Of a stretch of DNA of 64,000 bases, positions 1-64,000 are shown piece after piece. Under the pieces are notes generated by a model that was given only the letters and a program-made list of their open reading frames with translations, had not been told where the DNA came from and ran no database searches. The position numbers and the translations under genes were made by a program. Location of the stretch: the NCBI RefSeq assembly GCF_002934265.1, contig NZ_PTIX01000004.1, forward strand, positions 248,001 through 312,000. Direction: 5' to 3'. The number at the start of each line of letters is the position of its first letter. The stretch's first letter is position 1. This stretch comes from Actinokineospora auranticolor. GTDB lineage: Bacteria > Actinomycetota > Actinomycetes > Mycobacteriales > Pseudonocardiaceae.

Positions 1-73
1 TGTACTCCTTGCGGACGTCGGTCAGCCCGACCACGACCTCACCAATGGGCCCGCCGGCGATGTCACTGTGCAT
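1..73 (-). CDS. ABC transporter ATP-binding protein, N-terminus (partial)
   Basis: Only the first 24 codons lie in the window, read from an ATG at 73 towards base 1. The peptide ends VVVGLTDVRKEY, which matches the first beta strand of LolD/MacB-type ABC ATPases just before the Walker A motif. The gene points away from the two-component pair at 186-1678, an arrangement in which the sensor-regulator often controls the divergent transporter. With so few residues the family call is an inference from one motif. Confidence 0.45.
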   Translation of the reverse strand, partial: MHSDIAGGPIGEVVVGLTDVRKEY

Positions 74-140
74 GTCGGCAATCCTCGACAGCGGCGCCCC
101 CGATGGCATCCGCACCGGGAGGTAACCCGGCCGCGACTGT

Positions 141-153
141 CATCCCCGGGATG
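141..153. promoter_or_regulatory. Palindrome between ABC gene and two-component genes
   Basis: CATCCC-C-GGGATG is a perfect 6-bp inverted repeat around one base. It lies between two divergent start codons (73 minus, 186 plus). Its size and place suit a dimeric NarL-type operator; this is inference only. Confidence 0.35.
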
Positions 154-185
154 TACACCCGTGGCCGGACGCGCCCCGTGGGACA

Positions 186-995
186 GTGGTCGGCGTGTGG
201 CACCTAGGCGCGGGTTGGCTGGTCGTGGCGGTTGCGACCGCCGCGGTCGCCGCTGCCCTCGGGCTCCTGCTCGCGCGGTCCCGCCGGGCCCACCGCGCGG
301 CATTGGGGGAGCGCGGCTGGCTCCTGGAGCGCGAACGGGAGACCGCGTCGAAGACCGCGGTGGACGCCGAACGGGCCCGGATCGCGCGCGAGCTGCACGA
401 CATCGTCAGCCACAACGTGAGCGTGATGGTCGTGCAGGCCGGGGCCGCCCGCCGGGTCCTGGCCGCACGGCCGGGAGACGCCGAATCCGCCTTGCTGGCC
501 GTGGAGACCGCGGGCCGCGACACGATGACCGAGCTGCGCCACCTCCTCGGCCTGCTGGCACCCGCGGCCGACGGCACCGAGGACCTGTCCCCGCAACCGA
601 GCCTGAGCAGGCTCAGCGGCCTCGTGGACCGGATCGCGTTCGCCGGGCTGCCGGTCGAGGTCCGGGTTTCCGGCGAACCGCGGCCGTTGCCCTCCGGCGT
701 CGACCTGACGGCCTACCGGATCATCCAGGAAGCACTGACCAACGCCCTCAAGCACGGCAACGGCCAACCGGCCGAGGTGACCGTCCGCTACACCGAGCAC
801 CACCTGCGCGTCGAAGTCCTCAACAGCGGCCCGAGCGTGCTCGCGGGCGACCCGCCGGTCGGCGAGCCCGGCGACGGCCGGGGCCTGCTCGGCCTGCGCG
901 AGCGGGTCGCGGTGCTCGGCGGCGACCTCGACGCCCGCAAGCGGCTCGGCGGCGGGTTCCGGGTGCGGGCGAAGATCCCGCTGGCGGCACCGTGA
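186..995 (+). CDS. Two-component sensor histidine kinase (HisKA_3, NarL/DesK-type)
   Basis: A 269-residue kinase. One membrane helix (about residues 10-32) is followed by a coiled linker, then the HisKA_3 dimerisation box with the probable phospho-acceptor His71 in ARELHDIVSHNVS, and a HATPase domain with the N box (ALTNALKHG) and G box (GDGRGLLGLRERV). DesK-type kinases usually carry four to six N-terminal helices. Here an in-frame TAA at 123-125 rules out a longer protein, so this is a minimal, one-helix sensor. The GTG at 186 is the first usable start; GTG 195 is an alternative. Its stop overlaps the regulator start (GTGA), so the two are translationally coupled. Confidence 0.9.
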   Translation: MVGVWHLGAGWLVVAVATAAVAAALGLLLARSRRAHRAALGERGWLLERERETASKTAVDAERARIARELHDIVSHNVSVMVVQAGAARRVLAARPGDAESALLAVETAGRDTMTELRHLLGLLAPAADGTEDLSPQPSLSRLSGLVDRIAFAGLPVEVRVSGEPRPLPSGVDLTAYRIIQEALTNALKHGNGQPAEVTVRYTEHHLRVEVLNSGPSVLAGDPPVGEPGDGRGLLGLRERVAVLGGDLDARKRLGGGFRVRAKIPLAAP

Positions 996-1678
996 ACCCA
1001 CGCGCAGGTGCGGATCCCCGTGTCGTGATCGCCGACGACCAGGCCCTCGTCCGCACCGGTTTCCGGATGATCCTGGCCTCCGGCGGCATCGACGTCGTCG
1101 GCGAGGCGGCCGACGGGGTCGAGGCGGTCGAGGTGGTCCGCGCCACCCGCCCGGACGTCGTGCTCATGGACATCCGCATGCCGACGCTGGACGGCTTGCG
1201 GGCCACCCGGCAGATCCTCGCGTCCGTGCCGTGCCGGGTCCTCATGCTCACGACGTTCGACCTCGACAAGTACGTCTACGAGGCGCTGGCCGCGGGCGCC
1301 AGCGGTTTCCTGCTCAAGGACGTGACACCCGAACACCTCGTCAACGCCGTGCGCCTGGTCGGCACCGGGGACGCGCTGCTGGCCCCGTCGATCACCCGGC
1401 GGCTGGTCGAGCGGTTCGCCGCGGCCGTCCCAGCCGTGCCCGCCATCCCGGCCGCGCACCGCGACCTCGGCGGTCTCACCCCGCGCGAGCTGGAAGTGCT
1501 GCGGCTGCTGGGCAAGGGGCGGTCCAACGCGGAACTGGCCGTGGAGCTGACGCTGAGCGAGGCCACGGTGAAGACCCACGTGGCCCGCATCTTCGCCAAG
1601 CTGAACCTGCGGGACCGGGCCCAGGCCGTCGTCCTCGCCTACGAGACCGGCCTGGTCGCGCCCGGCGACAGCGCCTAG
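992..1678 (+). CDS. NarL/LuxR-family response regulator
   Basis: A 228-residue regulator. The receiver domain has acidic Asp15/Asp16, the phospho-acceptor Asp60 in VVLMDIRMP, and Lys109 in GFLLKDV. A short Ala/Pro-rich linker leads to a LuxR helix-turn-helix (LTPRELEVLRLLGKG to VKTHVARIFAKLNLRDR). The GTG start at 992 shares bases with the kinase stop. It is the cognate partner of the upstream kinase. Likely targets are its own promoter and the divergent ABC transporter at the window edge. It ends tail-to-tail with the MFS gene; the two stop codons overlap through CTAG. Confidence 0.95.
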   Translation: MNPRAGADPRVVIADDQALVRTGFRMILASGGIDVVGEAADGVEAVEVVRATRPDVVLMDIRMPTLDGLRATRQILASVPCRVLMLTTFDLDKYVYEALAAGASGFLLKDVTPEHLVNAVRLVGTGDALLAPSITRRLVERFAAAVPAVPAIPAAHRDLGGLTPRELEVLRLLGKGRSNAELAVELTLSEATVKTHVARIFAKLNLRDRAQAVVLAYETGLVAPGDSA

Positions 1679-2919
1679 GCCGCTTCCCGGCTGTCCGTCG
1701 GCGCCTCGGCGGGCGCGGGGGCCGAGGCCGCGGAATCGTTGAGGCGCCCCCACATCAGCCCGGCGGGCACCGCGATCAGCACGCCGAGCAGACCCGCCAG
1801 CGCCACCGTGGTCATCGCCGAACCGATCAGCTCGGCCACCAGACCGCCCAGGGCCACACCGAGGCCCTGCGACACCCGCAGCCCGGTCCGCGCCGCGCCG
1901 AACGCGCCACCGCGGATCTCGTTGGGCACCAGCGTGTTGAACACCGCCATGACCGTGATCTGGTACGCCCCGACCGCGCCCGCCAGGAACAGGACCACCA
2001 GCGCCGCGGGGAGGCTCGGTTTGACCGCGAACAGCACCAGGAAGCCGACCGAGGCCGTGGCCAGCACCCCGATCAGCCGCGGTCTGTGCCGGGCGGGGAC
2101 GAAGTGCGAGATGGCGAACGTGCCGAGGATGAAGCCCAGCGGGTCCGCGGCCAGCAGCCAGCCCACCGCCTCCGGCGCCGCACCGGCCTCCTTCGCCAGC
2201 GGTGCCGCGAGACCCTCGGGGATGACCGCGAGCCCCACCAGCCACGAGAGCGTCAGCAGCACCCGGAGCTTGCGGTCGCCGAACACCCACTTGGCACCGT
2301 CGAACCACCCGTCGTTCTTGGAACCCGCGGGCGGGCGGTTGACAACGTTGCGCCACGTAAGGAATGCGGCGATCGTGAACGTACCGGCGTCGATTATCAG
2401 CGCCCACGACGCGCCGATCGCGCTCACCAGCAGACCGCCGCCGCCGAGGCCGAGCAACATGGTCGTGTTCGTGGTGATGCCGCGCAGGTCCTGGCTGCGC
2501 ATGTACATCGCGTCGTCGGTGTAGATCTCCCGCAGGGTCGCGTTCTGCGCCGCCATCGCCGGGGACTGCACCATCGGGACGATGATCACCAACAGGAACA
2601 GCGCCCACAGCGGCATGTGGGGAATCGCCATCAGCGCCACAACGGCCGCCTGCAGCAGCGCGCACACGACCATCAGGTTGCGCCGCCGGTAGCGGTCCGC
2701 CAGCTGCGAGAGCCCCAGGCCGCCCGCGAGCGCGGGCAGGAACGTCAACGCGTAGATTCCCGCCGCGTAGAACGCCGAACCGGTGCGCTGGTAGACCAGG
2801 ATCGCCAGCGCCACCCGGGTCAGCTGGTCGCCGCCGACGGACACCGCCTCGGAGAACCAGAGCGCGCGGAACTCGCGGTCCGCGAGGACCGCCGACATCC
2901 TGGGTGCGGCTCGGCTCAC
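1675..2919 (-). CDS. MFS transporter (putative drug/metabolite exporter)
   Basis: A 414-residue major facilitator with about 12 hydrophobic segments. The early motif ALWFSEAVSVGGDQLTRVA and the loop QLADRYRRRNLMV after the second or third helix are typical of the MFS_3 (enterobactin exporter-like) group common in actinomycetes. I chose the GTG at 2919, because GGGAG lies 6 nt upstream; an ATG seven codons later is possible. Substrate is unknown. The open frame extends much further upstream but that part is not transporter-like. It ends convergently against the response regulator. Confidence 0.85.
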   Translation of the reverse strand: MSRAAPRMSAVLADREFRALWFSEAVSVGGDQLTRVALAILVYQRTGSAFYAAGIYALTFLPALAGGLGLSQLADRYRRRNLMVVCALLQAAVVALMAIPHMPLWALFLLVIIVPMVQSPAMAAQNATLREIYTDDAMYMRSQDLRGITTNTTMLLGLGGGGLLVSAIGASWALIIDAGTFTIAAFLTWRNVVNRPPAGSKNDGWFDGAKWVFGDRKLRVLLTLSWLVGLAVIPEGLAAPLAKEAGAAPEAVGWLLAADPLGFILGTFAISHFVPARHRPRLIGVLATASVGFLVLFAVKPSLPAALVVLFLAGAVGAYQITVMAVFNTLVPNEIRGGAFGAARTGLRVSQGLGVALGGLVAELIGSAMTTVALAGLLGVLIAVPAGLMWGRLNDSAASAPAPAEAPTDSREAA

Positions 2920-3302
2920 GTGTGCTCCCGTCCGACGGGCGGTGGCCCGCGCGGCTGACTCCATCCTCCGCACCCGGGGTCTGGGTGCGGTGAACCCGGT
3001 GTTCACTCCTGCCGCTGGGTCATCGCGGCGTCGCACAGAGTACCGGCTGAACCGCCCCGCATAAGTACTTGTGAAGTTTCCTCGGCCCGGAAATCCGGGC
3101 GATGCGCCCGTCCGGCGCAACAGGGGTGACCGGTCCGCGCCTACCGGCGCGCTGAACGGACGAGCGCGCTCGGCGCAGTGCGCGGCCCGCTCGGCGCCAC
3201 CACCGGAGTCGGTGGGGGATTTTCCGGCCAAACCGCTCGACACTGGCCACCGAACCGGTGCTCGTGGTGACCGGTTTGTCGGGGCTGGCGCGGGAAAACG
3301 GG
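2920..3302. other. Divergent intergenic region of MFS and SDR genes
   Basis: No credible gene. It holds the divergent promoters of the MFS and SDR genes, the inverted repeat at 2990-3006, and a self-complementary AAGTACTT in a short AT-rich patch around 3060-3080 that could be a promoter core. Confidence 0.5.
2990..3006. promoter_or_regulatory. Inverted repeat upstream of MFS gene
   Basis: GTGAAC-CCGGT-GTTCAC, a perfect 6-bp inverted repeat with a 5-nt spacer, about 70 bp before the MFS start codon. It has the form of a dimeric repressor operator, but no regulator gene is adjacent. Confidence 0.3.
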
Positions 3303-4193
3303 GTGAGCCGGATGGACGGCAGGGCGGTTGTCGTGACGGGCGCGGGGCGCGGGTTGGGCGAGGCGTTCGCCGAGCACCTGGCCGGGGTCGGCGCGGCGGT
3401 GGTGGTCAACGACGTGGACGCCGAGCGGGCCCGGCTGGTGACCGCGCGGATCCGCGCGAACGGCGGTGCCGCGGTGGCCAGCGAGCACTCGGTCGCCGAC
3501 CCGGAGCAGGCCGCGGCCATCGTGGACCTGTGCGTCGCCGAGTTCGGCGCGATCGACGGCCTGGTCAACAACGCGGGACTGAACTACGAGGCCCTGCCGT
3601 GGGAGGACGACCCGGCGCGGGTCCGCGCGGTGGTCGAGGTCAACGTGCTCGGCGTGATCTACACGGGCCTGGCGGCGATCCGCCGGATGCGGGCCGCGGG
3701 CAGCGGGTCGATCGTCAACGTGTCCTCCGGCGCCTCACTCGGCCAGCGCACGCTCGGCAGTTACGCGGCGACGAAAGGGGCCGTGTCCTCGCTGACCTCT
3801 TCGTGGGCGCTCGACCTGGAGGACTCGGGCATCCGGGTGAACGCGATCTGCCCGAGGGCCTACACGCGGATGGTGTGGACGTCCGAACGGGCCAGCAGGC
3901 AGACGCCGCCCGAGCACACGCCCGACCTCGTGGCACCCGTTGTGCACTTCCTGTTGGACGACGACCGCTCCGGCGGGATCACCGGTCAGGTCGTGCGCTG
4001 CACCGGCCCGGAGTTGCACGTGGTCGGTCAGCCGTACCTAAAAGCCCCGATCCTGCACCGGGACCGGTGGGACGTCGAGACTGTCACGACCGCCTTCGCC
4101 GAGGTGCTCGGCGGGCACCTGGAGCCCTACGGGTTGGAGAAGCGGCCGCCCGCCCGCCTGCGGAAGTGGTTGGCACCGATGCGCACCGCGTGA
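3303..4193 (+). CDS. Short-chain dehydrogenase/reductase (SDR)
   Basis: A 296-residue NAD(P)-dependent oxidoreductase of classical SDR type. It shows the Rossmann glycine motif (VVTGAGRGLGEAFA, near the start), the NNAG motif, and the catalytic Ser (IVNVSSGAS) and Tyr/Lys pair (SYAATKGAV), then a proximal IRVNAICPRA segment. The C-terminal 60 residues past the SDR core are longer than in FabG-like enzymes and resemble 17-beta-HSD4/MFE-type hydroxyacyl dehydrogenase relatives. GTG 3303 and ATG 3312 are both plausible starts. Substrate cannot be stated. Confidence 0.85.
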   Translation: MSRMDGRAVVVTGAGRGLGEAFAEHLAGVGAAVVVNDVDAERARLVTARIRANGGAAVASEHSVADPEQAAAIVDLCVAEFGAIDGLVNNAGLNYEALPWEDDPARVRAVVEVNVLGVIYTGLAAIRRMRAAGSGSIVNVSSGASLGQRTLGSYAATKGAVSSLTSSWALDLEDSGIRVNAICPRAYTRMVWTSERASRQTPPEHTPDLVAPVVHFLLDDDRSGGITGQVVRCTGPELHVVGQPYLKAPILHRDRWDVETVTTAFAEVLGGHLEPYGLEKRPPARLRKWLAPMRTA

Positions 4194-4570
4194 GTCCGGT
4201 CACCTTGCGTCGACGAGGTTCGGAAGATCACTATCTCCGGTACCTCTGTTGGGGTCACGCCGGGTCCGGCGAATGCCCGAATCGGTTCGGCGACACGTCC
4301 GAGTAATGTCGTGCTCCATTCGGGCGCTGCTTGGCGTAGCGGGGTCGCTACTGTCGGCGCAGGACGTACCGTGGAGACAGTGGTGGCGCACGGGTTCCGC
4401 CGGGGCTCGTGACACACGGCAAGAGTGGTACGCGATGGTACGGACGAGCCGGTTCGACGCGTTTCGGCGCGACACCGGGAAGAGGGACAACCCCTCCGGC
4501 CACAGCCGCGTCCCCTGGGGCGCGGTCGCCGGAGCGGTCGGGGATGGAGTTCGGAGAGGAGGCAGCACCG
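4194..4570. other. Leader region upstream of repeat-bearing GGDEF gene
   Basis: About 375 bp without a convincing gene. It contains TAATgtcgTGCTCCATTCGG at 4304-4323, a word nearly repeated at 38984-39003 before a small ORF. A perfect AGGAGG at 4557-4562 closes the region and sets the downstream start. I looked for c-di-GMP or c-di-AMP riboswitch signatures and saw none. Confidence 0.4.
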
Positions 4571-7500
4571 TTGGGTCTCACCGATCGCGGAGACGGACGG
4601 ACAGCGCCTCTGTCGGGGCTCCAAGTGCCGGTTCCGCCAGTCTCCGGTGGGGACACCCGGGAGGGCGGTAGCGAGGGCGCTCGCGGTCAGGTGGACCGGG
4701 GCGAGTGGACTACCAATCGCGGCTGCGCAGCGGGCGCTCCTGTCGGTGTGGACGGTCCCGTGGGGGACGGTTCCGAGGGTTGTGTGACGCAAATCACCAG
4801 TCGCGAGACATCTGCGGCTCCTTCGGGGGACGTGTCGGACGGTGTGGGGGACCGGGTCACCAATCGCGGCTACGCACCGGGGGCTCCTTCGGTTCGAGGG
4901 GTGGACGGGGACGTCGACGCCGCACTCACCAGTCGCGGGACATCGGGCACTCCTGACGGTCTCGGTTCGGACGGGACGGGGGCTGTGGTCACCAGTCGCG
5001 GGATATGCGCTGCTCCGGTTGCTGTCGGTGCGGACGGGGTTGCCGGTTCGCTCACCAGTCACGAGACATGCGGGGCTCCTTCGGGGGTACTCGGTTCGGA
5101 TGAGGCCTCTGCTGCGTTCACCAGTCGCGGGACATCGGGGGCTCCTGTCGATCTCGGTTCGGACGGGACGGGCGGTTCGGTTACCAGTCGCGGGACACGG
5201 GGGGCTCCTTCGGGCGTGGTCGGTTCGGACGAGGTCTCTGCTGCGTTCACCAGTCGCGGGACATTCGGCGCTCCTTCTGCTCTCGATTCGGGCGGTTCCG
5301 TCGTCGTGGTCACCAGTCGCGGGACATCTGCGGCTCCTTCCGCTGGTTCGGGCGGTTCCGGTTCGCTGCTCACCAATCACGGGACATCGGGCGTTCCCTC
5401 CCATTCCGGTTCCACTGGGCTCGAAGCGGGTCTCACCAGTCGCGGGACATCCGGGGCTCCTTCTGTTCTCGGTTCGGACGAGGACTCCGCTGCGGTTACC
5501 AGTCGCGAGACATTCGGCACTCCCTCTGCGCTCGAATCGGACGAGGTCGGTTCTGCGGTCACCAGTCGCGGGACATCTGCGGCTCCTTCTGGTCGTGGGG
5601 CGGGCGGATCGGAGAACGGGGTCACCAGTCGCGGCTGCGCATCGGGCGCTCCTTCTGTGGTCGGTGTGGACGGTCGCGGCTCGGGGTTCACCAGTCACGG
5701 GACACTTGGGGCTCCTCAGGGGCTCGGTACGGACGAGGTCGGGGACTCACTCACCAGTCACGGCTGCGCATCGGGTGCATCTCCTCGGTTCTCGGTCGGG
5801 TTGGACGATTCAGCTGCCACGAACGTGGTGGCCACGGGGCTCACCAGTCACGGGAACTCATGGGGTGCTCCTTCGGTTGAAGTGGACGGTCGGGACGACT
5901 CGGGGGAGGTGTGCGTGGTCACCAGTCGCGGGAACGCATCGCGGGCTCCTTTCGGCGACGACGAGGGGGCATCCGCTGGGGGTGGTTGGTCGGCGGACGG
6001 CGTAGCGGGGGGACTCACCAGTCACGGGAACGCATCGGCTGCGGCTCCTTCGCACGAAGTGGACGGCCGGGGGGAGCGGGTCGCCGGTCACGGGAGCGCA
6101 TCGCGCACACCTCCCAGGGGATCCACGCTGGACGAAACGCTTGACGGGCCCGAAGGTGACGCCGTAGCCGCGGATACCGCGCCCACGGGTGACGTACCCG
6201 CTGTGCCCGCTCCCGCATCGGGAACACCTCCTCGTGACTCGCGCCCCGAGGCCGAGCAGACCCACACCCTCCGCGACGCGGCGCGGGAGCGGAACGAGCG
6301 GCGGTTCCGGTCACGGCTAAGTGTGACCGACTCGCTCCGCAGTGAACACCCTTCGTTGGTGCGGTTGGTGCGGGGCTGGGGCCTGTGGTCGCTGCCTCCC
6401 GCCGCCAGACGCTACGTGATCATCTTCGAGCTCGTCACGCTGATCGCCGTCACGTTCGCCTTCGTGACATCCCCGGCGGCCACCGCGGCCGACTGGCGGG
6501 CGGGCGGCGTACTCGTCGGCGCGGGCATGGTCCACCTGTGGTTGACCCGCCGCACGGAGGAGACCCGGCGCGACCGCGGGCCGGGTCCGCACATGGACAC
6601 CAGCGTGGTGTGGTTCCTGCCCGCCATGGTGTTGCTGCCCGCGTGGATGGCCGTGCTGGCGCTCATGCTGCTGCGCGTGCAGCTGTACCCGGTGGCCCGC
6701 CGACCGCTGTTCCGGTACACCTTCGGCACCGCCGGGATCCTGGTCGCCGCGCTCGGCTCGTACGCGGTCGTCCGGGTCGCGGGCGTCACCGTCGACACCG
6801 CCATCGGCCCCCGTGACGTGCTGGTTCTCACCCTCGCCGGGCTCGCTTACTTCGTGCTGAACGCGCTCTCCATCGCCGGTGTGATCGCCCTGTCGGCGCC
6901 CCAGCCGACCTGGACCACGGTCATCGGCAGCCGCCGCGACAACGCGCTGGCCGCGCTCACCGTGTGCCTCGGCGTGCTCGCCGCGCTGGCCATCGCGAAC
7001 GCCTGGCTGGCGCCGCTGTTCCTGGTGCCGCTGCTGTGCGCGATGGACTGGGGCGCGCTGCAGATCGAGAACCTGCGCGGCGACGCGCGCACCGACCACA
7101 AGACCCAGCTGCTCAACTCGCGGGGCTGGCACGAGCAGGCCGGGCGGGAGCTGGCGCGGGCCAAGCGGCAGCGCGGCACCACCCTCGCGGTCGCCGTGCT
7201 CGACCTGGATTACTTCAAACAGGTCAACGACACATGGGGCCATCCGGCGGGGGACGCGGTACTGCGAGCGGTGGGGGCCGTGTTGCGCGAATCGGTCCGC
7301 CAGGGTGACGTGGTGGGTCGGTTCGGGGGCGAGGAGTTCGTGCTGTTGTTCCCCGACACCGACCTCGACGCCGCCGCGATGGTCGCCGAGCGCATCCGGC
7401 TGGGCGTCGCGGCCATGTCCGTGGCGGCCACCGACAAGCGCGGCCAGCCGGTCGTCATCGCCAACCGCACGACCTCCATCGGCGTGGCCGCCGCCACCGG

Positions 7501-7621
7501 CGACGACGCCGACCTGGAGACCCTGCTCCAGCGCGCCGACGCCGCGGTCTACGAGGCCAAGAACGGCGGCCGCGACCAGGTCCGCAAGGCCGAACCGCCG
7601 ACCGCCGAGGTCGTCGCCTGA
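4571..7621 (+). CDS. Membrane GGDEF protein (diguanylate cyclase) with long N-terminal tandem-repeat region
   Basis: A 1016-residue protein. Residues 1 to about 510 are a Ser/Thr/Gly/Ala/Pro-rich region built from a 21-residue repeat (TSRGTSGAPS-x-LGSDE). A charged linker follows, then six or so membrane helices (about 620-820) and a C-terminal GGDEF domain with DLDYFKQVNDTWGHPAGD, an intact active-site GGEEF (GRFGGEEFVLLFPD) and the end motif ADAAVYEAKNGGRDQV. The I-site RxxD is not obvious. The domain should make cyclic di-GMP from two GTP. Start: TTG 4571 has a perfect AGGAGG 8 nt upstream and is in frame, so the repeats are probably translated. The usual-size membrane GGDEF core could instead start at GTG 6323, which lacks a ribosome site. 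Repeat codons end in T/A far more often than the rest of the window. Confidence 0.8.
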   Translation: MGLTDRGDGRTAPLSGLQVPVPPVSGGDTREGGSEGARGQVDRGEWTTNRGCAAGAPVGVDGPVGDGSEGCVTQITSRETSAAPSGDVSDGVGDRVTNRGYAPGAPSVRGVDGDVDAALTSRGTSGTPDGLGSDGTGAVVTSRGICAAPVAVGADGVAGSLTSHETCGAPSGVLGSDEASAAFTSRGTSGAPVDLGSDGTGGSVTSRGTRGAPSGVVGSDEVSAAFTSRGTFGAPSALDSGGSVVVVTSRGTSAAPSAGSGGSGSLLTNHGTSGVPSHSGSTGLEAGLTSRGTSGAPSVLGSDEDSAAVTSRETFGTPSALESDEVGSAVTSRGTSAAPSGRGAGGSENGVTSRGCASGAPSVVGVDGRGSGFTSHGTLGAPQGLGTDEVGDSLTSHGCASGASPRFSVGLDDSAATNVVATGLTSHGNSWGAPSVEVDGRDDSGEVCVVTSRGNASRAPFGDDEGASAGGGWSADGVAGGLTSHGNASAAAPSHEVDGRGERVAGHGSASRTPPRGSTLDETLDGPEGDAVAADTAPTGDVPAVPAPASGTPPRDSRPEAEQTHTLRDAARERNERRFRSRLSVTDSLRSEHPSLVRLVRGWGLWSLPPAARRYVIIFELVTLIAVTFAFVTSPAATAADWRAGGVLVGAGMVHLWLTRRTEETRRDRGPGPHMDTSVVWFLPAMVLLPAWMAVLALMLLRVQLYPVARRPLFRYTFGTAGILVAALGSYAVVRVAGVTVDTAIGPRDVLVLTLAGLAYFVLNALSIAGVIALSAPQPTWTTVIGSRRDNALAALTVCLGVLAALAIANAWLAPLFLVPLLCAMDWGALQIENLRGDARTDHKTQLLNSRGWHEQAGRELARAKRQRGTTLAVAVLDLDYFKQVNDTWGHPAGDAVLRAVGAVLRESVRQGDVVGRFGGEEFVLLFPDTDLDAAAMVAERIRLGVAAMSVAATDKRGQPVVIANRTTSIGVAAATGDDADLETLLQRADAAVYEAKNGGRDQVRKAEPPTAEVVA
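4578..6110 (+). repeat. Degenerate in-frame tandem repeat, period mostly 63 bp, about 22 units
   Basis: Units begin with TCACCAGTCGCGGGACAT or close variants at 4578, 4710, 4794, 4857, 4926, 4989, 5052, 5118, 5181, 5247, 5310, 5370, 5433, 5496, 5559, 5622, 5688, 5751, 5841, 5919, 6015 and 6081. Spacings are 60, 63, 66, 69, 78, 84, 90, 96 and 132: every one is a multiple of three. The middle of the array (4794-5751) is regular; the flanks are more diverged. Units share a conserved first half and a variable GGTTCGGACGAG-type second half. Confidence 0.9.
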
Positions 7622-7992
7622 GTGCCCGGTTGTTCTCCGAATGAGACCTGACCGATCCGGACAGTCCCACTGATCGGGACGCCGACTGCCCCCAGGGTCG
7701 GCTGCCGCTCGGAATCACGGCGGCTCGCCCGCCCCTTGGTGCAGTCTTCGGCGACGAGTACCAGGATCGCCCGCCGTCCCATTCGTTCTCCGGGGCGGCG
7801 GATCCCCCATGATCGCCGGAGTGGGTTCGACGACGATTTCGCCGTCGGTCGGGAAATGATCGCGCGCGCGATTTTCGCGTGTCGTGGAAGTCGATTCGGA
7901 ACAGGCCGGAAAAGTGTTCCGCGGGCGCGCGACCGTTCAGCGTTGCGGCGTCGGTGCGGATTCGTCTCGGGTCCCGTAGTGGCACGGACGCA
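7622..7992. other. Intergenic region, GGDEF gene to protease terminator
   Basis: About 370 bp between convergent genes. Frames are open but show no family or codon signal. The stretch around 7830-7920 is slightly AT-richer. I see no gene or RNA in it. Confidence 0.5.
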
Positions 7993-8033
7993 CGGCACCG
8001 GCGGGGATTACCGTGACATCCCCGCCGGTGCCG
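7993..8033 (-). terminator. Strong hairpin terminator of the streptogrisin-like protease gene
   Basis: A perfect 15-bp stem (CGGCACCGGCGGGGA and its complement) around an 11-nt loop. It begins 6 nt after the protease stop codon and has no long T-run, as is common in actinomycetes. It may also stop transcription from the GGDEF side. Confidence 0.8.
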
Positions 8034-8039
8034 GGTCAA

Positions 8040-9509
8040 CTACGGGCGCGTGACCCGCAGCGTGTAGCTGCCGCCGCCGCTGTAGGCGTGGACCTGCCAG
8101 CGGTAGTAGCCCGCGGTGCCGGAGTAGGACACCGTCTCGCTGTTGGTCGGGGTCGTCCCGCTGGCCACGTTGGCCCAGGCCGAACCGTTCCACTTCTGCA
8201 GGTACAGGTCGAAGTCCGTACCGGCGGGACCGGTCAGGCAGCCGCGGTGGGTGCCCGACGCCGTGGTCTGGTAGTAGCTGTTGCCCGGCTGGATGGCGCT
8301 GCCGCCACCGGCGAGGGTGCCGGTGTAGGCGGTGCCGGTGCAGTTGCCGGGCGGGGTGGTCGGTGGGGTCGTGGTCGGCGGGGTGCCGCCACCGTTGGTG
8401 ACCAGGGTCAGCCCGTACGCCTGCAGGATCTCGTTGACCGGCTGGAAGTACGTGGTGCCGCCGGAGGTGCAGTTGCCGGAACCGCCGGAGGTCACGCCCT
8501 GGGCCTGGCTGCCCGAGATCGCCGACCCGCCGGAGTCGCCCGGCTCGGCGCAGACGTTCGTGCGGATCAGACCCGTGATCGTGCCCTCGGCGTAGGTGAC
8601 CGAGGCGTTGCGGGCCGCGATGGTGCCGCAGTGCCACCCGGTCGTGGAACCGGAGCGGCAGATCGACGAGCCCACCGGCGCGTCGGTCGACCCGGCCACG
8701 GCCACCCGGCCGCCGGAGTAGTTGTTCACCGCGCCGACCGGGGTGTTGCCCGCCGCGACCCGCACGAAGGCGTAGTCGTTGCCGGGGAAGCTGGATCCGG
8801 CGAAGGAGCCGCTCGGCTGGGTGGTGGACGCGCCGCTGGTGCCGCAGTGCCCGGCGGTGACGAACCCGCCGTTCACCGAGAAACCGACCGAGCAGCGGGT
8901 GCCGCTGCCGATGTAGTACGCGTTGCCGCCGACCACGTCGATCAGCTTGCGCGGCGCCTCGTCGGAGGCCTCCACGCTCACCGCGTCGGCGGGCACACCG
9001 CTGGCCGCGACGAACGCCCTGGCCGCCGCCAGCGCGGTGCCCCGGGACTTGAGCACGATCCGGTTGCCCGGCAGGTCCACGTACCAGCTCGCCACGGTGC
9101 GCGGGCTGCGCGCCTGGTTCGCGTCGAGTGTGGCCTTCAGCTCGTCCAGTTGGGCCTCGGTGCGGCCGACCACGACCGCGTCGGCGCCCGCGGCGCGGGC
9201 CGTGGCGGCGGCGGAGTTGTCCGTGACGCCGACGACGAGCTTGCCCCGGCCCGCGTCGTACCACGTACCACCCAGCCTTCCGGACAGCTGCTTGCGCAGC
9301 GTCCGGTCCGCCTTGCCCGCGCGGTCCTCGTTGGACAGCCGCGCGGCGGCCCGCGCGGCGTCGAGTCCGAGGTCCCGCTGCATCGCCGCGCTCATGCTTT
9401 CGGCCGCCGCCGGGGCCGATGGCGCGGCCTCGGCGGATAAGCCCACCGCGACGACCGCGCCCCCGGTCGCCACGGCGGCCGCGAGCAGGGCTGTGATTCG
9501 TCTTGCCAT
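8040..9509 (-). CDS. Secreted streptogrisin/alpha-lytic-type serine protease (S1E) with C-terminal PPC-like domain
   Basis: A 489-residue preproenzyme. A signal peptide (about 1-28) is followed by a long alpha-lytic-protease prodomain (about 35-195) needed for folding. The mature chymotrypsin-fold domain starts near IDVVGGNAYYIGSG and has the triad His in TAGHC, Asp in PGNDYAFVRV and Ser in EPGDSGGS. A Pro/Thr linker leads to a C-terminal beta domain of about 95 residues (FDLYLQKWNGSAW, YYRWQVHAYSGGGSYTL) that looks like a bacterial pre-peptidase C-terminal domain instead of the chitin-binding module of streptogrisin C. AAGGAGAA lies 6 nt before the ATG. It is exported and acts outside the cell. 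Confidence 0.93.
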   Translation of the reverse strand: MARRITALLAAAVATGGAVVAVGLSAEAAPSAPAAAESMSAAMQRDLGLDAARAAARLSNEDRAGKADRTLRKQLSGRLGGTWYDAGRGKLVVGVTDNSAAATARAAGADAVVVGRTEAQLDELKATLDANQARSPRTVASWYVDLPGNRIVLKSRGTALAAARAFVAASGVPADAVSVEASDEAPRKLIDVVGGNAYYIGSGTRCSVGFSVNGGFVTAGHCGTSGASTTQPSGSFAGSSFPGNDYAFVRVAAGNTPVGAVNNYSGGRVAVAGSTDAPVGSSICRSGSTTGWHCGTIAARNASVTYAEGTITGLIRTNVCAEPGDSGGSAISGSQAQGVTSGGSGNCTSGGTTYFQPVNEILQAYGLTLVTNGGGTPPTTTPPTTPPGNCTGTAYTGTLAGGGSAIQPGNSYYQTTASGTHRGCLTGPAGTDFDLYLQKWNGSAWANVASGTTPTNSETVSYSGTAGYYRWQVHAYSGGGSYTLRVTRP

Positions 9510-9794
9510 GCCGTTCTCCTTGTGCAGGGGAAGGTGTACGGGATGGCTGCGTACCGGCGCGTTCAGGCGGGGGAGGGTGTCGTGCCCGCGCCACCCACGG
9601 CCGGGTGGCTGGCCCGACCGGGTGGACCGGTTGGCTAGACCGGTCGAGGGGCCCCAAACGCAGGAATGCCCGGTGACCTCCGACCAGGACGGGAGAGATC
9701 AACCGGGCGAAACGGTCAGCAGGTGCCTGCACAGTAATCCGCGTCACACACGATCAGGGCATAGCACTTGACCATAGCTCCTGGCTTGCGCCGA

Positions 9795-10787
9795 CTAGTT
9801 CGACGACGGCCCCTCCGGTAGCTCGACGCCGAAGCCGGGGTGGTCGCGCAGGAACTCGGTGTACCGGGCGCTGCGGGCGATCACATCGGCGTAGGCCTGG
9901 CTGGCCAGTTTGACCAGCTGGTCGGAGAAGGCGGCGGCGGACCCGTCCGGGTGCCACCCGATCAGGTTGCGCCAGCGCAGCGGGTTGCCCGCGATGGGCA
10001 CCGCGACCACACCGGGCATCTGTCGGAACATCGGTTGGCACAGCACGACGGCATCACCGGACTCCACGAGGTCGATGCAGCTCACGACATCGGTCTCGTA
10101 CAGGGTGCGCGGGGTGAAGCCCGCTCGTGCGCAGGCCGCGGCGAAGCAGTCGGCGAAGCAGCCGTCGCCGGGGGTGGCCCCCCACTGGACGCCCGCCAGG
10201 TCGCCGAGCTCGACCTCGGACTGGGTGGAGAGGGGGTGCTTGTCGGACAGCAGGACGAAGACCGGGTCGGTGGCCAGCGTCCGCCAGATGAGGCCGGGTT
10301 GGGACGGTGGCGGGGCGTCTCCGCAGACGCCCGCCAGCGTGTAGTCGACCCGGCCGTCGGCGACCATCGCGGCCAGCTCCTCGGAGGACCAGGAGACGTG
10401 CGTGGTCACGTGCAGGTCGGGGTAGGCCGCGTTGAGCTGGTGCACCAGGCCGCCGAGCACGGGGCCGGTGGCCGAGCCCAGGCGCAGCCGGGACGGGGTG
10501 TCGCCAGGGAGGGAGGCGTTGTTGGCGAACCGGGCGGCCTCTTCGCGCAGGCCGGACACCGCGGGTAGCAGCAGTCGCGCGCGAGACAGCACGAGTTCAC
10601 CCAGTGGGGTGGGTCTTGCTCCTTTCCGATCCCGTTCGAACAGTGGTCCACCGAGGGCGCGTTCGATCCGGTGGAGCTGAGCGGTCAGGGCCGGTTGGGC
10701 GAGGCCGAGCGTGGACGCGGCCTTGGTGATGCTGCCCGCCTCGGCGACCGCAACGATGATTTTGAAGTGGCGCAGCTCCAGCTCCAT
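9795..10787 (-). CDS. LysR-family transcriptional regulator
   Basis: A 330-residue regulator with the canonical LysR layout. The N-terminal winged helix-turn-helix runs MELELRHFKIIVAVAEAGS to LFERDRKGARPTPLG, and residues about 95-310 form the LysR substrate-binding domain. It lies upstream of, and in the same direction as, the secreted protease at 8040-9509, separated by 285 bp that hold the protease promoter. The two could be linked in control, but LysR genes usually regulate a divergent neighbour, and none is convincing here. Effector unknown. Confidence 0.93.
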   Translation of the reverse strand: MELELRHFKIIVAVAEAGSITKAASTLGLAQPALTAQLHRIERALGGPLFERDRKGARPTPLGELVLSRARLLLPAVSGLREEAARFANNASLPGDTPSRLRLGSATGPVLGGLVHQLNAAYPDLHVTTHVSWSSEELAAMVADGRVDYTLAGVCGDAPPPSQPGLIWRTLATDPVFVLLSDKHPLSTQSEVELGDLAGVQWGATPGDGCFADCFAAACARAGFTPRTLYETDVVSCIDLVESGDAVVLCQPMFRQMPGVVAVPIAGNPLRWRNLIGWHPDGSAAAFSDQLVKLASQAYADVIARSARYTEFLRDHPGFGVELPEGPSSN

Positions 10788-11313
10788 GGGACAAAGCTAG
10801 GCCGAAGGATCACCAACGCCAAGCTTTAGGACCACGGCGCACGAGTTCTGCTGATTGTTGATCGGAGTTGGTCGGTCTGGTCCAACTCTGTTCACCTTGG
10901 TTGCGGAGAACTCCACCGGTCGCTGCGGACGGTCCCCGGGCGAACACGATCGCGGCCGCCGGTGTGTGGCCCCGATTCTGCAAGTTGCAGACGCGATGCG
11001 CCAGAGGTTCTTAGCCGAGGCAACGGAACTCCCCGGGGTCGCGGCCGAGATCCCTTGCCCCGCCAGCGGTCCCGCCCGTCGGTCGTTGTGTGATCAACGG
11101 CCGTAGACGTAGACCATTCGGCGGTCACTCAATGGTCTGTACCAGCGGGTAGTCAACCATCAGCCGGGTGTCACCGGAGCGTCTCCGGGTGTTGACTTGA
11201 CCATGAGCGCACCGGCCGCCCCCGCCGGGCGGGCGAGCCGGGTGGCGAGGTGGGCGCGGAGCAGGCTGGGCGCGCCGGACCCGAGTGGACGGTCCGGGGT
11301 GGACCCGCCCGGT
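10788..11313. other. Intergenic region without a supported gene
   Basis: 526 bp upstream of the LysR gene and downstream of the DUF4184 gene. It contains the inverted repeat GACCATT-N12-AATGGTC near 11111-11136 and two GTCAAC/GTTGAC words around 11150-11195. Open frames here lack codon bias or recognisable motifs. The LysR promoter and possible autoregulatory site must lie at its left end. Confidence 0.45.
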
Positions 11314-12132
11314 TCACCCGCCGGTCGCCGCCCGCCGGGCCCGCAGCCGCTGCCGGACCCCGATCAGCGCCAGCGCCACGAACGCGCCCGACACCAGGCA
11401 GATCGACACCCGGTTCATCCCCGCCTGCACCTGCGTCGCGCTCGGCGCCACCCCCGAGGCCAGCCGGTGCGCGTACGCGAGCACCGGCCGGTCGGCCACC
11501 CACGCCATCACCGGCAGCGCCCGCACGGCCGCCAGCACGATCCCGGTGGCCACCACCGCGCAGATCACCCGCCCCGGCCGCCTGAGCGGCTCGTAGAGCG
11601 CCGGGACCACCGCCACCGGCTCCCGGCGGCGCAACCACCGCACGGCCCACCAGACCAGCAGCGCGGCTCCCGCGACGCTGCTGGCGTACTGCAGGAAGTG
11701 GTAGCGCGGCATGCCGACCCAGAACCACAACCGCAGGCTCGGGTAGTGCTCCACGACCCACCCGTTGTGGTGGGTGAACGCGTCCCACACCAGGTGCGTG
11801 GCCCCGCCGATGAGCACCGACACCACCATCGCCACGCTCAGCCGCGGCACCGGCTCCCTCGGCACCAACCGGGCCCGCAGCCGCGCGGGCGCCAGCGCGA
11901 CCAGCGCGGGCACCACGAAGAGCTGCCACACCGCCAGCACCGCCAACGCCACCGGCAGGTCGATCAGCACCAGCCCGAGCCACGTGTGCGTGCGCGCGTC
12001 GACCCCGGTCTCCAGGAAGACGAAGTACAGCAGGTCGGGCGACATCGTCCCGACCACCAGCGCCGACCCGACCAGGGGTCCGCGGCGGAGCAGCGGGAGC
12101 GCCGCGGCGGCGTGCGAGAGCGTGTATGGCAT
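11314..12132 (-). CDS. DUF4184 family integral membrane protein
   Basis: A 272-residue protein starting MPYTLSHAAAALPLLRRG, the hallmark N-terminus of DUF4184 (membrane proteins distantly like membrane-bound metal-dependent hydrolases such as YdjM). Conserved His and Asp residues appear in TLSHAA, SPDLLYF and GGATHLVWDAFTHHNGW, and there are about six or seven hydrophobic segments. Function is not known; the His/Asp pattern suggests a metal-dependent hydrolase within the membrane. It is divergent from the NagZ-like gene, with 100 bp between starts. Confidence 0.85.
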   Translation of the reverse strand: MPYTLSHAAAALPLLRRGPLVGSALVVGTMSPDLLYFVFLETGVDARTHTWLGLVLIDLPVALAVLAVWQLFVVPALVALAPARLRARLVPREPVPRLSVAMVVSVLIGGATHLVWDAFTHHNGWVVEHYPSLRLWFWVGMPRYHFLQYASSVAGAALLVWWAVRWLRRREPVAVVPALYEPLRRPGRVICAVVATGIVLAAVRALPVMAWVADRPVLAYAHRLASGVAPSATQVQAGMNRVSICLVSGAFVALALIGVRQRLRARRAATGG

Positions 12133-12232
12133 GCCGCCACCATGCCGGCGCGCTGTGCCGGGTATGGGGGCGACTCGTGGACATCCTGTGGAGCCGCGCG
12201 CGGCGGTAGGCCCGCACGGGTGAGAATGGCGC

Positions 12233-13363
12233 GTGCCCACAGTCCGGACGTCGCGCGTGCTGGCCGCGGTAGGGGTCGGCTCCGTCGTCGCGACACTGGT
12301 GACCGCGATGGTCCCGCCGGTCGAGGTGGTCGCGGGCGTGCCCGCCGCCGCACTGACCCACCCGGAGCGCGGTCCCGACCCGTGCGACCCGGTCATCTCC
12401 GGCCTGACACCGCGGCAGCGGCTGGCCCAGGTGCTGATGATGGGCGTGGACCCCAAGGGGCCCGAGGACGCGCGCGCCGCCGTCGCCGAGGGCATCGGCG
12501 GGATCTTCGTCGGCGGCAACCCCACGGCCCTGCTCGTCGACGGGCGACTGCCCGCCGTCGCGGCGGGGTCGGCGCTTCCGCTGATCGTGGCCGTCGACGA
12601 CGAAGGCGGCCGCGTCCAGCGGGTCGACGAACTCGACGGCGACCTGCCCAGCGCCAGGCAGATGGCCGCCACCATGACCGTGGACCAGGTCCGGGCCCTG
12701 GCCCGCGACCGCGCGGCCAGGCTCACCGCGCGCGGGGTCACGCTCGACTTCGCGCCGGTGGTCGACCTCACGGCGGCGCCGGACCGCACGGTGATCGGCG
12801 ACCGCTCGTTCAGCCCCGACCCCGACACCGCCATCCGCTACGCGGGCGCCTTCGCCGACGGCCTGCGCGACGGCGGCATGCTGCCGGTGCTCAAGCACTT
12901 CCCCGGCCACGGCCGCGCCACCGGCGACTCGCACGGCGGCCGGGTGACCACCCCGCCCCTCGACGAGCTGCGGGGGAGCGACCTGCGGCCGTACCGGGAA
13001 CTGCCCGCGCGGGGCCCGGTCGCGGTCATGGTCGGTCACCTCGACGTACCGGGCCTCACCGGCGACCTGCCCGCCAGCCTCGACCCCGCCGTCTACCGAC
13101 TGCTCCGCGAAGACCTGGGTTTCGACGGCCTGACCTTCACCGACGACCTGGGCGCCATGCGTGCGATCTCCGACCGCTACGACCTCCCCGAAGCCGTCCT
13201 CCGCGCCTTCGCCGCGGGCGCGGACGTCCCGTTCTGGTCCTCGGGCGGCCGCCTCCCGGAAATCCTGACCCGCCTGGAAGCCGCGGTGACCGCGGGCGAA
13301 CTCCCCACCTACCGCGTCGTCGACTCCCTGCGCCGAGTCCTGCGGTACAAGCGCGTCTGCTGA
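12233..13363 (+). CDS. nagZ: Glycoside hydrolase family 3, NagZ-like beta-N-acetylhexosaminidase (secreted)
   Basis: A 376-residue enzyme with an N-terminal signal or anchor segment (about 8-35). The family 3 TIM barrel shows AVDDEGGRVQRV, the substrate-binding KHFPGHG, the His of the NagZ His-Asp dyad in RATGDSHGG, and the nucleophile Asp in FTDDLGAMRAI. NagZ-type enzymes remove N-acetylglucosamine from muropeptides during wall recycling. Export points to wall turnover outside the membrane, as in other Gram-positives. GTG 12233 follows GGGTGAGA. It faces the M28 gene tail-to-tail. Confidence 0.88.
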   Translation: MPTVRTSRVLAAVGVGSVVATLVTAMVPPVEVVAGVPAAALTHPERGPDPCDPVISGLTPRQRLAQVLMMGVDPKGPEDARAAVAEGIGGIFVGGNPTALLVDGRLPAVAAGSALPLIVAVDDEGGRVQRVDELDGDLPSARQMAATMTVDQVRALARDRAARLTARGVTLDFAPVVDLTAAPDRTVIGDRSFSPDPDTAIRYAGAFADGLRDGGMLPVLKHFPGHGRATGDSHGGRVTTPPLDELRGSDLRPYRELPARGPVAVMVGHLDVPGLTGDLPASLDPAVYRLLREDLGFDGLTFTDDLGAMRAISDRYDLPEAVLRAFAAGADVPFWSSGGRLPEILTRLEAAVTAGELPTYRVVDSLRRVLRYKRVC

Positions 13364-13461
13364 GCCAAGGGCAGGCGCTACCGGATCACCCACGGCCGGA
13401 GTTGTCCACAGGCTCGCTCCGGCCAGCCGCACGAGTACGTCCCGCCAACTAGATTTTCGTA

Positions 13462-13492
13462 ATAGGGGTTCCCCTATCGAGGGGACCCCTCG
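13462..13492. repeat. Two abutting short palindromes between convergent genes
   Basis: ATAGGGG-TT-CCCCTAT (13462-13477) is followed at once by CGAGGGG-A-CCCCTCG (13478-13492). Each is a perfect 7-bp inverted repeat around one or two bases, and the two share the core GGGG-N-CCCC. Loops this small do not favour a normal terminator hairpin, so a protein site or cruciform is possible. Confidence 0.6.
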
Positions 13493-13526
13493 CGGGCGTC
13501 GGGCGGCGGTCGCCGGGGGTAGACGA

Positions 13527-13558
13527 ACGCGGGCCACCCCGGTCGGGGTGGCCCGCGT
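13527..13558. terminator. Bidirectional hairpin terminator
   Basis: A perfect 14-bp stem, ACGCGGGCCACCCC with its complement, around a GGTC loop. It starts 13 nt past the M28 stop on the minus strand and sits 164 nt past the nagZ-like stop on the plus strand. Confidence 0.8.
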
Positions 13559-13571
13559 CAACGAGCGTCGA

Positions 13572-14980
<1,409 letters not shown>

Positions 14981-15152
14981 TCGTCAGGATCTCTCCTGCT
15001 GACGGGTGAAAAGTTAGCACAGGGTGTCGGTCGGGAAGAAATCAGGGGGTCCCCCTTGTGCGATCGGGCGGTACCGGCCCACGCGCGCGAGCTCGTCAGG
15101 CACACTGTTCCCACAGGTCGGGGCCAGGTTGTGAGCAGGACGGGCGGGTCGT

Positions 15153-16385
15153 ATGTCCAGGGGTGGGCGCTGTCGAGGATGGACCGGAGCGGCTGTGGGT
15201 GCCGCTTTGGTGGCGGTGCTGACCGCCGCCGGATGCTCGTCGGGGGACACCCCGACTCCACCCGAAGGGGTGAACTCCGGCACCGCGACCGCGAGCGCCT
15301 CGCCCACGTCGACGGCCAAGCCCGCCCCCGTGCCCTTCGCGCTCGCGCTCACCCCCGCCGACAAGTCCGCCGACGTGCCACCCGGTGACGCGGTCACCGT
15401 CGCCGCGACCGGCGGCAAGCTCACCGAGGTCCTGGTCACCGGTGCGGACGGCAAGGCCGTGGCGGGCGCGCTGGCCGCGGACGGCGGCACCTGGCAGACC
15501 ACCGAGGCGCTCGGCTACGGCAAGACCTACACCACCTCCGTCAAGGCCCAGGACGGCGACGGCAAGCCCGCGACGTCCTCCGCCACCTTCACCACCGCCA
15601 AGCCCAAGCGCCAGACCGCGCTGTCGATGAACCCGCTCGACGGTCAGAAGGTCGGCGTCGGCCAGACGTTCGCCTTCTACTTCGACGCCACCATCACCGA
15701 CAAGGCCGCCGCCGAGAAGGCGATCCAGGTGACCGCGTCTCCCGTCACGGAGGGCGCCTTCTACTGGTTCAGCGACAAGGAGGTGCACTGGCGGCCGCGG
15801 GAGTACTGGAAGTCGGGCACCACCGTGACGGTCAACGCCGCCATCTACGGCAAGAACCTCGGCAACGGCGTCTTCGGCCGCGAGGACCGCAAAGCCACCG
15901 TCACCATCGGGGACTCGGTCGTCGCCGTCGCGGATGGACAGACCCACCAGATGACGGTCACCGTCAACGGCACCGTGGCTCGCACGATCCCCATCTCGCT
16001 GGGCAAGAAGGCGCACGAGACGCCGGTCGGCACCTACACGGTCATGAGCGAGCACACCAACTACGTGATGGACTCCTCGACCTACGGCGTCCCCGCCGAC
16101 GCCGCGGGTGGCTACCGCACCAAGGTCGCTGTCGCGAGCCGCATGTCCAACAGCGGCATCTTCTACCACTCGGCGCCGTGGTCGGTGCGCGACCAGGGCG
16201 TGCGCAACGTCAGCCACGGCTGCATCAACATGTCCGTGGAGAACGCCGCCTGGCTGCAGGAAATCTCGAACAAGGGCGATGTGATCGTGGTGCAGAACTC
16301 CGGCGGCCCGGTGCTGGAGGCGTGGGACGGCCTCAGCGTCTGGCAGGTCCCGTGGGAGACCTGGCGCCAGGGCGGCAAGAAGTAG
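15153..16385 (+). CDS. L,D-transpeptidase lipoprotein (LdtMt2-like, YkuD domain)
   Basis: A 410-residue cell-wall enzyme. The N-terminus has a lipoprotein signal with lipobox LTAAGC, then a Ser/Thr/Pro tether, two Ig-like domains (about 50-265; TKVTVR-like beta strands and FYFDATITDKAAAEKAI), and a C-terminal YkuD domain with the catalytic motif His355-Gly-Cys357 in NVSHGCINMS. These enzymes make 3-3 cross-links in peptidoglycan and can resist classical beta-lactams. The final AWDGLSVWQVPWETWRQG tail matches the C-terminal cap of mycobacterial Ldts. It works on the outer face of the membrane. Confidence 0.95.
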   Translation: MSRGGRCRGWTGAAVGAALVAVLTAAGCSSGDTPTPPEGVNSGTATASASPTSTAKPAPVPFALALTPADKSADVPPGDAVTVAATGGKLTEVLVTGADGKAVAGALAADGGTWQTTEALGYGKTYTTSVKAQDGDGKPATSSATFTTAKPKRQTALSMNPLDGQKVGVGQTFAFYFDATITDKAAAEKAIQVTASPVTEGAFYWFSDKEVHWRPREYWKSGTTVTVNAAIYGKNLGNGVFGREDRKATVTIGDSVVAVADGQTHQMTVTVNGTVARTIPISLGKKAHETPVGTYTVMSEHTNYVMDSSTYGVPADAAGGYRTKVAVASRMSNSGIFYHSAPWSVRDQGVRNVSHGCINMSVENAAWLQEISNKGDVIVVQNSGGPVLEAWDGLSVWQVPWETWRQGGKK

Positions 16386-16394
16386 GGCAGCGTC

Positions 16395-16607
16395 CTAACG
16401 GGACGTGACGCGGATCTCCTCGCGGCCCACGGTGACGTGGTCACCCGGGTGGACCTGCCTGCCGCGCCGGTGCTCCGGCTCCCCGTTGACCGCGACCTCG
16501 CCCGCGTCGAGCAGGTCCTTGGCGTGGGCGCCGTCCTCGGCGATGCCCGCGAGCTTGAGCAGCTGGCCCAGCCGGATCATGTCGTCGCGGATCTCGATGT
16601 CGTGCAT
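16395..16607 (-). CDS. RNA-binding S4 domain protein (YaaA/RlbA-like)
   Basis: A 70-residue single S4 domain: IRLGQLLKLAGIAEDGAHAKDLLDAGEVAVNGE, then RRGRQVHPGDHVTV. Small stand-alone S4 proteins of this kind bind structured RNA and are associated with ribosomes or RNA quality control; the exact role is unknown. It ends 9 nt from the L,D-transpeptidase stop. A TAGGGT -10 box lies 6 nt before the ATG, so the mRNA is probably leaderless. Confidence 0.9.
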   Translation of the reverse strand: MHDIEIRDDMIRLGQLLKLAGIAEDGAHAKDLLDAGEVAVNGEPEHRRGRQVHPGDHVTVGREEIRVTSR

Positions 16608-16613
16608 TCCTCG

Positions 16614-16619
16614 ACCCTA
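16614..16619 (-). promoter_or_regulatory. -10 box of S4-domain gene (leaderless)
   Basis: TAGGGT on the minus strand, 6 nt before the ATG. The spacing places the transcription start at or next to the start codon. Confidence 0.4.
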
Positions 16620-16627
16620 AAGCGCGC

Positions 16628-16661
16628 AGGTGCCCCCACCCGGAGTCGGGTGGGGGCACCT
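16628..16661 (-). terminator. Hairpin terminator of trypsin gene
   Basis: AGGTGCCCCCACCC pairs perfectly with 16648-16661 around a 6-nt loop. It begins 15 nt after the trypsin stop on the minus strand. Confidence 0.8.
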
Positions 16662-16676
16662 CGGTCGTTCAGGCGC

Positions 16677-17453
16677 TTACAGGGCGCCGGTGTAGCCCGT
16701 GATCCACGACTTGTGCGCGACCACGTCGGTGTAGATCGACGGGGCCTGGGCGCACTGCGAGCCACCGCCGGAGCGGCTGGTGGCGCCGGTCAGCTGCCAC
16801 CCGCCACCGGCCTGGATGACCTGCGGGCCACCGGAGTCGCCGTAGCAGGCACCCGCCCGGCTGCCCGGGTTGTTGGTGCAGATCTCGATCGAGCCGGAGA
16901 TGCCCGAGCAGCGGCTGTCGGCCACCACGGAGGTGTCGAGCTGCTGCAGGGTCACCGGCGCGCCGCAGCCACCGGCCTGCGGGCAGGTCTGGCCCCACCC
17001 GATGATCCGGCTGGCCTGGCCGGTCGCCCCCGAGCTGGCGGCGATCTGCACCGGGGCCTGGGTGACGCTGGTGCTGAGCTGGATCAGCGCGATGTCGTAG
17101 CTGGTCCGGTAGCTCGGGTGCACGATGATCCGGGACGCGCGGGCGACGGTGCCGCCGCTGGTCCGGTTCGTGGTGCCGATGCGCGCCTGGATGCTGGACG
17201 CCGACTTGCCCTGCACGCAGTGCGCGGCGGTGACGATCCAGTTGGCCTTGATCAGCGAGCCACCGCAGAAGTGGCTGCCGGAGGTGCTCTGCAGCGACGC
17301 CATGAAGCTGTAGGTCTGCGTCGCGTTGGTGCCGCCGACGATGGCGGGCGTCATGATCGGACCGTCGTCGGGTGCCGCCGAGCCGACCGACGGCGCGGCG
17401 ATCGCCGTCGCCGCCGCGGCCACCAGGCCGAGCAGCAGGGTACGAACCTTCAT
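16677..17453 (-). CDS. Secreted trypsin-like serine protease (S1A)
   Basis: A 258-residue preproenzyme. A signal peptide (about 1-26) and a short propeptide lead to the activation site IVGGTNATQ. The triad is His in TAAHC, Asp in YDIALIQL and Ser in CYGDSGGP. Six cysteines fit the usual disulfides of Streptomyces trypsins. The residue at the base of the S1 pocket appears to lie in the stretch RAGACYGDSGG, where trypsin normally has Asp; Asp is not seen, so strict Arg/Lys preference is doubtful. GGAGAG lies before the ATG. Two 11-bp direct repeats spaced 21 bp lie upstream. Confidence 0.93.
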   Translation of the reverse strand: MKVRTLLLGLVAAAATAIAAPSVGSAAPDDGPIMTPAIVGGTNATQTYSFMASLQSTSGSHFCGGSLIKANWIVTAAHCVQGKSASSIQARIGTTNRTSGGTVARASRIIVHPSYRTSYDIALIQLSTSVTQAPVQIAASSGATGQASRIIGWGQTCPQAGGCGAPVTLQQLDTSVVADSRCSGISGSIEICTNNPGSRAGACYGDSGGPQVIQAGGGWQLTGATSRSGGGSQCAQAPSIYTDVVAHKSWITGYTGAL

Positions 17454-17868
17454 TCGGCACTCTCCTTCCGCACCGGGGCCCTCGACCCGGTGACGATAAG
17501 AGAAAGTAGGTAACTCGCCGTGGTGGTGGCCAGGGGGTTAACGGCGTCCCCAGTTACCAGAAGTGGTGTACCAATTACCAGTTTGCCTGCCCGAAAGATA
17601 TTCGTCTGACCGGTTGTGAACGGCCATCCCCGGCGATACCGGACAGACTGGTCCGTTCCACGGATATAGCACGGGTGCCGATGCCGCCATAGGACGCGGC
17701 CGTGCGGGTGCCGGATTCGCCCGATCTTGACTACCCACCGCACACGCGGTATCAGACCCCGCCGACCGGCGAACTACCGGTGCTGGTCTCCGATCACCGT
17801 CACCACGCCCGCCCGCGTGAGGGGCTCGCACCGTGGGGGTCTGGGGGCGCCCCCCAGATGCAACAAAA
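17454..17868. other. Trypsin promoter region and tRNA-His 3' element
   Basis: No gene supported. The first part holds the trypsin promoter with the direct repeats at 17550-17581. The last part (about 17819-17868) is a G-rich block (GGGGGTCTGGGGGC... CCCCCCAGATGCAAC) matching elements next to tRNA-Lys and tRNA-Arg. Confidence 0.5.
17550..17583. promoter_or_regulatory. Direct repeats upstream of trypsin gene
   Basis: CCAGTTACCAG (17550-17560) and CCAATTACCAG (17571-17581) are spaced 21 bp, two DNA turns, about 100-130 nt before the start codon. The second copy extends into CAATTACCAGTT, shared with the M28 promoter. This suggests an activator or repressor binding as a tandem dimer. Confidence 0.45.
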
Positions 17869-17909
17869 GGCCCAGCCATGTTCGCTCTCTCCGCGAACAT
17901 GGCTGGGCC
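17869..17909 (-). terminator. tRNA-His terminator hairpin
   Basis: A perfect 17-bp stem (GGCCCAGCCATGTTCGC with its complement), 7-nt loop, followed on the minus strand by TTTTGTTG. It starts 5 nt past the tRNA and shares the apical GTTCG/CGAAC with the other two tRNA hairpins. Confidence 0.9.
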
Positions 17910-17914
17910 GTTGG

Positions 17915-17987
17915 GGTGAGTGACGGGACTTGAACCCGCGACTTCCTGGACCACAACCAGGTGCTCTACCAACTGAGCTACACCCAC
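17915..17987 (-). tRNA. tRNA-His (anticodon GTG)
   Basis: 73 nt with acceptor GTGGGTG/CACTCAC (one G-T pair), anticodon loop TTGTGGT in a CCTGG/CCAGG stem, and T loop GTTCAAG. Position -1 (base 17988) is G and the discriminator is C, the diagnostic G-1:C73 pair of histidine tRNAs. Confidence 0.97.
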
Positions 17988-18063
17988 CACAGTCACCTCT
18001 GGGAGCTGGTCCCTGCGGTGCTGGAACATCGTAGCGTGCCCTGCACGCAGTTTTGAAACTGGG

Positions 18064-18672
18064 TTAGGGGTTGGGGGTGGCCAGGAGGGCGTCGGCGACC
18101 GACTTGGCCTCCTCGGTGGTCGGCCCGGGGTGCGGGACGAACACCGTCCCCCGGTAGTACCGCAGCTCCCGGATGGACTCGCGGATGTCGGCCAGCGCCC
18201 GGTGCGCCAGGCCCTTGTCCGGCTGCGCGTAGTAGACCCGCGGGTACCAGCGCCGGGCCAGCTCCTTGATCGATGACACGTCGACCATCCGGTAGTGCAG
18301 GTGGCCGTCGAGTTCCGGCATGTCCCGGGCGATGAACCCGCGGTCGGTGGCGATCGAGTTCCCGCACAGCGGCGCGGTGCGGGACTCGGGTACCCATTCC
18401 CGCACGTAGGCCAGCACCTGCGCCTCGGCCTCCGCCAGGGTCAGCGCGGAGGCCCGCACCTCGTCGGTGAGCCCGGACCTGGCGTGCATCTCGCGCACCA
18501 CCTCCGGCATCCCCGCCAGGTGCGCGTCGTCGGTGTGGATCACCAGGTCGACGCCGTCGCCGAGGACGTTGAGCTCGGAGTCGGTGACCAGGGCGGCGAT
18601 CTCGATCAGCGCGTCGCGCCCGAGGTCGAGGCCGGTCATCTCGCAGTCGATCCAAACCAGGCGGTCGCTCAC
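18064..18672 (-). CDS. orn: Oligoribonuclease
   Basis: A 202-residue DEDDh 3'-5' exoribonuclease. Exo I holds Asp and Glu in [12 protein letters not shown], exo II holds Asp in [17 protein letters not shown], and exo III holds His and Asp in [14 protein letters not shown]. It degrades 2-5 nt RNAs, and in bacteria that make c-di-GMP it also clears pGpG, which links it to the GGDEF proteins of this genome. It is an essential or growth-important housekeeping gene in actinomycetes. A TAAGCT -10 box ends 7 nt before the GTG, implying a leaderless mRNA. Confidence 0.97.
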
Positions 18673-18679
18673 CCGGGCG

Positions 18680-18685
18680 AGCTTA
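18680..18685 (-). promoter_or_regulatory. -10 box of orn (leaderless)
   Basis: TAAGCT on the minus strand, 7 nt before the GTG start of orn. Confidence 0.45.
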
Positions 18686-18802
18686 GTCCGCCGCGCCCGG
18701 CCTCCGGCCGACGCGGGCTCGTGTCCGCCTCGGCGACCGCGCCTTGGGCCGGTCGGCCCAACCGGTGTGGCGGGTCGGTCCGCGATGGATCACGCTGGTC
18801 GC

Positions 18803-20281
18803 ATGGGCAAGGATGTCGAGTCGACGGAGTTCACCCGGGCCGACCGCACGCGGTTCCGGCAGAAGGTCCGCCGGTGCCTGGACGTCTTCGCGCAGATGCT
18901 CGCCGAGTCCCGCTTCGACGCCGACCGGCCGATGGCGGGGCTGGAGATCGAGCTGAACCTGGTCGACGGCGCGGGCGACCCGTCGATGCGCAACGCCGAG
19001 GTGCTCGCCGCCATCGCCGACCCGGCGTTCCAGACCGAGCTGGGCCGGTTCAACATCGAGATCAACCTGCCGCCGCAGCGGCTGGAGGCGGGCGGGTTGA
19101 CCCGGTTCGAGGAGCTGATCCGCGCCGACCTGAACGAGGCGGAGGCCAAGGCCGCGCGGATGGGCTCGCACATCGTGATGGTCGGCATCCTGCCCACGCT
19201 GCGCACCGGGCACACCGGCGCCGAGGTGCTCTCCGCCAACCCCCGCTACAAGCTGCTCAACGAGCAGGTCCTGGCCGCCCGCGGCGAGGACCTGGAGATC
19301 AACATCGGCGGGGTGGAGCGGTTGGCGACCACGGCCGACTCGATCGCCCCGGAGAGCGCCTGCACCAGCGTGCAGTACCACCTGCAGGTCGCGCCGGAGG
19401 AGTTCGCGCGGTACTGGAACGCCAGCCAGGTGGTGGCGGGCGTGCAGGTCGCGACGGGGGCGAACGCGCCGTACCTGTTCGGCAAGCAGTTGTGGGCCGA
19501 GACCAGGGTGGCGCTGTTCGAGCAGGCCACCGACACCCGGCCGGACGAGCTGAAGGCGCAGGGCGTGCGGCCCCGGGTGTGGTTCGGCGACCGCTGGATC
19601 ACGTCCATCTTCGACCTGTTCGAGGAGAACGTGCAGTACTACTCGGGCCTGCTGCCGCTGGTCGACGAGGAGGACCCGGCCGAGGTGCTGGCCCGCGGCG
19701 ACATCCCGGAGCTGCACGAGCTGCGCCTGCACAACGGCACGGTCTACCGCTGGAACCGGCCCATCTACGACATCGCGGGAGGCCGCCCGCACGTCCGCGT
19801 GGAGAACCGGGTGCTACCAGCGGGTCCGTCAGTGGTCGACACGGTGGCCAACGGCGCGTTCTACTTCGGACTCGTCCGCGCCCTGGTCGACCAAGACCGT
19901 CCGCTGTGGACGCAGATGAGCTTCTCCGCCGCCGAGGACAACTTCCACGCGGCGGCGCGCAACGGGATCGACGCGCGCGTGTACTGGCCGGGCGTGGGCG
20001 AGGTGTCGGCGGCGGAGCTGGTGCTGCGCAGGCTGCTGCCGCTGGCGCACGAAGGGCTGGCGTCCTGGGGTGTGCCGTCGGGGGACCGGGACCGGCTGCT
20101 GGGCATCATCGAGCAGCGGTGCGTGACCGAGCGCAACGGTGCCACCTGGCAGGTCGAGGCGGTGCGGTCGCTGGAGCGGTCCCGGTCGCTGGACCGCGCG
20201 GCGGCGCTGCGGGAAATGGTGCTGCGCTACCGGGAACACATGCACACCAACGAACCCGTGCACACCTGGCCTGTGCCTTAA
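18803..20281 (+). CDS. Glutamate-cysteine ligase family protein (GCS2)
   Basis: A 492-residue protein of the actinobacterial GCS2 branch, which starts MGKDVESTEFTRADR. It has the ATP-grasp-like carboxylate-amine ligase features GLEIELNLVD near residue 50, FNIEINLPPQ near 90, the SVQYHLQV segment and HVRVENRVLPAG. The family joins an amino acid gamma- or alpha-carboxyl to an amine at the cost of ATP. This paralogue is not the ergothioneine EgtA type by its neighbours, and actinomycetes make mycothiol instead of glutathione, so the true product is open. ATG 18785 is an alternative start. It ends convergently against ydbT (stops overlap). Confidence 0.8.
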   Translation: MGKDVESTEFTRADRTRFRQKVRRCLDVFAQMLAESRFDADRPMAGLEIELNLVDGAGDPSMRNAEVLAAIADPAFQTELGRFNIEINLPPQRLEAGGLTRFEELIRADLNEAEAKAARMGSHIVMVGILPTLRTGHTGAEVLSANPRYKLLNEQVLAARGEDLEINIGGVERLATTADSIAPESACTSVQYHLQVAPEEFARYWNASQVVAGVQVATGANAPYLFGKQLWAETRVALFEQATDTRPDELKAQGVRPRVWFGDRWITSIFDLFEENVQYYSGLLPLVDEEDPAEVLARGDIPELHELRLHNGTVYRWNRPIYDIAGGRPHVRVENRVLPAGPSVVDTVANGAFYFGLVRALVDQDRPLWTQMSFSAAEDNFHAAARNGIDARVYWPGVGEVSAAELVLRRLLPLAHEGLASWGVPSGDRDRLLGIIEQRCVTERNGATWQVEAVRSLERSRSLDRAAALREMVLRYREHMHTNEPVHTWPVP

Positions 20282-21786
20282 CGGAGAAACTGCCCGATGA
20301 GGTCCGGCACGGCCTCGTCGACCAGGTCGAGGCCCTGCTGGTCGCCGATGTCGATGACGTGGTAGCCGCCGCTGCCCGCCGCGGTGACCGCGGTCAGCGT
20401 GAAGACGCCCGCGCGGCGCTGGAACACGGTGCGGGTGAGCTTCCAACCGAGGACACCGGTGCGCTGCAAGGCGACCGTGCGGCGGTCGAGCGAGCCGGAG
20501 CGGCTGACCAGGTAGCGGTCGGTGAGCGCGTGGCCGAGTGAGGCGTAGCGGCTCAGTCCTAGGAGGACGGACAGCGGCAGCAGCGCGATGGCCGCGAGCC
20601 ACGTCCACATCGGCCAGCCCGCGGCCGTGTCGAGCACCGCCAGGACCACCACGAGGAGCAGGTTCGGGACGACCGCCCGGACGATCCGCCGGGCGCGGGC
20701 GCGGGGCGGGTGGGTGGTCAGCGGGGTCGAGGTCGGCGGCTGGTCGATGGCGAGGACGTCCGCGCAGACCCGGTCGGCTTCCGCGCGTGGCGCGGGCGGG
20801 AGCAGCAGGCTGCTGCCGCCCGCCCGGTTGAGCCCGGTGGTGATCGCGGTCAACCTGGCACCACCACCGGCCCGCAGCAGCAGCGGCTCGTGCAGCGCCG
20901 CGCCGCGCAGGCGCTTCTCCTCGATGGACACCGAGCGGGTGGTGAGCAGCCCCCGGCGGACGCGGACGGTGCCGTCGGCCTGGCGGGTCAGCCGGAAGTT
21001 GTGGTTCTGCAGCAGGTAGTTGGCCAGCGAGGCGAAGACCGACAGCACCGCGACGGCCCCGGCGGTGACCGGTACGACCGTGCCCCAGTCGGTCTGGCTG
21101 ATCCACCCGAAGCCCTCGCGGATCGCGCCGACCTCGGAGAAGCGGAAGTCCCACTCGTTGGCGAAGTTGGCGATGAAACCGAATGTGATGCCGATGGTGA
21201 GGAACCCGGAGAGGGTGAGCGGCGCGTACCGGTACCACCGCGTGTCGAGACCCGCGATCGGGACACCCTCGTCCTCGGTCGCTTCGGCCTCGACCGCGAC
21301 CTGGGTCGTCGGCCGGTGCAGGAAGGCCTGCCGCAGCCGGTCGGCCTCGGCGGCGGTGACCGCGTCGAGCACCACGGTGCCCTCGCCGGGGGAGCGTTCC
21401 TGCTGGCCGGTGCCGACCCGCACGGCGGCGAGCCCGAACAGCCGGTGCCCCAGCTTCGCGGTCAGGTCGACGGTGCGGACCCGGTCGCGCGGGATGCTCC
21501 GGCGCTGCCGGAAGACGACGCCCTTGTGCAGTTCGACGTGGGTGTCGGTGATGCGGTACTTGGTGGTGAGCCAGGACAGCAGGCCGAAGGTGACGATGAG
21601 CGCCACCAGGCCTACGCTGGTCACGATCCGCCAGGTCTCGACGTTGCCCAGGAAGATCAGCCCGACCAGCACGGGCAACAACCCGATCAGCTCGTTGAGC
21701 GGCCGCACGACGATCATCCGGGGGTTGAGCCGCCCCCACTCCGGCGCGGCCTCCACGAACTCCGGCGCGGCGGGCAACGCGGTCAC
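20278..21786 (-). CDS. ydbT: PH-domain membrane protein, YdbT-like
   Basis: A 502-residue membrane protein with three bacterial PH (bPH2, YdbS/YdbT) units separated by pairs of helices. Examples are YRITDTHVELHKGVVFRQRRSIPRDRVRTVDL, FRLTRQADG then VRRGLLTTRSVSIEEKRLRG, and YLVSRSGSLDRRTVALQRTGVLGW. In Bacillus YdbS and YdbT act together at the membrane and affect resistance to a bacteriocin (amylolysin). The GTG start overlaps the ydbS-like stop by 4 nt (GTGA), so they are co-translated. Confidence 0.88.
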   Translation of the reverse strand: MTALPAAPEFVEAAPEWGRLNPRMIVVRPLNELIGLLPVLVGLIFLGNVETWRIVTSVGLVALIVTFGLLSWLTTKYRITDTHVELHKGVVFRQRRSIPRDRVRTVDLTAKLGHRLFGLAAVRVGTGQQERSPGEGTVVLDAVTAAEADRLRQAFLHRPTTQVAVEAEATEDEGVPIAGLDTRWYRYAPLTLSGFLTIGITFGFIANFANEWDFRFSEVGAIREGFGWISQTDWGTVVPVTAGAVAVLSVFASLANYLLQNHNFRLTRQADGTVRVRRGLLTTRSVSIEEKRLRGAALHEPLLLRAGGGARLTAITTGLNRAGGSSLLLPPAPRAEADRVCADVLAIDQPPTSTPLTTHPPRARARRIVRAVVPNLLLVVVLAVLDTAAGWPMWTWLAAIALLPLSVLLGLSRYASLGHALTDRYLVSRSGSLDRRTVALQRTGVLGWKLTRTVFQRRAGVFTLTAVTAAGSGGYHVIDIGDQQGLDLVDEAVPDLIGQFLR

Positions 21787-22277
21787 GTGGCGTCCCCCGG
21801 CGTGGCCTGGGTGGTCGCGGACAGCTCGTCGACGACCTTCGCGGCGACGGTCGCGTCCAACCCGTCGATCTTCAACGGCCCCTGCGCGGAGGCGGTCGTG
21901 ATGGTGACGGTCGAGAGCTTGAGGAGTTGCTGGAGGGGGCCGCGCCCGGTGTCCACGGTCTGGATCCGCGAAATGGGCGCCAACCGCCACTCCTGGGTCA
22001 CCCACCCGCTCCGCGTGAACACCGCGTCCGCCGTCGTCTCCCAGCGGTGCACCCGGTACCGCCACTGGGGCATGACGGCGACGTGCACGACGCCGACGAC
22101 CGCCGCGCCGATCGCCGTGTACCGCAACCACCCGGGCGGCTCGTCGCTGAAGAGCGCGATCCCCCCGTGCACAGCGAGGACGAAGACCCAGAAGAGCCCC
22201 GCCCGCAACGCCCACTGCACAATCGCCCGCCTGCTGACCAGGTTCGCGGGCGCCCGCAACCGCCACTCCGCACTCAC
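21783..22277 (-). CDS. ydbS: PH-domain membrane protein, YdbS-like
   Basis: A 164-residue protein. Two membrane helices (about 18-60) are followed by one bPH2 domain: YRVHRWETTADAVFTRSGWVTQEWRLAPISRIQTVDTGRG, ending with the LSTVTITTASAQGPLKI strand. First gene of a two-gene operon with the YdbT-like gene. Start is GTG 22277. It lies head-to-head with the broken regulator at 22505. Confidence 0.88.
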   Translation of the reverse strand: MSAEWRLRAPANLVSRRAIVQWALRAGLFWVFVLAVHGGIALFSDEPPGWLRYTAIGAAVVGVVHVAVMPQWRYRVHRWETTADAVFTRSGWVTQEWRLAPISRIQTVDTGRGPLQQLLKLSTVTITTASAQGPLKIDGLDATVAAKVVDELSATTQATPGDAT

Positions 22278-22504
22278 TCCCCAAGTGTGCCTCGTCCCGG
22301 AGTGGCCCTACGTCATTCCCGAGGACGACTCACCAACGCCCCCGAGGATGACGATCACCGGAGACCACCGGCCGTGACCACCTCGACACCGCCCGGGGCG
22401 GGTAGCCGCCTTCCGGAGGTGCCACTCGGGGTGACACATCGCCAGATCCACCGACCTCGACCTACGCTCGATCACCGGTTCGCGACGGCACTCGGGAGAT
22501 CGTG

Positions 22505-23168
22505 ATGGCCGGGGAGAACGCAGAGCTGCGGGCACTGCTGTCCCGCGCGGGGCTGAGCAACTCCGCACTGGCCAGGGCGGTGGTCCAGGCAGGGGCCACC
22601 GAGGGGGTCCACCTGGCCACCGCACCGGGATCGGTGCGCCGGCTGCTCGACGGCGCCCAGCCGCGGACACCGGTGCCCCGGTTGGTCGCGGATGTGCTGT
22701 CCCGCAGGCTCGGTCTGCGGCTCTCGGTCGCCGACTGCGGGCTCACTTCAGTGCCCGATGAGGCGAACACGTTCGATGGGTTGCACGTTTCCGCGATCTT
22801 TGATGGCACGATCGCGACCGTGGTTGAACTGTCAGGTCGAGACCTGGATCGACGCAACTTCATGGTCGGTTCGGCCCTCGCCGTCGCCGCCTTCGCGGAA
22901 CCCGCGTGGCTTGCCATGACCGCGAGCCACGGCGGCCGGGTCGCCAAGGCGGGTGGGATGCGCCTCGGCATGACCGATGTCGAGGTCCTGCGTGCCACTC
23001 GGCGATCGCGACGCGGCCGACCACGCCACCGAACTCGCGTTGACCGCTGTGGGGCCGTTGTCGTCCGAGCGGACCGTGGAGCGGGTCCGGGCCCTGCGCA
23101 GGCGGGCGCGGAAGGTCGGGGCCCGTCAGGTCGACGAGCGGATCACCGCGTTCCTCGCCTCGTCCTAG
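22505..23168 (+). pseudogene. Internally deleted, frameshifted XRE/TPR-type regulator
   Basis: The first frame (22505 to about 22995) encodes the N-terminus of a familiar actinomycete regulator class: helix-turn-helix-like ALLSRAGLSNSALARAVVQAG, RRLLDGAQPRTPVPRLVADVLSRRLG, then RRNFMVGSALAVAAFAEPAW and GMRLGMTDVEVLRAT. Full-length relatives continue with about 250 residues of TPR-like helices. Here that block is missing and the reading frame shifts at about 22990-23000. The plus-2 frame then gives what looks like the family's C-terminus (LGDRDAADHATELALTAVG to QVDERITAFLASS) up to 23168. An upstream GGGAG supports ATG 22505. The stop overlaps the reductase stop. Confidence 0.75.
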
Positions 23169-24370
23169 CCCAGCTCCCCTGATCGCAGCGTCCCCTCGTC
23201 GACCTCCGCCTGCCGGTCGACCAGCGCTTGGAGCGCGTCGCCGTCGTCCCACTGGTTGACGTTCAGCGCGCCCCGCACCCGGCCCGCCCGCAGCCAGAAG
23301 GCGATGAACGAGCGCTCCGCCAGGTCGCCGCGGACCACTAGGTCGTCGGTCAGCGGGTCGAACAGGCCGCGGACCTCCAGGCCGAGGTCGTACTGGTCCG
23401 AGAAGAAGTACGGGTTGGCCGTGTACGGCTCGGCCTCGCCCAGCAGGCTCGCCGCGACGGTCGCGCCCTGGTCCTTGGCGTTCGCCCAGTGCTCGACCCG
23501 CACGCGGGTGCCGTGGCGGGGGTGGAAGTGTGCGGCGATGTCGCCGATGGCGTACACGTCCGGGGCCGATGTGCGCAGGGACGCGTCCACCGCGACGCCG
23601 CCGGTGTCGGCCAGTTCCAAGCCCGCCGCCTCGGCGAGGGCGGTGTTCGGGGTCGCGCCGACGCCGACCACTACGACGTCCGCGTCGACGGTCGACCCGT
23701 CGGCGAGCCGGACGCCGGTGACGCGGTCGGTCCCGACGAACTCCGTGACGCCGGTGCCCAGCCGCCAGGTGACGCCGTGTTCGGCGTGCAGGTCGCGGAA
23801 CACCTCGCCCACGACGGGGCCGAGGGTGCGGTGCAAAGGCAGCGGTTCGGGTTCGATGACCGTGACTCGCGACCCGTGCCCGCGCGCCGCCGCGGCGACC
23901 TCGCAGCCGATCCAGCCCGCGCCGACCACCACGACCCGGACACCGTCGCCGAACGCGGCGCGCAGGGCGAGGGAGTCGTCGAGGGTGCGGAGGGTGTGCA
24001 GGCCGTCGAGGTCGGCGCCCGGGACCGGCAGGGTGCGCGGGGTGGAGCCGGTGGCCAGGACCAGCCGGTCGTACGGGTGCCGCGCGCCGGTCTCGTCGAC
24101 CACGGCGCGTCCCCCGAGGTCGAGTTCCGTCACGCTGGTGGCGGTCACCAGGTCGATACCGTCGTAGAAGTCGGCCTCGTGCACCCAGTCCGGCTCATCC
24201 GCTTCGCCGAGCAACACGGCCTTCGACAGCGCGGGCAGCTCGTACGGCCGGTGCCGATCGCGCCCGATCAGCGCGATGTCCCCGGCGAAACCCCGTTCAC
24301 GCAACGACCCGGCGGCGGACGCCCCCGCCAACCCGGTCCCGACGACGACGATGCGGTGCGGTTCGGCCAT
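23165..24370 (-). CDS. FAD-dependent ferredoxin/rubredoxin reductase-type oxidoreductase
   Basis: A 401-residue flavoprotein. The N-terminal FAD site is RIVVVGTGLAGASAAGSLRERG, the NAD(P)H site is VVVVGAGWIGCEVAAAARGHG, and the second FAD motif is TSAPDVYAIGDIA. A C-terminal domain ends the protein (NVNQWDDGDALQALVD). This is the pattern of reductases that pass electrons from NAD(P)H through a ferredoxin to P450s or Rieske oxygenases. No P450 or ferredoxin gene is adjacent, so the partner is elsewhere. AAGG precedes the ATG. Confidence 0.9.
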   Translation of the reverse strand: MAEPHRIVVVGTGLAGASAAGSLRERGFAGDIALIGRDRHRPYELPALSKAVLLGEADEPDWVHEADFYDGIDLVTATSVTELDLGGRAVVDETGARHPYDRLVLATGSTPRTLPVPGADLDGLHTLRTLDDSLALRAAFGDGVRVVVVGAGWIGCEVAAAARGHGSRVTVIEPEPLPLHRTLGPVVGEVFRDLHAEHGVTWRLGTGVTEFVGTDRVTGVRLADGSTVDADVVVVGVGATPNTALAEAAGLELADTGGVAVDASLRTSAPDVYAIGDIAAHFHPRHGTRVRVEHWANAKDQGATVAASLLGEAEPYTANPYFFSDQYDLGLEVRGLFDPLTDDLVVRGDLAERSFIAFWLRAGRVRGALNVNQWDDGDALQALVDRQAEVDEGTLRSGELG

Positions 24371-24557
24371 GCCTTCATCCCCCTGGGGATCGGGAAAACC
24401 GGTGCGTCCCCGACGTTAGACCCACCCGACCCCCACGCGCCCGCTGAGAAAATCTTGAGATCACATCACCTTCGCCGTCACAGCTCGTTACCGTCCGCGT
24501 CATCACATTGACAGGCAAACTGACCCGATGGGGTCGAACTGCGAGAGGACGGGTGCG

Positions 24558-24761
24558 GTGAACAGCCACCGGGAGTGGTCAATCAACTGTCGCGACTTAG
24601 CGGGCCGCAAACGAGACGTCACCGTCTTCGTGCGACAGGGCCACGTGGTCCTCGTGGCGCCCCCGGGCGAGACCGCGATCCTCTCCCCGCTCGACGTCGG
24701 CCGCCTCCGCGCCGCCCTCCGCGACGCCGTGGTCGACGCCTCGGTCGAATCCGACCACTGA
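24558..24761 (+). CDS. Small conserved actinobacterial protein, unknown function
   Basis: A 67-residue protein, MNSHREWSINCRDLAGRKRD then VTVFVRQGHVVLVAPPGETA and a short C-terminal helix (LSPLDVGRLRAALRDAVVDA). The beta-rich middle and terminal helix, strong G/C third-position bias and an AGAGGA site 9 nt before the GTG all support a real gene. I recall similar small proteins in other Pseudonocardiales but know no function. There is no membrane segment or cysteine cluster. Confidence 0.7.
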   Translation: MNSHREWSINCRDLAGRKRDVTVFVRQGHVVLVAPPGETAILSPLDVGRLRAALRDAVVDASVESDH

Positions 24762-25292
24762 CCGGCCCTCGCGCGCTCCGTGCCTGGCCCACCCCCGGGC
24801 CAGGCAACTCGCCCTCCGGGACCGAAGCCCTACGCCTACCCCTCCGAGGCCGATGCCGCCTCAGTCCAGGCATTCCGCCTCCCGGGACCATCGCGAGCGG
24901 TACGCCCCACGCGCGCACGTCACCAATCTCAGGCGGGGACACCTCAAGATCGCGGCGGTAGCCGCCCGCGAATCTGCGGCAAGACCACTGCCACCGCGCT
25001 CACCGAGCCCGCCTGCCCGCGAATGCCGCGCCGCAAAGGCAACCCGCAGCTTCCGTGCGCAAATCCGTTCCCTCGTCGCTCCAAGCCGCGACACCCCTGG
25101 GACCGTCGTCAAAGCCCTGTTTCGCCCCGAGCCGCCCCAGCACAGGCCCCACCCACCTCGGGGGCGTCCCCGATCCATTCTACCGCGCTGACCGGCGCAA
25201 ACGGCCCCAGCCGATCATGCCTGTGGATAACTCGTCGCCCAGTCGGGCGAAGCGAGTGACACCGAGAAGGCTGATTCCGCAGACCCACCCGC
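24762..25292. other. Intergenic region without a supported gene
   Basis: 530 bp between the small protein and the convergent Bcr/CflA gene. Several frames are open but have arginine/proline-rich, unbiased composition. No hairpin with a T-run, repeat array or RNA gene was recognised. Confidence 0.45.
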
Positions 25293-26543
25293 CTACTTGG
25301 CACGTTCCGGCTCAACCGCCTCGACCGGCACCGCGGCCACCGGTTCCACCGCGATCGACGCCGCGGGCCGCAGCACCGCGAACAGCCCGATCCCCGCCAC
25401 CGACAGCACCGCGATCACGATCGCCATCGGCAGCGCCGACTGACCCCCACCCAACCCGACCAGCGGCGCCGCCACCCCACCGATCACGAACTGCAGCACC
25501 CCCAGCAGCGCCGACGCCGCGCCCGCGTTCTCCCCGTGGTCGGCCAGCGCCAGCGCGGTGGAGTTCGGGCTCACCATGCCGATGCACGCGATGGCCACGA
25601 ACAGCGCCGCCAGCAGCCACGGCAGGCCCAGCCCCAGCAGCACCGCCGCCAGCACCCCCACCCCGCCGACAGCCCCGACCACCAGCCCCGCGACGAGCAG
25701 CCCGCGCGGCGCGTACCGCCGCAGCAGCAGGGAGTTCAGCTGGGACATCAGCATGATCCCGAACGCGTTCCCCGCGAACACCAGGCTGTACTGCTGCGGG
25801 CTCAGCCCGTGCACGTCCTGCAGCACGAACGACGACCCGGCGATGTAGGCGAACATCGCCGCGCCGATGAAGCCCGTCGACCCCGCGTACGCCAGGAACC
25901 GGCGATCCGACGCGATCTTCACGTACGTGCGCACCGTCCGCCCCAGGTGCGCCGACCCCCGGTACGACGGGGGCAGCGTCTCCGGCATCCACAGCAGCAC
26001 GACGCCCAGCAGCAGCGCCCCGAAGCCGGTGAGGACCCAGAAGATCCCCTCCCACGACGCCCACCGCAGCACCTGCCCGCCGATGATCGGCGCGAGCAGC
26101 GGCCCCAGCCCGTTGACCACCATCAGCGCCGAGAAGAACCGGGCCATCGCCGCCCCGCTGAACAGGTCGCGCACCGCCGCGCGGGCGATCACCACGCCGG
26201 TCGCCGCGCTCAAGCCCTGCGCCAGCCGCAGCGCCACCAGCGCGTAGACCGACGGGGCGACCACGCAGGCCAGCGAGCTGACCGCGTACAGGGCCAGCCC
26301 GATCAGCAGCGGTGTCCGCCTGCCGTACGAGTCCGACAGCGGACCGGCCACCGCCTGCCCCAGCGCCAGACCGATCATGAACGTGGTCAGCGTCAGCTGG
26401 ATCTGCGCCGGGCCCGTGCCCAGCCGCTCGGCCATCTCCGGGAACGCGGGCAGGTACATGTCGATGGACAGCGGACCGAACGCCGACAGCCCACCCAGGA
26501 TCAGGGCCAGCCGGAACTTGGTGGGTCGGGGCGGCTTATACAC
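25293..26543 (-). CDS. Bcr/CflA family drug-resistance MFS transporter
   Basis: A 416-residue, 12-helix exporter. Family signs are ALSAFGPLSIDMYLPAFPEMA in helix 1, LGQAVAGPLSDSYGRRTPLL after helix 2, and RLAQGLSAATGVVIARAAVRDL. Members are proton antiporters exporting sulfonamides, bicyclomycin or chloramphenicol-like drugs; the actual substrate here is unknown. The GTG start is 6 nt from a TAAACT -10 box, so it is probably leaderless. It is divergent from the TPR protein gene. Confidence 0.9.
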   Translation of the reverse strand: MYKPPRPTKFRLALILGGLSAFGPLSIDMYLPAFPEMAERLGTGPAQIQLTLTTFMIGLALGQAVAGPLSDSYGRRTPLLIGLALYAVSSLACVVAPSVYALVALRLAQGLSAATGVVIARAAVRDLFSGAAMARFFSALMVVNGLGPLLAPIIGGQVLRWASWEGIFWVLTGFGALLLGVVLLWMPETLPPSYRGSAHLGRTVRTYVKIASDRRFLAYAGSTGFIGAAMFAYIAGSSFVLQDVHGLSPQQYSLVFAGNAFGIMLMSQLNSLLLRRYAPRGLLVAGLVVGAVGGVGVLAAVLLGLGLPWLLAALFVAIACIGMVSPNSTALALADHGENAGAASALLGVLQFVIGGVAAPLVGLGGGQSALPMAIVIAVLSVAGIGLFAVLRPAASIAVEPVAAVPVEAVEPERAK

Positions 26544-26549
26544 CCGACC

Positions 26550-26555
26550 AGTTTA
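26550..26555 (-). promoter_or_regulatory. -10 box of Bcr/CflA gene (leaderless)
   Basis: TAAACT on the minus strand, 6 nt before the GTG start. Confidence 0.4.
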
Positions 26556-26779
26556 AGAAGCGATGTGGTCATACGTCCGGAGATAGGACGAAGGCCACTG
26601 TGGACCGCGCCGACGGGGAGCGCCTATGCCGCCAGACGGGTGTCGTTCCCGGTGAACGGGTGAGACCGGTCACCTGGGCGGAGGACACTGGTGTTGCCTT
26701 TGGTGACCGGCCGCGCGGGTCGCCCGCCGAACCGCCCAGGGGCTTGACACACTGGAGGTCGAGACGGTCGGGAGGTGCC

Positions 26780-28450
26780 ATGGTCGAGTCGATCGACACG
26801 GTCCTGGTGGAAGCCGCGCAGCTCACGGCCGTCGGGCGGGCCGTGGACGCCATCGCCCTGCTCCGCCCGGTGCTGGTTGTGCACCCCGACAACTCGGAGG
26901 CCTGGTGCAGGCTGGCCGCCGCGCTGCTGGACGCGGGCGACTACCAGCTCTGCCTGGACGCGGCCAAACGAGCGATCACCCTCGGTGAGCGCTCGTGGGC
27001 GCACCGGCTGGCCAGCCTGTCGCTGGCGGAGATGGGGCGCCACGAGGAGGCGGTCGTCTCCGCGCGCGAGGCCGCCCGGCGCGACCCGCGCGACTGGCGC
27101 TCGCTGGTCACGCTGTCGGAGGTGCTCGGACCGGTGTCGCCGGAGGAGTCGCTGGAGACGGCCCGCCGCGCCGCCGCCGTCGCCCCCGAGGTGCCGCGCG
27201 TGCACGAGGTGCTCGGCGTCGCGGCCGACCGGGCGCGCGACGGGGAGCTCGCCCGCCGCGCGTACACCGACGCGCTGCTGCTCGACCCGGGCAACGCCGA
27301 GGTCCGCGCGCGGCTGGACCGGCTGCCCAGGTCGATCGGCGCCCGCCGGACCCGCGCCTTCGCCCGCGGCCTGACCGACGGCACCGAGCCCGCCTGGCAG
27401 CCCGGCACCCGCGCGGTCGGCGCGGCCCGGCCGGAGGCCCAGCCCGCCGTCGAGGCCGAGGTGATCGCGCTGCCGAACCGAGCTGAGCACGTCGTGGCCG
27501 GTCAGGTCGAGGAGGCCCAGGACCCCGTCGACGCCCGGGTTGACGAGCCCGTCCCGGGCACGGTTCGGTTGTCCGACGGCGACGTGGCTGGAGGCGAGTG
27601 GGCAGTGGGGCGGTCCGAGGTCGAGCAGGACGTTGCGCCGGATCCCGCGGAACCGAAGGCGTGGACGGTCGAGGCCGAGTGGCGGCAGCGGATGTCGTCG
27701 GTGTGGCCGGTGCCCGCCGAGCCGGAGCCGCGCGACGAGGTCGAGCCGCTGATCCAGGTGGTCGCCGAGCCGGTGCCCGCCGAACCCCCGGCCGCCCGGC
27801 CCCCGGTCCGCGAGCCGCGGGTGCCCAGGGCCGCGGTCGCCCGACCCCCGGTCCGCGAGCGCGCGGCGCCGCGGCCCCCGGTCGCCGAGCCGGTGGTCGA
27901 CGACCTGGCCGAGCCCGTGGTCACCGGAGCCCCGGAGGGCGGGCCCGCGGAGCCGGCGCGACGGGTGCGGCGGCCGGTGCGCAAGATCGTCCGGCAGCCC
28001 GCGCCCGAAGCGGTGGCGGTGGACGTCGCGCAACCGAAGGTGGTCTTCGGCAAACCGCAGCAGATCTCCCTGTGGCTGATCCTGCGCCGCAGCGCGGGCT
28101 GGCAGACCATCGGCGGTTTCCTGCTGGTCCTCGCGGGCAGGCCGCAGCCGAGCCCGCTCCTGGCGTGGTTCGCGCTGGCGTTGCTGGGCACGGTTTCCGT
28201 GCTCGCCGCGCTCGGCTACCGCGCCATCCCCGCCCGCAACCGCCTGGCACCGGAGGAGTTGCTCCGCCGCATGCCCCTGCTGACCGTCGGCGCGATCCTG
28301 CTGACCCTCGGCACGGTCATGCTGGCGCTGTGGACGGTGGCCCTGGCACTCGGCGCGGGTGGTGTCGGCGTGCTGGTGGCGGCCGTGGTCCTGTCCCTCG
28401 CGGCGTCCCTGGTGGGCTGGCTCGGGCTGCGCAGGGCCGCGATCCGATGA
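26780..28450 (+). CDS. TPR-containing membrane protein with Pro/Ala/Glu-rich linker
   Basis: A 556-residue protein. Residues 1-200 form TPR helices (VVHPDNSEAWCRLAAALLDAGDYQ, LSLAEMGRHEEAVVSAREAARRDP). Residues 200-425 are a disordered Pro/Glu/Val linker with repeated RPPVRE and AEPV words. Residues 430-556 hold four membrane helices. The N-terminal part is probably cytoplasmic and a protein-binding scaffold. GGAGG lies 4 nt before the ATG. Its stop overlaps the next ATG (ATGA), so it is coupled to the FMN oxidase. Function unknown. Confidence 0.8.
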   Translation: MVESIDTVLVEAAQLTAVGRAVDAIALLRPVLVVHPDNSEAWCRLAAALLDAGDYQLCLDAAKRAITLGERSWAHRLASLSLAEMGRHEEAVVSAREAARRDPRDWRSLVTLSEVLGPVSPEESLETARRAAAVAPEVPRVHEVLGVAADRARDGELARRAYTDALLLDPGNAEVRARLDRLPRSIGARRTRAFARGLTDGTEPAWQPGTRAVGAARPEAQPAVEAEVIALPNRAEHVVAGQVEEAQDPVDARVDEPVPGTVRLSDGDVAGGEWAVGRSEVEQDVAPDPAEPKAWTVEAEWRQRMSSVWPVPAEPEPRDEVEPLIQVVAEPVPAEPPAARPPVREPRVPRAAVARPPVRERAAPRPPVAEPVVDDLAEPVVTGAPEGGPAEPARRVRRPVRKIVRQPAPEAVAVDVAQPKVVFGKPQQISLWLILRRSAGWQTIGGFLLVLAGRPQPSPLLAWFALALLGTVSVLAALGYRAIPARNRLAPEELLRRMPLLTVGAILLTLGTVMLALWTVALALGAGGVGVLVAAVVLSLAASLVGWLGLRRAAIR

Positions 28451-29604
28451 CCCACGCGCACTACCAGAACGAGATCTACCTGCGTGGACTGGCGGACGAG
28501 GTCCCGCCGTTCACCACGGACACGACCCGCTTGGAGCAGGCAGCCGAGGCCGCGATGGCCCCGGCACCCTTCGGGTACGTGGCGGGCGGCGCGGGCTCCG
28601 GCGACACGATGCGCGCCAACCGGGAAGCCTTCGCCCACTGGCGGATCGTGCCGCGCGTGCTCACCGGCGCGACCACCCGGGACCTGAGCACGACGATCCT
28701 GGGCACGCCGATGCCCGCGCCGGTCCTGCTGGCCCCCGTGGGTGTGCAGTCGATCGTCCACCCGGACGGCGAACTGGCGACCGCCCGCGCCGCCGCGGCC
28801 CTCGACGTCCCGATCGTGCTGTCGACGGCTTCCTCGTACCCACTGGAAGACGTCGCGGCGGTCGCTGGCCCGCGCTGGTTCCAGCTGTACTGGCCCAACG
28901 AACCGGAAGTCTGCGCGAGCCTGCTGCACCGGGCCAAGGCCGCGGGCTACACGGCCCTGGTCGTCACCCTCGACACGTGGACCCTGGCCTGGCGCCCCCG
29001 CGACCTCGACACCGCGTACCTCCCGTTCCTCCGGGCAACCGGCGTGGCGAACGCCTTCACCGACCCGGCTTTCCGCGCGGGCCTGGCGAAATCCCCGGAA
29101 GACGACCCGGGAATGGCCATCCTCCGCTGGGTCTCGCTCTTCACCGGCACGGACAAGTGCTGGGACAGCCTGCCCTTCCTGCGGGAACACTGGGACGGCC
29201 CGATCCTGCTGAAAGGCATCCAACACGCCGACGACGCCCGGAAAGCCGCCGACGCCGAGATGGACGGCATCGTCGTCTCAAACCACGGCGGCCGTCAGGT
29301 GGACGGCGCCGTAGCTTCCCTCGACGCGCTGCCCGAAATCGTCGCGGCCGTGGGGGACCGGCTGGAGGTCCTCTTCGACTCGGGGGTCCGCAACGGCTCG
29401 GACGTGCTCAAAGCCCTTGCCCTGGGCGCGAAAGCGGTCCTGCTGGGCCGTCCTTACGTGTACGGCTTGGGGCTCGGCGGCGAGGAGGGCGTCCGGCACG
29501 TCATCCGGAGCGTCCTGGCGGACCTCGACCTGACCCTGGGCCTGTCCGGCAACACCACGATCAAGGACCTGACCCCCGACACGCTCCACCGAGCCCACCG
29601 CTGA
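28447..29604 (+). CDS. FMN-dependent alpha-hydroxyacid oxidase (lactate 2-monooxygenase-like)
   Basis: A 385-residue TIM-barrel flavoenzyme of the lactate oxidase/glycolate oxidase family. It shows APFGYVAGGAGSGDTMRANREAF, PAPVLLAPVGVQ, FQLYWPNEPEV, LLKGIQHADDARKA, the catalytic His-Arg in GIVVSNHGGRQVDGAV, and FDSGVRNGSDVLKALALGAKAVLLGRP. The long insertion around residues 180-235 matches lactate 2-monooxygenase, which turns L-lactate into acetate, CO2 and water. Substrate is inferred by similarity. It starts within the TPR gene stop. Confidence 0.9.
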   Translation: MTHAHYQNEIYLRGLADEVPPFTTDTTRLEQAAEAAMAPAPFGYVAGGAGSGDTMRANREAFAHWRIVPRVLTGATTRDLSTTILGTPMPAPVLLAPVGVQSIVHPDGELATARAAAALDVPIVLSTASSYPLEDVAAVAGPRWFQLYWPNEPEVCASLLHRAKAAGYTALVVTLDTWTLAWRPRDLDTAYLPFLRATGVANAFTDPAFRAGLAKSPEDDPGMAILRWVSLFTGTDKCWDSLPFLREHWDGPILLKGIQHADDARKAADAEMDGIVVSNHGGRQVDGAVASLDALPEIVAAVGDRLEVLFDSGVRNGSDVLKALALGAKAVLLGRPYVYGLGLGGEEGVRHVIRSVLADLDLTLGLSGNTTIKDLTPDTLHRAHR

Positions 29605-29606
29605 CG

Positions 29607-31253
29607 TCATTTCGCGTCGGCGTAGCAGTCGACGGCGTGGGCTTGGAGCGGGAACCGGACCGACGTGCCGGGGAAGACCAGGCCGCTGGCCTCGGTCGCG
29701 GCCTCGGTGATCTCCTCCTCCACCGCGCCCGCCTCCTCCTGCGGGCAGTGCACCATCACCTCGTCGTGCTGGAAGAACACGATCTGCGCGGCCAAGCCGT
29801 GCAGCCGCCGCCGCAGCACCGCGAGCGTCGTCAGCGCCCAGTCCGCCGCGCTGGCCTGCACCACGAAGTTCCGGGTGAACCGGCCCCAGTCCCGCGCCGC
29901 CTGCCGACCCGCGCGGTCCGCCACCTCGTCGCCGGTGGCGGCCGTCCGCTCGCGCCAGGCGTCGCTCGGGGGCGGGCTCGTGCGGCCCAGCCGGGAGCGC
30001 ACCACGCGGCCGTCCTCGCCCGCGCGGGCGGCCTGCTCGACGTAGTCGACCGCGACGGGAAAACGCTTGCGCAGCACCGCGAGCAGGGGACCGGCCTCGC
30101 CGCTCGTGCCGCCGTACATCGCCGACAGCATCGCGATCTTCGCACGGTCCCGGTCGCCGTCGAAGGCATCCGCGGCGAGGCTCGAGTACAGGTCGTCCGT
30201 CGCCGACACCTCGGCGAACCGCGCGTCGCCGGACAACGCGCCCAGCACGCGTGGCTCCAGTTGGGACGCGTCCGCCACCACGAGCGACCACCCCGGGTCG
30301 GCGCGGACGGCGGCCCGCAGCGTCCGGGGCAACTGCAACGCCGCCCCGCCCCGGGTCGCCCACCGGCCCGAGACCACGCCGCCGACGACGTACTCCGGTC
30401 GGAACCGGCCCGCCGCGACCCACGAGTCCAGCCACGTCCACCCGTGCGCCACCCACAGCCGCGCGAGTTCCTTGTACTCCAGCAGCGGTTCCACGGCCGG
30501 GTGGTCGATCTCCTTGAGCACCCACGCCCGCGCCGACGACACCTCGATCCCCTCGCGGGCGAACGCGCGCACGATGCTCGGCGGGTGGTCGGGGTTGATC
30601 GCCCGACCGCCGAAGGCCGCGCTGATCCGCTCCAGCAGCGCGGCCAGCTTCGCGGGCCGGGCGCCGGGTGACGGCCGTGGACCCAGCACGTCCGCCAGCA
30701 GCCCCAGGTGGGTGTCCGCCCGCCACGGCAATCCGTGGTGCGTCATCTCCGCGGCGGCCAGCCCGCCCGCCGACTCGGCGGCCACCAGCAGCCGCAGCCG
30801 GTCCGGGTGGGCCGTCGACGCGAGCCGCCGCTCCTGGTCCTCCAGCACGGCCGCGGCGGCCACCACCGGGTCGGCGCCGACCGGTGTCGTGCCCCGGTCC
30901 GCCTCGAACAGCGCCGGTTGCTCCCCGCGCGCCAGCGGCGGCGGGTCTTCCGGCTCGGGCAGGCCGCGCAGCCGGGCCCACGCCGCCGCCAGGTTCCGGG
31001 GTCGCCCCGGCCGCTCCTCGAACGCGAGCAGGATCCCCTCCGCGAGGGACAGGTCGTGGCACCGGTCGAGGCGCACGCCCGCGCGCAGCAGCGCCGGGTA
31101 CGCGTCCGCGAGGGACGGCAGCACCCAGCGCGGCGCGTCGGCGCGTTCCCGTTCGGCCACCCACGCGGCGAGGTCGGGGACGTCCGCCGGTGGCCCGTCC
31201 GGCACCTGGACGCGCCCGGCGCCCTCCGCCCCCGGTACCACCACGACCCGCAC
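29607..31253 (-). CDS. PolA-like bifunctional 3'-5' exonuclease/DNA polymerase (short actinobacterial type)
   Basis: A 548-residue family A polymerase lacking the 5' nuclease. The N-terminal 190 residues correspond to a degenerate 3'-5' exonuclease domain. Polymerase motif A is VVADASQLEPRVLG, motif B is RDRAKIAMLSAMYGG, and motif C is FFQHDEVMVHC. This second PolA-like enzyme is widespread in actinomycetes beside the full-length PolA and probably acts in repair; its in vivo role is not settled. It converges on the FMN oxidase, with 2 nt between stops. Confidence 0.9.
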   Translation of the reverse strand: MRVVVVPGAEGAGRVQVPDGPPADVPDLAAWVAERERADAPRWVLPSLADAYPALLRAGVRLDRCHDLSLAEGILLAFEERPGRPRNLAAAWARLRGLPEPEDPPPLARGEQPALFEADRGTTPVGADPVVAAAAVLEDQERRLASTAHPDRLRLLVAAESAGGLAAAEMTHHGLPWRADTHLGLLADVLGPRPSPGARPAKLAALLERISAAFGGRAINPDHPPSIVRAFAREGIEVSSARAWVLKEIDHPAVEPLLEYKELARLWVAHGWTWLDSWVAAGRFRPEYVVGGVVSGRWATRGGAALQLPRTLRAAVRADPGWSLVVADASQLEPRVLGALSGDARFAEVSATDDLYSSLAADAFDGDRDRAKIAMLSAMYGGTSGEAGPLLAVLRKRFPVAVDYVEQAARAGEDGRVVRSRLGRTSPPPSDAWRERTAATGDEVADRAGRQAARDWGRFTRNFVVQASAADWALTTLAVLRRRLHGLAAQIVFFQHDEVMVHCPQEEAGAVEEEITEAATEASGLVFPGTSVRFPLQAHAVDCYADAK

Positions 31254-31321
31254 ACCGGCATTCTGCGCCCGAACACCGACAACCCGCGGTGGTTGACGCG
31301 TCCGAGCCGGTCAGGCAGGGT

Positions 31322-31336
31322 GTTACTTGCGGTAAC
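31322..31336. promoter_or_regulatory. Palindrome GTTAC-N5-GTAAC upstream of acyl-CoA ligase
   Basis: GTTAC-TTGCG-GTAAC lies 15 nt before the ligase start, where a bound repressor would block transcription or translation. TetR-type regulators of fatty acid genes use palindromes of this sort; no such regulator gene is nearby. Confidence 0.4.
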
Positions 31337-31351
31337 CCCTTGGAGGTGACG

Positions 31352-32983
31352 GTGGTCCACTACCTCAACCGGGTGCTCGACCTGGTGACGAAGGTGCCCA
31401 CGGCGGTACGCAGCGTGCACGTCATGCACCGCGCCGGCCTGGTCCCGCTGACCCGGCCCGACCACGTGCTGCGGTCCGCGCTGGCCGTCCGGCGGCTGGG
31501 CCCGATCGCGGGCGCCGCCCGGGTGGCGGCCTGTCGGGACAGCCGGGCCGTCGGGCTGGTCGACGAGCGCGGGCCGCTCACCTTCGCCGAGCTCGACCGC
31601 CGGTCCAACGCGCTGGCCAGGGCGTTCACCGAGCGCGGGGTGACCGACCGGTCGGTGGTCGCGCTGCTCGCCCGTGACCACCGGGGTGCCGTCGAGACCA
31701 TGCTGGCCGCCGCCAAGCTGGGTGCCCGGCTGCTGCTCGTGAACACCGGCTTCGCCCGTCCGCAGCTGCGGGACGTGGCCGCCCGCGAGGCCGTGACGGT
31801 CTTCGTGCACGACGAGGAGTTCACCCCGCTGGTCGACGCGCTCCCGGGTGACTTACCGACGTTCCTCGCCTGGGTCGACAGCGCCACCGACGCCACCACC
31901 CTCGACGACCTCATCGCCGCCACCGACGACGCCCCGGTGCCGCTGCCCCGCGAACCCGGCGGCATGGTCCTGCTGACCAGCGGCACCACCGGGACCCCGA
32001 AGGGTGCCCCGCGCCAGGTGCGGTCGCCGCTGGCCGCCGCCCAGTTCCTCGACCGGATCCCGCTGCGCACCGGCGAGGCCACGCTGCTCGCCGCGCCGCT
32101 GTTCCACGCCACCGGTTTCTCGCAGTTCATCATCTCCTTCGCGCTCGGCTCGACCGTCGTCCTGCGCCGCCGGTTCGACCCGGAGGCCACGCTGCGCGCG
32201 ATCCAGGAGCACCGCGTCACCACGCTCGTCCTGGTGCCGACCATGCTCCAACGGATCCTCGACCTCGGACCGGACACGATCGGCCACTACGACACCTCGA
32301 CGCTGCGCATCGTGTTCACCGCGGGCTCAGCCCTCTCACCCGAACTCGGCAACCGCGCGAGCCGCGTGTTCGGCGACGTCATCCACAACCTGTACGGGTC
32401 GACCGAGGTCTCCGTCGCCGCCGTCGCCACCCCCGCCGACTGGCGCGCGGCCCCCGGCACCGTCGGCAAACCCCCGGTCGGCTGCCAGGTCGCCCTCTTC
32501 GATGACAGCGGCACCCGCGTCACCGACCACGGCGTCACGGCTCGCGTCTTCGCGGGCAGCGGCCTCGCCTTCGGCGGCTACACCGACGGCAGGCACAAGG
32601 AGATCATCGACGGCCTGCTGTCGACCGGCGACCTCGGCCACTTCGACGCCGACGGCAGGCTGTTCATCGACGGCCGCGACGACGACATGATCGTCTCCGG
32701 CGGCGAGAACGTCTTCCCCGGCGAGATCGAGGACCTGCTCGTGGCCTACCCGGGCGTGGCGGAAGCGGCGGTCCTCGGCGTCGCCGACCCGGAGTTCGGC
32801 CAACGCCTCAAGGCCTACGTCGTGCGCAGCCCCGGCGCCGAGGTCGCCGCCGAAGACCTGCGCGGCCACGTGAAGGCGAACCTGGCCCGCTTCAAGGTCC
32901 CCCGCGACGTGGTCTTCCTCGACGAACTCCCACGCAACGCCACCGGCAAACTCCTGCGCACCCACCTCGCCGACCTGGGCTGA
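31352..32983 (+). CDS. AMP-dependent acyl-CoA synthetase/ligase
   Basis: A 543-residue ANL-superfamily enzyme. Motifs in order: the P-loop LLTSGTTGTPKGAPRQ (about 210), FHATGFSQF, YGSTEVSVAA (about 345), STGDLGHFDADGRLFIDGR (about 430), and the A10 motif PRNATGKLLRTHL with catalytic Lys. It activates a carboxylic acid to acyl-AMP and then acyl-CoA. Of the two GTGs, the one at 31352 has GGAGG 5 nt upstream. With the next two genes it probably forms a fatty or hydroxy acid catabolic unit, although a 123-bp gap separates it from them. Confidence 0.9.
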   Translation: MVHYLNRVLDLVTKVPTAVRSVHVMHRAGLVPLTRPDHVLRSALAVRRLGPIAGAARVAACRDSRAVGLVDERGPLTFAELDRRSNALARAFTERGVTDRSVVALLARDHRGAVETMLAAAKLGARLLLVNTGFARPQLRDVAAREAVTVFVHDEEFTPLVDALPGDLPTFLAWVDSATDATTLDDLIAATDDAPVPLPREPGGMVLLTSGTTGTPKGAPRQVRSPLAAAQFLDRIPLRTGEATLLAAPLFHATGFSQFIISFALGSTVVLRRRFDPEATLRAIQEHRVTTLVLVPTMLQRILDLGPDTIGHYDTSTLRIVFTAGSALSPELGNRASRVFGDVIHNLYGSTEVSVAAVATPADWRAAPGTVGKPPVGCQVALFDDSGTRVTDHGVTARVFAGSGLAFGGYTDGRHKEIIDGLLSTGDLGHFDADGRLFIDGRDDDMIVSGGENVFPGEIEDLLVAYPGVAEAAVLGVADPEFGQRLKAYVVRSPGAEVAAEDLRGHVKANLARFKVPRDVVFLDELPRNATGKLLRTHLADLG

Positions 32984-33106
32984 CCCACCCACGGGCGCCC
33001 AAGCCGGGCCGCCGACCGCACGCGTTCCCGTCGCGGGCGAAAATCCACAGTAGACACTCGCTGGCGCGGTAGGTTGTCCGGCAGGCACCCCGCAGGAGGG
33101 ACACCC

Positions 33107-34297
33107 GTGGACTTCGCGCACTCGGCCGCCGCGGCCGATCACCTCGAACGGATCAGGGCGTTCATCCACGACGAGGTCGCGCCCGTGGAGCCGGACTGCC
33201 TGCGCGCGCTCGCCGCCGACCCCTGGACGGTGCCCCCGGTCATCGAAGAACTCAAGCGCCGGGCGCGGGAGCGGGGGCTGTGGAACCTCTTCCTCCCCGC
33301 CGAATCCGGGCTCGGCACCCTGGAGTACGCGCCGCTCGCGGAGGAGATGGGGCGGTCGGTGCTCGCGCCGGAGGTGTTCAACTGCAACGCCCCCGACACC
33401 GGCAACATGGAGCTGCTGCACCTCTACGGCAGTCCCGAGCAGCGCGACCGGTGGCTGCGACCACTGCTCGCGGGCGAGGTCCGCTCCGCCTTCTGCATGA
33501 CCGAACCCGACGTCGCCTCCTCCGACGCCACGACCATGGCCGCCACCGCGGTGGTCGACGGCGACGAGGTCGTGCTCGACGGCACCAAGTGGCTGGCCAC
33601 CGGCACCGGCCACGCCAACTGCGCGTTCGTCGTGTTCATGGGCCTGAGCCGCCCCGCGGCGGACCGCCGTGCGCAGCACTCGATGGTTCTGGTCCCGATG
33701 GACACCCCGGGCGTGCGGGTGGAGCGGCTGCTGCCCGTGTTCGGCCGCTACGACCCGCCCTACGGTCACGGCGAGATCACCTTCACCGACGTCCGGCTGC
33801 CCCTCGACGCGGTGATCGGCGGTGTCGGCCGGGGCTTCGAGATCGCCCAGGGCCGACTCGGGCCGGGCCGGGTGCACCACTGCATGCGGCTGATCGGCCT
33901 CGCGGAACTGGCGCTCGAACTGGCCTGCCGCCGCGCGACGCGGCGCACCGCCTTCGGCAGGCCGCTGGTCGACCTGGGCGGCAACCGCGAACGCATCGCC
34001 GACGCCCGCATCGCCATCGACCAGGCCCGGTTGCTGGTCCTCAACGCGGCGTGGAAGCTCGACGCGCACGGTGTCGAGGGAGCGCGCTCGGCGGTGTCGC
34101 AGATCAAGGTCGCGGTGCCGTCGATGGCGCTCGGCGTGATCGATATGGCCATCCAGTTGCACGGCGGCGCGGGCATGACCGATGACTTCCCGCTCGCCGC
34201 CGCCTACGCGAGCGCCCGCGCGCTGCGCCTCGCCGACGGCCCGGACGAGGTGCACCGCGCCGTCGTCGCCCGCGCCGAACTCGCGAAGTACCGGTGA
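33107..34297 (+). CDS. Acyl-CoA dehydrogenase, ACAD10/ACAD11-like
   Basis: A 396-residue FAD enzyme. The flavin/substrate motif FCMTEPDVASSDATTM is the version seen in the ACAD10/11 and LvaC-like branch, followed by WLATGTGHANCAFVV, RRATRRTAFGRPLVDLGGN, and the C-terminal IQLHGGAGMTDDFPLAAAYA. Standard enzymes oxidise acyl-CoA to enoyl-CoA. The ACAD10/11 branch is known to take 4-phosphooxy-acyl-CoA. AGGAGGG lies before the GTG. The stop overlaps the kinase start (GTGA), which supports a shared pathway. Confidence 0.9.
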   Translation: MDFAHSAAAADHLERIRAFIHDEVAPVEPDCLRALAADPWTVPPVIEELKRRARERGLWNLFLPAESGLGTLEYAPLAEEMGRSVLAPEVFNCNAPDTGNMELLHLYGSPEQRDRWLRPLLAGEVRSAFCMTEPDVASSDATTMAATAVVDGDEVVLDGTKWLATGTGHANCAFVVFMGLSRPAADRRAQHSMVLVPMDTPGVRVERLLPVFGRYDPPYGHGEITFTDVRLPLDAVIGGVGRGFEIAQGRLGPGRVHHCMRLIGLAELALELACRRATRRTAFGRPLVDLGGNRERIADARIAIDQARLLVLNAAWKLDAHGVEGARSAVSQIKVAVPSMALGVIDMAIQLHGGAGMTDDFPLAAAYASARALRLADGPDEVHRAVVARAELAKYR

Positions 34298-35331
34298 CCG
34301 CGGGCGAGGTCCGCGCGGAGGACCGCTTCGACGTCGTCGCCGTCCACGCGTGGTTGAAGTCCACTATGGACATAGGCGACGAACGTCCGCGAGTCCGCCA
34401 GTTCCCCGGTGGCGCCTCGAACCTGACCTACCTGCTCACCTACCCCGACCGCGAACTCGTCCTGCGCCGACCACCAGCCAGCCGAAAAGCGGTGTCCGCG
34501 CACGACATGCGCCGCGAATACCTGGTGCAGCAACGCCTGAAACCGGTGTACCCGCTGGTCCCCGAGGTCTACGGCCTGTGCCGCGACCCGGCCGTGATCG
34601 GCGCGGACTTCTATGTGATGCAACGCATCCAGGGCACGATCCTGCGCCGAGACCTGCCCGCGGGCATGACCCTGTCCGAGCGGCAAGCGCACGAACTGTC
34701 GACCGCGTTGGTGGACCGCCTGGTCGACCTGCACGGCGTCGACCCCGAAGCCGCCGGGTTGGCGGACCTCGGACGCGGTGCCGGATACGTCGGCCGCCAA
34801 GTGCGGGGGTGGACGGCGCGGTACTCCGCCGCGCGCACGGGCAACGCGCCGGACTTCGCCGCCGTCACGACGTGGCTGGCAGCCAACCGGCCCGAGGACG
34901 TCGCCACCGTCGTGATCCACAACGACTGGCGCCTGGACAACGTCGTGCTCGACGCCGAGCTGGCGGTGGTCGGTGTGCTGGACTGGGAAATGGCCACCCT
35001 CGGCGACCCGCTGATGGACCTGGCGGGCGCGCTCGCCTACTGGCCCCAGGCCGATGACGACGCCGTGTTCCGCGAGCTGCGCAGGCAGCCGACCCACCTC
35101 CCCGGCATGCTCACCCGCGCGGAGGTCATCGCGCGCTACCGCGAGCACACGGGCTTGGCTTGCGCGGATTGGGATTTCTACGAGGTTTTCGGACTTTTCC
35201 GCCTAGCCGCCATCGCCCAGCAGATCTACTACCGCTACCACCACGGGCAGACCGGCAACCCGGCCTTCGCCGACTTCCGGCGGCTGGTCGAGTACCTGGA
35301 ATCCCGTTGCCACACGGTGATTGGCCGCTAA
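34294..35331 (+). CDS. APH-fold phosphotransferase, LvaA/ACAD10 kinase-domain-like
   Basis: A 345-residue kinase of the aminoglycoside-phosphotransferase fold. It shows QFPGGASNLTYLL (nucleotide loop), ELVLRRPP (Lys/Arg strand), the catalytic VIHNDWRLDNVVLD (Brenner motif, with Trp-Arg where antibiotic kinases have Gly-Asp/Leu) and the metal-binding VLDWEMATLGDPLMDLA. Mammalian ACAD10/11 fuse this domain to the acyl-CoA dehydrogenase, and Pseudomonas LvaA phosphorylates 4-hydroxyacyl-CoA. Adjacency and overlap with the dehydrogenase therefore suggest a hydroxyacyl-CoA kinase, not an antibiotic resistance enzyme. Confidence 0.88.
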   Translation: MTAGEVRAEDRFDVVAVHAWLKSTMDIGDERPRVRQFPGGASNLTYLLTYPDRELVLRRPPASRKAVSAHDMRREYLVQQRLKPVYPLVPEVYGLCRDPAVIGADFYVMQRIQGTILRRDLPAGMTLSERQAHELSTALVDRLVDLHGVDPEAAGLADLGRGAGYVGRQVRGWTARYSAARTGNAPDFAAVTTWLAANRPEDVATVVIHNDWRLDNVVLDAELAVVGVLDWEMATLGDPLMDLAGALAYWPQADDDAVFRELRRQPTHLPGMLTRAEVIARYREHTGLACADWDFYEVFGLFRLAAIAQQIYYRYHHGQTGNPAFADFRRLVEYLESRCHTVIGR

Positions 35332-35398
35332 GCGAACAGGCCCAACCCCTCGTATCGTGGCCACCACAACGCCGTCCCCACCGCGAGGGGTGATCGCC

Positions 35399-36388
35399 GT
35401 GTCCCGTCCGAAGATCGATCCGGTGGCCTGGCGCCCCCCGCGGCCGGGTCGCGCGCCGAGCAAGCGGACGCTGCCCCGGCTGACCGTGCTGCCGGTCAAC
35501 GGACGCGGCCCGGAAGACGTCCTGATCGACGACCACGGCCACCTCTACACCGGCGTCGACGACGGCCGGATCCTCCGGCTGACCGCCGACGGCCGCCGCC
35601 TCGACACGATCGCCGACACCGGCGGCAGGCCCCTCGGCCTCGAACACCACCCCGACGGCCGCCTCCTGGTCTGCGACGCCGCGCGCGGCCTGCTGCTGGT
35701 CGACCGGGGCACCGGCGACATCGAGCTGCTGATCCCGGCCGGTGCGGACCTGCGGGTCTGCAACAACGCGGCCGTGGCGGCCGACGGCACGGTCTACTTC
35801 ACCAACTCCACCGAGCGCTTCGACCTGCCGCACTGGCGGGCGGACCTGTTCGAGCACCGGGCCACGGGCAGCCTGCGCCGGAGGTCGCCGGACGGCGAGG
35901 TCGAGGTGCTGCTCGACGGCCTGCACTTCGCCAACGGCGTGGCCCTCGCCCCGGACGAGTCGTACGTCGTGGTCGTCGACGGCTGGGAGTACGCGCTGCG
36001 CAGGGTCTGGCTGACCGGGGAGAAACAGGGGACGTCCGACGTGCTCGTCGACAACCTGCCCGGCTTCCCGGACAACATCTCGACCGGCACCGACGGCCTC
36101 ATCTGGATAGCGCTGGCCAGCCCTCGCCGCCGACTGCTGGACCTCGTCCTGCGAACCCCACCCGCCGTCCGCAAACTTCTCTGGCGGGTCCCCGAGCGGT
36201 GGTACGCGAAGGAGGGAACCGAAGTCTGGGCCCGCGCCGTCGACGGCACCACCGGCCACCCCGTCCACGACTTCAGAGGCCCCACCACCGACGGCTTCCA
36301 CATGGTCACCGGCGTCCGCGAACACCACGGCGAGATCTACCTCGGCAGCCTCGAAGCGACCTCGGTGGCCCACTTCAGCAAACCCTGA
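35399..36388 (+). CDS. SMP-30/strictosidine synthase-like beta-propeller lactonase
   Basis: A 329-residue six-bladed propeller: PEDVLIDDHGHLYTGVDDGRI, RPLGLEHHPDGRLLVCDAARG, TVYFTNSTERF, LHFANGVALAPDESYVVVVDG and PGFPDNISTGTDGLIWIAL. These carry the conserved Glu, Asn and Asp metal ligands of SMP-30/gluconolactonases and paraoxonase-like enzymes. It lacks a signal peptide. It may hydrolyse a lactone, which would fit beside a hydroxyacid pathway, but this is inference. GTG 35399 is preferred (GAGGGG 8 nt upstream); GTG 35390 is possible. Confidence 0.85.
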   Translation: MSRPKIDPVAWRPPRPGRAPSKRTLPRLTVLPVNGRGPEDVLIDDHGHLYTGVDDGRILRLTADGRRLDTIADTGGRPLGLEHHPDGRLLVCDAARGLLLVDRGTGDIELLIPAGADLRVCNNAAVAADGTVYFTNSTERFDLPHWRADLFEHRATGSLRRRSPDGEVEVLLDGLHFANGVALAPDESYVVVVDGWEYALRRVWLTGEKQGTSDVLVDNLPGFPDNISTGTDGLIWIALASPRRRLLDLVLRTPPAVRKLLWRVPERWYAKEGTEVWARAVDGTTGHPVHDFRGPTTDGFHMVTGVREHHGEIYLGSLEATSVAHFSKP

Positions 36389-36513
36389 ACCGACCCGTAT
36401 GGGGACGATCTGTCACACGACCCGGTGAAGGGGTCCGTCCCGTCGAGCTCGCCAGAGCACGATGCACGAAGTGCCACCGCCTGATAGCACTCCGTGATCA
36501 CGGGAGGATTTCG

Positions 36514-37296
36514 ATGTCGAGATCGCGCCGGTTCCTGATCCCCCTGCTCGGTCTCGTCCTGGCCCTCGCCGGCATCCCCGCCACCGCCGACGTCCCCGCC
36601 CGAGTGGTCGGCGGCACCCGCGCCCCGCAGGGCGCCTACCCGTGGATGGCCCGGCTCTCCATGGGCTGCGGCGGTTCCCTCATCGCCCCCGAGGTCGTCC
36701 TGACCGCGGGCCACTGCGTCGACGGCACCGGACCCGACGCCACCATCCAGGCCACCTTCGGCGTGGTCGACCTGCAAAGTCCAAAAGCGACAGTGGTGAA
36801 GTCGGTCTACGTCTACCGCCCCGAGCAGTACACCACCGTCAGCCGCGGCTACGACTGGGCGCTCATCAAGCTCGCCACCCGCGTCAAGGCGCCGGTGTTG
36901 CCGCTCAAGCGGGCGACCGTCACGGCCGGGCCGTTCCGCGTCCTGGGGTGGGGGGCGGACAAGGAGGGCGGCGACCAGCAGCGCTACCTGCTGCACGCCG
37001 AGGTCCCGTACGTCGACGACGCGACCTGCGCACCCCTCTACACCCGCTACGGCTACCCCTTCCTGCCCTCCGGCATGCTCTGCGCGGGCATCGTCAACGT
37101 CGGCGGGGTGGACACCTGCCAGGGCGACTCCGGCGGCCCGATGGTCATCGGCGAGGCCGACGGCACGCCCAAGCAAGTGGGGATTGTCTCGTGGGGGGTC
37201 GGCTGCGCGCGGCCGCGGTTCCCCGGCATCTACACCGAGATCGCGACCTACGCCCCGGCCATCCAGGCCGCCGTCGCGCTGCTGACGGATAGGTGA
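36514..37296 (+). CDS. Secreted trypsin-like serine protease (S1A)
   Basis: A 260-residue preproenzyme with a signal peptide (about 1-26), a very short propeptide and activation site VVGGTRAPQGAYPW. The triad is His in LTAGHC, Asp in YDWALIKL and Ser in DTCQGDSGGP. The Asp of VDTCQGDSGGP sits where trypsin has its S1 Asp189, so cleavage after Arg/Lys is expected, unlike the protease at 16677-17453. GGGAGGA lies 5 nt before the ATG. Monocistronic. Confidence 0.93.
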   Translation: MSRSRRFLIPLLGLVLALAGIPATADVPARVVGGTRAPQGAYPWMARLSMGCGGSLIAPEVVLTAGHCVDGTGPDATIQATFGVVDLQSPKATVVKSVYVYRPEQYTTVSRGYDWALIKLATRVKAPVLPLKRATVTAGPFRVLGWGADKEGGDQQRYLLHAEVPYVDDATCAPLYTRYGYPFLPSGMLCAGIVNVGGVDTCQGDSGGPMVIGEADGTPKQVGIVSWGVGCARPRFPGIYTEIATYAPAIQAAVALLTDR

Positions 37297-37504
37297 AAGG
37301 CTAGTGACGCCGGTGTTCACCGACCGGCCGCCCGCAGCGGCCTGACCTGGTGTGACACATACCTCAGCGCTCCGCTGAGCTGCGGGCTTCCGGCATTTCG
37401 GGCAACCGCCCACCAAACGACTGCTTGGTGTCCGCCGCCCCGACTGGTTTGCTTACCGCCGGACACCGCCGATCACGGGGGTTGGCGAGGGTGGAGGCAG
37501 AGCA

Positions 37505-38440
37505 GTGACCGCGACCGTCGAGGAGAGCGGGGTGGGGCCGAAACCGATGTTCGGCTCGCCCCGCGCGCACTGGCCGCAGATCGGGACGTACATCTTCATC
37601 CTGGTGCCCTTCGCCGCGCTCATCGGCGCCGTGCCGTTCGCCTGGGGCTGGGGCCTCGGCTGGGTCGACGTCGGCCTCGCCGCCTTCTTCTACACCTTCA
37701 CCTGCCTCGGGGTGACCGTCGGCTTCCACCGCTACTTCACCCACGGCGCGTTCAAGGCCAACCGCGCGGTGCGGGTCGGGCTGGCGATCGTGGGCAGCAT
37801 GGCGCTGCAGGGGCCGATCCTGCACTGGGTCGCCGACCACCGCCGCCACCACGCGTTCGCCGACCGCGACGGCGACCCGCACTCGCCGTGGGCGTTCGGC
37901 ACCTCGCCGGTCGCGCTGGCCAAGGGCTTCTGGCACGCGCACATGGGCTGGGTGTTCGACCGCAAGCTGACCAACGCCGAGCGGTTCGCCCCGGACATGC
38001 TCGCGGACACCGACATCCGCCGCGTCGACCGGCAGTTCGGCCTGTGGACCGCGGTGACGCTGCTGGCGCCCGCGCTGCTCGGCGGCCTGATCACCTGGTC
38101 GTGGTGGGGCGCGGTGACCGCGTTCTTCTGGGCCGGGCTGGTCCGGGTGTCGCTGCTGCACCACGTGACCTGGTCGGTGAACTCGATCTGCCACATCGTC
38201 GGCGACCGGCCGTTCAAGTCCCGGGACAAGGCGACCAACTTCTGGCCGCTGGCGATCCTGTCCATGGGCGAGGCCTGGCACAACCTGCACCACGCCGACC
38301 CGACCTCGGCCCGGCACGGCGTGCGGCGCGGCCAGCTCGACGTCTCGGCGCGGGTCATCTGGCTGTTCGAGCGGTTCGGCTGGGTCACCGAGGTGCGCTG
38401 GCCGACCCCGCAGCGGTTGGCCAAGTTGGCGGCCGACTGA
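37505..38440 (+). CDS. Membrane acyl-CoA (delta-9 type) desaturase
   Basis: A 311-residue di-iron desaturase with four membrane helices and three histidine boxes: GFHRYFTHGAF, DHRRHHAFAD, and EAWHNLHHADP, plus the VNSICHIVG region. It inserts a cis double bond into acyl chains with O2 and electrons from a reductase, tuning membrane fluidity. The GTG start at 37505 has only a weak ribosome site. Its stop overlaps the ATG of the PPOX-family gene (TGATG), so the two are coupled. Confidence 0.93.
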   Translation: MTATVEESGVGPKPMFGSPRAHWPQIGTYIFILVPFAALIGAVPFAWGWGLGWVDVGLAAFFYTFTCLGVTVGFHRYFTHGAFKANRAVRVGLAIVGSMALQGPILHWVADHRRHHAFADRDGDPHSPWAFGTSPVALAKGFWHAHMGWVFDRKLTNAERFAPDMLADTDIRRVDRQFGLWTAVTLLAPALLGGLITWSWWGAVTAFFWAGLVRVSLLHHVTWSVNSICHIVGDRPFKSRDKATNFWPLAILSMGEAWHNLHHADPTSARHGVRRGQLDVSARVIWLFERFGWVTEVRWPTPQRLAKLAAD

Positions 38441-38901
38441 TGCCGCGCACGGCGTCCGCCCGGGTCCCCGAGCGCGACGAGCTGCTGGAGTTCCTGCGCG
38501 CCCGCACCCGCTGCGTCCTGGTGACCACGCGCGCGGACGGCAGCCCGCAGCTCTCGCCGGTCACCTACGGCGTGGACGCCGAGGGCCGCGTGGTGGTCTC
38601 CACGTACCCGGCGCGCGCGAAGGTCGCCAACCTGCGCAGGCGGCCCGCGGCGTCGGCGTGCGTGCTGTCCGACGACTGGAACGGCCCGTACGCCCAGATC
38701 GGCGGGGAGGCGGAGGTGCTGGACCTGCCGGACGCGCTGGAGCCGCTGGTCGAGTACTACCGGTCGATCTCCGGGGAGCACCCGGACTGGTCGGCGTACC
38801 GGGCGGCGATGTCGCGGCAGGGCAAGTGCCTGGTCCGCGTCACCATCACCCACTGGGGTCCGATCGCGACCGGTGGCTTCCCGCCCGGCCTGACGCCCTG
38901 A
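38440..38901 (+). CDS. PPOX-class (pyridoxamine oxidase-like, F420/FMN-binding) protein
   Basis: A 153-residue split-barrel flavoprotein: FLRARTRCVLVTTRADGSPQLSPVTYGVDAEGRVVV, then KVANLRRRPAASACVLSDDW, and a C-terminal RVTITHWGPIATGGFPP. Actinomycete members of this class mostly bind F420 or FMN and reduce diverse enones or biliverdin-like substrates. Substrate unknown. It is coupled to the desaturase, so it might serve as an accessory redox enzyme, but nothing in the sequence proves this. Confidence 0.85.
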   Translation: MPRTASARVPERDELLEFLRARTRCVLVTTRADGSPQLSPVTYGVDAEGRVVVSTYPARAKVANLRRRPAASACVLSDDWNGPYAQIGGEAEVLDLPDALEPLVEYYRSISGEHPDWSAYRAAMSRQGKCLVRVTITHWGPIATGGFPPGLTP

Positions 38902-38983
38902 CCCCGGTCACGAGAAGTGATCACTCCTCACGCAAACGGCTTCGGGTTACTCCTTCTTTCGGGTGAGTTCTGACTGCGTTGGG

Positions 38984-39010
38984 TAATAACCTGCTCCATT
39001 CGGCCGATCA
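38984..39010 (+). promoter_or_regulatory. Sigma-28/WhiG-type promoter candidate
   Basis: TAAT-N15-GCCGATCA, against the FliA/WhiG consensus TAAA-N15-GCCGATAA: 10 of 12 specified bases match with exact spacing. The last base lies 7 nt before ATG 39018, so the transcript would be leaderless for the 62-codon ORF. The spacer includes TGCTCCATTCG, shared with 4304-4323. Confidence 0.5.
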
Positions 39011-39017
39011 CTCCGGT

Positions 39018-39206
39018 ATGTCGGTCGAGTTGAGGGACCTGGCCTGGGCGCGGATCGCCGACGAGCCGCAGGACGGTGGGTGGTCGTCGTGGTGGCGGTG
39101 GGGGCCCGCCACCGCGGACGGCGGTCGCGCGGGCCTGCGGCGTCCACTTTCGGGTGGCGCGCAACCGACTCGTTCGGGTGAGGAGCCTGCCCCGAGCGGC
39201 GAGTGA
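39018..39206 (+). CDS. Small ORF, unknown (62 residues)
   Basis: MSVELRDLAWARIADEPQDG followed by a Trp-rich stretch (GWSSWWRWGP) and a basic tail. The first 40 codons end almost wholly in G or C, as in real genes here. There is no ribosome site, but a sigma-28-like promoter ends 7 nt before the ATG, which fits a leaderless mRNA. No family recognised. It lies in the gap before the STAS gene and could share control with it. Confidence 0.4.
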   Translation: MSVELRDLAWARIADEPQDGGWSSWWRWGPATADGGRAGLRRPLSGGAQPTRSGEEPAPSGE

Positions 39207-39378
39207 CCGCCGGTGGGAAGATCGCGAACCCGCTGCCGCACGTATGCACAATTCACTGAATCAGACGCATTTTTCCTGTGGTCTTGCGCACGGGGTCGCG
39301 TCGGTGCGGTATCTGTGACGACAATCGTCAGTTATAGTCCGGCGATCTTGGTGGTGTCGTGCGCGAGGAGGTTTCGAG

Positions 39379-39750
39379 GTGGACTCGCGCGCCCCTCTCG
39401 CCGTGACGGTCAAGGGCACCCGCTCGGCCATCGTCGTCGCCGCGGTCGGCCGCATCGACATGCACACCGAGCACCTGTGGCGCGAGCAGATCGAGGACGC
39501 CTGCGCCGAGAACACCACCAAGCGCTACGTCGTCGTCGACCTGACCGGTGTCGCCTTCCTCAGCATCGGCGCGGCCTCGTTGATCCTCCGCGCGCACTAC
39601 CACTGCCTGCACCGCGGCAGGCTGCTGCGCGTCGCCGCGCCCACCGGGCCCGCGCTGAGCACCCTCCAGGTCACCGGGGTGGGTGGTCTCGTCGCGGTCT
39701 ACCGCGACCTCGAAGAAGCGCTGGAACCGGCCGGGCGCTTCCAGTGGTGA
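39379..39750 (+). CDS. STAS-domain protein (anti-sigma factor antagonist-like)
   Basis: A 123-residue single STAS domain: IVVAAVGRIDMHTEHLWREQIEDAC, YVVVDLTGVAFLSIGAASLILRAH, LLRVAAPTGPALSTLQVTGV. The Ser in FLSIGAAS sits near the usual phospho-acceptor position of SpoIIAA/BldG proteins. Such proteins release sigma factors by binding anti-sigma kinases. No partner kinase or sigma gene is adjacent. GTG 39379 is preceded by GAGGAGG with 8-nt spacing. Confidence 0.88.
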   Translation: MDSRAPLAVTVKGTRSAIVVAAVGRIDMHTEHLWREQIEDACAENTTKRYVVVDLTGVAFLSIGAASLILRAHYHCLHRGRLLRVAAPTGPALSTLQVTGVGGLVAVYRDLEEALEPAGRFQW

Positions 39751-40071
39751 TCTGACGGTGATCCGTCCGTGATTCGCGGACGGGCCATTCCGGCGCTTTC
39801 CCGATGGGGGGTATTTGGCGCGCCACGTCCCATATTGACTCGTTCGAGCGGGTCGACCGTCACCCGACCCGCCTGGTTGCCGCTCTGGGGCGGCGAGCGC
39901 GGCCACGTGCGGGGGCCGGGTCAGCCTTTGGGGCGTCATCCGGCCGACGGGCCGACTGCGGAGCGCGTTCGGGAGTCGCCACCCGGCGGGTGATCATCCG
40001 GTCGCCGCCGGGGCGAGCTGGTAGCCGTTGAGGCGCAGAGAACGCATCCCAGCCGGAGAGGAACCTCCTTC
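39751..40071. other. Intergenic region, STAS gene to secreted Thr/Asp-rich protein
   Basis: About 320 bp with no supported gene. A weak hairpin (CCGTCCG-N7-CGGACGG, 39763-39783) follows the STAS stop. TTGACT at about 39835 lies in a slightly AT-rich patch and could be a -35 element for the secreted protein, whose AGAGGA site lies just before ATG 40072. Confidence 0.4.
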
Positions 40072-40962
40072 ATGAACCGTCACCTCGTTCGCATCGTGAC
40101 CGCCCTCGCGACGACGAGTGTGCTGGCGACCACCGGCGCGACCATCGCCTCGGCCGCGCCCGCGCGCGACGGGGTCACGGCGGCCCAAGTCGTCGAGCTG
40201 ACCACGGCCTACCGCGCGCTCTACGACGCCGCCGGGGACGACGCCGCGCTGGCAGGCCGGGTGGGCGAGCTGCGCGACGTGCTCAACCACGTGCGCGGCT
40301 GCGGCGTGACCGACCTCGCCGACCCGGCGGACGCCAAGGCCGCCGAGGTGCAGAACATCCTGCCGCTGCCGGGCCCGATCAACCCCGACCTGGTCTGGGC
40401 GCTGCTCGACCTGGCCCAGTCGCTGGCCGAGGCGCTGATCAGCGTGCTGCCCCCGGGCACCCCCGGGATCCCGGCGCTGCCCCAGCTGCCACCGCTGGTC
40501 GGCGCCCTGCCCGACGTGACCGCGCCCGACCTCACCACGCCCACGACCCCGGACGTCACGGCTCCTGATGTCACTGTCACCGTCCCGGACCTGACGGCGC
40601 CGGAGGTGACCGCCCCGGACCTGAACCCGCCGGACGTCGCGATCCCGGAGCTGACGCCCCCCATTGTGACCGAACCCGACGCGACCGACACGGACGCGAC
40701 GGACACCGTCACCGACGTCACCGGCACCGACGTGACCAACACCGACGCGACCGACACCGCCACTGACATGACGGGCACCGACATCAACGGCACCCACTTC
40801 ACCGACGTCACCGGCACCGTCGCCGGCACGGACACCACTACGACCACGCACACCGGCACGGTGGACGCGCTGCTCCCGGATGAGTCCGACCTGAGCGGCA
40901 TCCCCGGCCTGCCCGCGCTGCCCGGTGGCCCGGTCGACGTGACCGGCGGCCCCGCGCGGTAG
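40072..40962 (+). CDS. Secreted Thr/Asp/Pro-rich repeat protein, unknown function
   Basis: A 296-residue exported protein. The signal peptide (about 1-29, ending ASA) is followed by a helical domain of about 90 residues with two Cys-free helices and a single CG pair region (VELTTAYRALYDAAGDD, LRDVLNHVRGCGVTDL). Next are a Pro/Leu segment, a PDVTAPD-type repeat (about 150-200), a TDATDT/TDVTGTD repeat (about 200-265) and a Gly/Pro tail. No sortase signal or membrane anchor is seen. It may be a wall-associated or extracellular matrix protein; no family recognised. Confidence 0.7.
   Translation: MNRHLVRIVTALATTSVLATTGATIASAAPARDGVTAAQVVELTTAYRALYDAAGDDAALAGRVGELRDVLNHVRGCGVTDLADPADAKAAEVQNILPLPGPINPDLVWALLDLAQSLAEALISVLPPGTPGIPALPQLPPLVGALPDVTAPDLTTPTTPDVTAPDVTVTVPDLTAPEVTAPDLNPPDVAIPELTPPIVTEPDATDTDATDTVTDVTGTDVTNTDATDTATDMTGTDINGTHFTDVTGTVAGTDTTTTTHTGTVDALLPDESDLSGIPGLPALPGGPVDVTGGPAR
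40540..40860 (+). repeat. Protein-level low-complexity repeats (PDVTAPD then TDATDTxT)
   Basis: Imperfect hexa- to octa-peptide repeats in which Thr and Asp alternate. DNA copies are diverged in codon choice, so selection seems to act on composition, not on DNA sequence. Confidence 0.7.
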
Positions 40963-41040
40963 CCCACGGACTGGCTGGCAAGACCCAGCCGAGAGGAAAC
41001 GCCGCCGCCCCGCCAACGCGCCGCGACGGCCCACACCACC

Positions 41041-41073
41041 GAGCCCCGGTGGCCCACAAGGCCACCGGGGCTC
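41041..41073 (+). terminator. Hairpin terminator before KamB-like gene
   Basis: GAGCCCCGGTGGCC pairs perfectly with 41060-41073 around CACAA. It ends the upstream secreted-protein transcript. Its right arm lies where the -35 region of the next gene's leaderless promoter should be. Confidence 0.7.
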
Positions 41074-41080
41074 GGCCAAC

Positions 41081-41086
41081 TAAACT
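41081..41086 (+). promoter_or_regulatory. -10 box of KamB-like gene (leaderless)
   Basis: TAAACT, 7 nt before ATG 41094; no ribosome site is present. Confidence 0.45.
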
Positions 41087-41093
41087 CCCGGGC

Positions 41094-41750
41094 ATGCGTC
41101 GCATCACCGGCAAACAGGTCGTCGACGTCGGTCCCGCCGAGTTCGCCGACCTGCGCGCGCGGTACTCCGGCGCGGTGCTCGACATCGGCACCGGCGACGG
41201 CAAGCACCCCCTCGCCGTGGCCCGCGCGACCCCGGACACGCTGGTGATCGGCCTGGACGCGGCCAAGGACAACCTACGCAAGGTCGCGACGAAAGCCAGC
41301 GCCAGCCCCAAGAAGGGCGGCCTCGCCAACCTGCTCTACGTGTGGGCCGCGGCCGAGCGGTTGCCCGGGGAACTGCGCGACATCACCGAGGTCCACGTGC
41401 TGATGCCGTGGGGGAGCCTGCTGCGCGGCGTGCTCGGCGGTGACCCGGCGATGCTCAAGGGCATCGCGGCGGTGTGCGCGCCGGACAGCCGGTTCCTGGT
41501 CAGCCTCAACCTGCACGCCTGGCGTCCGCCGGTCCCGGAGGTGGGGGAGCACCCGGAGCCGACGCCGGAGTCCGCCGTGGCTGAGTTGGGGCCGGTGTAC
41601 GCGGCGGCGGGGTGGCGGTTGGACGAATCCGCCTACCTCGACGACGACGCCATCGCCGCGCTGTCGACCTCGTGGACACGGCGGTTGAACTCCTCCCGCG
41701 ACCAGTTGGAGGTCTTGGCGTTGACCGGTGTGATCAACCCTTCCGACTGA
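41094..41750 (+). CDS. KamB-like 16S rRNA (adenine1408-N1)-methyltransferase
   Basis: A 218-residue AdoMet methyltransferase, the same size as KamA/KamB. It keeps the SAM motif AVLDIGTGDGKHPLAVAR, GLDAAKDNLRKVATKA, the segment KKGGLANLLYVWAAAERLP, the loop HVLMPWGSLLRGVLGGDP with the Trp implicated in A1408 recognition, and LNLHAWRPPVPEVGEHPEP. KamB methylates N1 of A1408 in helix 44 and blocks kanamycin and apramycin. Producers use it for self-protection, but homologues also occur in non-producers. No aminoglycoside biosynthetic genes lie nearby. It overlaps the next gene's end by 17 bp. Confidence 0.88.
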   Translation: MRRITGKQVVDVGPAEFADLRARYSGAVLDIGTGDGKHPLAVARATPDTLVIGLDAAKDNLRKVATKASASPKKGGLANLLYVWAAAERLPGELRDITEVHVLMPWGSLLRGVLGGDPAMLKGIAAVCAPDSRFLVSLNLHAWRPPVPEVGEHPEPTPESAVAELGPVYAAAGWRLDESAYLDDDAIAALSTSWTRRLNSSRDQLEVLALTGVINPSD

Positions 41751-42828
41751 GGCCGAGCACGAAGTCGTAGGCGCGCTTGCGCGACCAGCCGGGCTGATCG
41801 GTCAGGGCGCGCACCAGCGTCGTCGCTGAGACCTCTTGCGCCAACAACGCCGTCAGCAGCGTAGTGGGGTCAAGGTCGACGTCATCCATTTCGGACTGGA
41901 CGGGGTCCACCGCGCACAACACGTCACCGGTGAGTTCGGTGAACTCGTCCAGGGGTCCCCAGACCGGTCGTTCGTCGGTGACCAGCACCGAGGCGTGGTG
42001 GGCGCCGGTCTCGCGGGCGATCTCGGCGAGTCGGCGCGGCAGTTCGTCGCCGGGGCAGTCGAAGACCAGGCGCGCGTGCCGGTTCGTGGCCAGGCGCAGG
42101 ACTTCCTTGCGCGACCGGCCCACGGCGAGGAGCGTTGGAGCGGCGATGGGGGTCGCGCCGGACACCGCGAGTTCCGTTGGCACACCGAGACATTCGACAG
42201 TGGGACGCGCGGTAAGCAGCTTTTGGACGGTGGGGGAGATGGTGTCCGTAGTGGACACGGCGAGGATCCGTCCTTCGGTGGCCGTCGACTGCGGTGTGGC
42301 GCCGTGGGCGGTGATCACGGCACGTGCGCCGGGGTCTTCCGCGAGGACGGTGTCCGCAGCGGCGCATTCCGCCGCCAAACGCTCGTCGTGGCCCTCACCG
42401 GCGCGGTAGCGGATGACACGGTGTTCGGGCTCCGGGTTGCGGGTGACCACTACGTCGATCACGGCGTCCGGGTCGCTCATCGCCAAGACCAGCGAACGCG
42501 GTAGGTCCGCCGACGACAGGTCCGCTTCGGTGCCGAGCGTGTTCGGCAGCCTCCGTGCACTACGACGAACTACGGCGCTACCGCCGGGACGCCACCCCGA
42601 GTTGGCCACCGCGTGCACGGTGGCGCTGTCTTCCCCCACGCTGACCGTGATCCGCAACCGCCCCGCCAACGCGGCCGGGGGAGTACCCACCACCACGCCG
42701 TCCACACCGACGACGCAGGTGGCCCGTCCGGTGATGGCGCTGTCCGCGGTGAACTCCAGGGTCTTGCCGTGGGTGGCACGGATGTCACGGTGACCCCGGC
42801 AGCGCAACCGCAGCAGTTCCGTCGACAC
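41734..42828 (-). CDS. DUF371 domain protein with RsmI-like (tetrapyrrole-methylase-like) C-terminal half
   Basis: A 364-residue protein. Residues 1-145 match DUF371 (LLRLRCRGHRDIRATHGKTLEFT, then a glycine-poor beta-rich core), a domain known mainly from archaea. Residues about 190-364 resemble the second half of RsmI, the 16S C1402 ribose methylase: ECLGVPTELAVSGATPIAAP, LVFDCPGDELPRRLAEIARETG, and the C-terminal helix WSRKRAYDFVLGLSRKG. The RsmI N-terminal SAM signature GTPIGNL is absent, and SDAGTP is replaced by STTDTIS. It may therefore have lost catalysis or work with a partner. GTG start with GAGG upstream. Confidence 0.65.
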   Translation of the reverse strand: MSTELLRLRCRGHRDIRATHGKTLEFTADSAITGRATCVVGVDGVVVGTPPAALAGRLRITVSVGEDSATVHAVANSGWRPGGSAVVRRSARRLPNTLGTEADLSSADLPRSLVLAMSDPDAVIDVVVTRNPEPEHRVIRYRAGEGHDERLAAECAAADTVLAEDPGARAVITAHGATPQSTATEGRILAVSTTDTISPTVQKLLTARPTVECLGVPTELAVSGATPIAAPTLLAVGRSRKEVLRLATNRHARLVFDCPGDELPRRLAEIARETGAHHASVLVTDERPVWGPLDEFTELTGDVLCAVDPVQSEMDDVDLDPTTLLTALLAQEVSATTLVRALTDQPGWSRKRAYDFVLGLSRKG

Positions 42829-42870
42829 TTCGGCCCCCTACCTCTTCGCGGCTGAGTGGACCGTATCCCG

Positions 42871-43935
42871 TCAGCGGCTGCCGGTGAGCAGCGCGGTCCG
42901 CGTGCCCCGCGCGATCTCCAGGTCCTCCCTGGCCGCCACCACCAGCGTCCGGATCTCGCACCCGTCGGCGGTGATGTCCTCGTCCCCGTTGTTGTTGCGC
43001 TCGTCCGACACCGCCACCCCGAGGAACGCCAGCCGCTCGGCCGTCCTGGACCGGATCAGCGCCGAGTTCTCCCCGACACCGCCGGTGAACGCCAGCGCGT
43101 CCAGCCCACCCGCGGACGCGGCCATCGCCGCGATCCCACCGGCGATCCGGTGCACGTAGACGTCCAGCGCCAGCACCGCGTCCGGGTCCCCGCCCTCGGC
43201 CGCCACCCGCACCTCCCGCAGGTCCGGGGTGCCTGCCAGCGCGGACAGCCCGGAGTGCTTCTCCAGTGCCTCCGCGATCTCGGCGGCGGGCATCCGCTCG
43301 GCCAACCACAGGACCAGACCCGGGTCGACCGTGCCCGAGCGGGTCGCCATCACCAGACCCTCCAGCGGCGTGAACCCCATCGTCGTGTCCACGCTCCGGC
43401 CGCCGACGACCGCCGCCAGCGACGCACCGGCACCCAGGTGGCAGGTGACCACCCGGGCGTCGGTGCGACCCAGCACGGTGCCGACGCGGGCCGAGCAGTA
43501 CGCGTGCGACAGGCCGTGGAAGCCGTACCGGCGGATCGCGTACCGCTCGCGCCATTCCCGGGGGATCGCGTAGGTCGCGGCCTCAGGCGGGAGGGTCGTG
43601 TGGAAGGCGGTGTCGAAGCACGCCACGGCGGGCACGTCCGGCAGCAACCGACTCACCGCGTCCAGACCGGCCAACGACTTGGGCTGGTGCAGCGGCGCCA
43701 ACTCCGTCAACTCACCTAAGGCATCCCGCACACGCGCGTCCACCACTACGGGCTCGGTGAACTCGGTGCCACCGTGCACCACCCGGTGACCCACGGCGTC
43801 CGGTGATGGCCACGCGGCCAAGACGTCGTCGAGGTCCTCCGGGGTGGTGTCGGCGGAGCGCAGCACCTCGTCGTCCGTGCCGAGCAGCCGCAGCTTGAGG
43901 CTCGACGACCCGGCGTTGACCACTAGGATCCTCAT
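42871..43935 (-). CDS. ackA: Acetate kinase
   Basis: A 354-residue ASKHA-fold kinase, about 40 residues shorter than E. coli AckA. Motifs: VVNAGSSSLKLRLL at the N-terminus, VGHRVVHGGTEF, FDTAFHTTLPPEAATYAIP, RRYGFHGLSHAY, VTCHLGAGASLAAV with the RSVDTTMGFTPLEGL loop, and FTGGVGENSALIR. It converts acetyl phosphate and ADP to acetate and ATP. It lies 16 nt after the phosphoketolase stop, so acetyl phosphate passes directly from one product to the other. Confidence 0.96.
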   Translation of the reverse strand: MRILVVNAGSSSLKLRLLGTDDEVLRSADTTPEDLDDVLAAWPSPDAVGHRVVHGGTEFTEPVVVDARVRDALGELTELAPLHQPKSLAGLDAVSRLLPDVPAVACFDTAFHTTLPPEAATYAIPREWRERYAIRRYGFHGLSHAYCSARVGTVLGRTDARVVTCHLGAGASLAAVVGGRSVDTTMGFTPLEGLVMATRSGTVDPGLVLWLAERMPAAEIAEALEKHSGLSALAGTPDLREVRVAAEGGDPDAVLALDVYVHRIAGGIAAMAASAGGLDALAFTGGVGENSALIRSRTAERLAFLGVAVSDERNNNGDEDITADGCEIRTLVVAAREDLEIARGTRTALLTGSR

Positions 43936-43951
43936 TGGGCCAGGACCCGCA

Positions 43952-46282
43952 TCAGGCCCAGGTCCACTCGGCGATCGCCGGGTCGTCCTCGCCGTGTTCA
44001 CGGGTGTACTGCCGGGCCGCCAGCCGCGCGTCGGCCATCCGCTGGCGCAGCACGGCCGCCTTCCCACCCAGGTGCGGCACCCGGTCGATGACATCCATGA
44101 CGAGGTGGAACCGGTCGAGGTCGTTGAGCATGACCATGTCGAACGGGGTGGTTGTGGTGCCTTCTTCTTTGTAGCCGCGCACGTGCAGGTTGCGGTGGTT
44201 GTTGCGTCGGTAGGTGAGTCGGTGGATGAGCCACGGGTAGCCGTGGAAGGCGAAGACGACCGGCTTGTCGGTGGTGAACAGCGCGTCGAAGTCGCCGTCC
44301 GACAGGCCGTGCGGGTGTTCGGTATCGGGTTGCAGCCGCATCAGGTCGACCACGTTCACCACCCGGACCCGCAACTCCGGCAGGTGCGCACGCAGCAGCT
44401 TCGCCGCCGCCAACGTTTCCAGCGTCGGGATGTCGCCGGCGCACGCCAGCACGACGTCCGGCTCACCGTCGGTCGTTCCCGCCCACTCCCAGATACCCAG
44501 ACCGCGCGTGCAGTGCGCGATGGCCTCGTCCATCGTCAGGTAGGTCAACGCGGGCTGCTTACCCGCGACGATTACGTTGACGTAGTGCCTACTACGGAGG
44601 CAGTGGTCCGCCACGGACAACAACGTGTTCGTGTCCGGCGGTAGGTACACCCGGACCACTTCGGCCTTCTTGTTCACAACGTGGTCGAGGAACCCGGGGT
44701 CCTGGTGGCTGAACCCGTTGTGGTCCTGGCGCCAGACGTGTGAGGACAACAGGTAGTTCAGCGACGCGATAGGCGCCCGCCACGGGATGTGCCGGGTCGT
44801 CTTCAGCCACTTCGCGTGCTGGTTGAGCATCGAGTCGACGATGTGGATGAACGCCTCGTAGCTGGTGAACAGGCCGTGCCTGCCGGTGAGCAGGTAGCCC
44901 TCCAGCCAGCCCTGGCACAGGTGCTCGGACAGCACCTCCATGACCCGCCCGTCCGGCCCGAGGTGGTCGTCGCCGGGCAGCGTCTGGGCGCTCCACGCCC
45001 GGTCGGTCTCCTCGAACACCGCCGACAGCCGGTTGGACGCCACCTCGTCCGGACCCATGACCCGGAAGTTGGCGGGGTTGCGGCGCATCAGGTCGCGCAG
45101 GAAGACGCCGAGCACGCGGGTCGCCTCGCTGGTGTCCGCACCGCGTTCGCGCACCTGCACCGCGTGGTCGCGGAAGTCCGGCATCACCAGCTCGCGCAGC
45201 ACCAGACCGCCGTTGGTGTGCGGGTTCGCGCTCATCCGCCGGTCGCCCTTCGGGGCCAGCGCGCGCAACTCCGGCACCAGCGCGCCGTCGTCGTCGAACA
45301 GTTCCTCCGGCCGGTACGAGCGCAGCCACTCCTCCAGCTGCCTGCGGTGGCCCGCGTTGGTCCGGGTGCCCGACAACGGCACCTGGTGCGCCCGGAAAGT
45401 GCCCTCGACCTGCTGACCGTCCACCTCGGCAGGCCCGGTCCAGCCCTTCGGGGTGCGTAGGACGATCATCGGCCACGCCGGTCGGGTGTCCGGGTCGGCC
45501 CGGATCGCGGCGATCTCGTCGAACACCTTGTCCAAAGTAGAGGCCAGGAGTTCGTGCACGGCGGCCGGGTCGTCACCGGTGACGAAGTGCGGCTCGTAGC
45601 CGTATCCGCGCATGAGGGACGCAAGTTCCTCTTCGGGGATACGGGACAAGAGGGTCGGATTGGCGATTTTGTACCCGTTGAGGTGCAGAACCGGCAGGAC
45701 TACGCCGTCACGCCGTGGGTTGAGGAACTTGTTGGAGTGCCAACTGGCCGCCAACGGGCCCGTTTCCGCCTCACCATCACCGATAACGCACAACGCCACC
45801 AGGTCGGGGTTGTCGAAGACGGCGCCGAAAGCGTGCACGAGCGCATAGCCCAACTCGCCACCCTCGTGGATGGAGCCGGGCGTCTCCGGGGCGACGTGGC
45901 TGGGGATGCCGCCGGGGAAGGAGAACTGGCGGAACAGCGATCGCAGACCGTCGGTGTTCTCACCGATCCCCGTGTAGACCTCGCTGTAGGTGCCTTCCAG
46001 GTACGCGTTCGCCACCAGACCCGGACCGCCGTGGCCGGGTCCGGTGACGTAGAGGACGTTCTCGTCGCGTTCGCGGATCACCCGGTTCAGGTGGGCGTAG
46101 AGGAGGTTCAGGCCGGGCGTGGTGCCCCAGTGGCCGAGCAGCCGCGGCTTGACGTGCTCCGACCGCAGGGACTCCCGCAGCAACGGGTTGTCCAGCAGGT
46201 AGATCTGACCGACGGACAGGTAGTTGGCGGCGCGCCAGTAGGCATCAATGAGACGGAGGTCGTCCGGTGACAAGGTAGGCAT
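43952..46282 (-). CDS. xfp: Phosphoketolase (xylulose 5-phosphate/fructose 6-phosphate)
   Basis: A 776-residue thiamine diphosphate enzyme. Motifs: [53 protein letters not shown], the TPP/Mg site [31 protein letters not shown], and later [19 protein letters not shown] and [17 protein letters not shown]. It splits Xu5P or F6P with phosphate into acetyl phosphate and G3P or E4P. GAGGAGAGGA lies before the ATG. Middle gene of a ppk2-xfp-ackA operon. Confidence 0.97.
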
Positions 46283-46332
46283 GTCGTCCTCTCCTCGGGC
46301 ACCCCCAACGCTAGCGGCGCACTGCGGCCCCG

Positions 46333-47142
46333 TCAGTCGACCAAGGTCCCGGCGTGGTCGGGCACTTGGTGCTCGAGTTCCCGGGACGGTCGGACGTAAC
46401 CACTCCCCGACGGGCGATCCGGCAGCTTCAGCTCGGGCCGCTCCACCGGTTCCCACGGCACGCTGGACAGCAGGTGGGCGATCATGTTCAGCCGGGCGGC
46501 CCGCTTGTCCTCCGCCTCGACGATCATCCACGGCGCGACCGGGGTGTCGGTGTGCACGAGCATGTCGTCGCGGGCCCGCGAGTAGTCGTCCCACCGGGTG
46601 ATCGACTCCAGGTCCATCGGCGAGAGCTTCCACTGCTTCAACGGGTTGTCGTGCCGCTCCCGGAACCGCCGCACCTGCTCGGTCTCGCTCACCGAGAACC
46701 AGTACTTGCGCAGCAGCACCCCGTCCTCGACCAGCAGCTGCTCGAAGATCGGGCACTGGCGGAGGAACCGCTGGTACTCCTGCGGCGTGCAGAAGCCCAT
46801 CACCCGCTCCACGCCCGCCCGGTTGTACCAGCTCCGGTCGAGCAGCACGATCTCCCCCGCGGCGGGCAGGTGCGCCACGTACCGCTGGAAGTACCACTGC
46901 GTCCGCTCCCGCTCGGTCGGCGTCGGCAGCGCCACGATCCGGCAGACCCGCGGGTTCAGGTGCTCCGCGACCCGCTTGATCGTCCCGCCCTTGCCCGCCG
47001 CGTCCCGCCCCTCGAACACCACGACCAGCCGGGTACCGCTCGCCTTCACCCACTCCTGCATGCGCACCAGCTCGCCCTGCAGCCGCAGCAGCTCCCGCTC
47101 GTACGCCTCGCGGGGCACCCGCCCGTTCTTCGCCTTCGCCAT
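46333..47142 (-). CDS. ppk2: Polyphosphate kinase 2
   Basis: A 269-residue PPK2 class I enzyme. Walker A is [16 protein letters not shown], the lid/Walker B region is [19 protein letters not shown], and the C-terminal part has [32 protein letters not shown] in pieces, followed by [11 protein letters not shown]. It moves phosphate between polyphosphate and nucleoside diphosphates, usually favouring NTP regeneration. It lies 50 nt upstream of the phosphoketolase in the same direction, so the operon joins polyphosphate, acetyl phosphate and ATP. Confidence 0.95.
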
Positions 47143-47459
47143 GCCCCCAGCCTGCCCGCAACCGACCGCCCCCGCAGCCGTGACGGCCACTACGTCCCCG
47201 AGCTCACCCGCCGCGGGGTGCGTCAACCCGCGGCGACGCGCGCCGAGTAGCGACGGCGGCGGCCCCCCGTCTCCCGCCGGGCGGCCGCCGCCGCGCACGC
47301 CGCACCCCGCGCCGGGTGCCCGTGCTCGACGATCTTCACCATGGTGATCCGCCGAACCCCCACCTGCGTTTCACCCTGGACGACAACCACTCGATCGTGG
47401 GGCACACCTTGTGTCGAGACCCCCGGTGTGCCCCACGCCCCCTTGTCTACTGTGGACGA
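47143..47459. other. Intergenic region upstream of ppk2
   Basis: 317 bp holding the ppk2 operon promoter. A minus-strand ATG at 47342 opens a 39-codon frame (to 47223) with strong G/C third-position bias, starting MVKIVEHGHPARGAACAAAA. There is no clear ribosome site or family, so it is noted, not called. Confidence 0.4.
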
Positions 47460-48107
47460 CTAAGCGCAAGCGCCCGGCTTGGTCTGGAACGCCGCGTCGG
47501 TCCGTGCGCCCTCGATGTGCTTGCGCCCGATGACCGCCATCTTGCCGTTCCGCACCGTGTACGTGACGCGCTCACCCACGTACACGTCGCGCGCCCAGTC
47601 CAGCTCCGCGGACACGGTCACGAACCTGCCCCCCGACCGCGCCTGCTCGCACCCGTACCGCAGAACGCCGCTGACTCCACCGCCCTGCCAGATCTGCACC
47701 GCCTTGCCACCGGAGGTCACCGGAACCAGCGACCGCCCGCTGAGCCGCCACGCGCTGAGCCGGTCGGTGTTGGCGCCAACCGACTCCACCACCAACACCT
47801 CCTTGCGCCGGTCCTTGTCCAGGTCCACCACAACGGGCTGCCGAACGGTGCCCGCGAAGTTCTCCAGCGGCATCCGCGCCGTGTACCGCTTCCCCCGCAC
47901 CGTCGCCGAAAGTTCTTGCTGGGTCTTCGACCCCGCCACCGGCCGCAAGGTGACCTTGTCCTTGACCCGGTCGCCGTTGAGGTCGGCCCACACCACCACC
48001 GCCCCCGCCGACGACCCCACCTGCGCCGCCGCCACCCCAGCCCCCAGCAACGAAACACCCACGGAAACAACAACGGAAATGCCCAGCACAACAACAGACT
48101 TACGCAT
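47460..48107 (-). CDS. Secreted FG-GAP/VCBS-like protein
   Basis: A 215-residue exported protein. The signal peptide (about 1-28, ending AAAQV) is followed by a small propeller-like domain with two Asp-rich calcium-type loops, VWADLNGDRVKDKVTL and VVDLDKDRRKEVLVV, the form of FG-GAP/VCBS repeats. The C-terminal half has two Cys and a KMAVIGRKHIEGA segment. Function is unknown; such proteins are often found in the wall or medium. ATG 48107 has GGGGGAT upstream; an ATG at 48121 is an alternative. Confidence 0.75.
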   Translation of the reverse strand: MRKSVVVLGISVVVSVGVSLLGAGVAAAQVGSSAGAVVVWADLNGDRVKDKVTLRPVAGSKTQQELSATVRGKRYTARMPLENFAGTVRQPVVVDLDKDRRKEVLVVESVGANTDRLSAWRLSGRSLVPVTSGGKAVQIWQGGGVSGVLRYGCEQARSGGRFVTVSAELDWARDVYVGERVTYTVRNGKMAVIGRKHIEGARTDAAFQTKPGACA

Positions 48108-48920
48108 GAGAAGATCCCCCATTAAGATCCCCAAGAAACCCGCGGCCCACCCGCGAGTACCCGACGCCTCAGCGTCTGCAATAAGAGATGCGCACCCACC
48201 CGCCAAGTTCGCCCACTGTGACCCAACTCACGGAACCGAACAAAACCCCAGGTCAACCCTCGTCTTCACCACCATCGCGCACCCCGTCACCCCTGCCGCG
48301 CCCAACGCAACCCCAATTCCCAAACCGTTACCAAGCCTCAAGCACGCCTCAACATCAAATAGATCAAGATCTCAACCCCCAAACGGCAACAACCACCCTC
48401 AAACAATTCCCACCACAAGCCCGCCCAAAACCTCTCTCGACAACCAAGAAAACGCCCAACCCAAACCGCCCCCACCCCACCGCCCCCACCCACCCACGCC
48501 AGTCACCCCACGCTGCCCATCCCCACAGGCTCGTGGTCGCGCTCACTGGTTCCGGCGCCTGCCCAAACATCCGCCCCCACAAGGCCCGCATCCACAGGCA
48601 CCCCGCACGCAGGCCCCCACGCCCACCCCCGCGCATCCGCGCAGCCCCGCATCCGCCCGCGCTCTCACGCTCCGCACAGCCCCGCTCCTGCTCCTACGCT
48701 CCTGCGCATCCCCATCCACGCAGCCCCGCTCCCGCTCCGCGCTCCCGCTCCGCGCGGCCCGCATCCGCAGTTGCCCCGCCTTCGCGCCCACATCTGCCCC
48801 TGCGCCCACATCTGCCCCTGCGCCCACATCTGCCCCTGCGCCCATACCTGCCCCCCGCTCGGGGGTCCGGGGGCGCAGCCCTCCGGGCGGGCCTGGGGTT
48901 GCACCCCAGAAAAAAGACGA
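48108..48920. other. Long G-poor, repeat-rich non-coding region
   Basis: About 810 bp with no credible gene. From about 48190 to 48530 the plus strand is almost only A and C (minus strand G/T-rich). From 48550 to 48780 it is built of short GCATCCGC and GCCCCGCTCC-like words. It ends in an 18-bp tandem repeat (48784-48854) and the tRNA-Arg 3' G-rich element (about 48857-48910). Confidence 0.6.
48784..48854. repeat. 18-bp tandem repeat, about 4 copies
   Basis: GCGCCCACATCTGCCCCT occurs three times without change at 48784, 48802 and 48820, then a diverged partial copy at 48838. Perfect copies imply recent slippage. Confidence 0.9.
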
Positions 48921-48957
48921 GCGACCCAGGTTCGCGCGTTCCGCGAACATGGGTCGC
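48921..48957 (-). terminator. tRNA-Arg terminator hairpin
   Basis: A 16-bp stem with one mismatch (GCGACCCAGGTTCGCG against 48942-48957) around CGTTC, followed on the minus strand by TCTTTTTTC. It shares the apical GTTCGCG/CGCGAAC with the hairpins after tRNA-Lys and tRNA-His. Confidence 0.9.
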
Positions 48958-48967
48958 CCAAAGCGAG

Positions 48968-49040
48968 TGCCCCCGGCAGGACTCGAACCTGCGGCCAAGA
49001 GCTTAGAAGGCTCCTGCTCTATCCGCTGAGCTACGAGGGC
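48968..49040 (-). tRNA. tRNA-Arg (anticodon TCT)
   Basis: 73 nt. Acceptor GCCCTCG/CGGGGGC with one G-T pair and discriminator A; anticodon loop CTTCTAA in a GAGC/GCTC stem; T loop GGTTCGAGTCC. It reads the rare AGA (and AGG) codons. CCA is not encoded. Confidence 0.97.
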
Positions 49041-49176
49041 AGCGTGTGCGGCCGAGGCCGCACGGTAGACCGTTCCACGGGACTGATCGTCACAGGCGGC
49101 CTCACCGTTTCCGGTCAGCACTGATCGGGTGACGAAGACCGCTTTCTTGCGTCCGTTCGGGGCAGGCCCGGTTGCG

Positions 49177-49734
49177 CTATGCGCGCGGAAGTCTCTCGAT
49201 GGCCCGTTCTGTCAACGGTTGTAGGAGACGGAGCACGTCGGCCTCCGGGGTGTCCCGTTTTTCCACTGCCACCAGGAGGGATCGGTCGCCGCGCACGGCC
49301 ACGGTCGCGGTGCAGGTGCGGTAGCCGTCTTGGACCGCGCAGTGCAGCCAGGTCGGGTAGCCGAGGGTGTTCTCCTCGTGACCGGCCGGTTGGGTGCGTC
49401 TGACTTGGTCGAGGGGCTTGTAGAACGCGACCAGGGCGTAGTCGTCAGTGGCGCCGCCGCCGAGGGGGTAGCCGCAGGAGTCGGGGAAGGTCTCGGAGCG
49501 GGTTCGGGGTGCGCCGACCAGCCCGCCCGCGGCTTTGAGGTCGGGCTCGGTGAGCAACGAACACAGGTCGACACCGTCGAGTGACAGCGGGACGCCGCCG
49601 ATCACCGTGGGTGTCACGCTGGTGACCGACCAGAACCCGGCCGCCGGTACGGGGTTGCCCGCCACGGGTGCGCCGCAACCCGCCAGGAGTGCCAGTGCCC
49701 CGATGGCGGTCGCCGCGACGTGTCCGCGCCTCAC
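49177..49734 (-). CDS. DUF3558 lipoprotein
   Basis: A 185-residue lipoprotein with lipobox LALLAGC near residue 19 and the DUF3558 core: LDGVDLCSLLTEPDLKAAGG, then SCGYPLGG with the conserved Cys pair, and a final strand-helix ending LTERAIERLP. The family is abundant in Pseudonocardiales and mycobacteria; function unknown. The GTG 49734 is 7 nt from a TACCGT -10 box, so it is probably leaderless. It is divergent from the CopD-CtaG gene. Confidence 0.88.
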   Translation of the reverse strand: MRRGHVAATAIGALALLAGCGAPVAGNPVPAAGFWSVTSVTPTVIGGVPLSLDGVDLCSLLTEPDLKAAGGLVGAPRTRSETFPDSCGYPLGGGATDDYALVAFYKPLDQVRRTQPAGHEENTLGYPTWLHCAVQDGYRTCTATVAVRGDRSLLVAVEKRDTPEADVLRLLQPLTERAIERLPRA

Positions 49735-49741
49735 CGGGCCT

Positions 49742-49747
49742 ACGGTA
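49742..49747 (-). promoter_or_regulatory. -10 box of DUF3558 gene (leaderless)
   Basis: TACCGT on the minus strand, 7 nt before the GTG start. Confidence 0.45.
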
Positions 49748-49814
49748 GTGCCTCGCGGTGTGAACCCCCGAACACTGGGAAACACCGTCGCTCGGGTGGG
49801 TGGGGGGTGGCGAT

Positions 49815-49820
49815 TACCCT
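49815..49820 (+). promoter_or_regulatory. -10 box of copD-ctaG gene (leaderless)
   Basis: TACCCT, 6 nt before GTG 49827, with no ribosome site. Confidence 0.45.
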
Positions 49821-49826
49821 CGAGTC

Positions 49827-51836
49827 GTGCCACAGGACAGCGCGACCGACACCCGGCGCCCGGGATCGGGCCTGGCCCCACTGCTCGTCGTCGGGGGACT
49901 GCTCGCGGCCCTCGTCGGCGCCGCCATCGTCGCCGCCTCCGGGGGCGACCGGTACGAGCTGCAGGGCCTCCCGACCCCGGACGCGTTCACCGAGCACGCG
50001 TTGACCGTGGTCAGAGTGCTCACCGAGGTCGGTTGCGTGGTCACCGTCGGTTCGCTGCTCTTCGCCGCGTTCCTCGTCCCACCGCAGCGTTCCGGTGTCC
50101 TCGACGTGGGTGGTTACGCCGCGCTGCGCATGGCGAGTTGGGGTGCCGCGGTCTGGTTCGTCGGCGCGTTGCTGTCCGCGCCCTTCACCGCCGCGGACGC
50201 GGTCGGCCAGTCCATCACGTCGGTTCTGCAAACCGATGTGCTTCTTAACCTTCTAGGGACTCTTACCCAGGCTCAGGCGTGGTTACTGACTGCGGCTCTT
50301 GCGCTCGTAGTGCTTGTCGGCACGAGGTTTGCCCTTACCTGGGGCTGGACGGCGACGCTGTTCGTAGTGGCGCTTGTCGGCATCGTGCCTGTCGCGGTCA
50401 CCGGACACTCCTCCAGCGGCGGCCAGCACGACGTGGCGACCAACAGCCTGCTGTTCCACCTGGTCGCCGTGGCGCTGTGGGTCGGCGGCCTGGTCGCGCT
50501 GCTCGCGCACGGCCGCCGCAGCGCCGAGCACCTCGGCCTGGCCGCGAGCCGCTTCTCCAAGCTGGCCCTGGTGTGCTGGATCGTCATGGCGGTCTCCGGC
50601 GTGGTCAACGCGTGGGTGCGGGTTCCGTTCAGCGACCTCTTCGACACCTGGTACGGCGCTCTCGTCCTGGTCAAGACCTTCGCGCTGCTCGTACTCGGCG
50701 TCTTCGGGTACTTCCAGCGCGAGCGCGGCGTACGCGCCGTAGTGGAGCGGGGTTCGCGCGGGGCACTGGTGCGCCTGGCCGCCGTCGAGGTCCTGATCAT
50801 GCTGCTGACCATCGGCATCGCCGCCGCGCTGGCCAGGACGCCACCCCCGCAGGCCCTCTACGTCGAGCCGGACCGCGTCGAACTCGCGCTCGGGTACCCG
50901 CTGACCACCGAACCGACCCTGTCGCGGCTGCTGTTCAGCTGGCGGTTCGACCTCGTCTTCGGCACCGCGGCCGTCGTGCTCGCCGTGCTCTACCTGCGCG
51001 GGGTCGTGCGGTTGCGGCGCCGGGGGATCGCCTGGCCGGTCGGCCGGGTCGTGTCGTGGCTCGCCGGGTGCCTGGTGCTGCTGGTGGCCACCTCGTCCGG
51101 CATCGGTCGGTACGCGCCCGCGATGTTCAGCGTGCACATGGAAGCGCACATGCTGCTGTCCATGCTCGCGCCGGTGCTGTTCGTGCTGGGCGCCCCGATG
51201 ACCCTCGCGCTGCGGGTTTTCCCGGCCGCGGGGAAGGACGCGCCGCCGGGGCCGCGGGAGTGGCTGCTGGCCTTCGTCCACTCGCCGGTGTCCCGGTTCC
51301 TGACGCAGCCGGTGGTCGCGTTGGTGCTGTTCGTCGGTTCCTTCTACGGCCTCTACCTGACCGGGCTCTTCGACTCGGCGCTGGAGAAGCACTGGGCGCA
51401 CCTGGTCATGAACACCCACTTCCTCCTTGTGGGCTACCTGTTCTACTGGCCCGTGATCGGCGTCGACCCCGCGCCGCGCAAGCTCCCGCACGTCGGTCGG
51501 CTCGGCCTGGTCTTCGCCTCCATGCCGTTCCACGCGTTCTTCGGCGTCATCCTCATGAGCACCCAGACGGTCATCGGCGAGCGCTTCTACCAGGGCCTGG
51601 GCCTGCCGTGGAACACCGACCTGCTGGCCGACCAGCGGCTCGGCGGCGGCATCGCCTGGGCCTCCGGTGAGATCCCGCTGCTGGTCGTGCTGATCGCGCT
51701 GCTGGCCCAGTGGTCGCGCGCCGACGACCGCGAGGCCCGCCGATCCGACCGCCGGGTGGACGAGGGCACTTCCGACGACCTCGACGCCTACAACGCCATG
51801 CTCAAGCAGATGGCGGACGGCAAACCCCAGAACTGA
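49827..51836 (+). CDS. CopD / cytochrome c oxidase assembly (CtaG) fusion membrane protein
   Basis: A 669-residue protein with about 16 membrane helices. The N-terminal part (to about 340) is a CopD copper-resistance domain (HDVATNSLLFHLVAVALWVGG, KLALVCWIVMAVSGVVNAW). The C-terminal part is a caa3-CtaG domain with metal-type His/Met patterns: FSVHMEAHMLLSMLAPVLF, NTHFLLVGYLFYWPVIG and MPFHAFFGVILMST. The fusion is common in actinomycetes and delivers copper to cytochrome oxidase. Codons for residues about 137-185 (50235-50380) use many CTT/TCT-type codons, unlike the rest. Confidence 0.93.
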   Translation: MPQDSATDTRRPGSGLAPLLVVGGLLAALVGAAIVAASGGDRYELQGLPTPDAFTEHALTVVRVLTEVGCVVTVGSLLFAAFLVPPQRSGVLDVGGYAALRMASWGAAVWFVGALLSAPFTAADAVGQSITSVLQTDVLLNLLGTLTQAQAWLLTAALALVVLVGTRFALTWGWTATLFVVALVGIVPVAVTGHSSSGGQHDVATNSLLFHLVAVALWVGGLVALLAHGRRSAEHLGLAASRFSKLALVCWIVMAVSGVVNAWVRVPFSDLFDTWYGALVLVKTFALLVLGVFGYFQRERGVRAVVERGSRGALVRLAAVEVLIMLLTIGIAAALARTPPPQALYVEPDRVELALGYPLTTEPTLSRLLFSWRFDLVFGTAAVVLAVLYLRGVVRLRRRGIAWPVGRVVSWLAGCLVLLVATSSGIGRYAPAMFSVHMEAHMLLSMLAPVLFVLGAPMTLALRVFPAAGKDAPPGPREWLLAFVHSPVSRFLTQPVVALVLFVGSFYGLYLTGLFDSALEKHWAHLVMNTHFLLVGYLFYWPVIGVDPAPRKLPHVGRLGLVFASMPFHAFFGVILMSTQTVIGERFYQGLGLPWNTDLLADQRLGGGIAWASGEIPLLVVLIALLAQWSRADDREARRSDRRVDEGTSDDLDAYNAMLKQMADGKPQN

Positions 51837-51991
51837 CCCGATTTCGGGTCCAGAACTCCGGAATGGGGCGGTTTTCCCGTCCGAAGTCATCCACATACCT
51901 CGAAGCTGTCCACAGCTCCCGCCGCCTCCTCGAACCGGCCTCGCGCCTCGGTCACCCTGGTCCGGAAGGCCCATCCGAGAGAGGTCGAGGG

Positions 51992-52504
51992 ATGAACGAA
52001 ACGATCGTCACGCTGGTCGGCAGGCTCGCCGGGGAGATCACCCGGCGGCGCTTCTCCACCGGATCGATCACCAGCTTCCGCATGCACTGCCGGGAACGCC
52101 GCTTCGACGCGGAGACCCAGTCCTGGGTGGACGGCGACGGCATGTTCGTGTCCGTCCACTGCTGGCGCAGGCTCGGCGACAACGCGCACACCTCGCTCGC
52201 CCGCGGCGACCGGGTCATCGTGGTCGGCAGGCTGTACCACCGCGAGTTCGAGCACCACGGCAGGCTCCGGCTCAGCGTCGAGGTGGACGCCCGGGCTGTC
52301 GGCCCCGACCTGACCTTCGACCCGGTGGAGGTCAAGCGCGACCCCGACCGGGTCGCCTGGCGCCGGACCGCGACCGAGAACCCCGAGCCAGCCGAGGGCC
52401 CGGGGGTGGCCGAGAAGGCCGGGGTGACCGCGTTGCCGGGCGCGGCCGAGCCGAGCGGGTCCGCCCCGACTGCCGAACCCGGGCCTGCCGCCCAGGCCGC
52501 GTGA
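51992..52504 (+). CDS. ssb: Single-stranded DNA-binding protein (accessory SSB)
   Basis: A 170-residue OB-fold protein: ETIVTLVGRLAGEITRRRFSTGSITSFRMHCRERRFD, then VSVHCWRRLGDNAHTSLARGDRVIVVGRLYHREF, then LSVEVDARAVGPDLTF. The C-terminal 55 residues are Ala/Pro/Glu-rich and lack the usual acidic DDDIPF tip, so this is the secondary, SsbB-like type seen in actinomycetes and not the replicative SSB. GAGG lies just before the ATG. Confidence 0.9.
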   Translation: MNETIVTLVGRLAGEITRRRFSTGSITSFRMHCRERRFDAETQSWVDGDGMFVSVHCWRRLGDNAHTSLARGDRVIVVGRLYHREFEHHGRLRLSVEVDARAVGPDLTFDPVEVKRDPDRVAWRRTATENPEPAEGPGVAEKAGVTALPGAAEPSGSAPTAEPGPAAQAA

Positions 52505-52736
52505 AGGGGTTTGCCGTGGTCACCGCGGAGGCATGTCCGCATGGGACAGGGAGGGGAGGTGCGGGTCGTCAGAGCACCGGGCCGCGGCGCCCGACGGCGA
52601 GCGGTACTCGACCACGGCGAAGCGTGAGCCGGTCGACGCGCTGCGCGACGGTCGACCGCGTAACCCGTTCGGCGGTACGCACGCCACGGCGCGTCCGGTC
52701 CCCCCGGTCGCGCTCATGGGCGCCGACCGACCACTC

Positions 52737-52742
52737 TACGAT
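52737..52742 (+). promoter_or_regulatory. -10 box of ettA (leaderless)
   Basis: TACGAT, 7 nt before ATG 52750; no ribosome site. Confidence 0.45.
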
Positions 52743-52749
52743 CGCCAGC

Positions 52750-54426
<1,677 letters not shown>

Positions 54427-54450
54427 AGGACCGGACAGGAGAGCGGCGAC

Positions 54451-57400
54451 GTGGCGGCCTGGAACGAGTTACCGGCGGAGGGGTCGTCCCCGTCCCGGTG
54501 CGCGGAGCTGGTGGACGCGGCCGAGCGGCTCCGGGGCGGTGCCCCGGAGCTGGCGGTCCAGTTCGCCGCCCGGGCGCTCACCTCGGCGGCGGTCGAGGCC
54601 GCCACGGTCACCAGGGCGCAGGAGCTGCTGGGCACGCTGCTGGTCAAGCTGGGCAGGCACGCCGAGGCGGTCGAGCCCGGCTTGGCCGCGCTGCGCGCCG
54701 TCACCGGCGGCGGCCAGGTCGACCGGGCGGCGGTGCTGCGGGTCGCGCTGGCGGCCTGCGCGCGGGTGCTCGGCGAACCGCTCACCGGCTGCGAGCTGCT
54801 GCGGCCGGTACTGCGCGCCACCGGCACCCGGCCCGCCGGTCGGGCGCTGGCGCTCGGCCAGTTCGTCGCGTGCGCCGCGCACGTCGGCAACCGCGACGAC
54901 CTGGAAGACGCGCTGGCCGAGGCCGACCGGCTCTTCGCCGCCGACGGGGACACCGGCCAGGACGGCCGCCGGTTGGAGCGGTCGCTGCTGTGCGTGCGGG
55001 CCGCCTCGTACCACCGCCGCCACGGCGACACCGAGGCCGCCGCGGAGTCGGCCCGCGAGGGTCTCGCGCTGCTCAACCGCATGTCCGACGCCGAGGCCGA
55101 GGGCGGTCTGGCCCGCTCCCGGCTGGTGCTGGAACTGGTCTGCGCCCTGCTCGACGACGGCGACCTCGACGAGGCGGGCCGGGTCGCCGCCGTGGCGCTG
55201 GGCGAACCCGTCCGCGCCACCTCCGCGCTGGCCCTGGGCAGGCTGCGGCTGGCCATCGCCACCCGCGTCCTGCTGCCCTCCGGCCGCGCCGAGTCCGGGC
55301 GGATCCTGCTCACCGAGGTCGTCCGGGTGGCCGAACGCCACCACCTCGACTCCCTGCTCACCGACGCGTGGACGTTCCTCGCCCACGCCGAGGAGGAGGC
55401 CGACCACCCGGTCGAGGCCCTGCACGCCCTGCGCTCCGCGCGCGCCGCCGAGTACCGCTACCTCCGCGCCGCCCAGTCGGCGAAGTCGCTCTTGGTGGCC
55501 GAAGTCGGTGCCGTCCACGACCCGGCCACCGCCGTCGCCGCCCTCCGCAACGCCGTCCGCCCGGTCACCGCGGTCCCCGCCAAGACCAGGCCCACCACCC
55601 CGACACCGGCCGCCGAGGAGCAAAAGCCCGCGACGGCCACCTCGGCCCCCCTCTCCCGACGCGCAACCCGAGGCGAGGACACCGCCCCCTCGGTGCGCGC
55701 GGTCACCGACCCCGGCACCGAGCAAGACGAAGAACCCCGCACCACCCCCCTGACCGGGACCGCACCCGCCACCCCATCCCGACCGCGCAACGACTCGGGG
55801 GCCATCGCACGGCGCGCGAAACGGGACTCGGATTCCGCGGCCACCCCCGCGGTGCCCGGCACCCCGGCGTCCGCTTCCGCGCGGACCCGCGATTCGGCCG
55901 TCGTCTCCCGGCGGGCCGAGCGGGCCACGGGCCCGGAGGCCCCGACTCGCGCGCGCACCAGCGCGTCCGGGGCGACCTCGCGGCGAGTCATCACCGAACC
56001 GGCCCCGGACGGGGAGACGTTCGCCGTGACGCTGGTCCGGGTCGGCCCCAAGGGCGTCGCCGAACCGATCGAACCCGAGGAACCACCCCTTCCGGTAGGC
56101 GGCGAGGTGTCCCTCAACGCCCTCGCCATCCACGTCCGGGCCCTGGCCCCGGCCAACGCCGAACTGCTCCGCTCCGACCGGGGCGAGTTCGCGGTCCTGC
56201 TGCCCGACACGTCCCTGGACACGGCCGACCGCCTGGCCACCGCGATCCGCGAGACCGCCACCGAGGCCCAGTGGCTGATCGACGACCACGGCCAGGAACT
56301 CACCATCACCACCGGCACCGCCGCCGCCCCCGGCACCCCGGACGGCCCGACCACCGGCATCGACGCCCTGCTGGCCGCCGCCCGCCGCGCCATGGCCGTA
56401 CCGGAGCAGTTGACCCCGGCCCCCGCCGTCCTGCGCCGCACCGACCGCCTGGACCGCACCCCCACCACGGCGAAAACGGTCCCGCTCGACCCGGACACCC
56501 CCACCCCACAGCCCACCACGCCCCCGCCTGCCCCCACAACGGCCGCGACCACACCGACGGCCCCTTCCAACTCGGCCACCGGAACCCACACCGCACAGAC
56601 CACCCCCCACGCTCCGACATCGACCCCCACCACCGACGCCGCACACGCAGCCGCGGCGCCGATAGCCCTCCCCGGCCCGGCGACTGGCGCCCACGCCGCC
56701 CCCGCGTCACCACTCACCACCGATGCGGCAACCGGCACCCACGCCGCTCCCGCCGCACAGACCACCCCCCACGCCTCGACGCCCACCCCGATCGCCGACG
56801 CGGCGCGCACGGCTGCCACGCCGTTGAGCGCCCCCGTTGCGGCGAGCGGGGCACATGCCGCTCCCGTTCCACGGGCAACCTCCACGCCAACGAGCGCCCC
56901 CGGCGCGGCTACCGGAACCCACGCCGCGCAGGCCACCTCGCACGCTTCGACGTCGACTCCGATCGCTGACGCGGCGCAGGCGGCACACACGGCTAGCGCC
57001 CTTGGCGCGGCGACCGGGGCGCACGCCGTTCCCGCAGCGCAGGCCACCTCGCACGCTTCGACGTCGACCCCGATCGCCGACGTGGCGCAGGCGGGACACG
57101 CGGCTAGCGCCCTGGGCGCTGCGACCGGGGCCCACGCCGTTCCCGCTTCGCGGGCAGCCTCCTTCGCGTCCGCGCCGACCGCCGTCGATGCGATGCTCGC
57201 CACGCCGGTCGTGACCGGGGCGCACGATGCTTCCGCCTCTCGCGCCACGGCCGACGCGGTGCCCGCCGCGCCGATGGAACCCGCCATCGGCGCGCACACG
57301 GCTTCCGCTTCACACACGACCTCCCCCGCCTCCACGTCGGCACCCACCACCGACGCGGCAGCCCATGCCGCCGGGCCGGACCGCGGGTCAGGCGCATTCG

Positions 57401-59697
57401 GACACACCGGCGAGCACAAGCGTTCCCACCCGGCCGCCCCCCCGGGTGGAGACCTCGCGGATGTGGCTGTGCCCGACACACCAACGGACGCCGCGCCCCT
57501 TGGTCATGCGGACCAACCCGCACACACGGCCACACCGGGCTCCGCCGCGAACTTCGCTTCCGGCGCGCACCGGATTCCCGCCGGGGAGACCCCCGGGGTG
57601 TTCGGCCCCCAGGCCAACCCCGAATCCGACGGCGGGCGGCGAACACACCGGTCAGGGGCGTTCAGCCGGGAGATCGACGCGGCCCAGGTACGCAGGCTGA
57701 CCGGCGGGGTCCGGCGGGAAAAACCCGTCGAGCCCCGGCCAAGCGGGATCGAGGCCATCCTCGAAGGCAAGGAAACCACCGCCAGCCGCGAGCTACGCGA
57801 CTCCGGCTCCTGGACGCGGTTGACCCCGGAGGACAGCGCCCCGGTGTGGCCGCAGGACTCCGGGTCGTTCCGCCGACCCGTCCCGCAAGCGGACAACGCC
57901 GAGACCACCCCCGACCCCTCCGCCCCGGTCGGCAGGCGCGCCGCGCGCCGGGCCAAGGCCGAGGAACCCGTCGAGAAGTCCACTTCGGACGAACCCACCG
58001 CGGGCGCCCAAGCCGTGCTGAGCCGCTTCGGGGTCACCGCCGAGGGCGGCGGCCGCCGCAGGGCCCCCGAGGACGACGACTACTACTACGACCCCAACGC
58101 TCTCGTCGGCACTGATCTGCCTTCCCCGCCGATGCTGCCCGCCGCCTCGCTGGCCCCGGACAGCGACCTGTGGTCCGAGGACGACACCACTCCCATCCCC
58201 GCCGACACCGTGCGCGCCCAGGACTCGGGACTCCTCCCGAGGATCCCCGCCCCGGCCCTCCCGCTGGACCAGTTCTTCCTGAACTCCCAGCCCCAACCCC
58301 CAAAGCCCGACGACGTCCCGACGCCGCCCGACCGCCCGGTGCCCGACCCCTCCCAGCCGACCCCCACCGGCCCGGACCCCTTCCAACCGGAACCCGACCG
58401 ACCCGACCCCTTCCGGCCAGACCCGCCCCGGTCCGGTCCCGCTCGGCTGGACTCCACCCGGTCCGGCCCTCTCCGACCCGAGCCTGGCGGGTTGGACTCT
58501 TTTCCGTCCGACCCCACCCGGTCGGATCCCTTCCGGTCCGACTCTTCCCAGCCGGACCCTTTCCGACCCGAACTCGGGCAGCTCGACCCGGCTCGGTTCG
58601 GTCCCACCCGGCCGGACCCCGCCGAACCTGACCCCGGTCACCCCGAGCCCACCCGACCCGACCCCTTCCGCTCGGACCCCACCCGCTCGGACCCTTCCCG
58701 GTCCGGTCCCGCCCAACCCGATCCCTTCCGGTCCGATCCGACCCGGTCCGATCCCGCCCAACCCGGCCCTGGCAGGTCCGACCCTTTCCAGCCGGACCCG
58801 TTCCAGCCGGAACCCGGGCAACCAGACCCCTTCCGGCCGGACCCCACTCGTCCGGACCCCGATCAGCCAGACCCGTTCCAGCCAGACCCCTTCCGGCCGG
58901 ACCCCACTCGTCCGGACCCCGATCAGCCAGACCCGTTCCAGCCAGACCCGTTCCAGCCGGAACCCGGGCAACCAGACCCCTTCCGGCCTGATCCCTTCCA
59001 GCCGGAACCCGGTCACCCCGATCCCTTCCGGCCGGACCCCTTCCGCTCCGACCCCACCACCCCCGGCCCCCTCCGCCCCGAGGTGCCCGAACCCCCACAC
59101 CGCCCGGAGATCCCCGAGCCCCCGCTCACCCCCGCGATCCCCGACCCCCACAACCCGCCCCTCAAACGCGACACCGGGTCCATCGGGGCGGGCAGTGTCG
59201 ACTCCAGCGCGTCCGTCGCCGCCGACCGGTTGGCCAGTGACTTCGCCGCTCGGTTGCGGGGGTTGCCGCGCAACTCCGGGGTGATCGACAAGGCCGAGGA
59301 CGAGTTCCCCGAGCCCGTCGACCTGGACCGCCCCGCCTTGTCCGCGGACGAGCCCGCCGACCGGCCCGCCCTCCCCGCCCGCAGGCGGCGGTCCCCCGGC
59401 AGTCCCGGCAGCAGGCGCGAGCGCACCAACCCCAGTGGTCTGGCCGACTTGCTGGCCGAGGCCCTGGTCGCCTTCCAGGCCACCCAGTCCAACCAGGGCT
59501 GGGCCGACGAGCGGGAACCCGATCCGCCCCGCCGCCCCGCCGACGGTTCCACCTGGGCCACCGACGCCCGCGCCGCCGAGCCGGGGGAGCGGGAGACCCG
59601 GCGCGCGGACCTGTCCGGGCTGCCCACGCCGCCCGCGGGGCTGCGGGGCAGGCACCGGTCGTCGGAGTGGGCGCCCGCCGATCTGGACCACGGTTAA
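54451..59697 (+). CDS. 1748-residue TPR / degenerate GGDEF / low-complexity protein
   Basis: Residues 1-360 are helical TPR-type repeats. Residues 360-510 are a disordered linker with repeated SRRA words. Residues about 515-650 resemble a GGDEF domain in which the active-site loop reads RSDRGEFAVLLPDTSLDTADRLATAIRE; the GG[D/E]EF signature is replaced by DRGEF, so cyclase activity is unlikely. Residues 680-970 are Ala/Thr/His-rich repeats (ATGAHAVP, STSTPIADAAQ; period 37 residues in part). Residues 1300-1530 are Pro-Asp-Pro-Phe repeats (RPDPFQPEPGQP). The last 130 residues are charged. No membrane helix or signal peptide. GTG 54451 has AGGAG 9 nt upstream. It is co-directional with ettA. Confidence 0.8.
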   Translation: MAAWNELPAEGSSPSRCAELVDAAERLRGGAPELAVQFAARALTSAAVEAATVTRAQELLGTLLVKLGRHAEAVEPGLAALRAVTGGGQVDRAAVLRVALAACARVLGEPLTGCELLRPVLRATGTRPAGRALALGQFVACAAHVGNRDDLEDALAEADRLFAADGDTGQDGRRLERSLLCVRAASYHRRHGDTEAAAESAREGLALLNRMSDAEAEGGLARSRLVLELVCALLDDGDLDEAGRVAAVALGEPVRATSALALGRLRLAIATRVLLPSGRAESGRILLTEVVRVAERHHLDSLLTDAWTFLAHAEEEADHPVEALHALRSARAAEYRYLRAAQSAKSLLVAEVGAVHDPATAVAALRNAVRPVTAVPAKTRPTTPTPAAEEQKPATATSAPLSRRATRGEDTAPSVRAVTDPGTEQDEEPRTTPLTGTAPATPSRPRNDSGAIARRAKRDSDSAATPAVPGTPASASARTRDSAVVSRRAERATGPEAPTRARTSASGATSRRVITEPAPDGETFAVTLVRVGPKGVAEPIEPEEPPLPVGGEVSLNALAIHVRALAPANAELLRSDRGEFAVLLPDTSLDTADRLATAIRETATEAQWLIDDHGQELTITTGTAAAPGTPDGPTTGIDALLAAARRAMAVPEQLTPAPAVLRRTDRLDRTPTTAKTVPLDPDTPTPQPTTPPPAPTTAATTPTAPSNSATGTHTAQTTPHAPTSTPTTDAAHAAAAPIALPGPATGAHAAPASPLTTDAATGTHAAPAAQTTPHASTPTPIADAARTAATPLSAPVAASGAHAAPVPRATSTPTSAPGAATGTHAAQATSHASTSTPIADAAQAAHTASALGAATGAHAVPAAQATSHASTSTPIADVAQAGHAASALGAATGAHAVPASRAASFASAPTAVDAMLATPVVTGAHDASASRATADAVPAAPMEPAIGAHTASASHTTSPASTSAPTTDAAAHAAGPDRGSGAFGHTGEHKRSHPAAPPGGDLADVAVPDTPTDAAPLGHADQPAHTATPGSAANFASGAHRIPAGETPGVFGPQANPESDGGRRTHRSGAFSREIDAAQVRRLTGGVRREKPVEPRPSGIEAILEGKETTASRELRDSGSWTRLTPEDSAPVWPQDSGSFRRPVPQADNAETTPDPSAPVGRRAARRAKAEEPVEKSTSDEPTAGAQAVLSRFGVTAEGGGRRRAPEDDDYYYDPNALVGTDLPSPPMLPAASLAPDSDLWSEDDTTPIPADTVRAQDSGLLPRIPAPALPLDQFFLNSQPQPPKPDDVPTPPDRPVPDPSQPTPTGPDPFQPEPDRPDPFRPDPPRSGPARLDSTRSGPLRPEPGGLDSFPSDPTRSDPFRSDSSQPDPFRPELGQLDPARFGPTRPDPAEPDPGHPEPTRPDPFRSDPTRSDPSRSGPAQPDPFRSDPTRSDPAQPGPGRSDPFQPDPFQPEPGQPDPFRPDPTRPDPDQPDPFQPDPFRPDPTRPDPDQPDPFQPDPFQPEPGQPDPFRPDPFQPEPGHPDPFRPDPFRSDPTTPGPLRPEVPEPPHRPEIPEPPLTPAIPDPHNPPLKRDTGSIGAGSVDSSASVAADRLASDFAARLRGLPRNSGVIDKAEDEFPEPVDLDRPALSADEPADRPALPARRRRSPGSPGSRRERTNPSGLADLLAEALVAFQATQSNQGWADEREPDPPRRPADGSTWATDARAAEPGERETRRADLSGLPTPPAGLRGRHRSSEWAPADLDHG
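56930..57150 (+). repeat. 111-bp in-frame repeat (37 codons), 2 clear copies plus diverged flanks
   Basis: CACGCTTCGACGTCGACtCC begins near 56941 and 57052, exactly 111 bp apart. Related, more diverged words (GCGACCGGGGC, CACGCCG) continue on both sides from about 56570 to 57330. Confidence 0.8.
58350..59060 (+). repeat. Pro-Asp-Pro-Phe coding repeat with exact DNA duplications
   Basis: A run of CCGGACCCCTTCC-type words codes for (R/Q)PDPF. It includes an exact 60-bp tandem duplication (about 58822-58949) and a 36-bp exact repeat at 58801-58836 and 58951-58986. Exact copies show recent expansion. All periods keep the frame. Confidence 0.9.
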
Positions 59698-59891
59698 GGC
59701 CGACGGCAGGTGACCGGCGTGTCACGATGGTCGAAACACCGCGTTCCCAGGGCGCAAAACCGCACGTCATGACCCGTTCCGGGGGTGGTACCGCGGTGAT
59801 CCCGACGTGCGGGAGTGGCCCGGGGCGGCACTAATGTGTGGGGTGCATGCGGCACAGCGGCGTGCCGCCAAGCGTGGAGCCAGGGAACACA
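59698..59891. other. Promoter region of NAD-glutamate dehydrogenase
   Basis: 194 bp with a TAATGT -10-like word near 59832 and AGGGA before ATG 59892. No other gene. Confidence 0.4.
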
Positions 59892-62800
59892 ATGACCTCG
59901 ACTGGAGTCTCGTCCCGCACCGATGGAGCCGTCAGCGTCGACGGCTCGGCGTCGGCCGGACGACCGGTCAGCACCAGCCCGGAACAGACCAGAGACGACC
60001 TCATCGAGCGGGCCGCGCAGCAGGCCCCCGATATCGCCGACCTCATCCGCCTCTACTTCCGCTACATCCCCCCGGAGGAGGTCATCGGCGACGAGCCGGT
60101 GAACCTCGTCGGCGCCGTGCGCTCGCACGCGCAGCTCGCCGAGCACCGGGTCAAGGGCCGACCGGCCGTCCGGATGCTCAACCCCACCACCGCCACCGAC
60201 GGCTGGAACTCGGGTGGCTCGGTGGTGCAGATCGTCACCGACGACATGCCCTACCTCGTCGAGTCGGTCAGCGCCGAGCTGGTCCGCCGCGGCGTGCAGG
60301 TGCAGCGCGTCGTGCACCCGATCGTGGTGGTCCGCCGGGACCTCGCCGGGCAGCTCAAGGACGTCAAGCCGACCTGCGACCCGGACAACCCGCCCGGCGA
60401 GTGCTTCGCCGAGTCGTGGATGCACATCGAGGTCGACCTGATCACCGGCGCGGACCGCGCCCGGGAGATCGAGACCGGCCTGCTCACCGTGCTCAACGAC
60501 GTCCGCGAGGTCGTCGAGGACACCGACCGGATGCTCGCCACGGCCCGTGCGCTGGCCGACGAGCTGGAGCAGAACCCGCCCCCGCTCGACCAGGCCCAGC
60601 TCACCGACGGCGCCGCCCTGCTGCGCTGGCTGGCCGACGGCCACTTCACCTTCCTCGGCTACCGGCGCAACGAGCTGATCGCGGGCGACGACGGCGCCGA
60701 CCCGGCCCTGCGCGCCGTGCTGGCCAGCGGCCTGGGGGTGCTGCGCCAGGACAGCCTCGCCGCGCGCAGCCTCACCGCGGGCCCCGACGCCCTCGCGCAC
60801 GCCCTCGCCCCGCGCCTGCTGGTCCTCACCGAGGCCAGTGCCCCGTCGACGGTGCACCGCTCGACCTACCCGTACTACGTCGGCGTGAAGACCTTCGACG
60901 CCGACGGCACGGTCACCGGCGAGCACCGCTTCCTCGGCGTGTTCACCACCAACGCGCTGCACGAGGACGTCCTGGACATCCCGGTGGTCGCCCGCCGCGT
61001 GCGGGAGGTCATCCACCAGGCCGGGTTCCCGATGGAGTCCTACTCGGGGCAGCGGATGCTGGAGGTCATCCAGAACTGGCCGCGCGCCGAGCTGTTCTCC
61101 ACCACGGCCGACGCGCTCTACGCCACCGCGACCGGTGTGCTGGCCCTGGCCGACCGGCGCAGGCTGCGGCTGTTCCTGCGCCGCGACCCGTACGCCAGGT
61201 TCTTCTCCTGCCTGATCTTCCTGCCCCGCGACCGCTACACCACCACCTCGCGCATCGCCATGCAGGAGGTGCTGCTCGACGAGCTGGGCGGCACGAACCT
61301 GGAGTTCAGCACGCGGCTGGGGGAGACGCCGCTGGCGCAGGTGTACTTCATCATCCACACCGACCCCGGCAGGCACGTCGACGCGGACGCGCAGCGGATC
61401 CAGGAGCGGCTCACCGAGGCCGTGCGCGGCTGGGACGACCGCCTGGTCGAGGCCGTGTTCGCCGAGCAGCGCGAGCAGGCCGACGCGGGTGTCGCCCTGG
61501 GCCCGGAGTCGGCCACCGAGCAGGGCCAGCGCTACGCCAGCGTGTTCCCGGAGGCCTACAAGGAGGACTTCGACGCCGCCGACGCGCTGGCCGACCTGCG
61601 CCGCCTGCAGGACCTGCGCGACGGCGGCGACCTCGGCATGTCCTTCTACGTGCCGCGCGAGGCGACCCCGGGGGAGCGCCGGTTCAAGCTCTACCTGACC
61701 GGCGAGGGCGTGACGCTGTCGCAGGTGCTGCCGGTGCTGCAGAACATGGGCGTGGAGGTCGTCGACGAGCGGCCCTACGAGCTGCGCCGCGAGGACGGCG
61801 AGCGCTGGTGGATCTACGACTTCGGGCTGCGCATCGACCCGTCGGTGCTGGAGGGCCGCACGGCCGAGGAGCTGGACCGGCTCAAGGTCGACTTCCAGGA
61901 GGCGTTCGCCGCGATCTGGCGCGGTGACGCCGAACCCGACCGGTTCAACGCGCTGGTGCTGCGCGGCGGCCTCACCTGGCGCCAGGCCGTCGTGCTGCGC
62001 GCCTACTCGCGCTACCTGCGCCAGGCGGGCACCCCGTACTCGCAGGAGTACATCGAGGACGCCGTGCTCGCGCACACCGGCATCGCCACCGCGCTGGTCC
62101 GGCTGTTCGAGGTCGGCTACGACCCGGCGCTGTCCGAGGAGACCCGGCACTCCCAGGCGGGCACCCGCATCGCCGAGATCTCCGAGCTGATCGACGGCGT
62201 CACCAGCCTCGACGAGGACCGCATCCTCCGCAGCCTGCTCACCGTCATCCGGGCCACGCTGCGCACCAACTACTACGTGCGCGACGCGGACGGCGCGCTG
62301 CGGCCGTACCTGGCGGTGAAGCTGGAGCCGCGCGCGGTGCCGGAGCTGCCCGAGCCGCGGCCGAAGTTCGAGATCTTCGTCTACTCGCCGCGCGTCGAGG
62401 GCGTGCACCTGCGCTTCGGCGCGGTCGCCCGCGGCGGTCTGCGCTGGTCCGACCGCCGGGAGGACTTCCGCACCGAGGTGCTGGGCCTGGTGAAGGCGCA
62501 GGCGGTGAAGAACGCGGTGATCGTGCCGGTCGGCGCGAAGGGCGGCTTCGTGGTCAAGCGCCCGCCCGCGCCCACCGGCGACCCGAGCCTGGACCGCGAG
62601 GCGTTCCAGAACGAGGGCGTGGCCTGCTACCGGATGTTCATCTCCGGCCTGCTCGACCTCACCGACAACCTGGAGGCGGGCGAGGTCGTGCCCGCCCGCG
62701 GCGTGGTCCGCTACGACGGCGACGACACGTACCTGGTGGTCGCCGCGGACAAGGGCACCGCGACGTTCTCCGACATCGCCAACGAGCTGGCCAAGAGCCG

Positions 62801-64000
62801 CGGCTTCTGGCTCGGCGACGCGTTCGCCAGCGGCGGCTCGGTCGGCTACGACCACAAGGCCATGGGCATCACCGCCAAGGGCGCGTGGGAGAGCGTGAAG
62901 CGCAACTTCCGCGAGCTGGGTGTCGACACCCAGACCGAGGCGTTCACCGTGGTCGGCGTCGGCGACATGTCCGGTGACGTGTTCGGCAACGGCATGCTGC
63001 TCTCCGAGCACATCCGGCTGGTGGCCGCCTTCGACCACCGGCACGTCTTCCTCGACCCCAACCCCAACGCGGCGGTCGGCTTCAACGAGCGCAAGCGGCT
63101 CTTCGAGCTGCCCCGCTCGTCCTGGGACGACTACGACCGCTCGCTGATCAGCGAGGGCGGCGGCGTCTTCCCGCGCACCCTCAAGGCCATCCCGGTCAGC
63201 GCGCAGGCCGCGCGCTCGCTGGGGCTGCCCGAGGACATCGGCAAGCTCTCGCCGCAGGAGCTGATGAAGGCGATCCTGCTGGCCGAGGTCGACCTGCTGT
63301 GGAACGGCGGCATCGGCACCTACGTCAAGGCGAGCACCGAGAGCCACGCGGACGTGGGCGACAAGGCCAACGACGCGCTCCGGGTGGACGGCTCGGCGCT
63401 GCGGGTGAAGGTGGTCGGCGAGGGCGGCAACCTGGGTCTGACCCAGCGCGGCCGGATCGAGTTCGCCCGACGCGGCGGCAAGGTCAACACCGACGCGCTG
63501 GACAACAGCGCGGGCGTCGACTGCTCCGACCACGAGGTCAACATCAAGATCCTGCTCGACCACCTGGTCCGCGAGGGCGAGCTGGCGTCGAAGCAGCGCG
63601 ACGAGCTGCTCGCGGAGATGACCGACCAGGTCGGCCACCTGGTGCTGGCCGACAACTACCGGCAGAACGCGGTGCTCGGCGTCAGCCGCGCGCACGCCAA
63701 GCCGATGGCGTCCGTGCACGCCCGCCTGGTCGACGCGCTGGAGCGGGAGGACGGCTTCGACCGGCGGCTGGAGGCGCTGCCGTCGCGCGAGCAGTTCAAG
63801 GCCATGGAGAAGGCGGGCGACGGGCTGTCCTCGCCGGAGCTGGCCACGCTGCTCGCGCACGTCAAGCTCGCCCTCAAGGAGGACGTGCTGGCCAGCGAGC
63901 TGCCCGACCAGGACGTGTTCGCCCGCAGGTTGCCGGAGTACTTCCCGACCCAGCTGCGCGAGCGGTTCGGCCCGGCCATCGGCGCGCACCCGCTGCGCAG
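59892..64000 (+). CDS. NAD-specific glutamate dehydrogenase, large (180-kDa) type, 5' part
   Basis: The first 1369 codons of a protein that is normally about 1600-1650 residues; the window ends inside it. The long N-terminal ACT-like regulatory region ([49 protein letters not shown]) is followed by the catalytic core: [30 protein letters not shown] in pieces, [20 protein letters not shown] with the substrate Lys, [16 protein letters not shown], and [20 protein letters not shown] for NAD binding. It deaminates glutamate to 2-oxoglutarate with NAD+, feeding amino acid nitrogen and carbon to catabolism. Confidence 0.95.
   Translation, partial: [1369 protein letters not shown]

Follow-up and report, generated by a model that had tools for sequence, protein, structure and literature searches.

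The window (the whole 64,000-nucleotide stretch of Actinokineospora auranticolor DNA that was analysed) contained a gene for a membrane diguanylate cyclase, an array of minus-strand mini-ORFs within the 5' part of its reading frame, a short-chain dehydrogenase (SDR) gene and an MFS transporter gene (Table 1). The GGEEF active site agreed with the GG(D/E)EF signature and was invariant across the 31 aligned sequences of alignment A3, as were residues R326 and D329 (numbering of the first sequence) of RxxD, the inhibitory site just before GGDEF. The WGLW motif at 6377-6388 was conserved in alignments A1 to A3. From these signatures the protein is classed as a GGDEF diguanylate cyclase, and c-di-GMP synthesis is predicted. 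MASE-type cyclases join a membrane sensor domain at the N-terminus to a GGDEF domain, and the window cyclase resembles them in layout, but its own membrane domain belonged to no Pfam family at threshold. In nine relatives Pfam at threshold likewise returned GGDEF only and nothing for the membrane domain; a weak MASE9 match in the window cyclase (E 0.075) was below threshold, and a PDB sequence search with the membrane-domain profile gave one match only (E 0.51). PADLOC models matched none of the three proteins tested (cyclase, MFS transporter and SDR), and the NCBIfam models nearest to the MFS transporter were for H+ antiport or efflux, all below cut-off.

Table 1. Predicted features of the locus (window coordinates)
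Feature	Position	Strand	Evidence
MFS transporter of the array-adjoining family, candidate peptide exporter	1675..3243	-	PF07690 5.5e-24, PF05977 2.5e-10; conserved neighbourhood
Short-chain dehydrogenase, syntenic neighbour	3258..4193	+	PF00106 3.7e-43
Membrane diguanylate cyclase ORF with N-terminal extension through the array; TTG start, SD AGGAGG 4557-4562	4571..7621	+	open frame; conserved start
Membrane domain at the cyclase N-terminus, WxLW type, without a Pfam family at threshold	6377..7060	+	conserved WGLW
GGDEF domain with intact active site (GGEEF) and inhibitory site (RxxD)	7088..7579	+	PF00990 3.3e-41
Array of 20 units behind SD sites, most of them M(R)SRDW-stop mini-ORFs	4710..6051	-	
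Mini-ORF MRSRDW, ATG...TGA, SD GAAGGAG	6015..6035	-	
Mini-ORF MRSRDW	5919..5939	-	
Mini-ORF MSSRDW	5841..5861	-	
Mini-ORF MRSRDW	5751..5771	-	
Mini-ORF MSRDW, GTG start	5688..5705	-	
Mini-ORF MRSRDW	5622..5642	-	
Mini-ORF MSRDW	5559..5576	-	
Mini-ORF MSRDW, TAA stop	5496..5513	-	
Mini-ORF MSRDW	5433..5450	-	
Mini-ORF MSRDW	5370..5387	-	
Mini-ORF MSRDW	5310..5327	-	
Mini-ORF MSRDW	5247..5264	-	
Mini-ORF MSRDW, GTG start, TAA stop	5181..5198	-	
Mini-ORF MSRDW	5118..5135	-	
Mini-ORF MSRDW	5052..5069	-	
Unit xSRDW, ATA where start codon expected	4989..5006	-	
Mini-ORF MSRDW	4926..4943	-	
Mini-ORF MRSRDW, GTG start	4857..4877	-	
Mini-ORF MSRDW	4794..4811	-	
Unit RSRDW-TAG without ATG/GTG/TTG start; CTG immediately before	4710..4727	-	

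The 63-bp repeat array claimed in the preliminary description proved real. Tandem Repeats Finder reported 10.3 copies at 4926-5577 (score 326), a repeat search of the window extended the family over about 4558-6103, and the pattern of a Shine-Dalgarno (SD) site followed by a mini-ORF matched exactly 14 times in the window and never in 100 shuffles, beyond chance. The strict motif identified 20 units at 4710-6035 with unit-to-unit spacings of 60-96 nt, and the earlier figure of about 22 units is right because degenerate units are additionally present at 4578 and 6081. The described phase and start were also found: all 19 spacings of strict units in the window were multiples of three, a single plus frame was free of stops from GTG 4409 to 7621, and AGGAGG (4557-4562) was followed, after a gap of 8 nt, by an in-frame TTG (4571-4573). 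The low third-position GC noted for the array was borne out (GC1-3 of 0.70/0.69/0.65, compared with 0.73/0.50/0.95 in the remaining cyclase), but the repeat turnover or foreign origin proposed as its cause is not needed, and minus-strand mini-ORFs would account for it instead. There is strong support for the view that the minus strand determines the array sequence, each unit being an SD site with an ORF of 5-6 codons, M(R)SRDW-stop; the normal start codon was missing in two window units (4989..5006 and 4710..4727).

Across 16 Actinokineospora genomes, the units varied at minus-strand wobble positions and the plus third positions of the core were fixed. In 164 units picked by the plus-strand protein pattern T[SN][RH][GDEAV], the plus third positions were near-invariant (ACC in 163/164, AGT or AAT in 163/164, CGC or CAC in 162/164) and the second positions variable, the variable second positions being the wobble positions of minus-strand TCN-CGN-GAY-TGG-stop. 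Among 162 units of the 16 congeners, obtained by a search that itself selects on CGN-GAY-TGG-stop, the codons were CGC/CGT, GAC/GAT, TGG and TGA/TAA/TAG, and the codon preceding CGN was TCN, AGY, GTY, ATC or AAC. When units were recognised by nucleotide similarity alone (178 units, leaving out six from loci without cyclase or MFS), 66 codon changes at R, D, W and stop were silent and 30 were not, against a chance expectation of 5/36 single changes silent; 116 single changes were silent on the minus but not the plus strand, and 59 the other way. GGAG lay within 16 nt of the start in 148/159 Actinokineospora units. A nucleotide-level preference is also present, because arginine in xRD[WF] arrays was encoded by CGC or CGT only, never by CGA or CGG. 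Tryptophan was replaced by CGG (Arg) in 11/178 units, 9 of which were first or last in their array. In genome G004 the single mini-ORF terminated in R instead of W, and loss of the cyclase as the partner of this mutated peptide was dropped as an idea since the cyclase there is intact. The codon data strongly support selection on the micro-genes at the codon level, and the micro-genes are very probably translated.

In 12/12 array-rich Actinokineospora species (10 by motif and 2 from the list of candidate starts) the array was preceded by a strong SD site and a start codon, which was ATG in one species and TTG in the others. The plus frame of the array contained 0 stops in 10,632 nt of 12 Actinokineospora genomes, with 35-159 stops in each of the other five frames, and 147/147 unit spacings in the 16 congeners were divisible by three, so that the expected in-frame change of unit number holds within the genus, with spacings shifting by multiples of three only; nor did any observation place the start at GTG 6323. 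Because frame and spacings are kept and the start and SD site are conserved, the long N-terminus of the cyclase is probably made in Actinokineospora, with ribosomes reading across the micropeptide genes encoded on the opposite strand. A length-variable 21-residue repeat domain as the selected object, which would also explain this open, in-phase frame and conserved start, is nevertheless very improbable. The near-invariant third and variable second positions of the plus codons rule it out as the main object of selection, neither the third-position pattern nor the single-change counts indicated selection on the plus-strand amino acids of the unit, and in related loci of other genera the array was outside the cyclase frame (35/37; Amycolatopsis marina is an example) with spacings that were not multiples of three. 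The translated repeat of the preliminary description therefore stands as a probable long N-terminus and falls as a selected repeat protein.

It is scarcely credible that the array is a DNA- or RNA-level repeat (protein-binding sites or a structured RNA) with short ORFs by accident, even though CGY and GAY vary by C/T only. The peptide was conserved amid unrelated flanks and differing stops, the codon before CGN ranged over Ser, Val, Ile and Asn codons, and sequences differed between loci. Structured RNA was ruled out by folding worse than shuffles: a 421-nt part of the window array RNA was less folded than all 100 shuffles (z +4.5), and 80 of the 208 units from DNA-scan loci folded slightly worse than shuffles (mean z +0.67). 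No Rfam family reached its gathering score in 4000-8100, the single match scoring 18.5 bits where 43 were needed. No sigma-70-like promoter or terminator was found in 4150-6450 of the window, and 9 or more of 12 sigma-70 promoter matches upstream of the first mini-ORF were seen at 4/71 loci, compared with 1.2% in base shuffles.

A DNA-only scan of GTDB contigs returned 67 stretches, of which 45 had this cyclase and 1 more had MFS and SDR genes at the locus end; the remaining 21, without cyclase or MFS, were about half from Alphaproteobacteria and also from Bifidobacterium, Paenibacillus and others. Tandem peptides in other genera included MSSRDW, MSSRDF, MSDRDF, MSNRDF, MSGRDF and MRDRDF. A single-unit scan of 390 genomes of the family matched in 24 and its reversed control in 4; outside Actinokineospora, four matches (G136, G145, G171 and G248) were judged real and five others set aside by eye. 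Among homology-selected orthologous cyclases (40 genomes, E <= 1e-68), a divergent mini-ORF of this type was present in 40/40 and in tandem in 28/40, the peptide rule for the 12 single-copy cases having been fixed after inspection of the tandem ones, and sense-strand tandem units occurred in 0/40. Sampled paralogues, picked by hand among the matches listed with duplicates left out (ten copies, L195-L204, and loci L253 and L264), had tandem arrays for other peptides in 19/60, among them MRNRAW, MRNRES, MNNWSW and MRGWHWTR, and sense-strand arrays in 0/60. The other 41/60 had no tandem array; 13/60 had no antisense mini-ORF by the SD rule and several others only unconvincing ones, and two of the paralogues (L244 and L263) had less than 700 nt of upstream sequence. 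Tandem arrays were absent from 144 window tiles and from 20 hand-picked other GGDEF loci, and 3/472 other control tiles were positive, one being a true array and two coming from loci picked by DNA pattern. A search at 1e-15 did not detect the cyclase family in the 295 other genomes of the phylum sample, and there were nine candidates in the genomes listed. The micro-genes are likely paired functionally with the cyclase.

The MFS gene was near the cyclase in 30/40 orthologues within the examined flank, with three more from longer flanks, and in 36/60 paralogues against 0/20 other GGDEF controls; five of the 13 paralogues without mini-ORFs also had it (L209, L213, L218, L221 and L257). Copy number in Actinokineospora was 7-23 units in 12/12 loci with MFS and 1-2 units in 4/4 without, and in another genus 3 units in 2/2 with MFS and 1 unit in 5/5 without, two of these seven loci having been examined after the expectation was formed. 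Several MFS-bearing loci had one or two copies (G022, G271, G081, G090, G093 and G037). One or two mini-ORFs persist at loci that lost MFS, so export by this transporter cannot be a complete explanation. Peptide distance followed cyclase distance (Mantel r 0.76, 0/2000 permutations) across 47 loci, chosen for having a tandem array and 150 or more residues of membrane domain. In the 36 of these that also had an MFS fragment, the partial r was 0.52 for cyclase given MFS and -0.11 for MFS given cyclase. This co-variation partly reflects common descent.

Leader peptides and minigenes act in cis on the neighbouring gene or on tRNA, as does, among very short translated ORFs, the minigene class to which lambda bar belongs. 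By analogy, the act of translating the mini-ORFs, rather than the peptide, could matter, a translated antisense RNA controlling the cyclase mRNA in cis. The mini-ORFs run antisense to the cyclase and lie either upstream or in overlap with it, a position that would suit such control, as would the unstructured RNA, the strong SD sites and the overlap of array and cyclase reading frame in Actinokineospora. It is nonetheless unlikely, given amino acids conserved through synonymous changes with three different stop codons, a peptide type that follows cyclase type and an MFS gene that often adjoins. Unlike leader peptides and minigenes, the array peptides are conserved in sequence, and the gene past the array points the opposite way in the loci read, L222 excepted. 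The axe-txe minigene (PMC8708949) is another very short translated ORF.

Biarylitide bytA genes of 18 bp, called the smallest known genes, encode pentapeptides, and one Lysinibacillus strain carries as many as six of them (PMC13417212). The MSRDW-stop units are likewise five-residue precursors from 18 bp, and such gene size and copy number, together with the C-terminal F or W of 29/49 distinct tandem peptides, would fit precursors of a modified natural product (a minimal RiPP). This is quite improbable. The bytA peptides need a cytochrome P450, but among nine neighbours at L084 (Amycolatopsis) and in the window Pfam found no P450 or other peptide-modifying enzyme, only cyclase, MFS, SDR, an AMP-binding enzyme, a phospholipase-A2-like protein, LytR-CpsA-Psr and HTH genes; the partner here is a c-di-GMP enzyme, and paralogous cyclases adjoin unrelated peptides.

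The favoured proposal is a module of micro-gene array, divergent membrane diguanylate cyclase and, often, MFS transporter. In the window about 20 minus-strand micro-genes, each 5 or 6 codons long and served by a separate ribosome-binding site, would encode MSRDW or MRSRDW as a leaderless signal made directly by the ribosome, the many copies raising peptide dose. The MFS protein would export the peptide, and the WxLW membrane domain would detect it and change c-di-GMP synthesis. In Actinokineospora, with the cyclase start upstream of the array, the receptor gene would be read through its own antisense peptide genes. Since cyclase paralogues within one cell come with peptides that differ from each other, several separate channels per cell are envisaged; one genome, for example, has the paralogue peptides MVERDW, MRTREH and MRDRGN. 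Sequence alone gives the divergent pairing with the cyclase family, the tracking of cyclase type by peptide type and the MFS neighbour; we infer transcription, translation in the cell, export, binding and direction of effect. The peptide is rather probably the ligand of the cyclase, and export by this MFS is a tentative assignment. Leaderless peptide signals, perhaps MFS-exported and detected one by one by dedicated membrane diguanylate cyclases, form a reasonably probable whole. In its widest form the proposal may hold but is put forward tentatively: a family of peptide-to-c-di-GMP channels in which penta- to octapeptides from tandem 18-27 bp genes (up to 23 copies) would each be the specific ligand of a divergent cyclase, in insulated pairs with a co-evolving MFS exporter, the ligand genes lying antisense inside the receptor coding sequence in Actinokineospora.

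Phr/Rap, arbitrium and other RRNPP systems have many parallel pairs per genome, their peptides being made as longer exported pro-peptides and their receptors being cytosolic. The array peptides resemble RRNPP signals in size and putative dedicated receptors, but would have no pro-peptide and a putative receptor in the membrane. We know of no peptide ligand for any MASE-type membrane GGDEF cyclase. RRNPP signals are processed peptides of 5-8 residues with dedicated receptors, as summarised in PMC10518010, which also describes leaderless communication peptides (LCPs), such as SIP of Streptococcus pyogenes with receptor RopB: peptides of 8-9 residues with their own RBS, encoded divergently from a receptor gene with which they have co-diversified. 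The LCPs described there occur in Firmicutes, consist largely of aliphatic and aromatic residues and have cytosolic receptors of the RopB clan, and the terms "tandem", "multiple copies" and "exporter" are absent from the main text. Arrays and LCPs share a very short leaderless ORF with its own RBS, divergent from the (here putative) receptor gene; the array peptides, by contrast, are largely polar, 5-8 residues long, encoded up to 23 times in tandem and found in Pseudonocardiales, and their presumed receptor is a membrane diguanylate cyclase, frequently next to an MFS gene, instead of a Rgg/RopB-clan protein. They are not classed as LCPs, the divergent gene being, by its sequence, that of a membrane GGDEF protein. 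A literature search, its coverage excluding most subscription journals, found no description of arrays of this kind.

The recurrence of 18-27 bp gene arrays across a bacterial family, beside membrane enzymes that make c-di-GMP, points to a new type of peptide signalling in bacteria, and array and cyclase together show clearly how two coding layers can overlap on opposite strands. A synthesisable candidate ligand is here encoded beside each gene, which bears on the wider question of what most membrane GGDEF proteins respond to. If the proposal is true, peptides would feed directly into c-di-GMP signalling, the system that governs actinomycete development, and many parallel receptor-peptide pairs would be ready for specificity studies. 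The short-chain dehydrogenase was found in 39/46 loci with cyclase or MFS and is probably outside the mechanism. At L084 a short XRE-type HTH gene was located three genes past the cyclase.

Tandem repeat searches of the window confirmed the 63-bp repeat array, and the plus-strand frame was open from a TTG, preceded by AGGAGG, to the end of a membrane diguanylate cyclase with a terminal GGDEF domain. These facts of the preliminary description stood, while the meaning given to the repeat, a 21-residue protein repeat of the cyclase, did not: by its sequence, the minus-strand unit is a ribosome-binding site followed by the peptide M(R)SRDW. The window array contained 20 units, 18 with an ATG or GTG start, and a strict pattern gave 14 matches in the window against 0 in 100 shuffles.

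Coordinates of the features within the window
Feature	Position	Strand
MFS transporter gene	1675-3243	-
Short-chain dehydrogenase (SDR) gene	3258-4193	+
AGGAGG	4557-4562	
Repeat array (mini-ORFs on minus strand)	about 4558-6110	-
Cyclase ORF from TTG	4571-7621	+
Degenerate units	4578 and 6081	
296-aa ORF	40072-40962	+
18-bp repeat	48784-48854	
1748-aa ORF	54451-59697	+
111-bp repeats in 1748-aa ORF	near 56922-57180	
Asp-Pro-Phe-rich repeats in 1748-aa ORF	near 58341-59081	

The orthologous cyclase was collected from 15 congeners and the array was read in all 16 genomes, where 164 units were picked by the plus-strand protein pattern T[SN][RH][GDEAV]. The first three plus-strand codons were ACC (163), AGT or AAT (163) and CGC or CAC (162), and the fourth was GGG, GAG, GGC, GGA, GTG, GCG or others. 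In these first three codons the third positions hardly changed and the second positions varied, whereas a protein-coding unit is expected to vary at third positions. On the minus strand the unit runs GAAGGAGC, about 5-9 nt, ATG (CGN) TCN CGN GAY TGG TGA, and its variable places are the wobble positions of the peptide codons. The odd plus-strand codon use, which the preliminary description found to fit fast repeat turnover or foreign origin, is explained by minus-strand coding, since each third position of a plus codon falls on the second position of a minus codon.

A search for CGN-GAY-TGG-stop returned 162 units, with TGG in all 162 by construction. The arginine codon was CGC (135) or CGT (27), the aspartate codon GAC (143) or GAT (19), the stop TGA (147), TAA (10) or TAG (5), and the start ATG (144), GTG or TTG (15) or none (3); GGAG lay at most 16 nt away in 148 of 159 units. 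Because this search selects on the motif, a second one relied only on nucleotide similarity, allowed no more than 4 mismatches to the consensus and gave 178 units. Changed codons in R, D, W and stop were silent in 66 cases and not in 30, although a silent outcome is expected for only 5 of the 36 single changes in these codons. Counted across all 15 positions, 116 changes were silent on the minus strand and not on the plus, 59 the reverse, 89 neither and 12 both. The codon before arginine was the freest, and the tryptophan codon was CGG (Arg) in 11 of the 178 units; 9 of these 11 stood at an end of their array. Codon usage across the units showed micro-genes, with Shine-Dalgarno (SD) sites, under codon-level selection; restriction of arginine codons to CGY in xRD[WF] arrays hints at an extra nucleotide-level preference. 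Folding of units and of a 421-nt part of the window array gave unstructured RNA.

Despite the minus-strand mini-ORFs, the plus frame is real in Actinokineospora. Unit spacings there (57 to 144 nt) were divisible by three in 147 of 147 cases, and over 10,632 nt of array from 12 genomes the cyclase frame contained 0 stops against 35-159 in each other frame. A TTG, or an ATG in the genome G012, with a strong SD site precedes the array in the 12 array-rich species (10 located by motif, 2 from a candidate list). In other genera, the 96 spacings of 38 loci left remainders 0, 1 and 2 in 19, 41 and 36 cases, and the whole array lay outside the open cyclase frame in 35 of 37 loci, the two exceptions being Crossiella; in the genome G248 a single mini-ORF lies inside the cyclase ORF. 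What the genera have in common is thus the array, through which Actinokineospora reads its cyclase.

In 298 genomes of the order, a membrane-domain profile split its matches into 40 orthologues, all at E <= 1e-68, and paralogues, all at E >= 4e-51. Each of the 40 orthologues had, upstream and antisense, a mini-ORF that was xRDW-type or close to it. In 28 of them at least two stood in tandem (by a rule ignoring peptide identity), and on the sense strand tandem mini-ORFs occurred in 0 of 40. GTDB contigs were also scanned with a two-unit DNA pattern that took no account of the cyclase. Of 67 matching stretches, 45 hold this cyclase, 1 more ends in the MFS and SDR genes, and the other 21 hold neither. 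The 46 with these genes belong to Actinokineospora, Amycolatopsis, Prauserella, Saccharomonospora, Thermocrispum, Haloechinothrix, Qaidamihabitans, Crossiella and one actinomycete MAG.

Sixty paralogues fetched as a negative control (paralogues and controls were hand-sampled) were not negative: 19 carried tandem divergent mini-ORFs of their own that code other peptides, for example (copies in brackets) MRNRAW (8), MRNRES (7), MNNWSW and variants (5), MRGWHWTR (4), MNNVTWR and a variant (4), MRTREH (3), MRDRGN (3), MLDNWRWP and a variant (3), MSNWGWGK (3) and MREKIW (2). Many others had one mini-ORF, some unconvincing, and 13 of the 60 had none. The flanks of the MRGWHWTR copies are unrelated, and the copies show synonymous changes and use three stop codons. 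Controls gave 0 of 144 window tiles, 0 of 20 hand-picked other GGDEF loci and 3 of 472 tiles of other sequence (1 true array, 2 from loci picked by the DNA pattern). Five genomes of genus g35 (L215, L216, L217, L219, L235) carry, before a paralogous cyclase, a single mini-ORF, MNGRED, whose upstream sequence is conserved; this peptide does not end in an aromatic residue, which extends the peptide class beyond xRDW. Loci of other families of the order (L241, L243, L247, L249, L266, L267, L268) had the tryptophan-rich peptides MSNHGW, MLDNWRWP, MNNWSW, MNNVTWR, MSNWGWGK and MRGWHWTR. Three further family members (L224, L227, L228; contigs G000:C10, C1, C12) are encoded in the genome from which the window comes, one with a single MCGDREL mini-ORF (MCGDRDL in the G001 counterpart) and two with no convincing mini-ORF.

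A WxLW-like start is common to the cyclases, as is a membrane domain that matched no Pfam family at threshold, and the family was absent at 1e-15 from a sample of 295 other genomes of the phylum. Peptide distance tracked cyclase distance (r 0.76; 0 of 2000 permutations; 47 loci): peptides averaged 85% identity in the 111 cyclase pairs above 60% identity and 23% in the 821 pairs below 40%. MFS and cyclase distances correlated at 0.96; peptide followed cyclase given MFS (0.52), not MFS given cyclase (-0.11). Examined family members of one genome differed in peptide where several have one (in G023, MVERDW, MRDREL, MRTREH and MRDRGN). These comparisons showed an array stably paired with the cyclase, often with an MFS gene.

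Within the flank read, an MFS transporter of one family adjoined 30 of 40 orthologues (three more with longer flanks), 36 of 60 paralogues, including 12 of the 19 tandem ones, and 0 of 20 control loci; its nearest named models were efflux antiporters, all below cut-off. In Actinokineospora, 12 genomes with the MFS gene had 7-23 units and four without it 1-2 (a variant mini-ORF in G004), and a second genus showed three mini-ORFs in each of two genomes that have it and one in each of five that lack it (G279 and G273 examined after the expectation was formed); these genomes are related and count as about two events. The best MFS match anywhere in the four Actinokineospora genomes without the gene was 38-43% identical. 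Loci with the MFS gene and only one or two copies also exist, and five MFS-bearing paralogues showed no mini-ORF. Loci that lack the MFS gene retain a mini-ORF.

Transcription of the micro-genes would begin at a promoter close to the start of the cyclase; no sigma-70-like one was recognised in the window, and upstream of the first mini-ORF 4 of 71 loci had 9 or more of 12 matches, against 1.2% in base shuffles. The peptide may exit the cell via the MFS protein and be sensed by the WxLW domain, which would set c-di-GMP synthesis, with copy number setting the dose. The peptide could alternatively act inside the cell. Translation itself could also act on the antisense RNA. The closest parallel to its proposed way of working would be the leaderless communication peptides known from Firmicutes, described in passages of PMC10518010 as divergent from their own receptor, as the mini-ORFs are from the presumed receptor gene; it was not filed there because the presumed receptor is outside their receptor family. 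In size the micro-genes match the precursor gene of biarylitide, which passages of PMC13417212 name as the smallest known gene, but unlike in biarylitide systems no modifying enzyme was present among nine neighbour proteins tested. Literature searches gave no description of such arrays.

Other repeats were noticed in the window. An 18-bp unit (3.9 copies, 96% matches) had no convincing gene frame, the 296-aa ORF has an apparent signal peptide and Thr/Asp/Val-rich repeats, and the 1748-aa ORF contains, besides its repeats, a stretch resembling by eye a degenerate GGDEF domain (RGEF).
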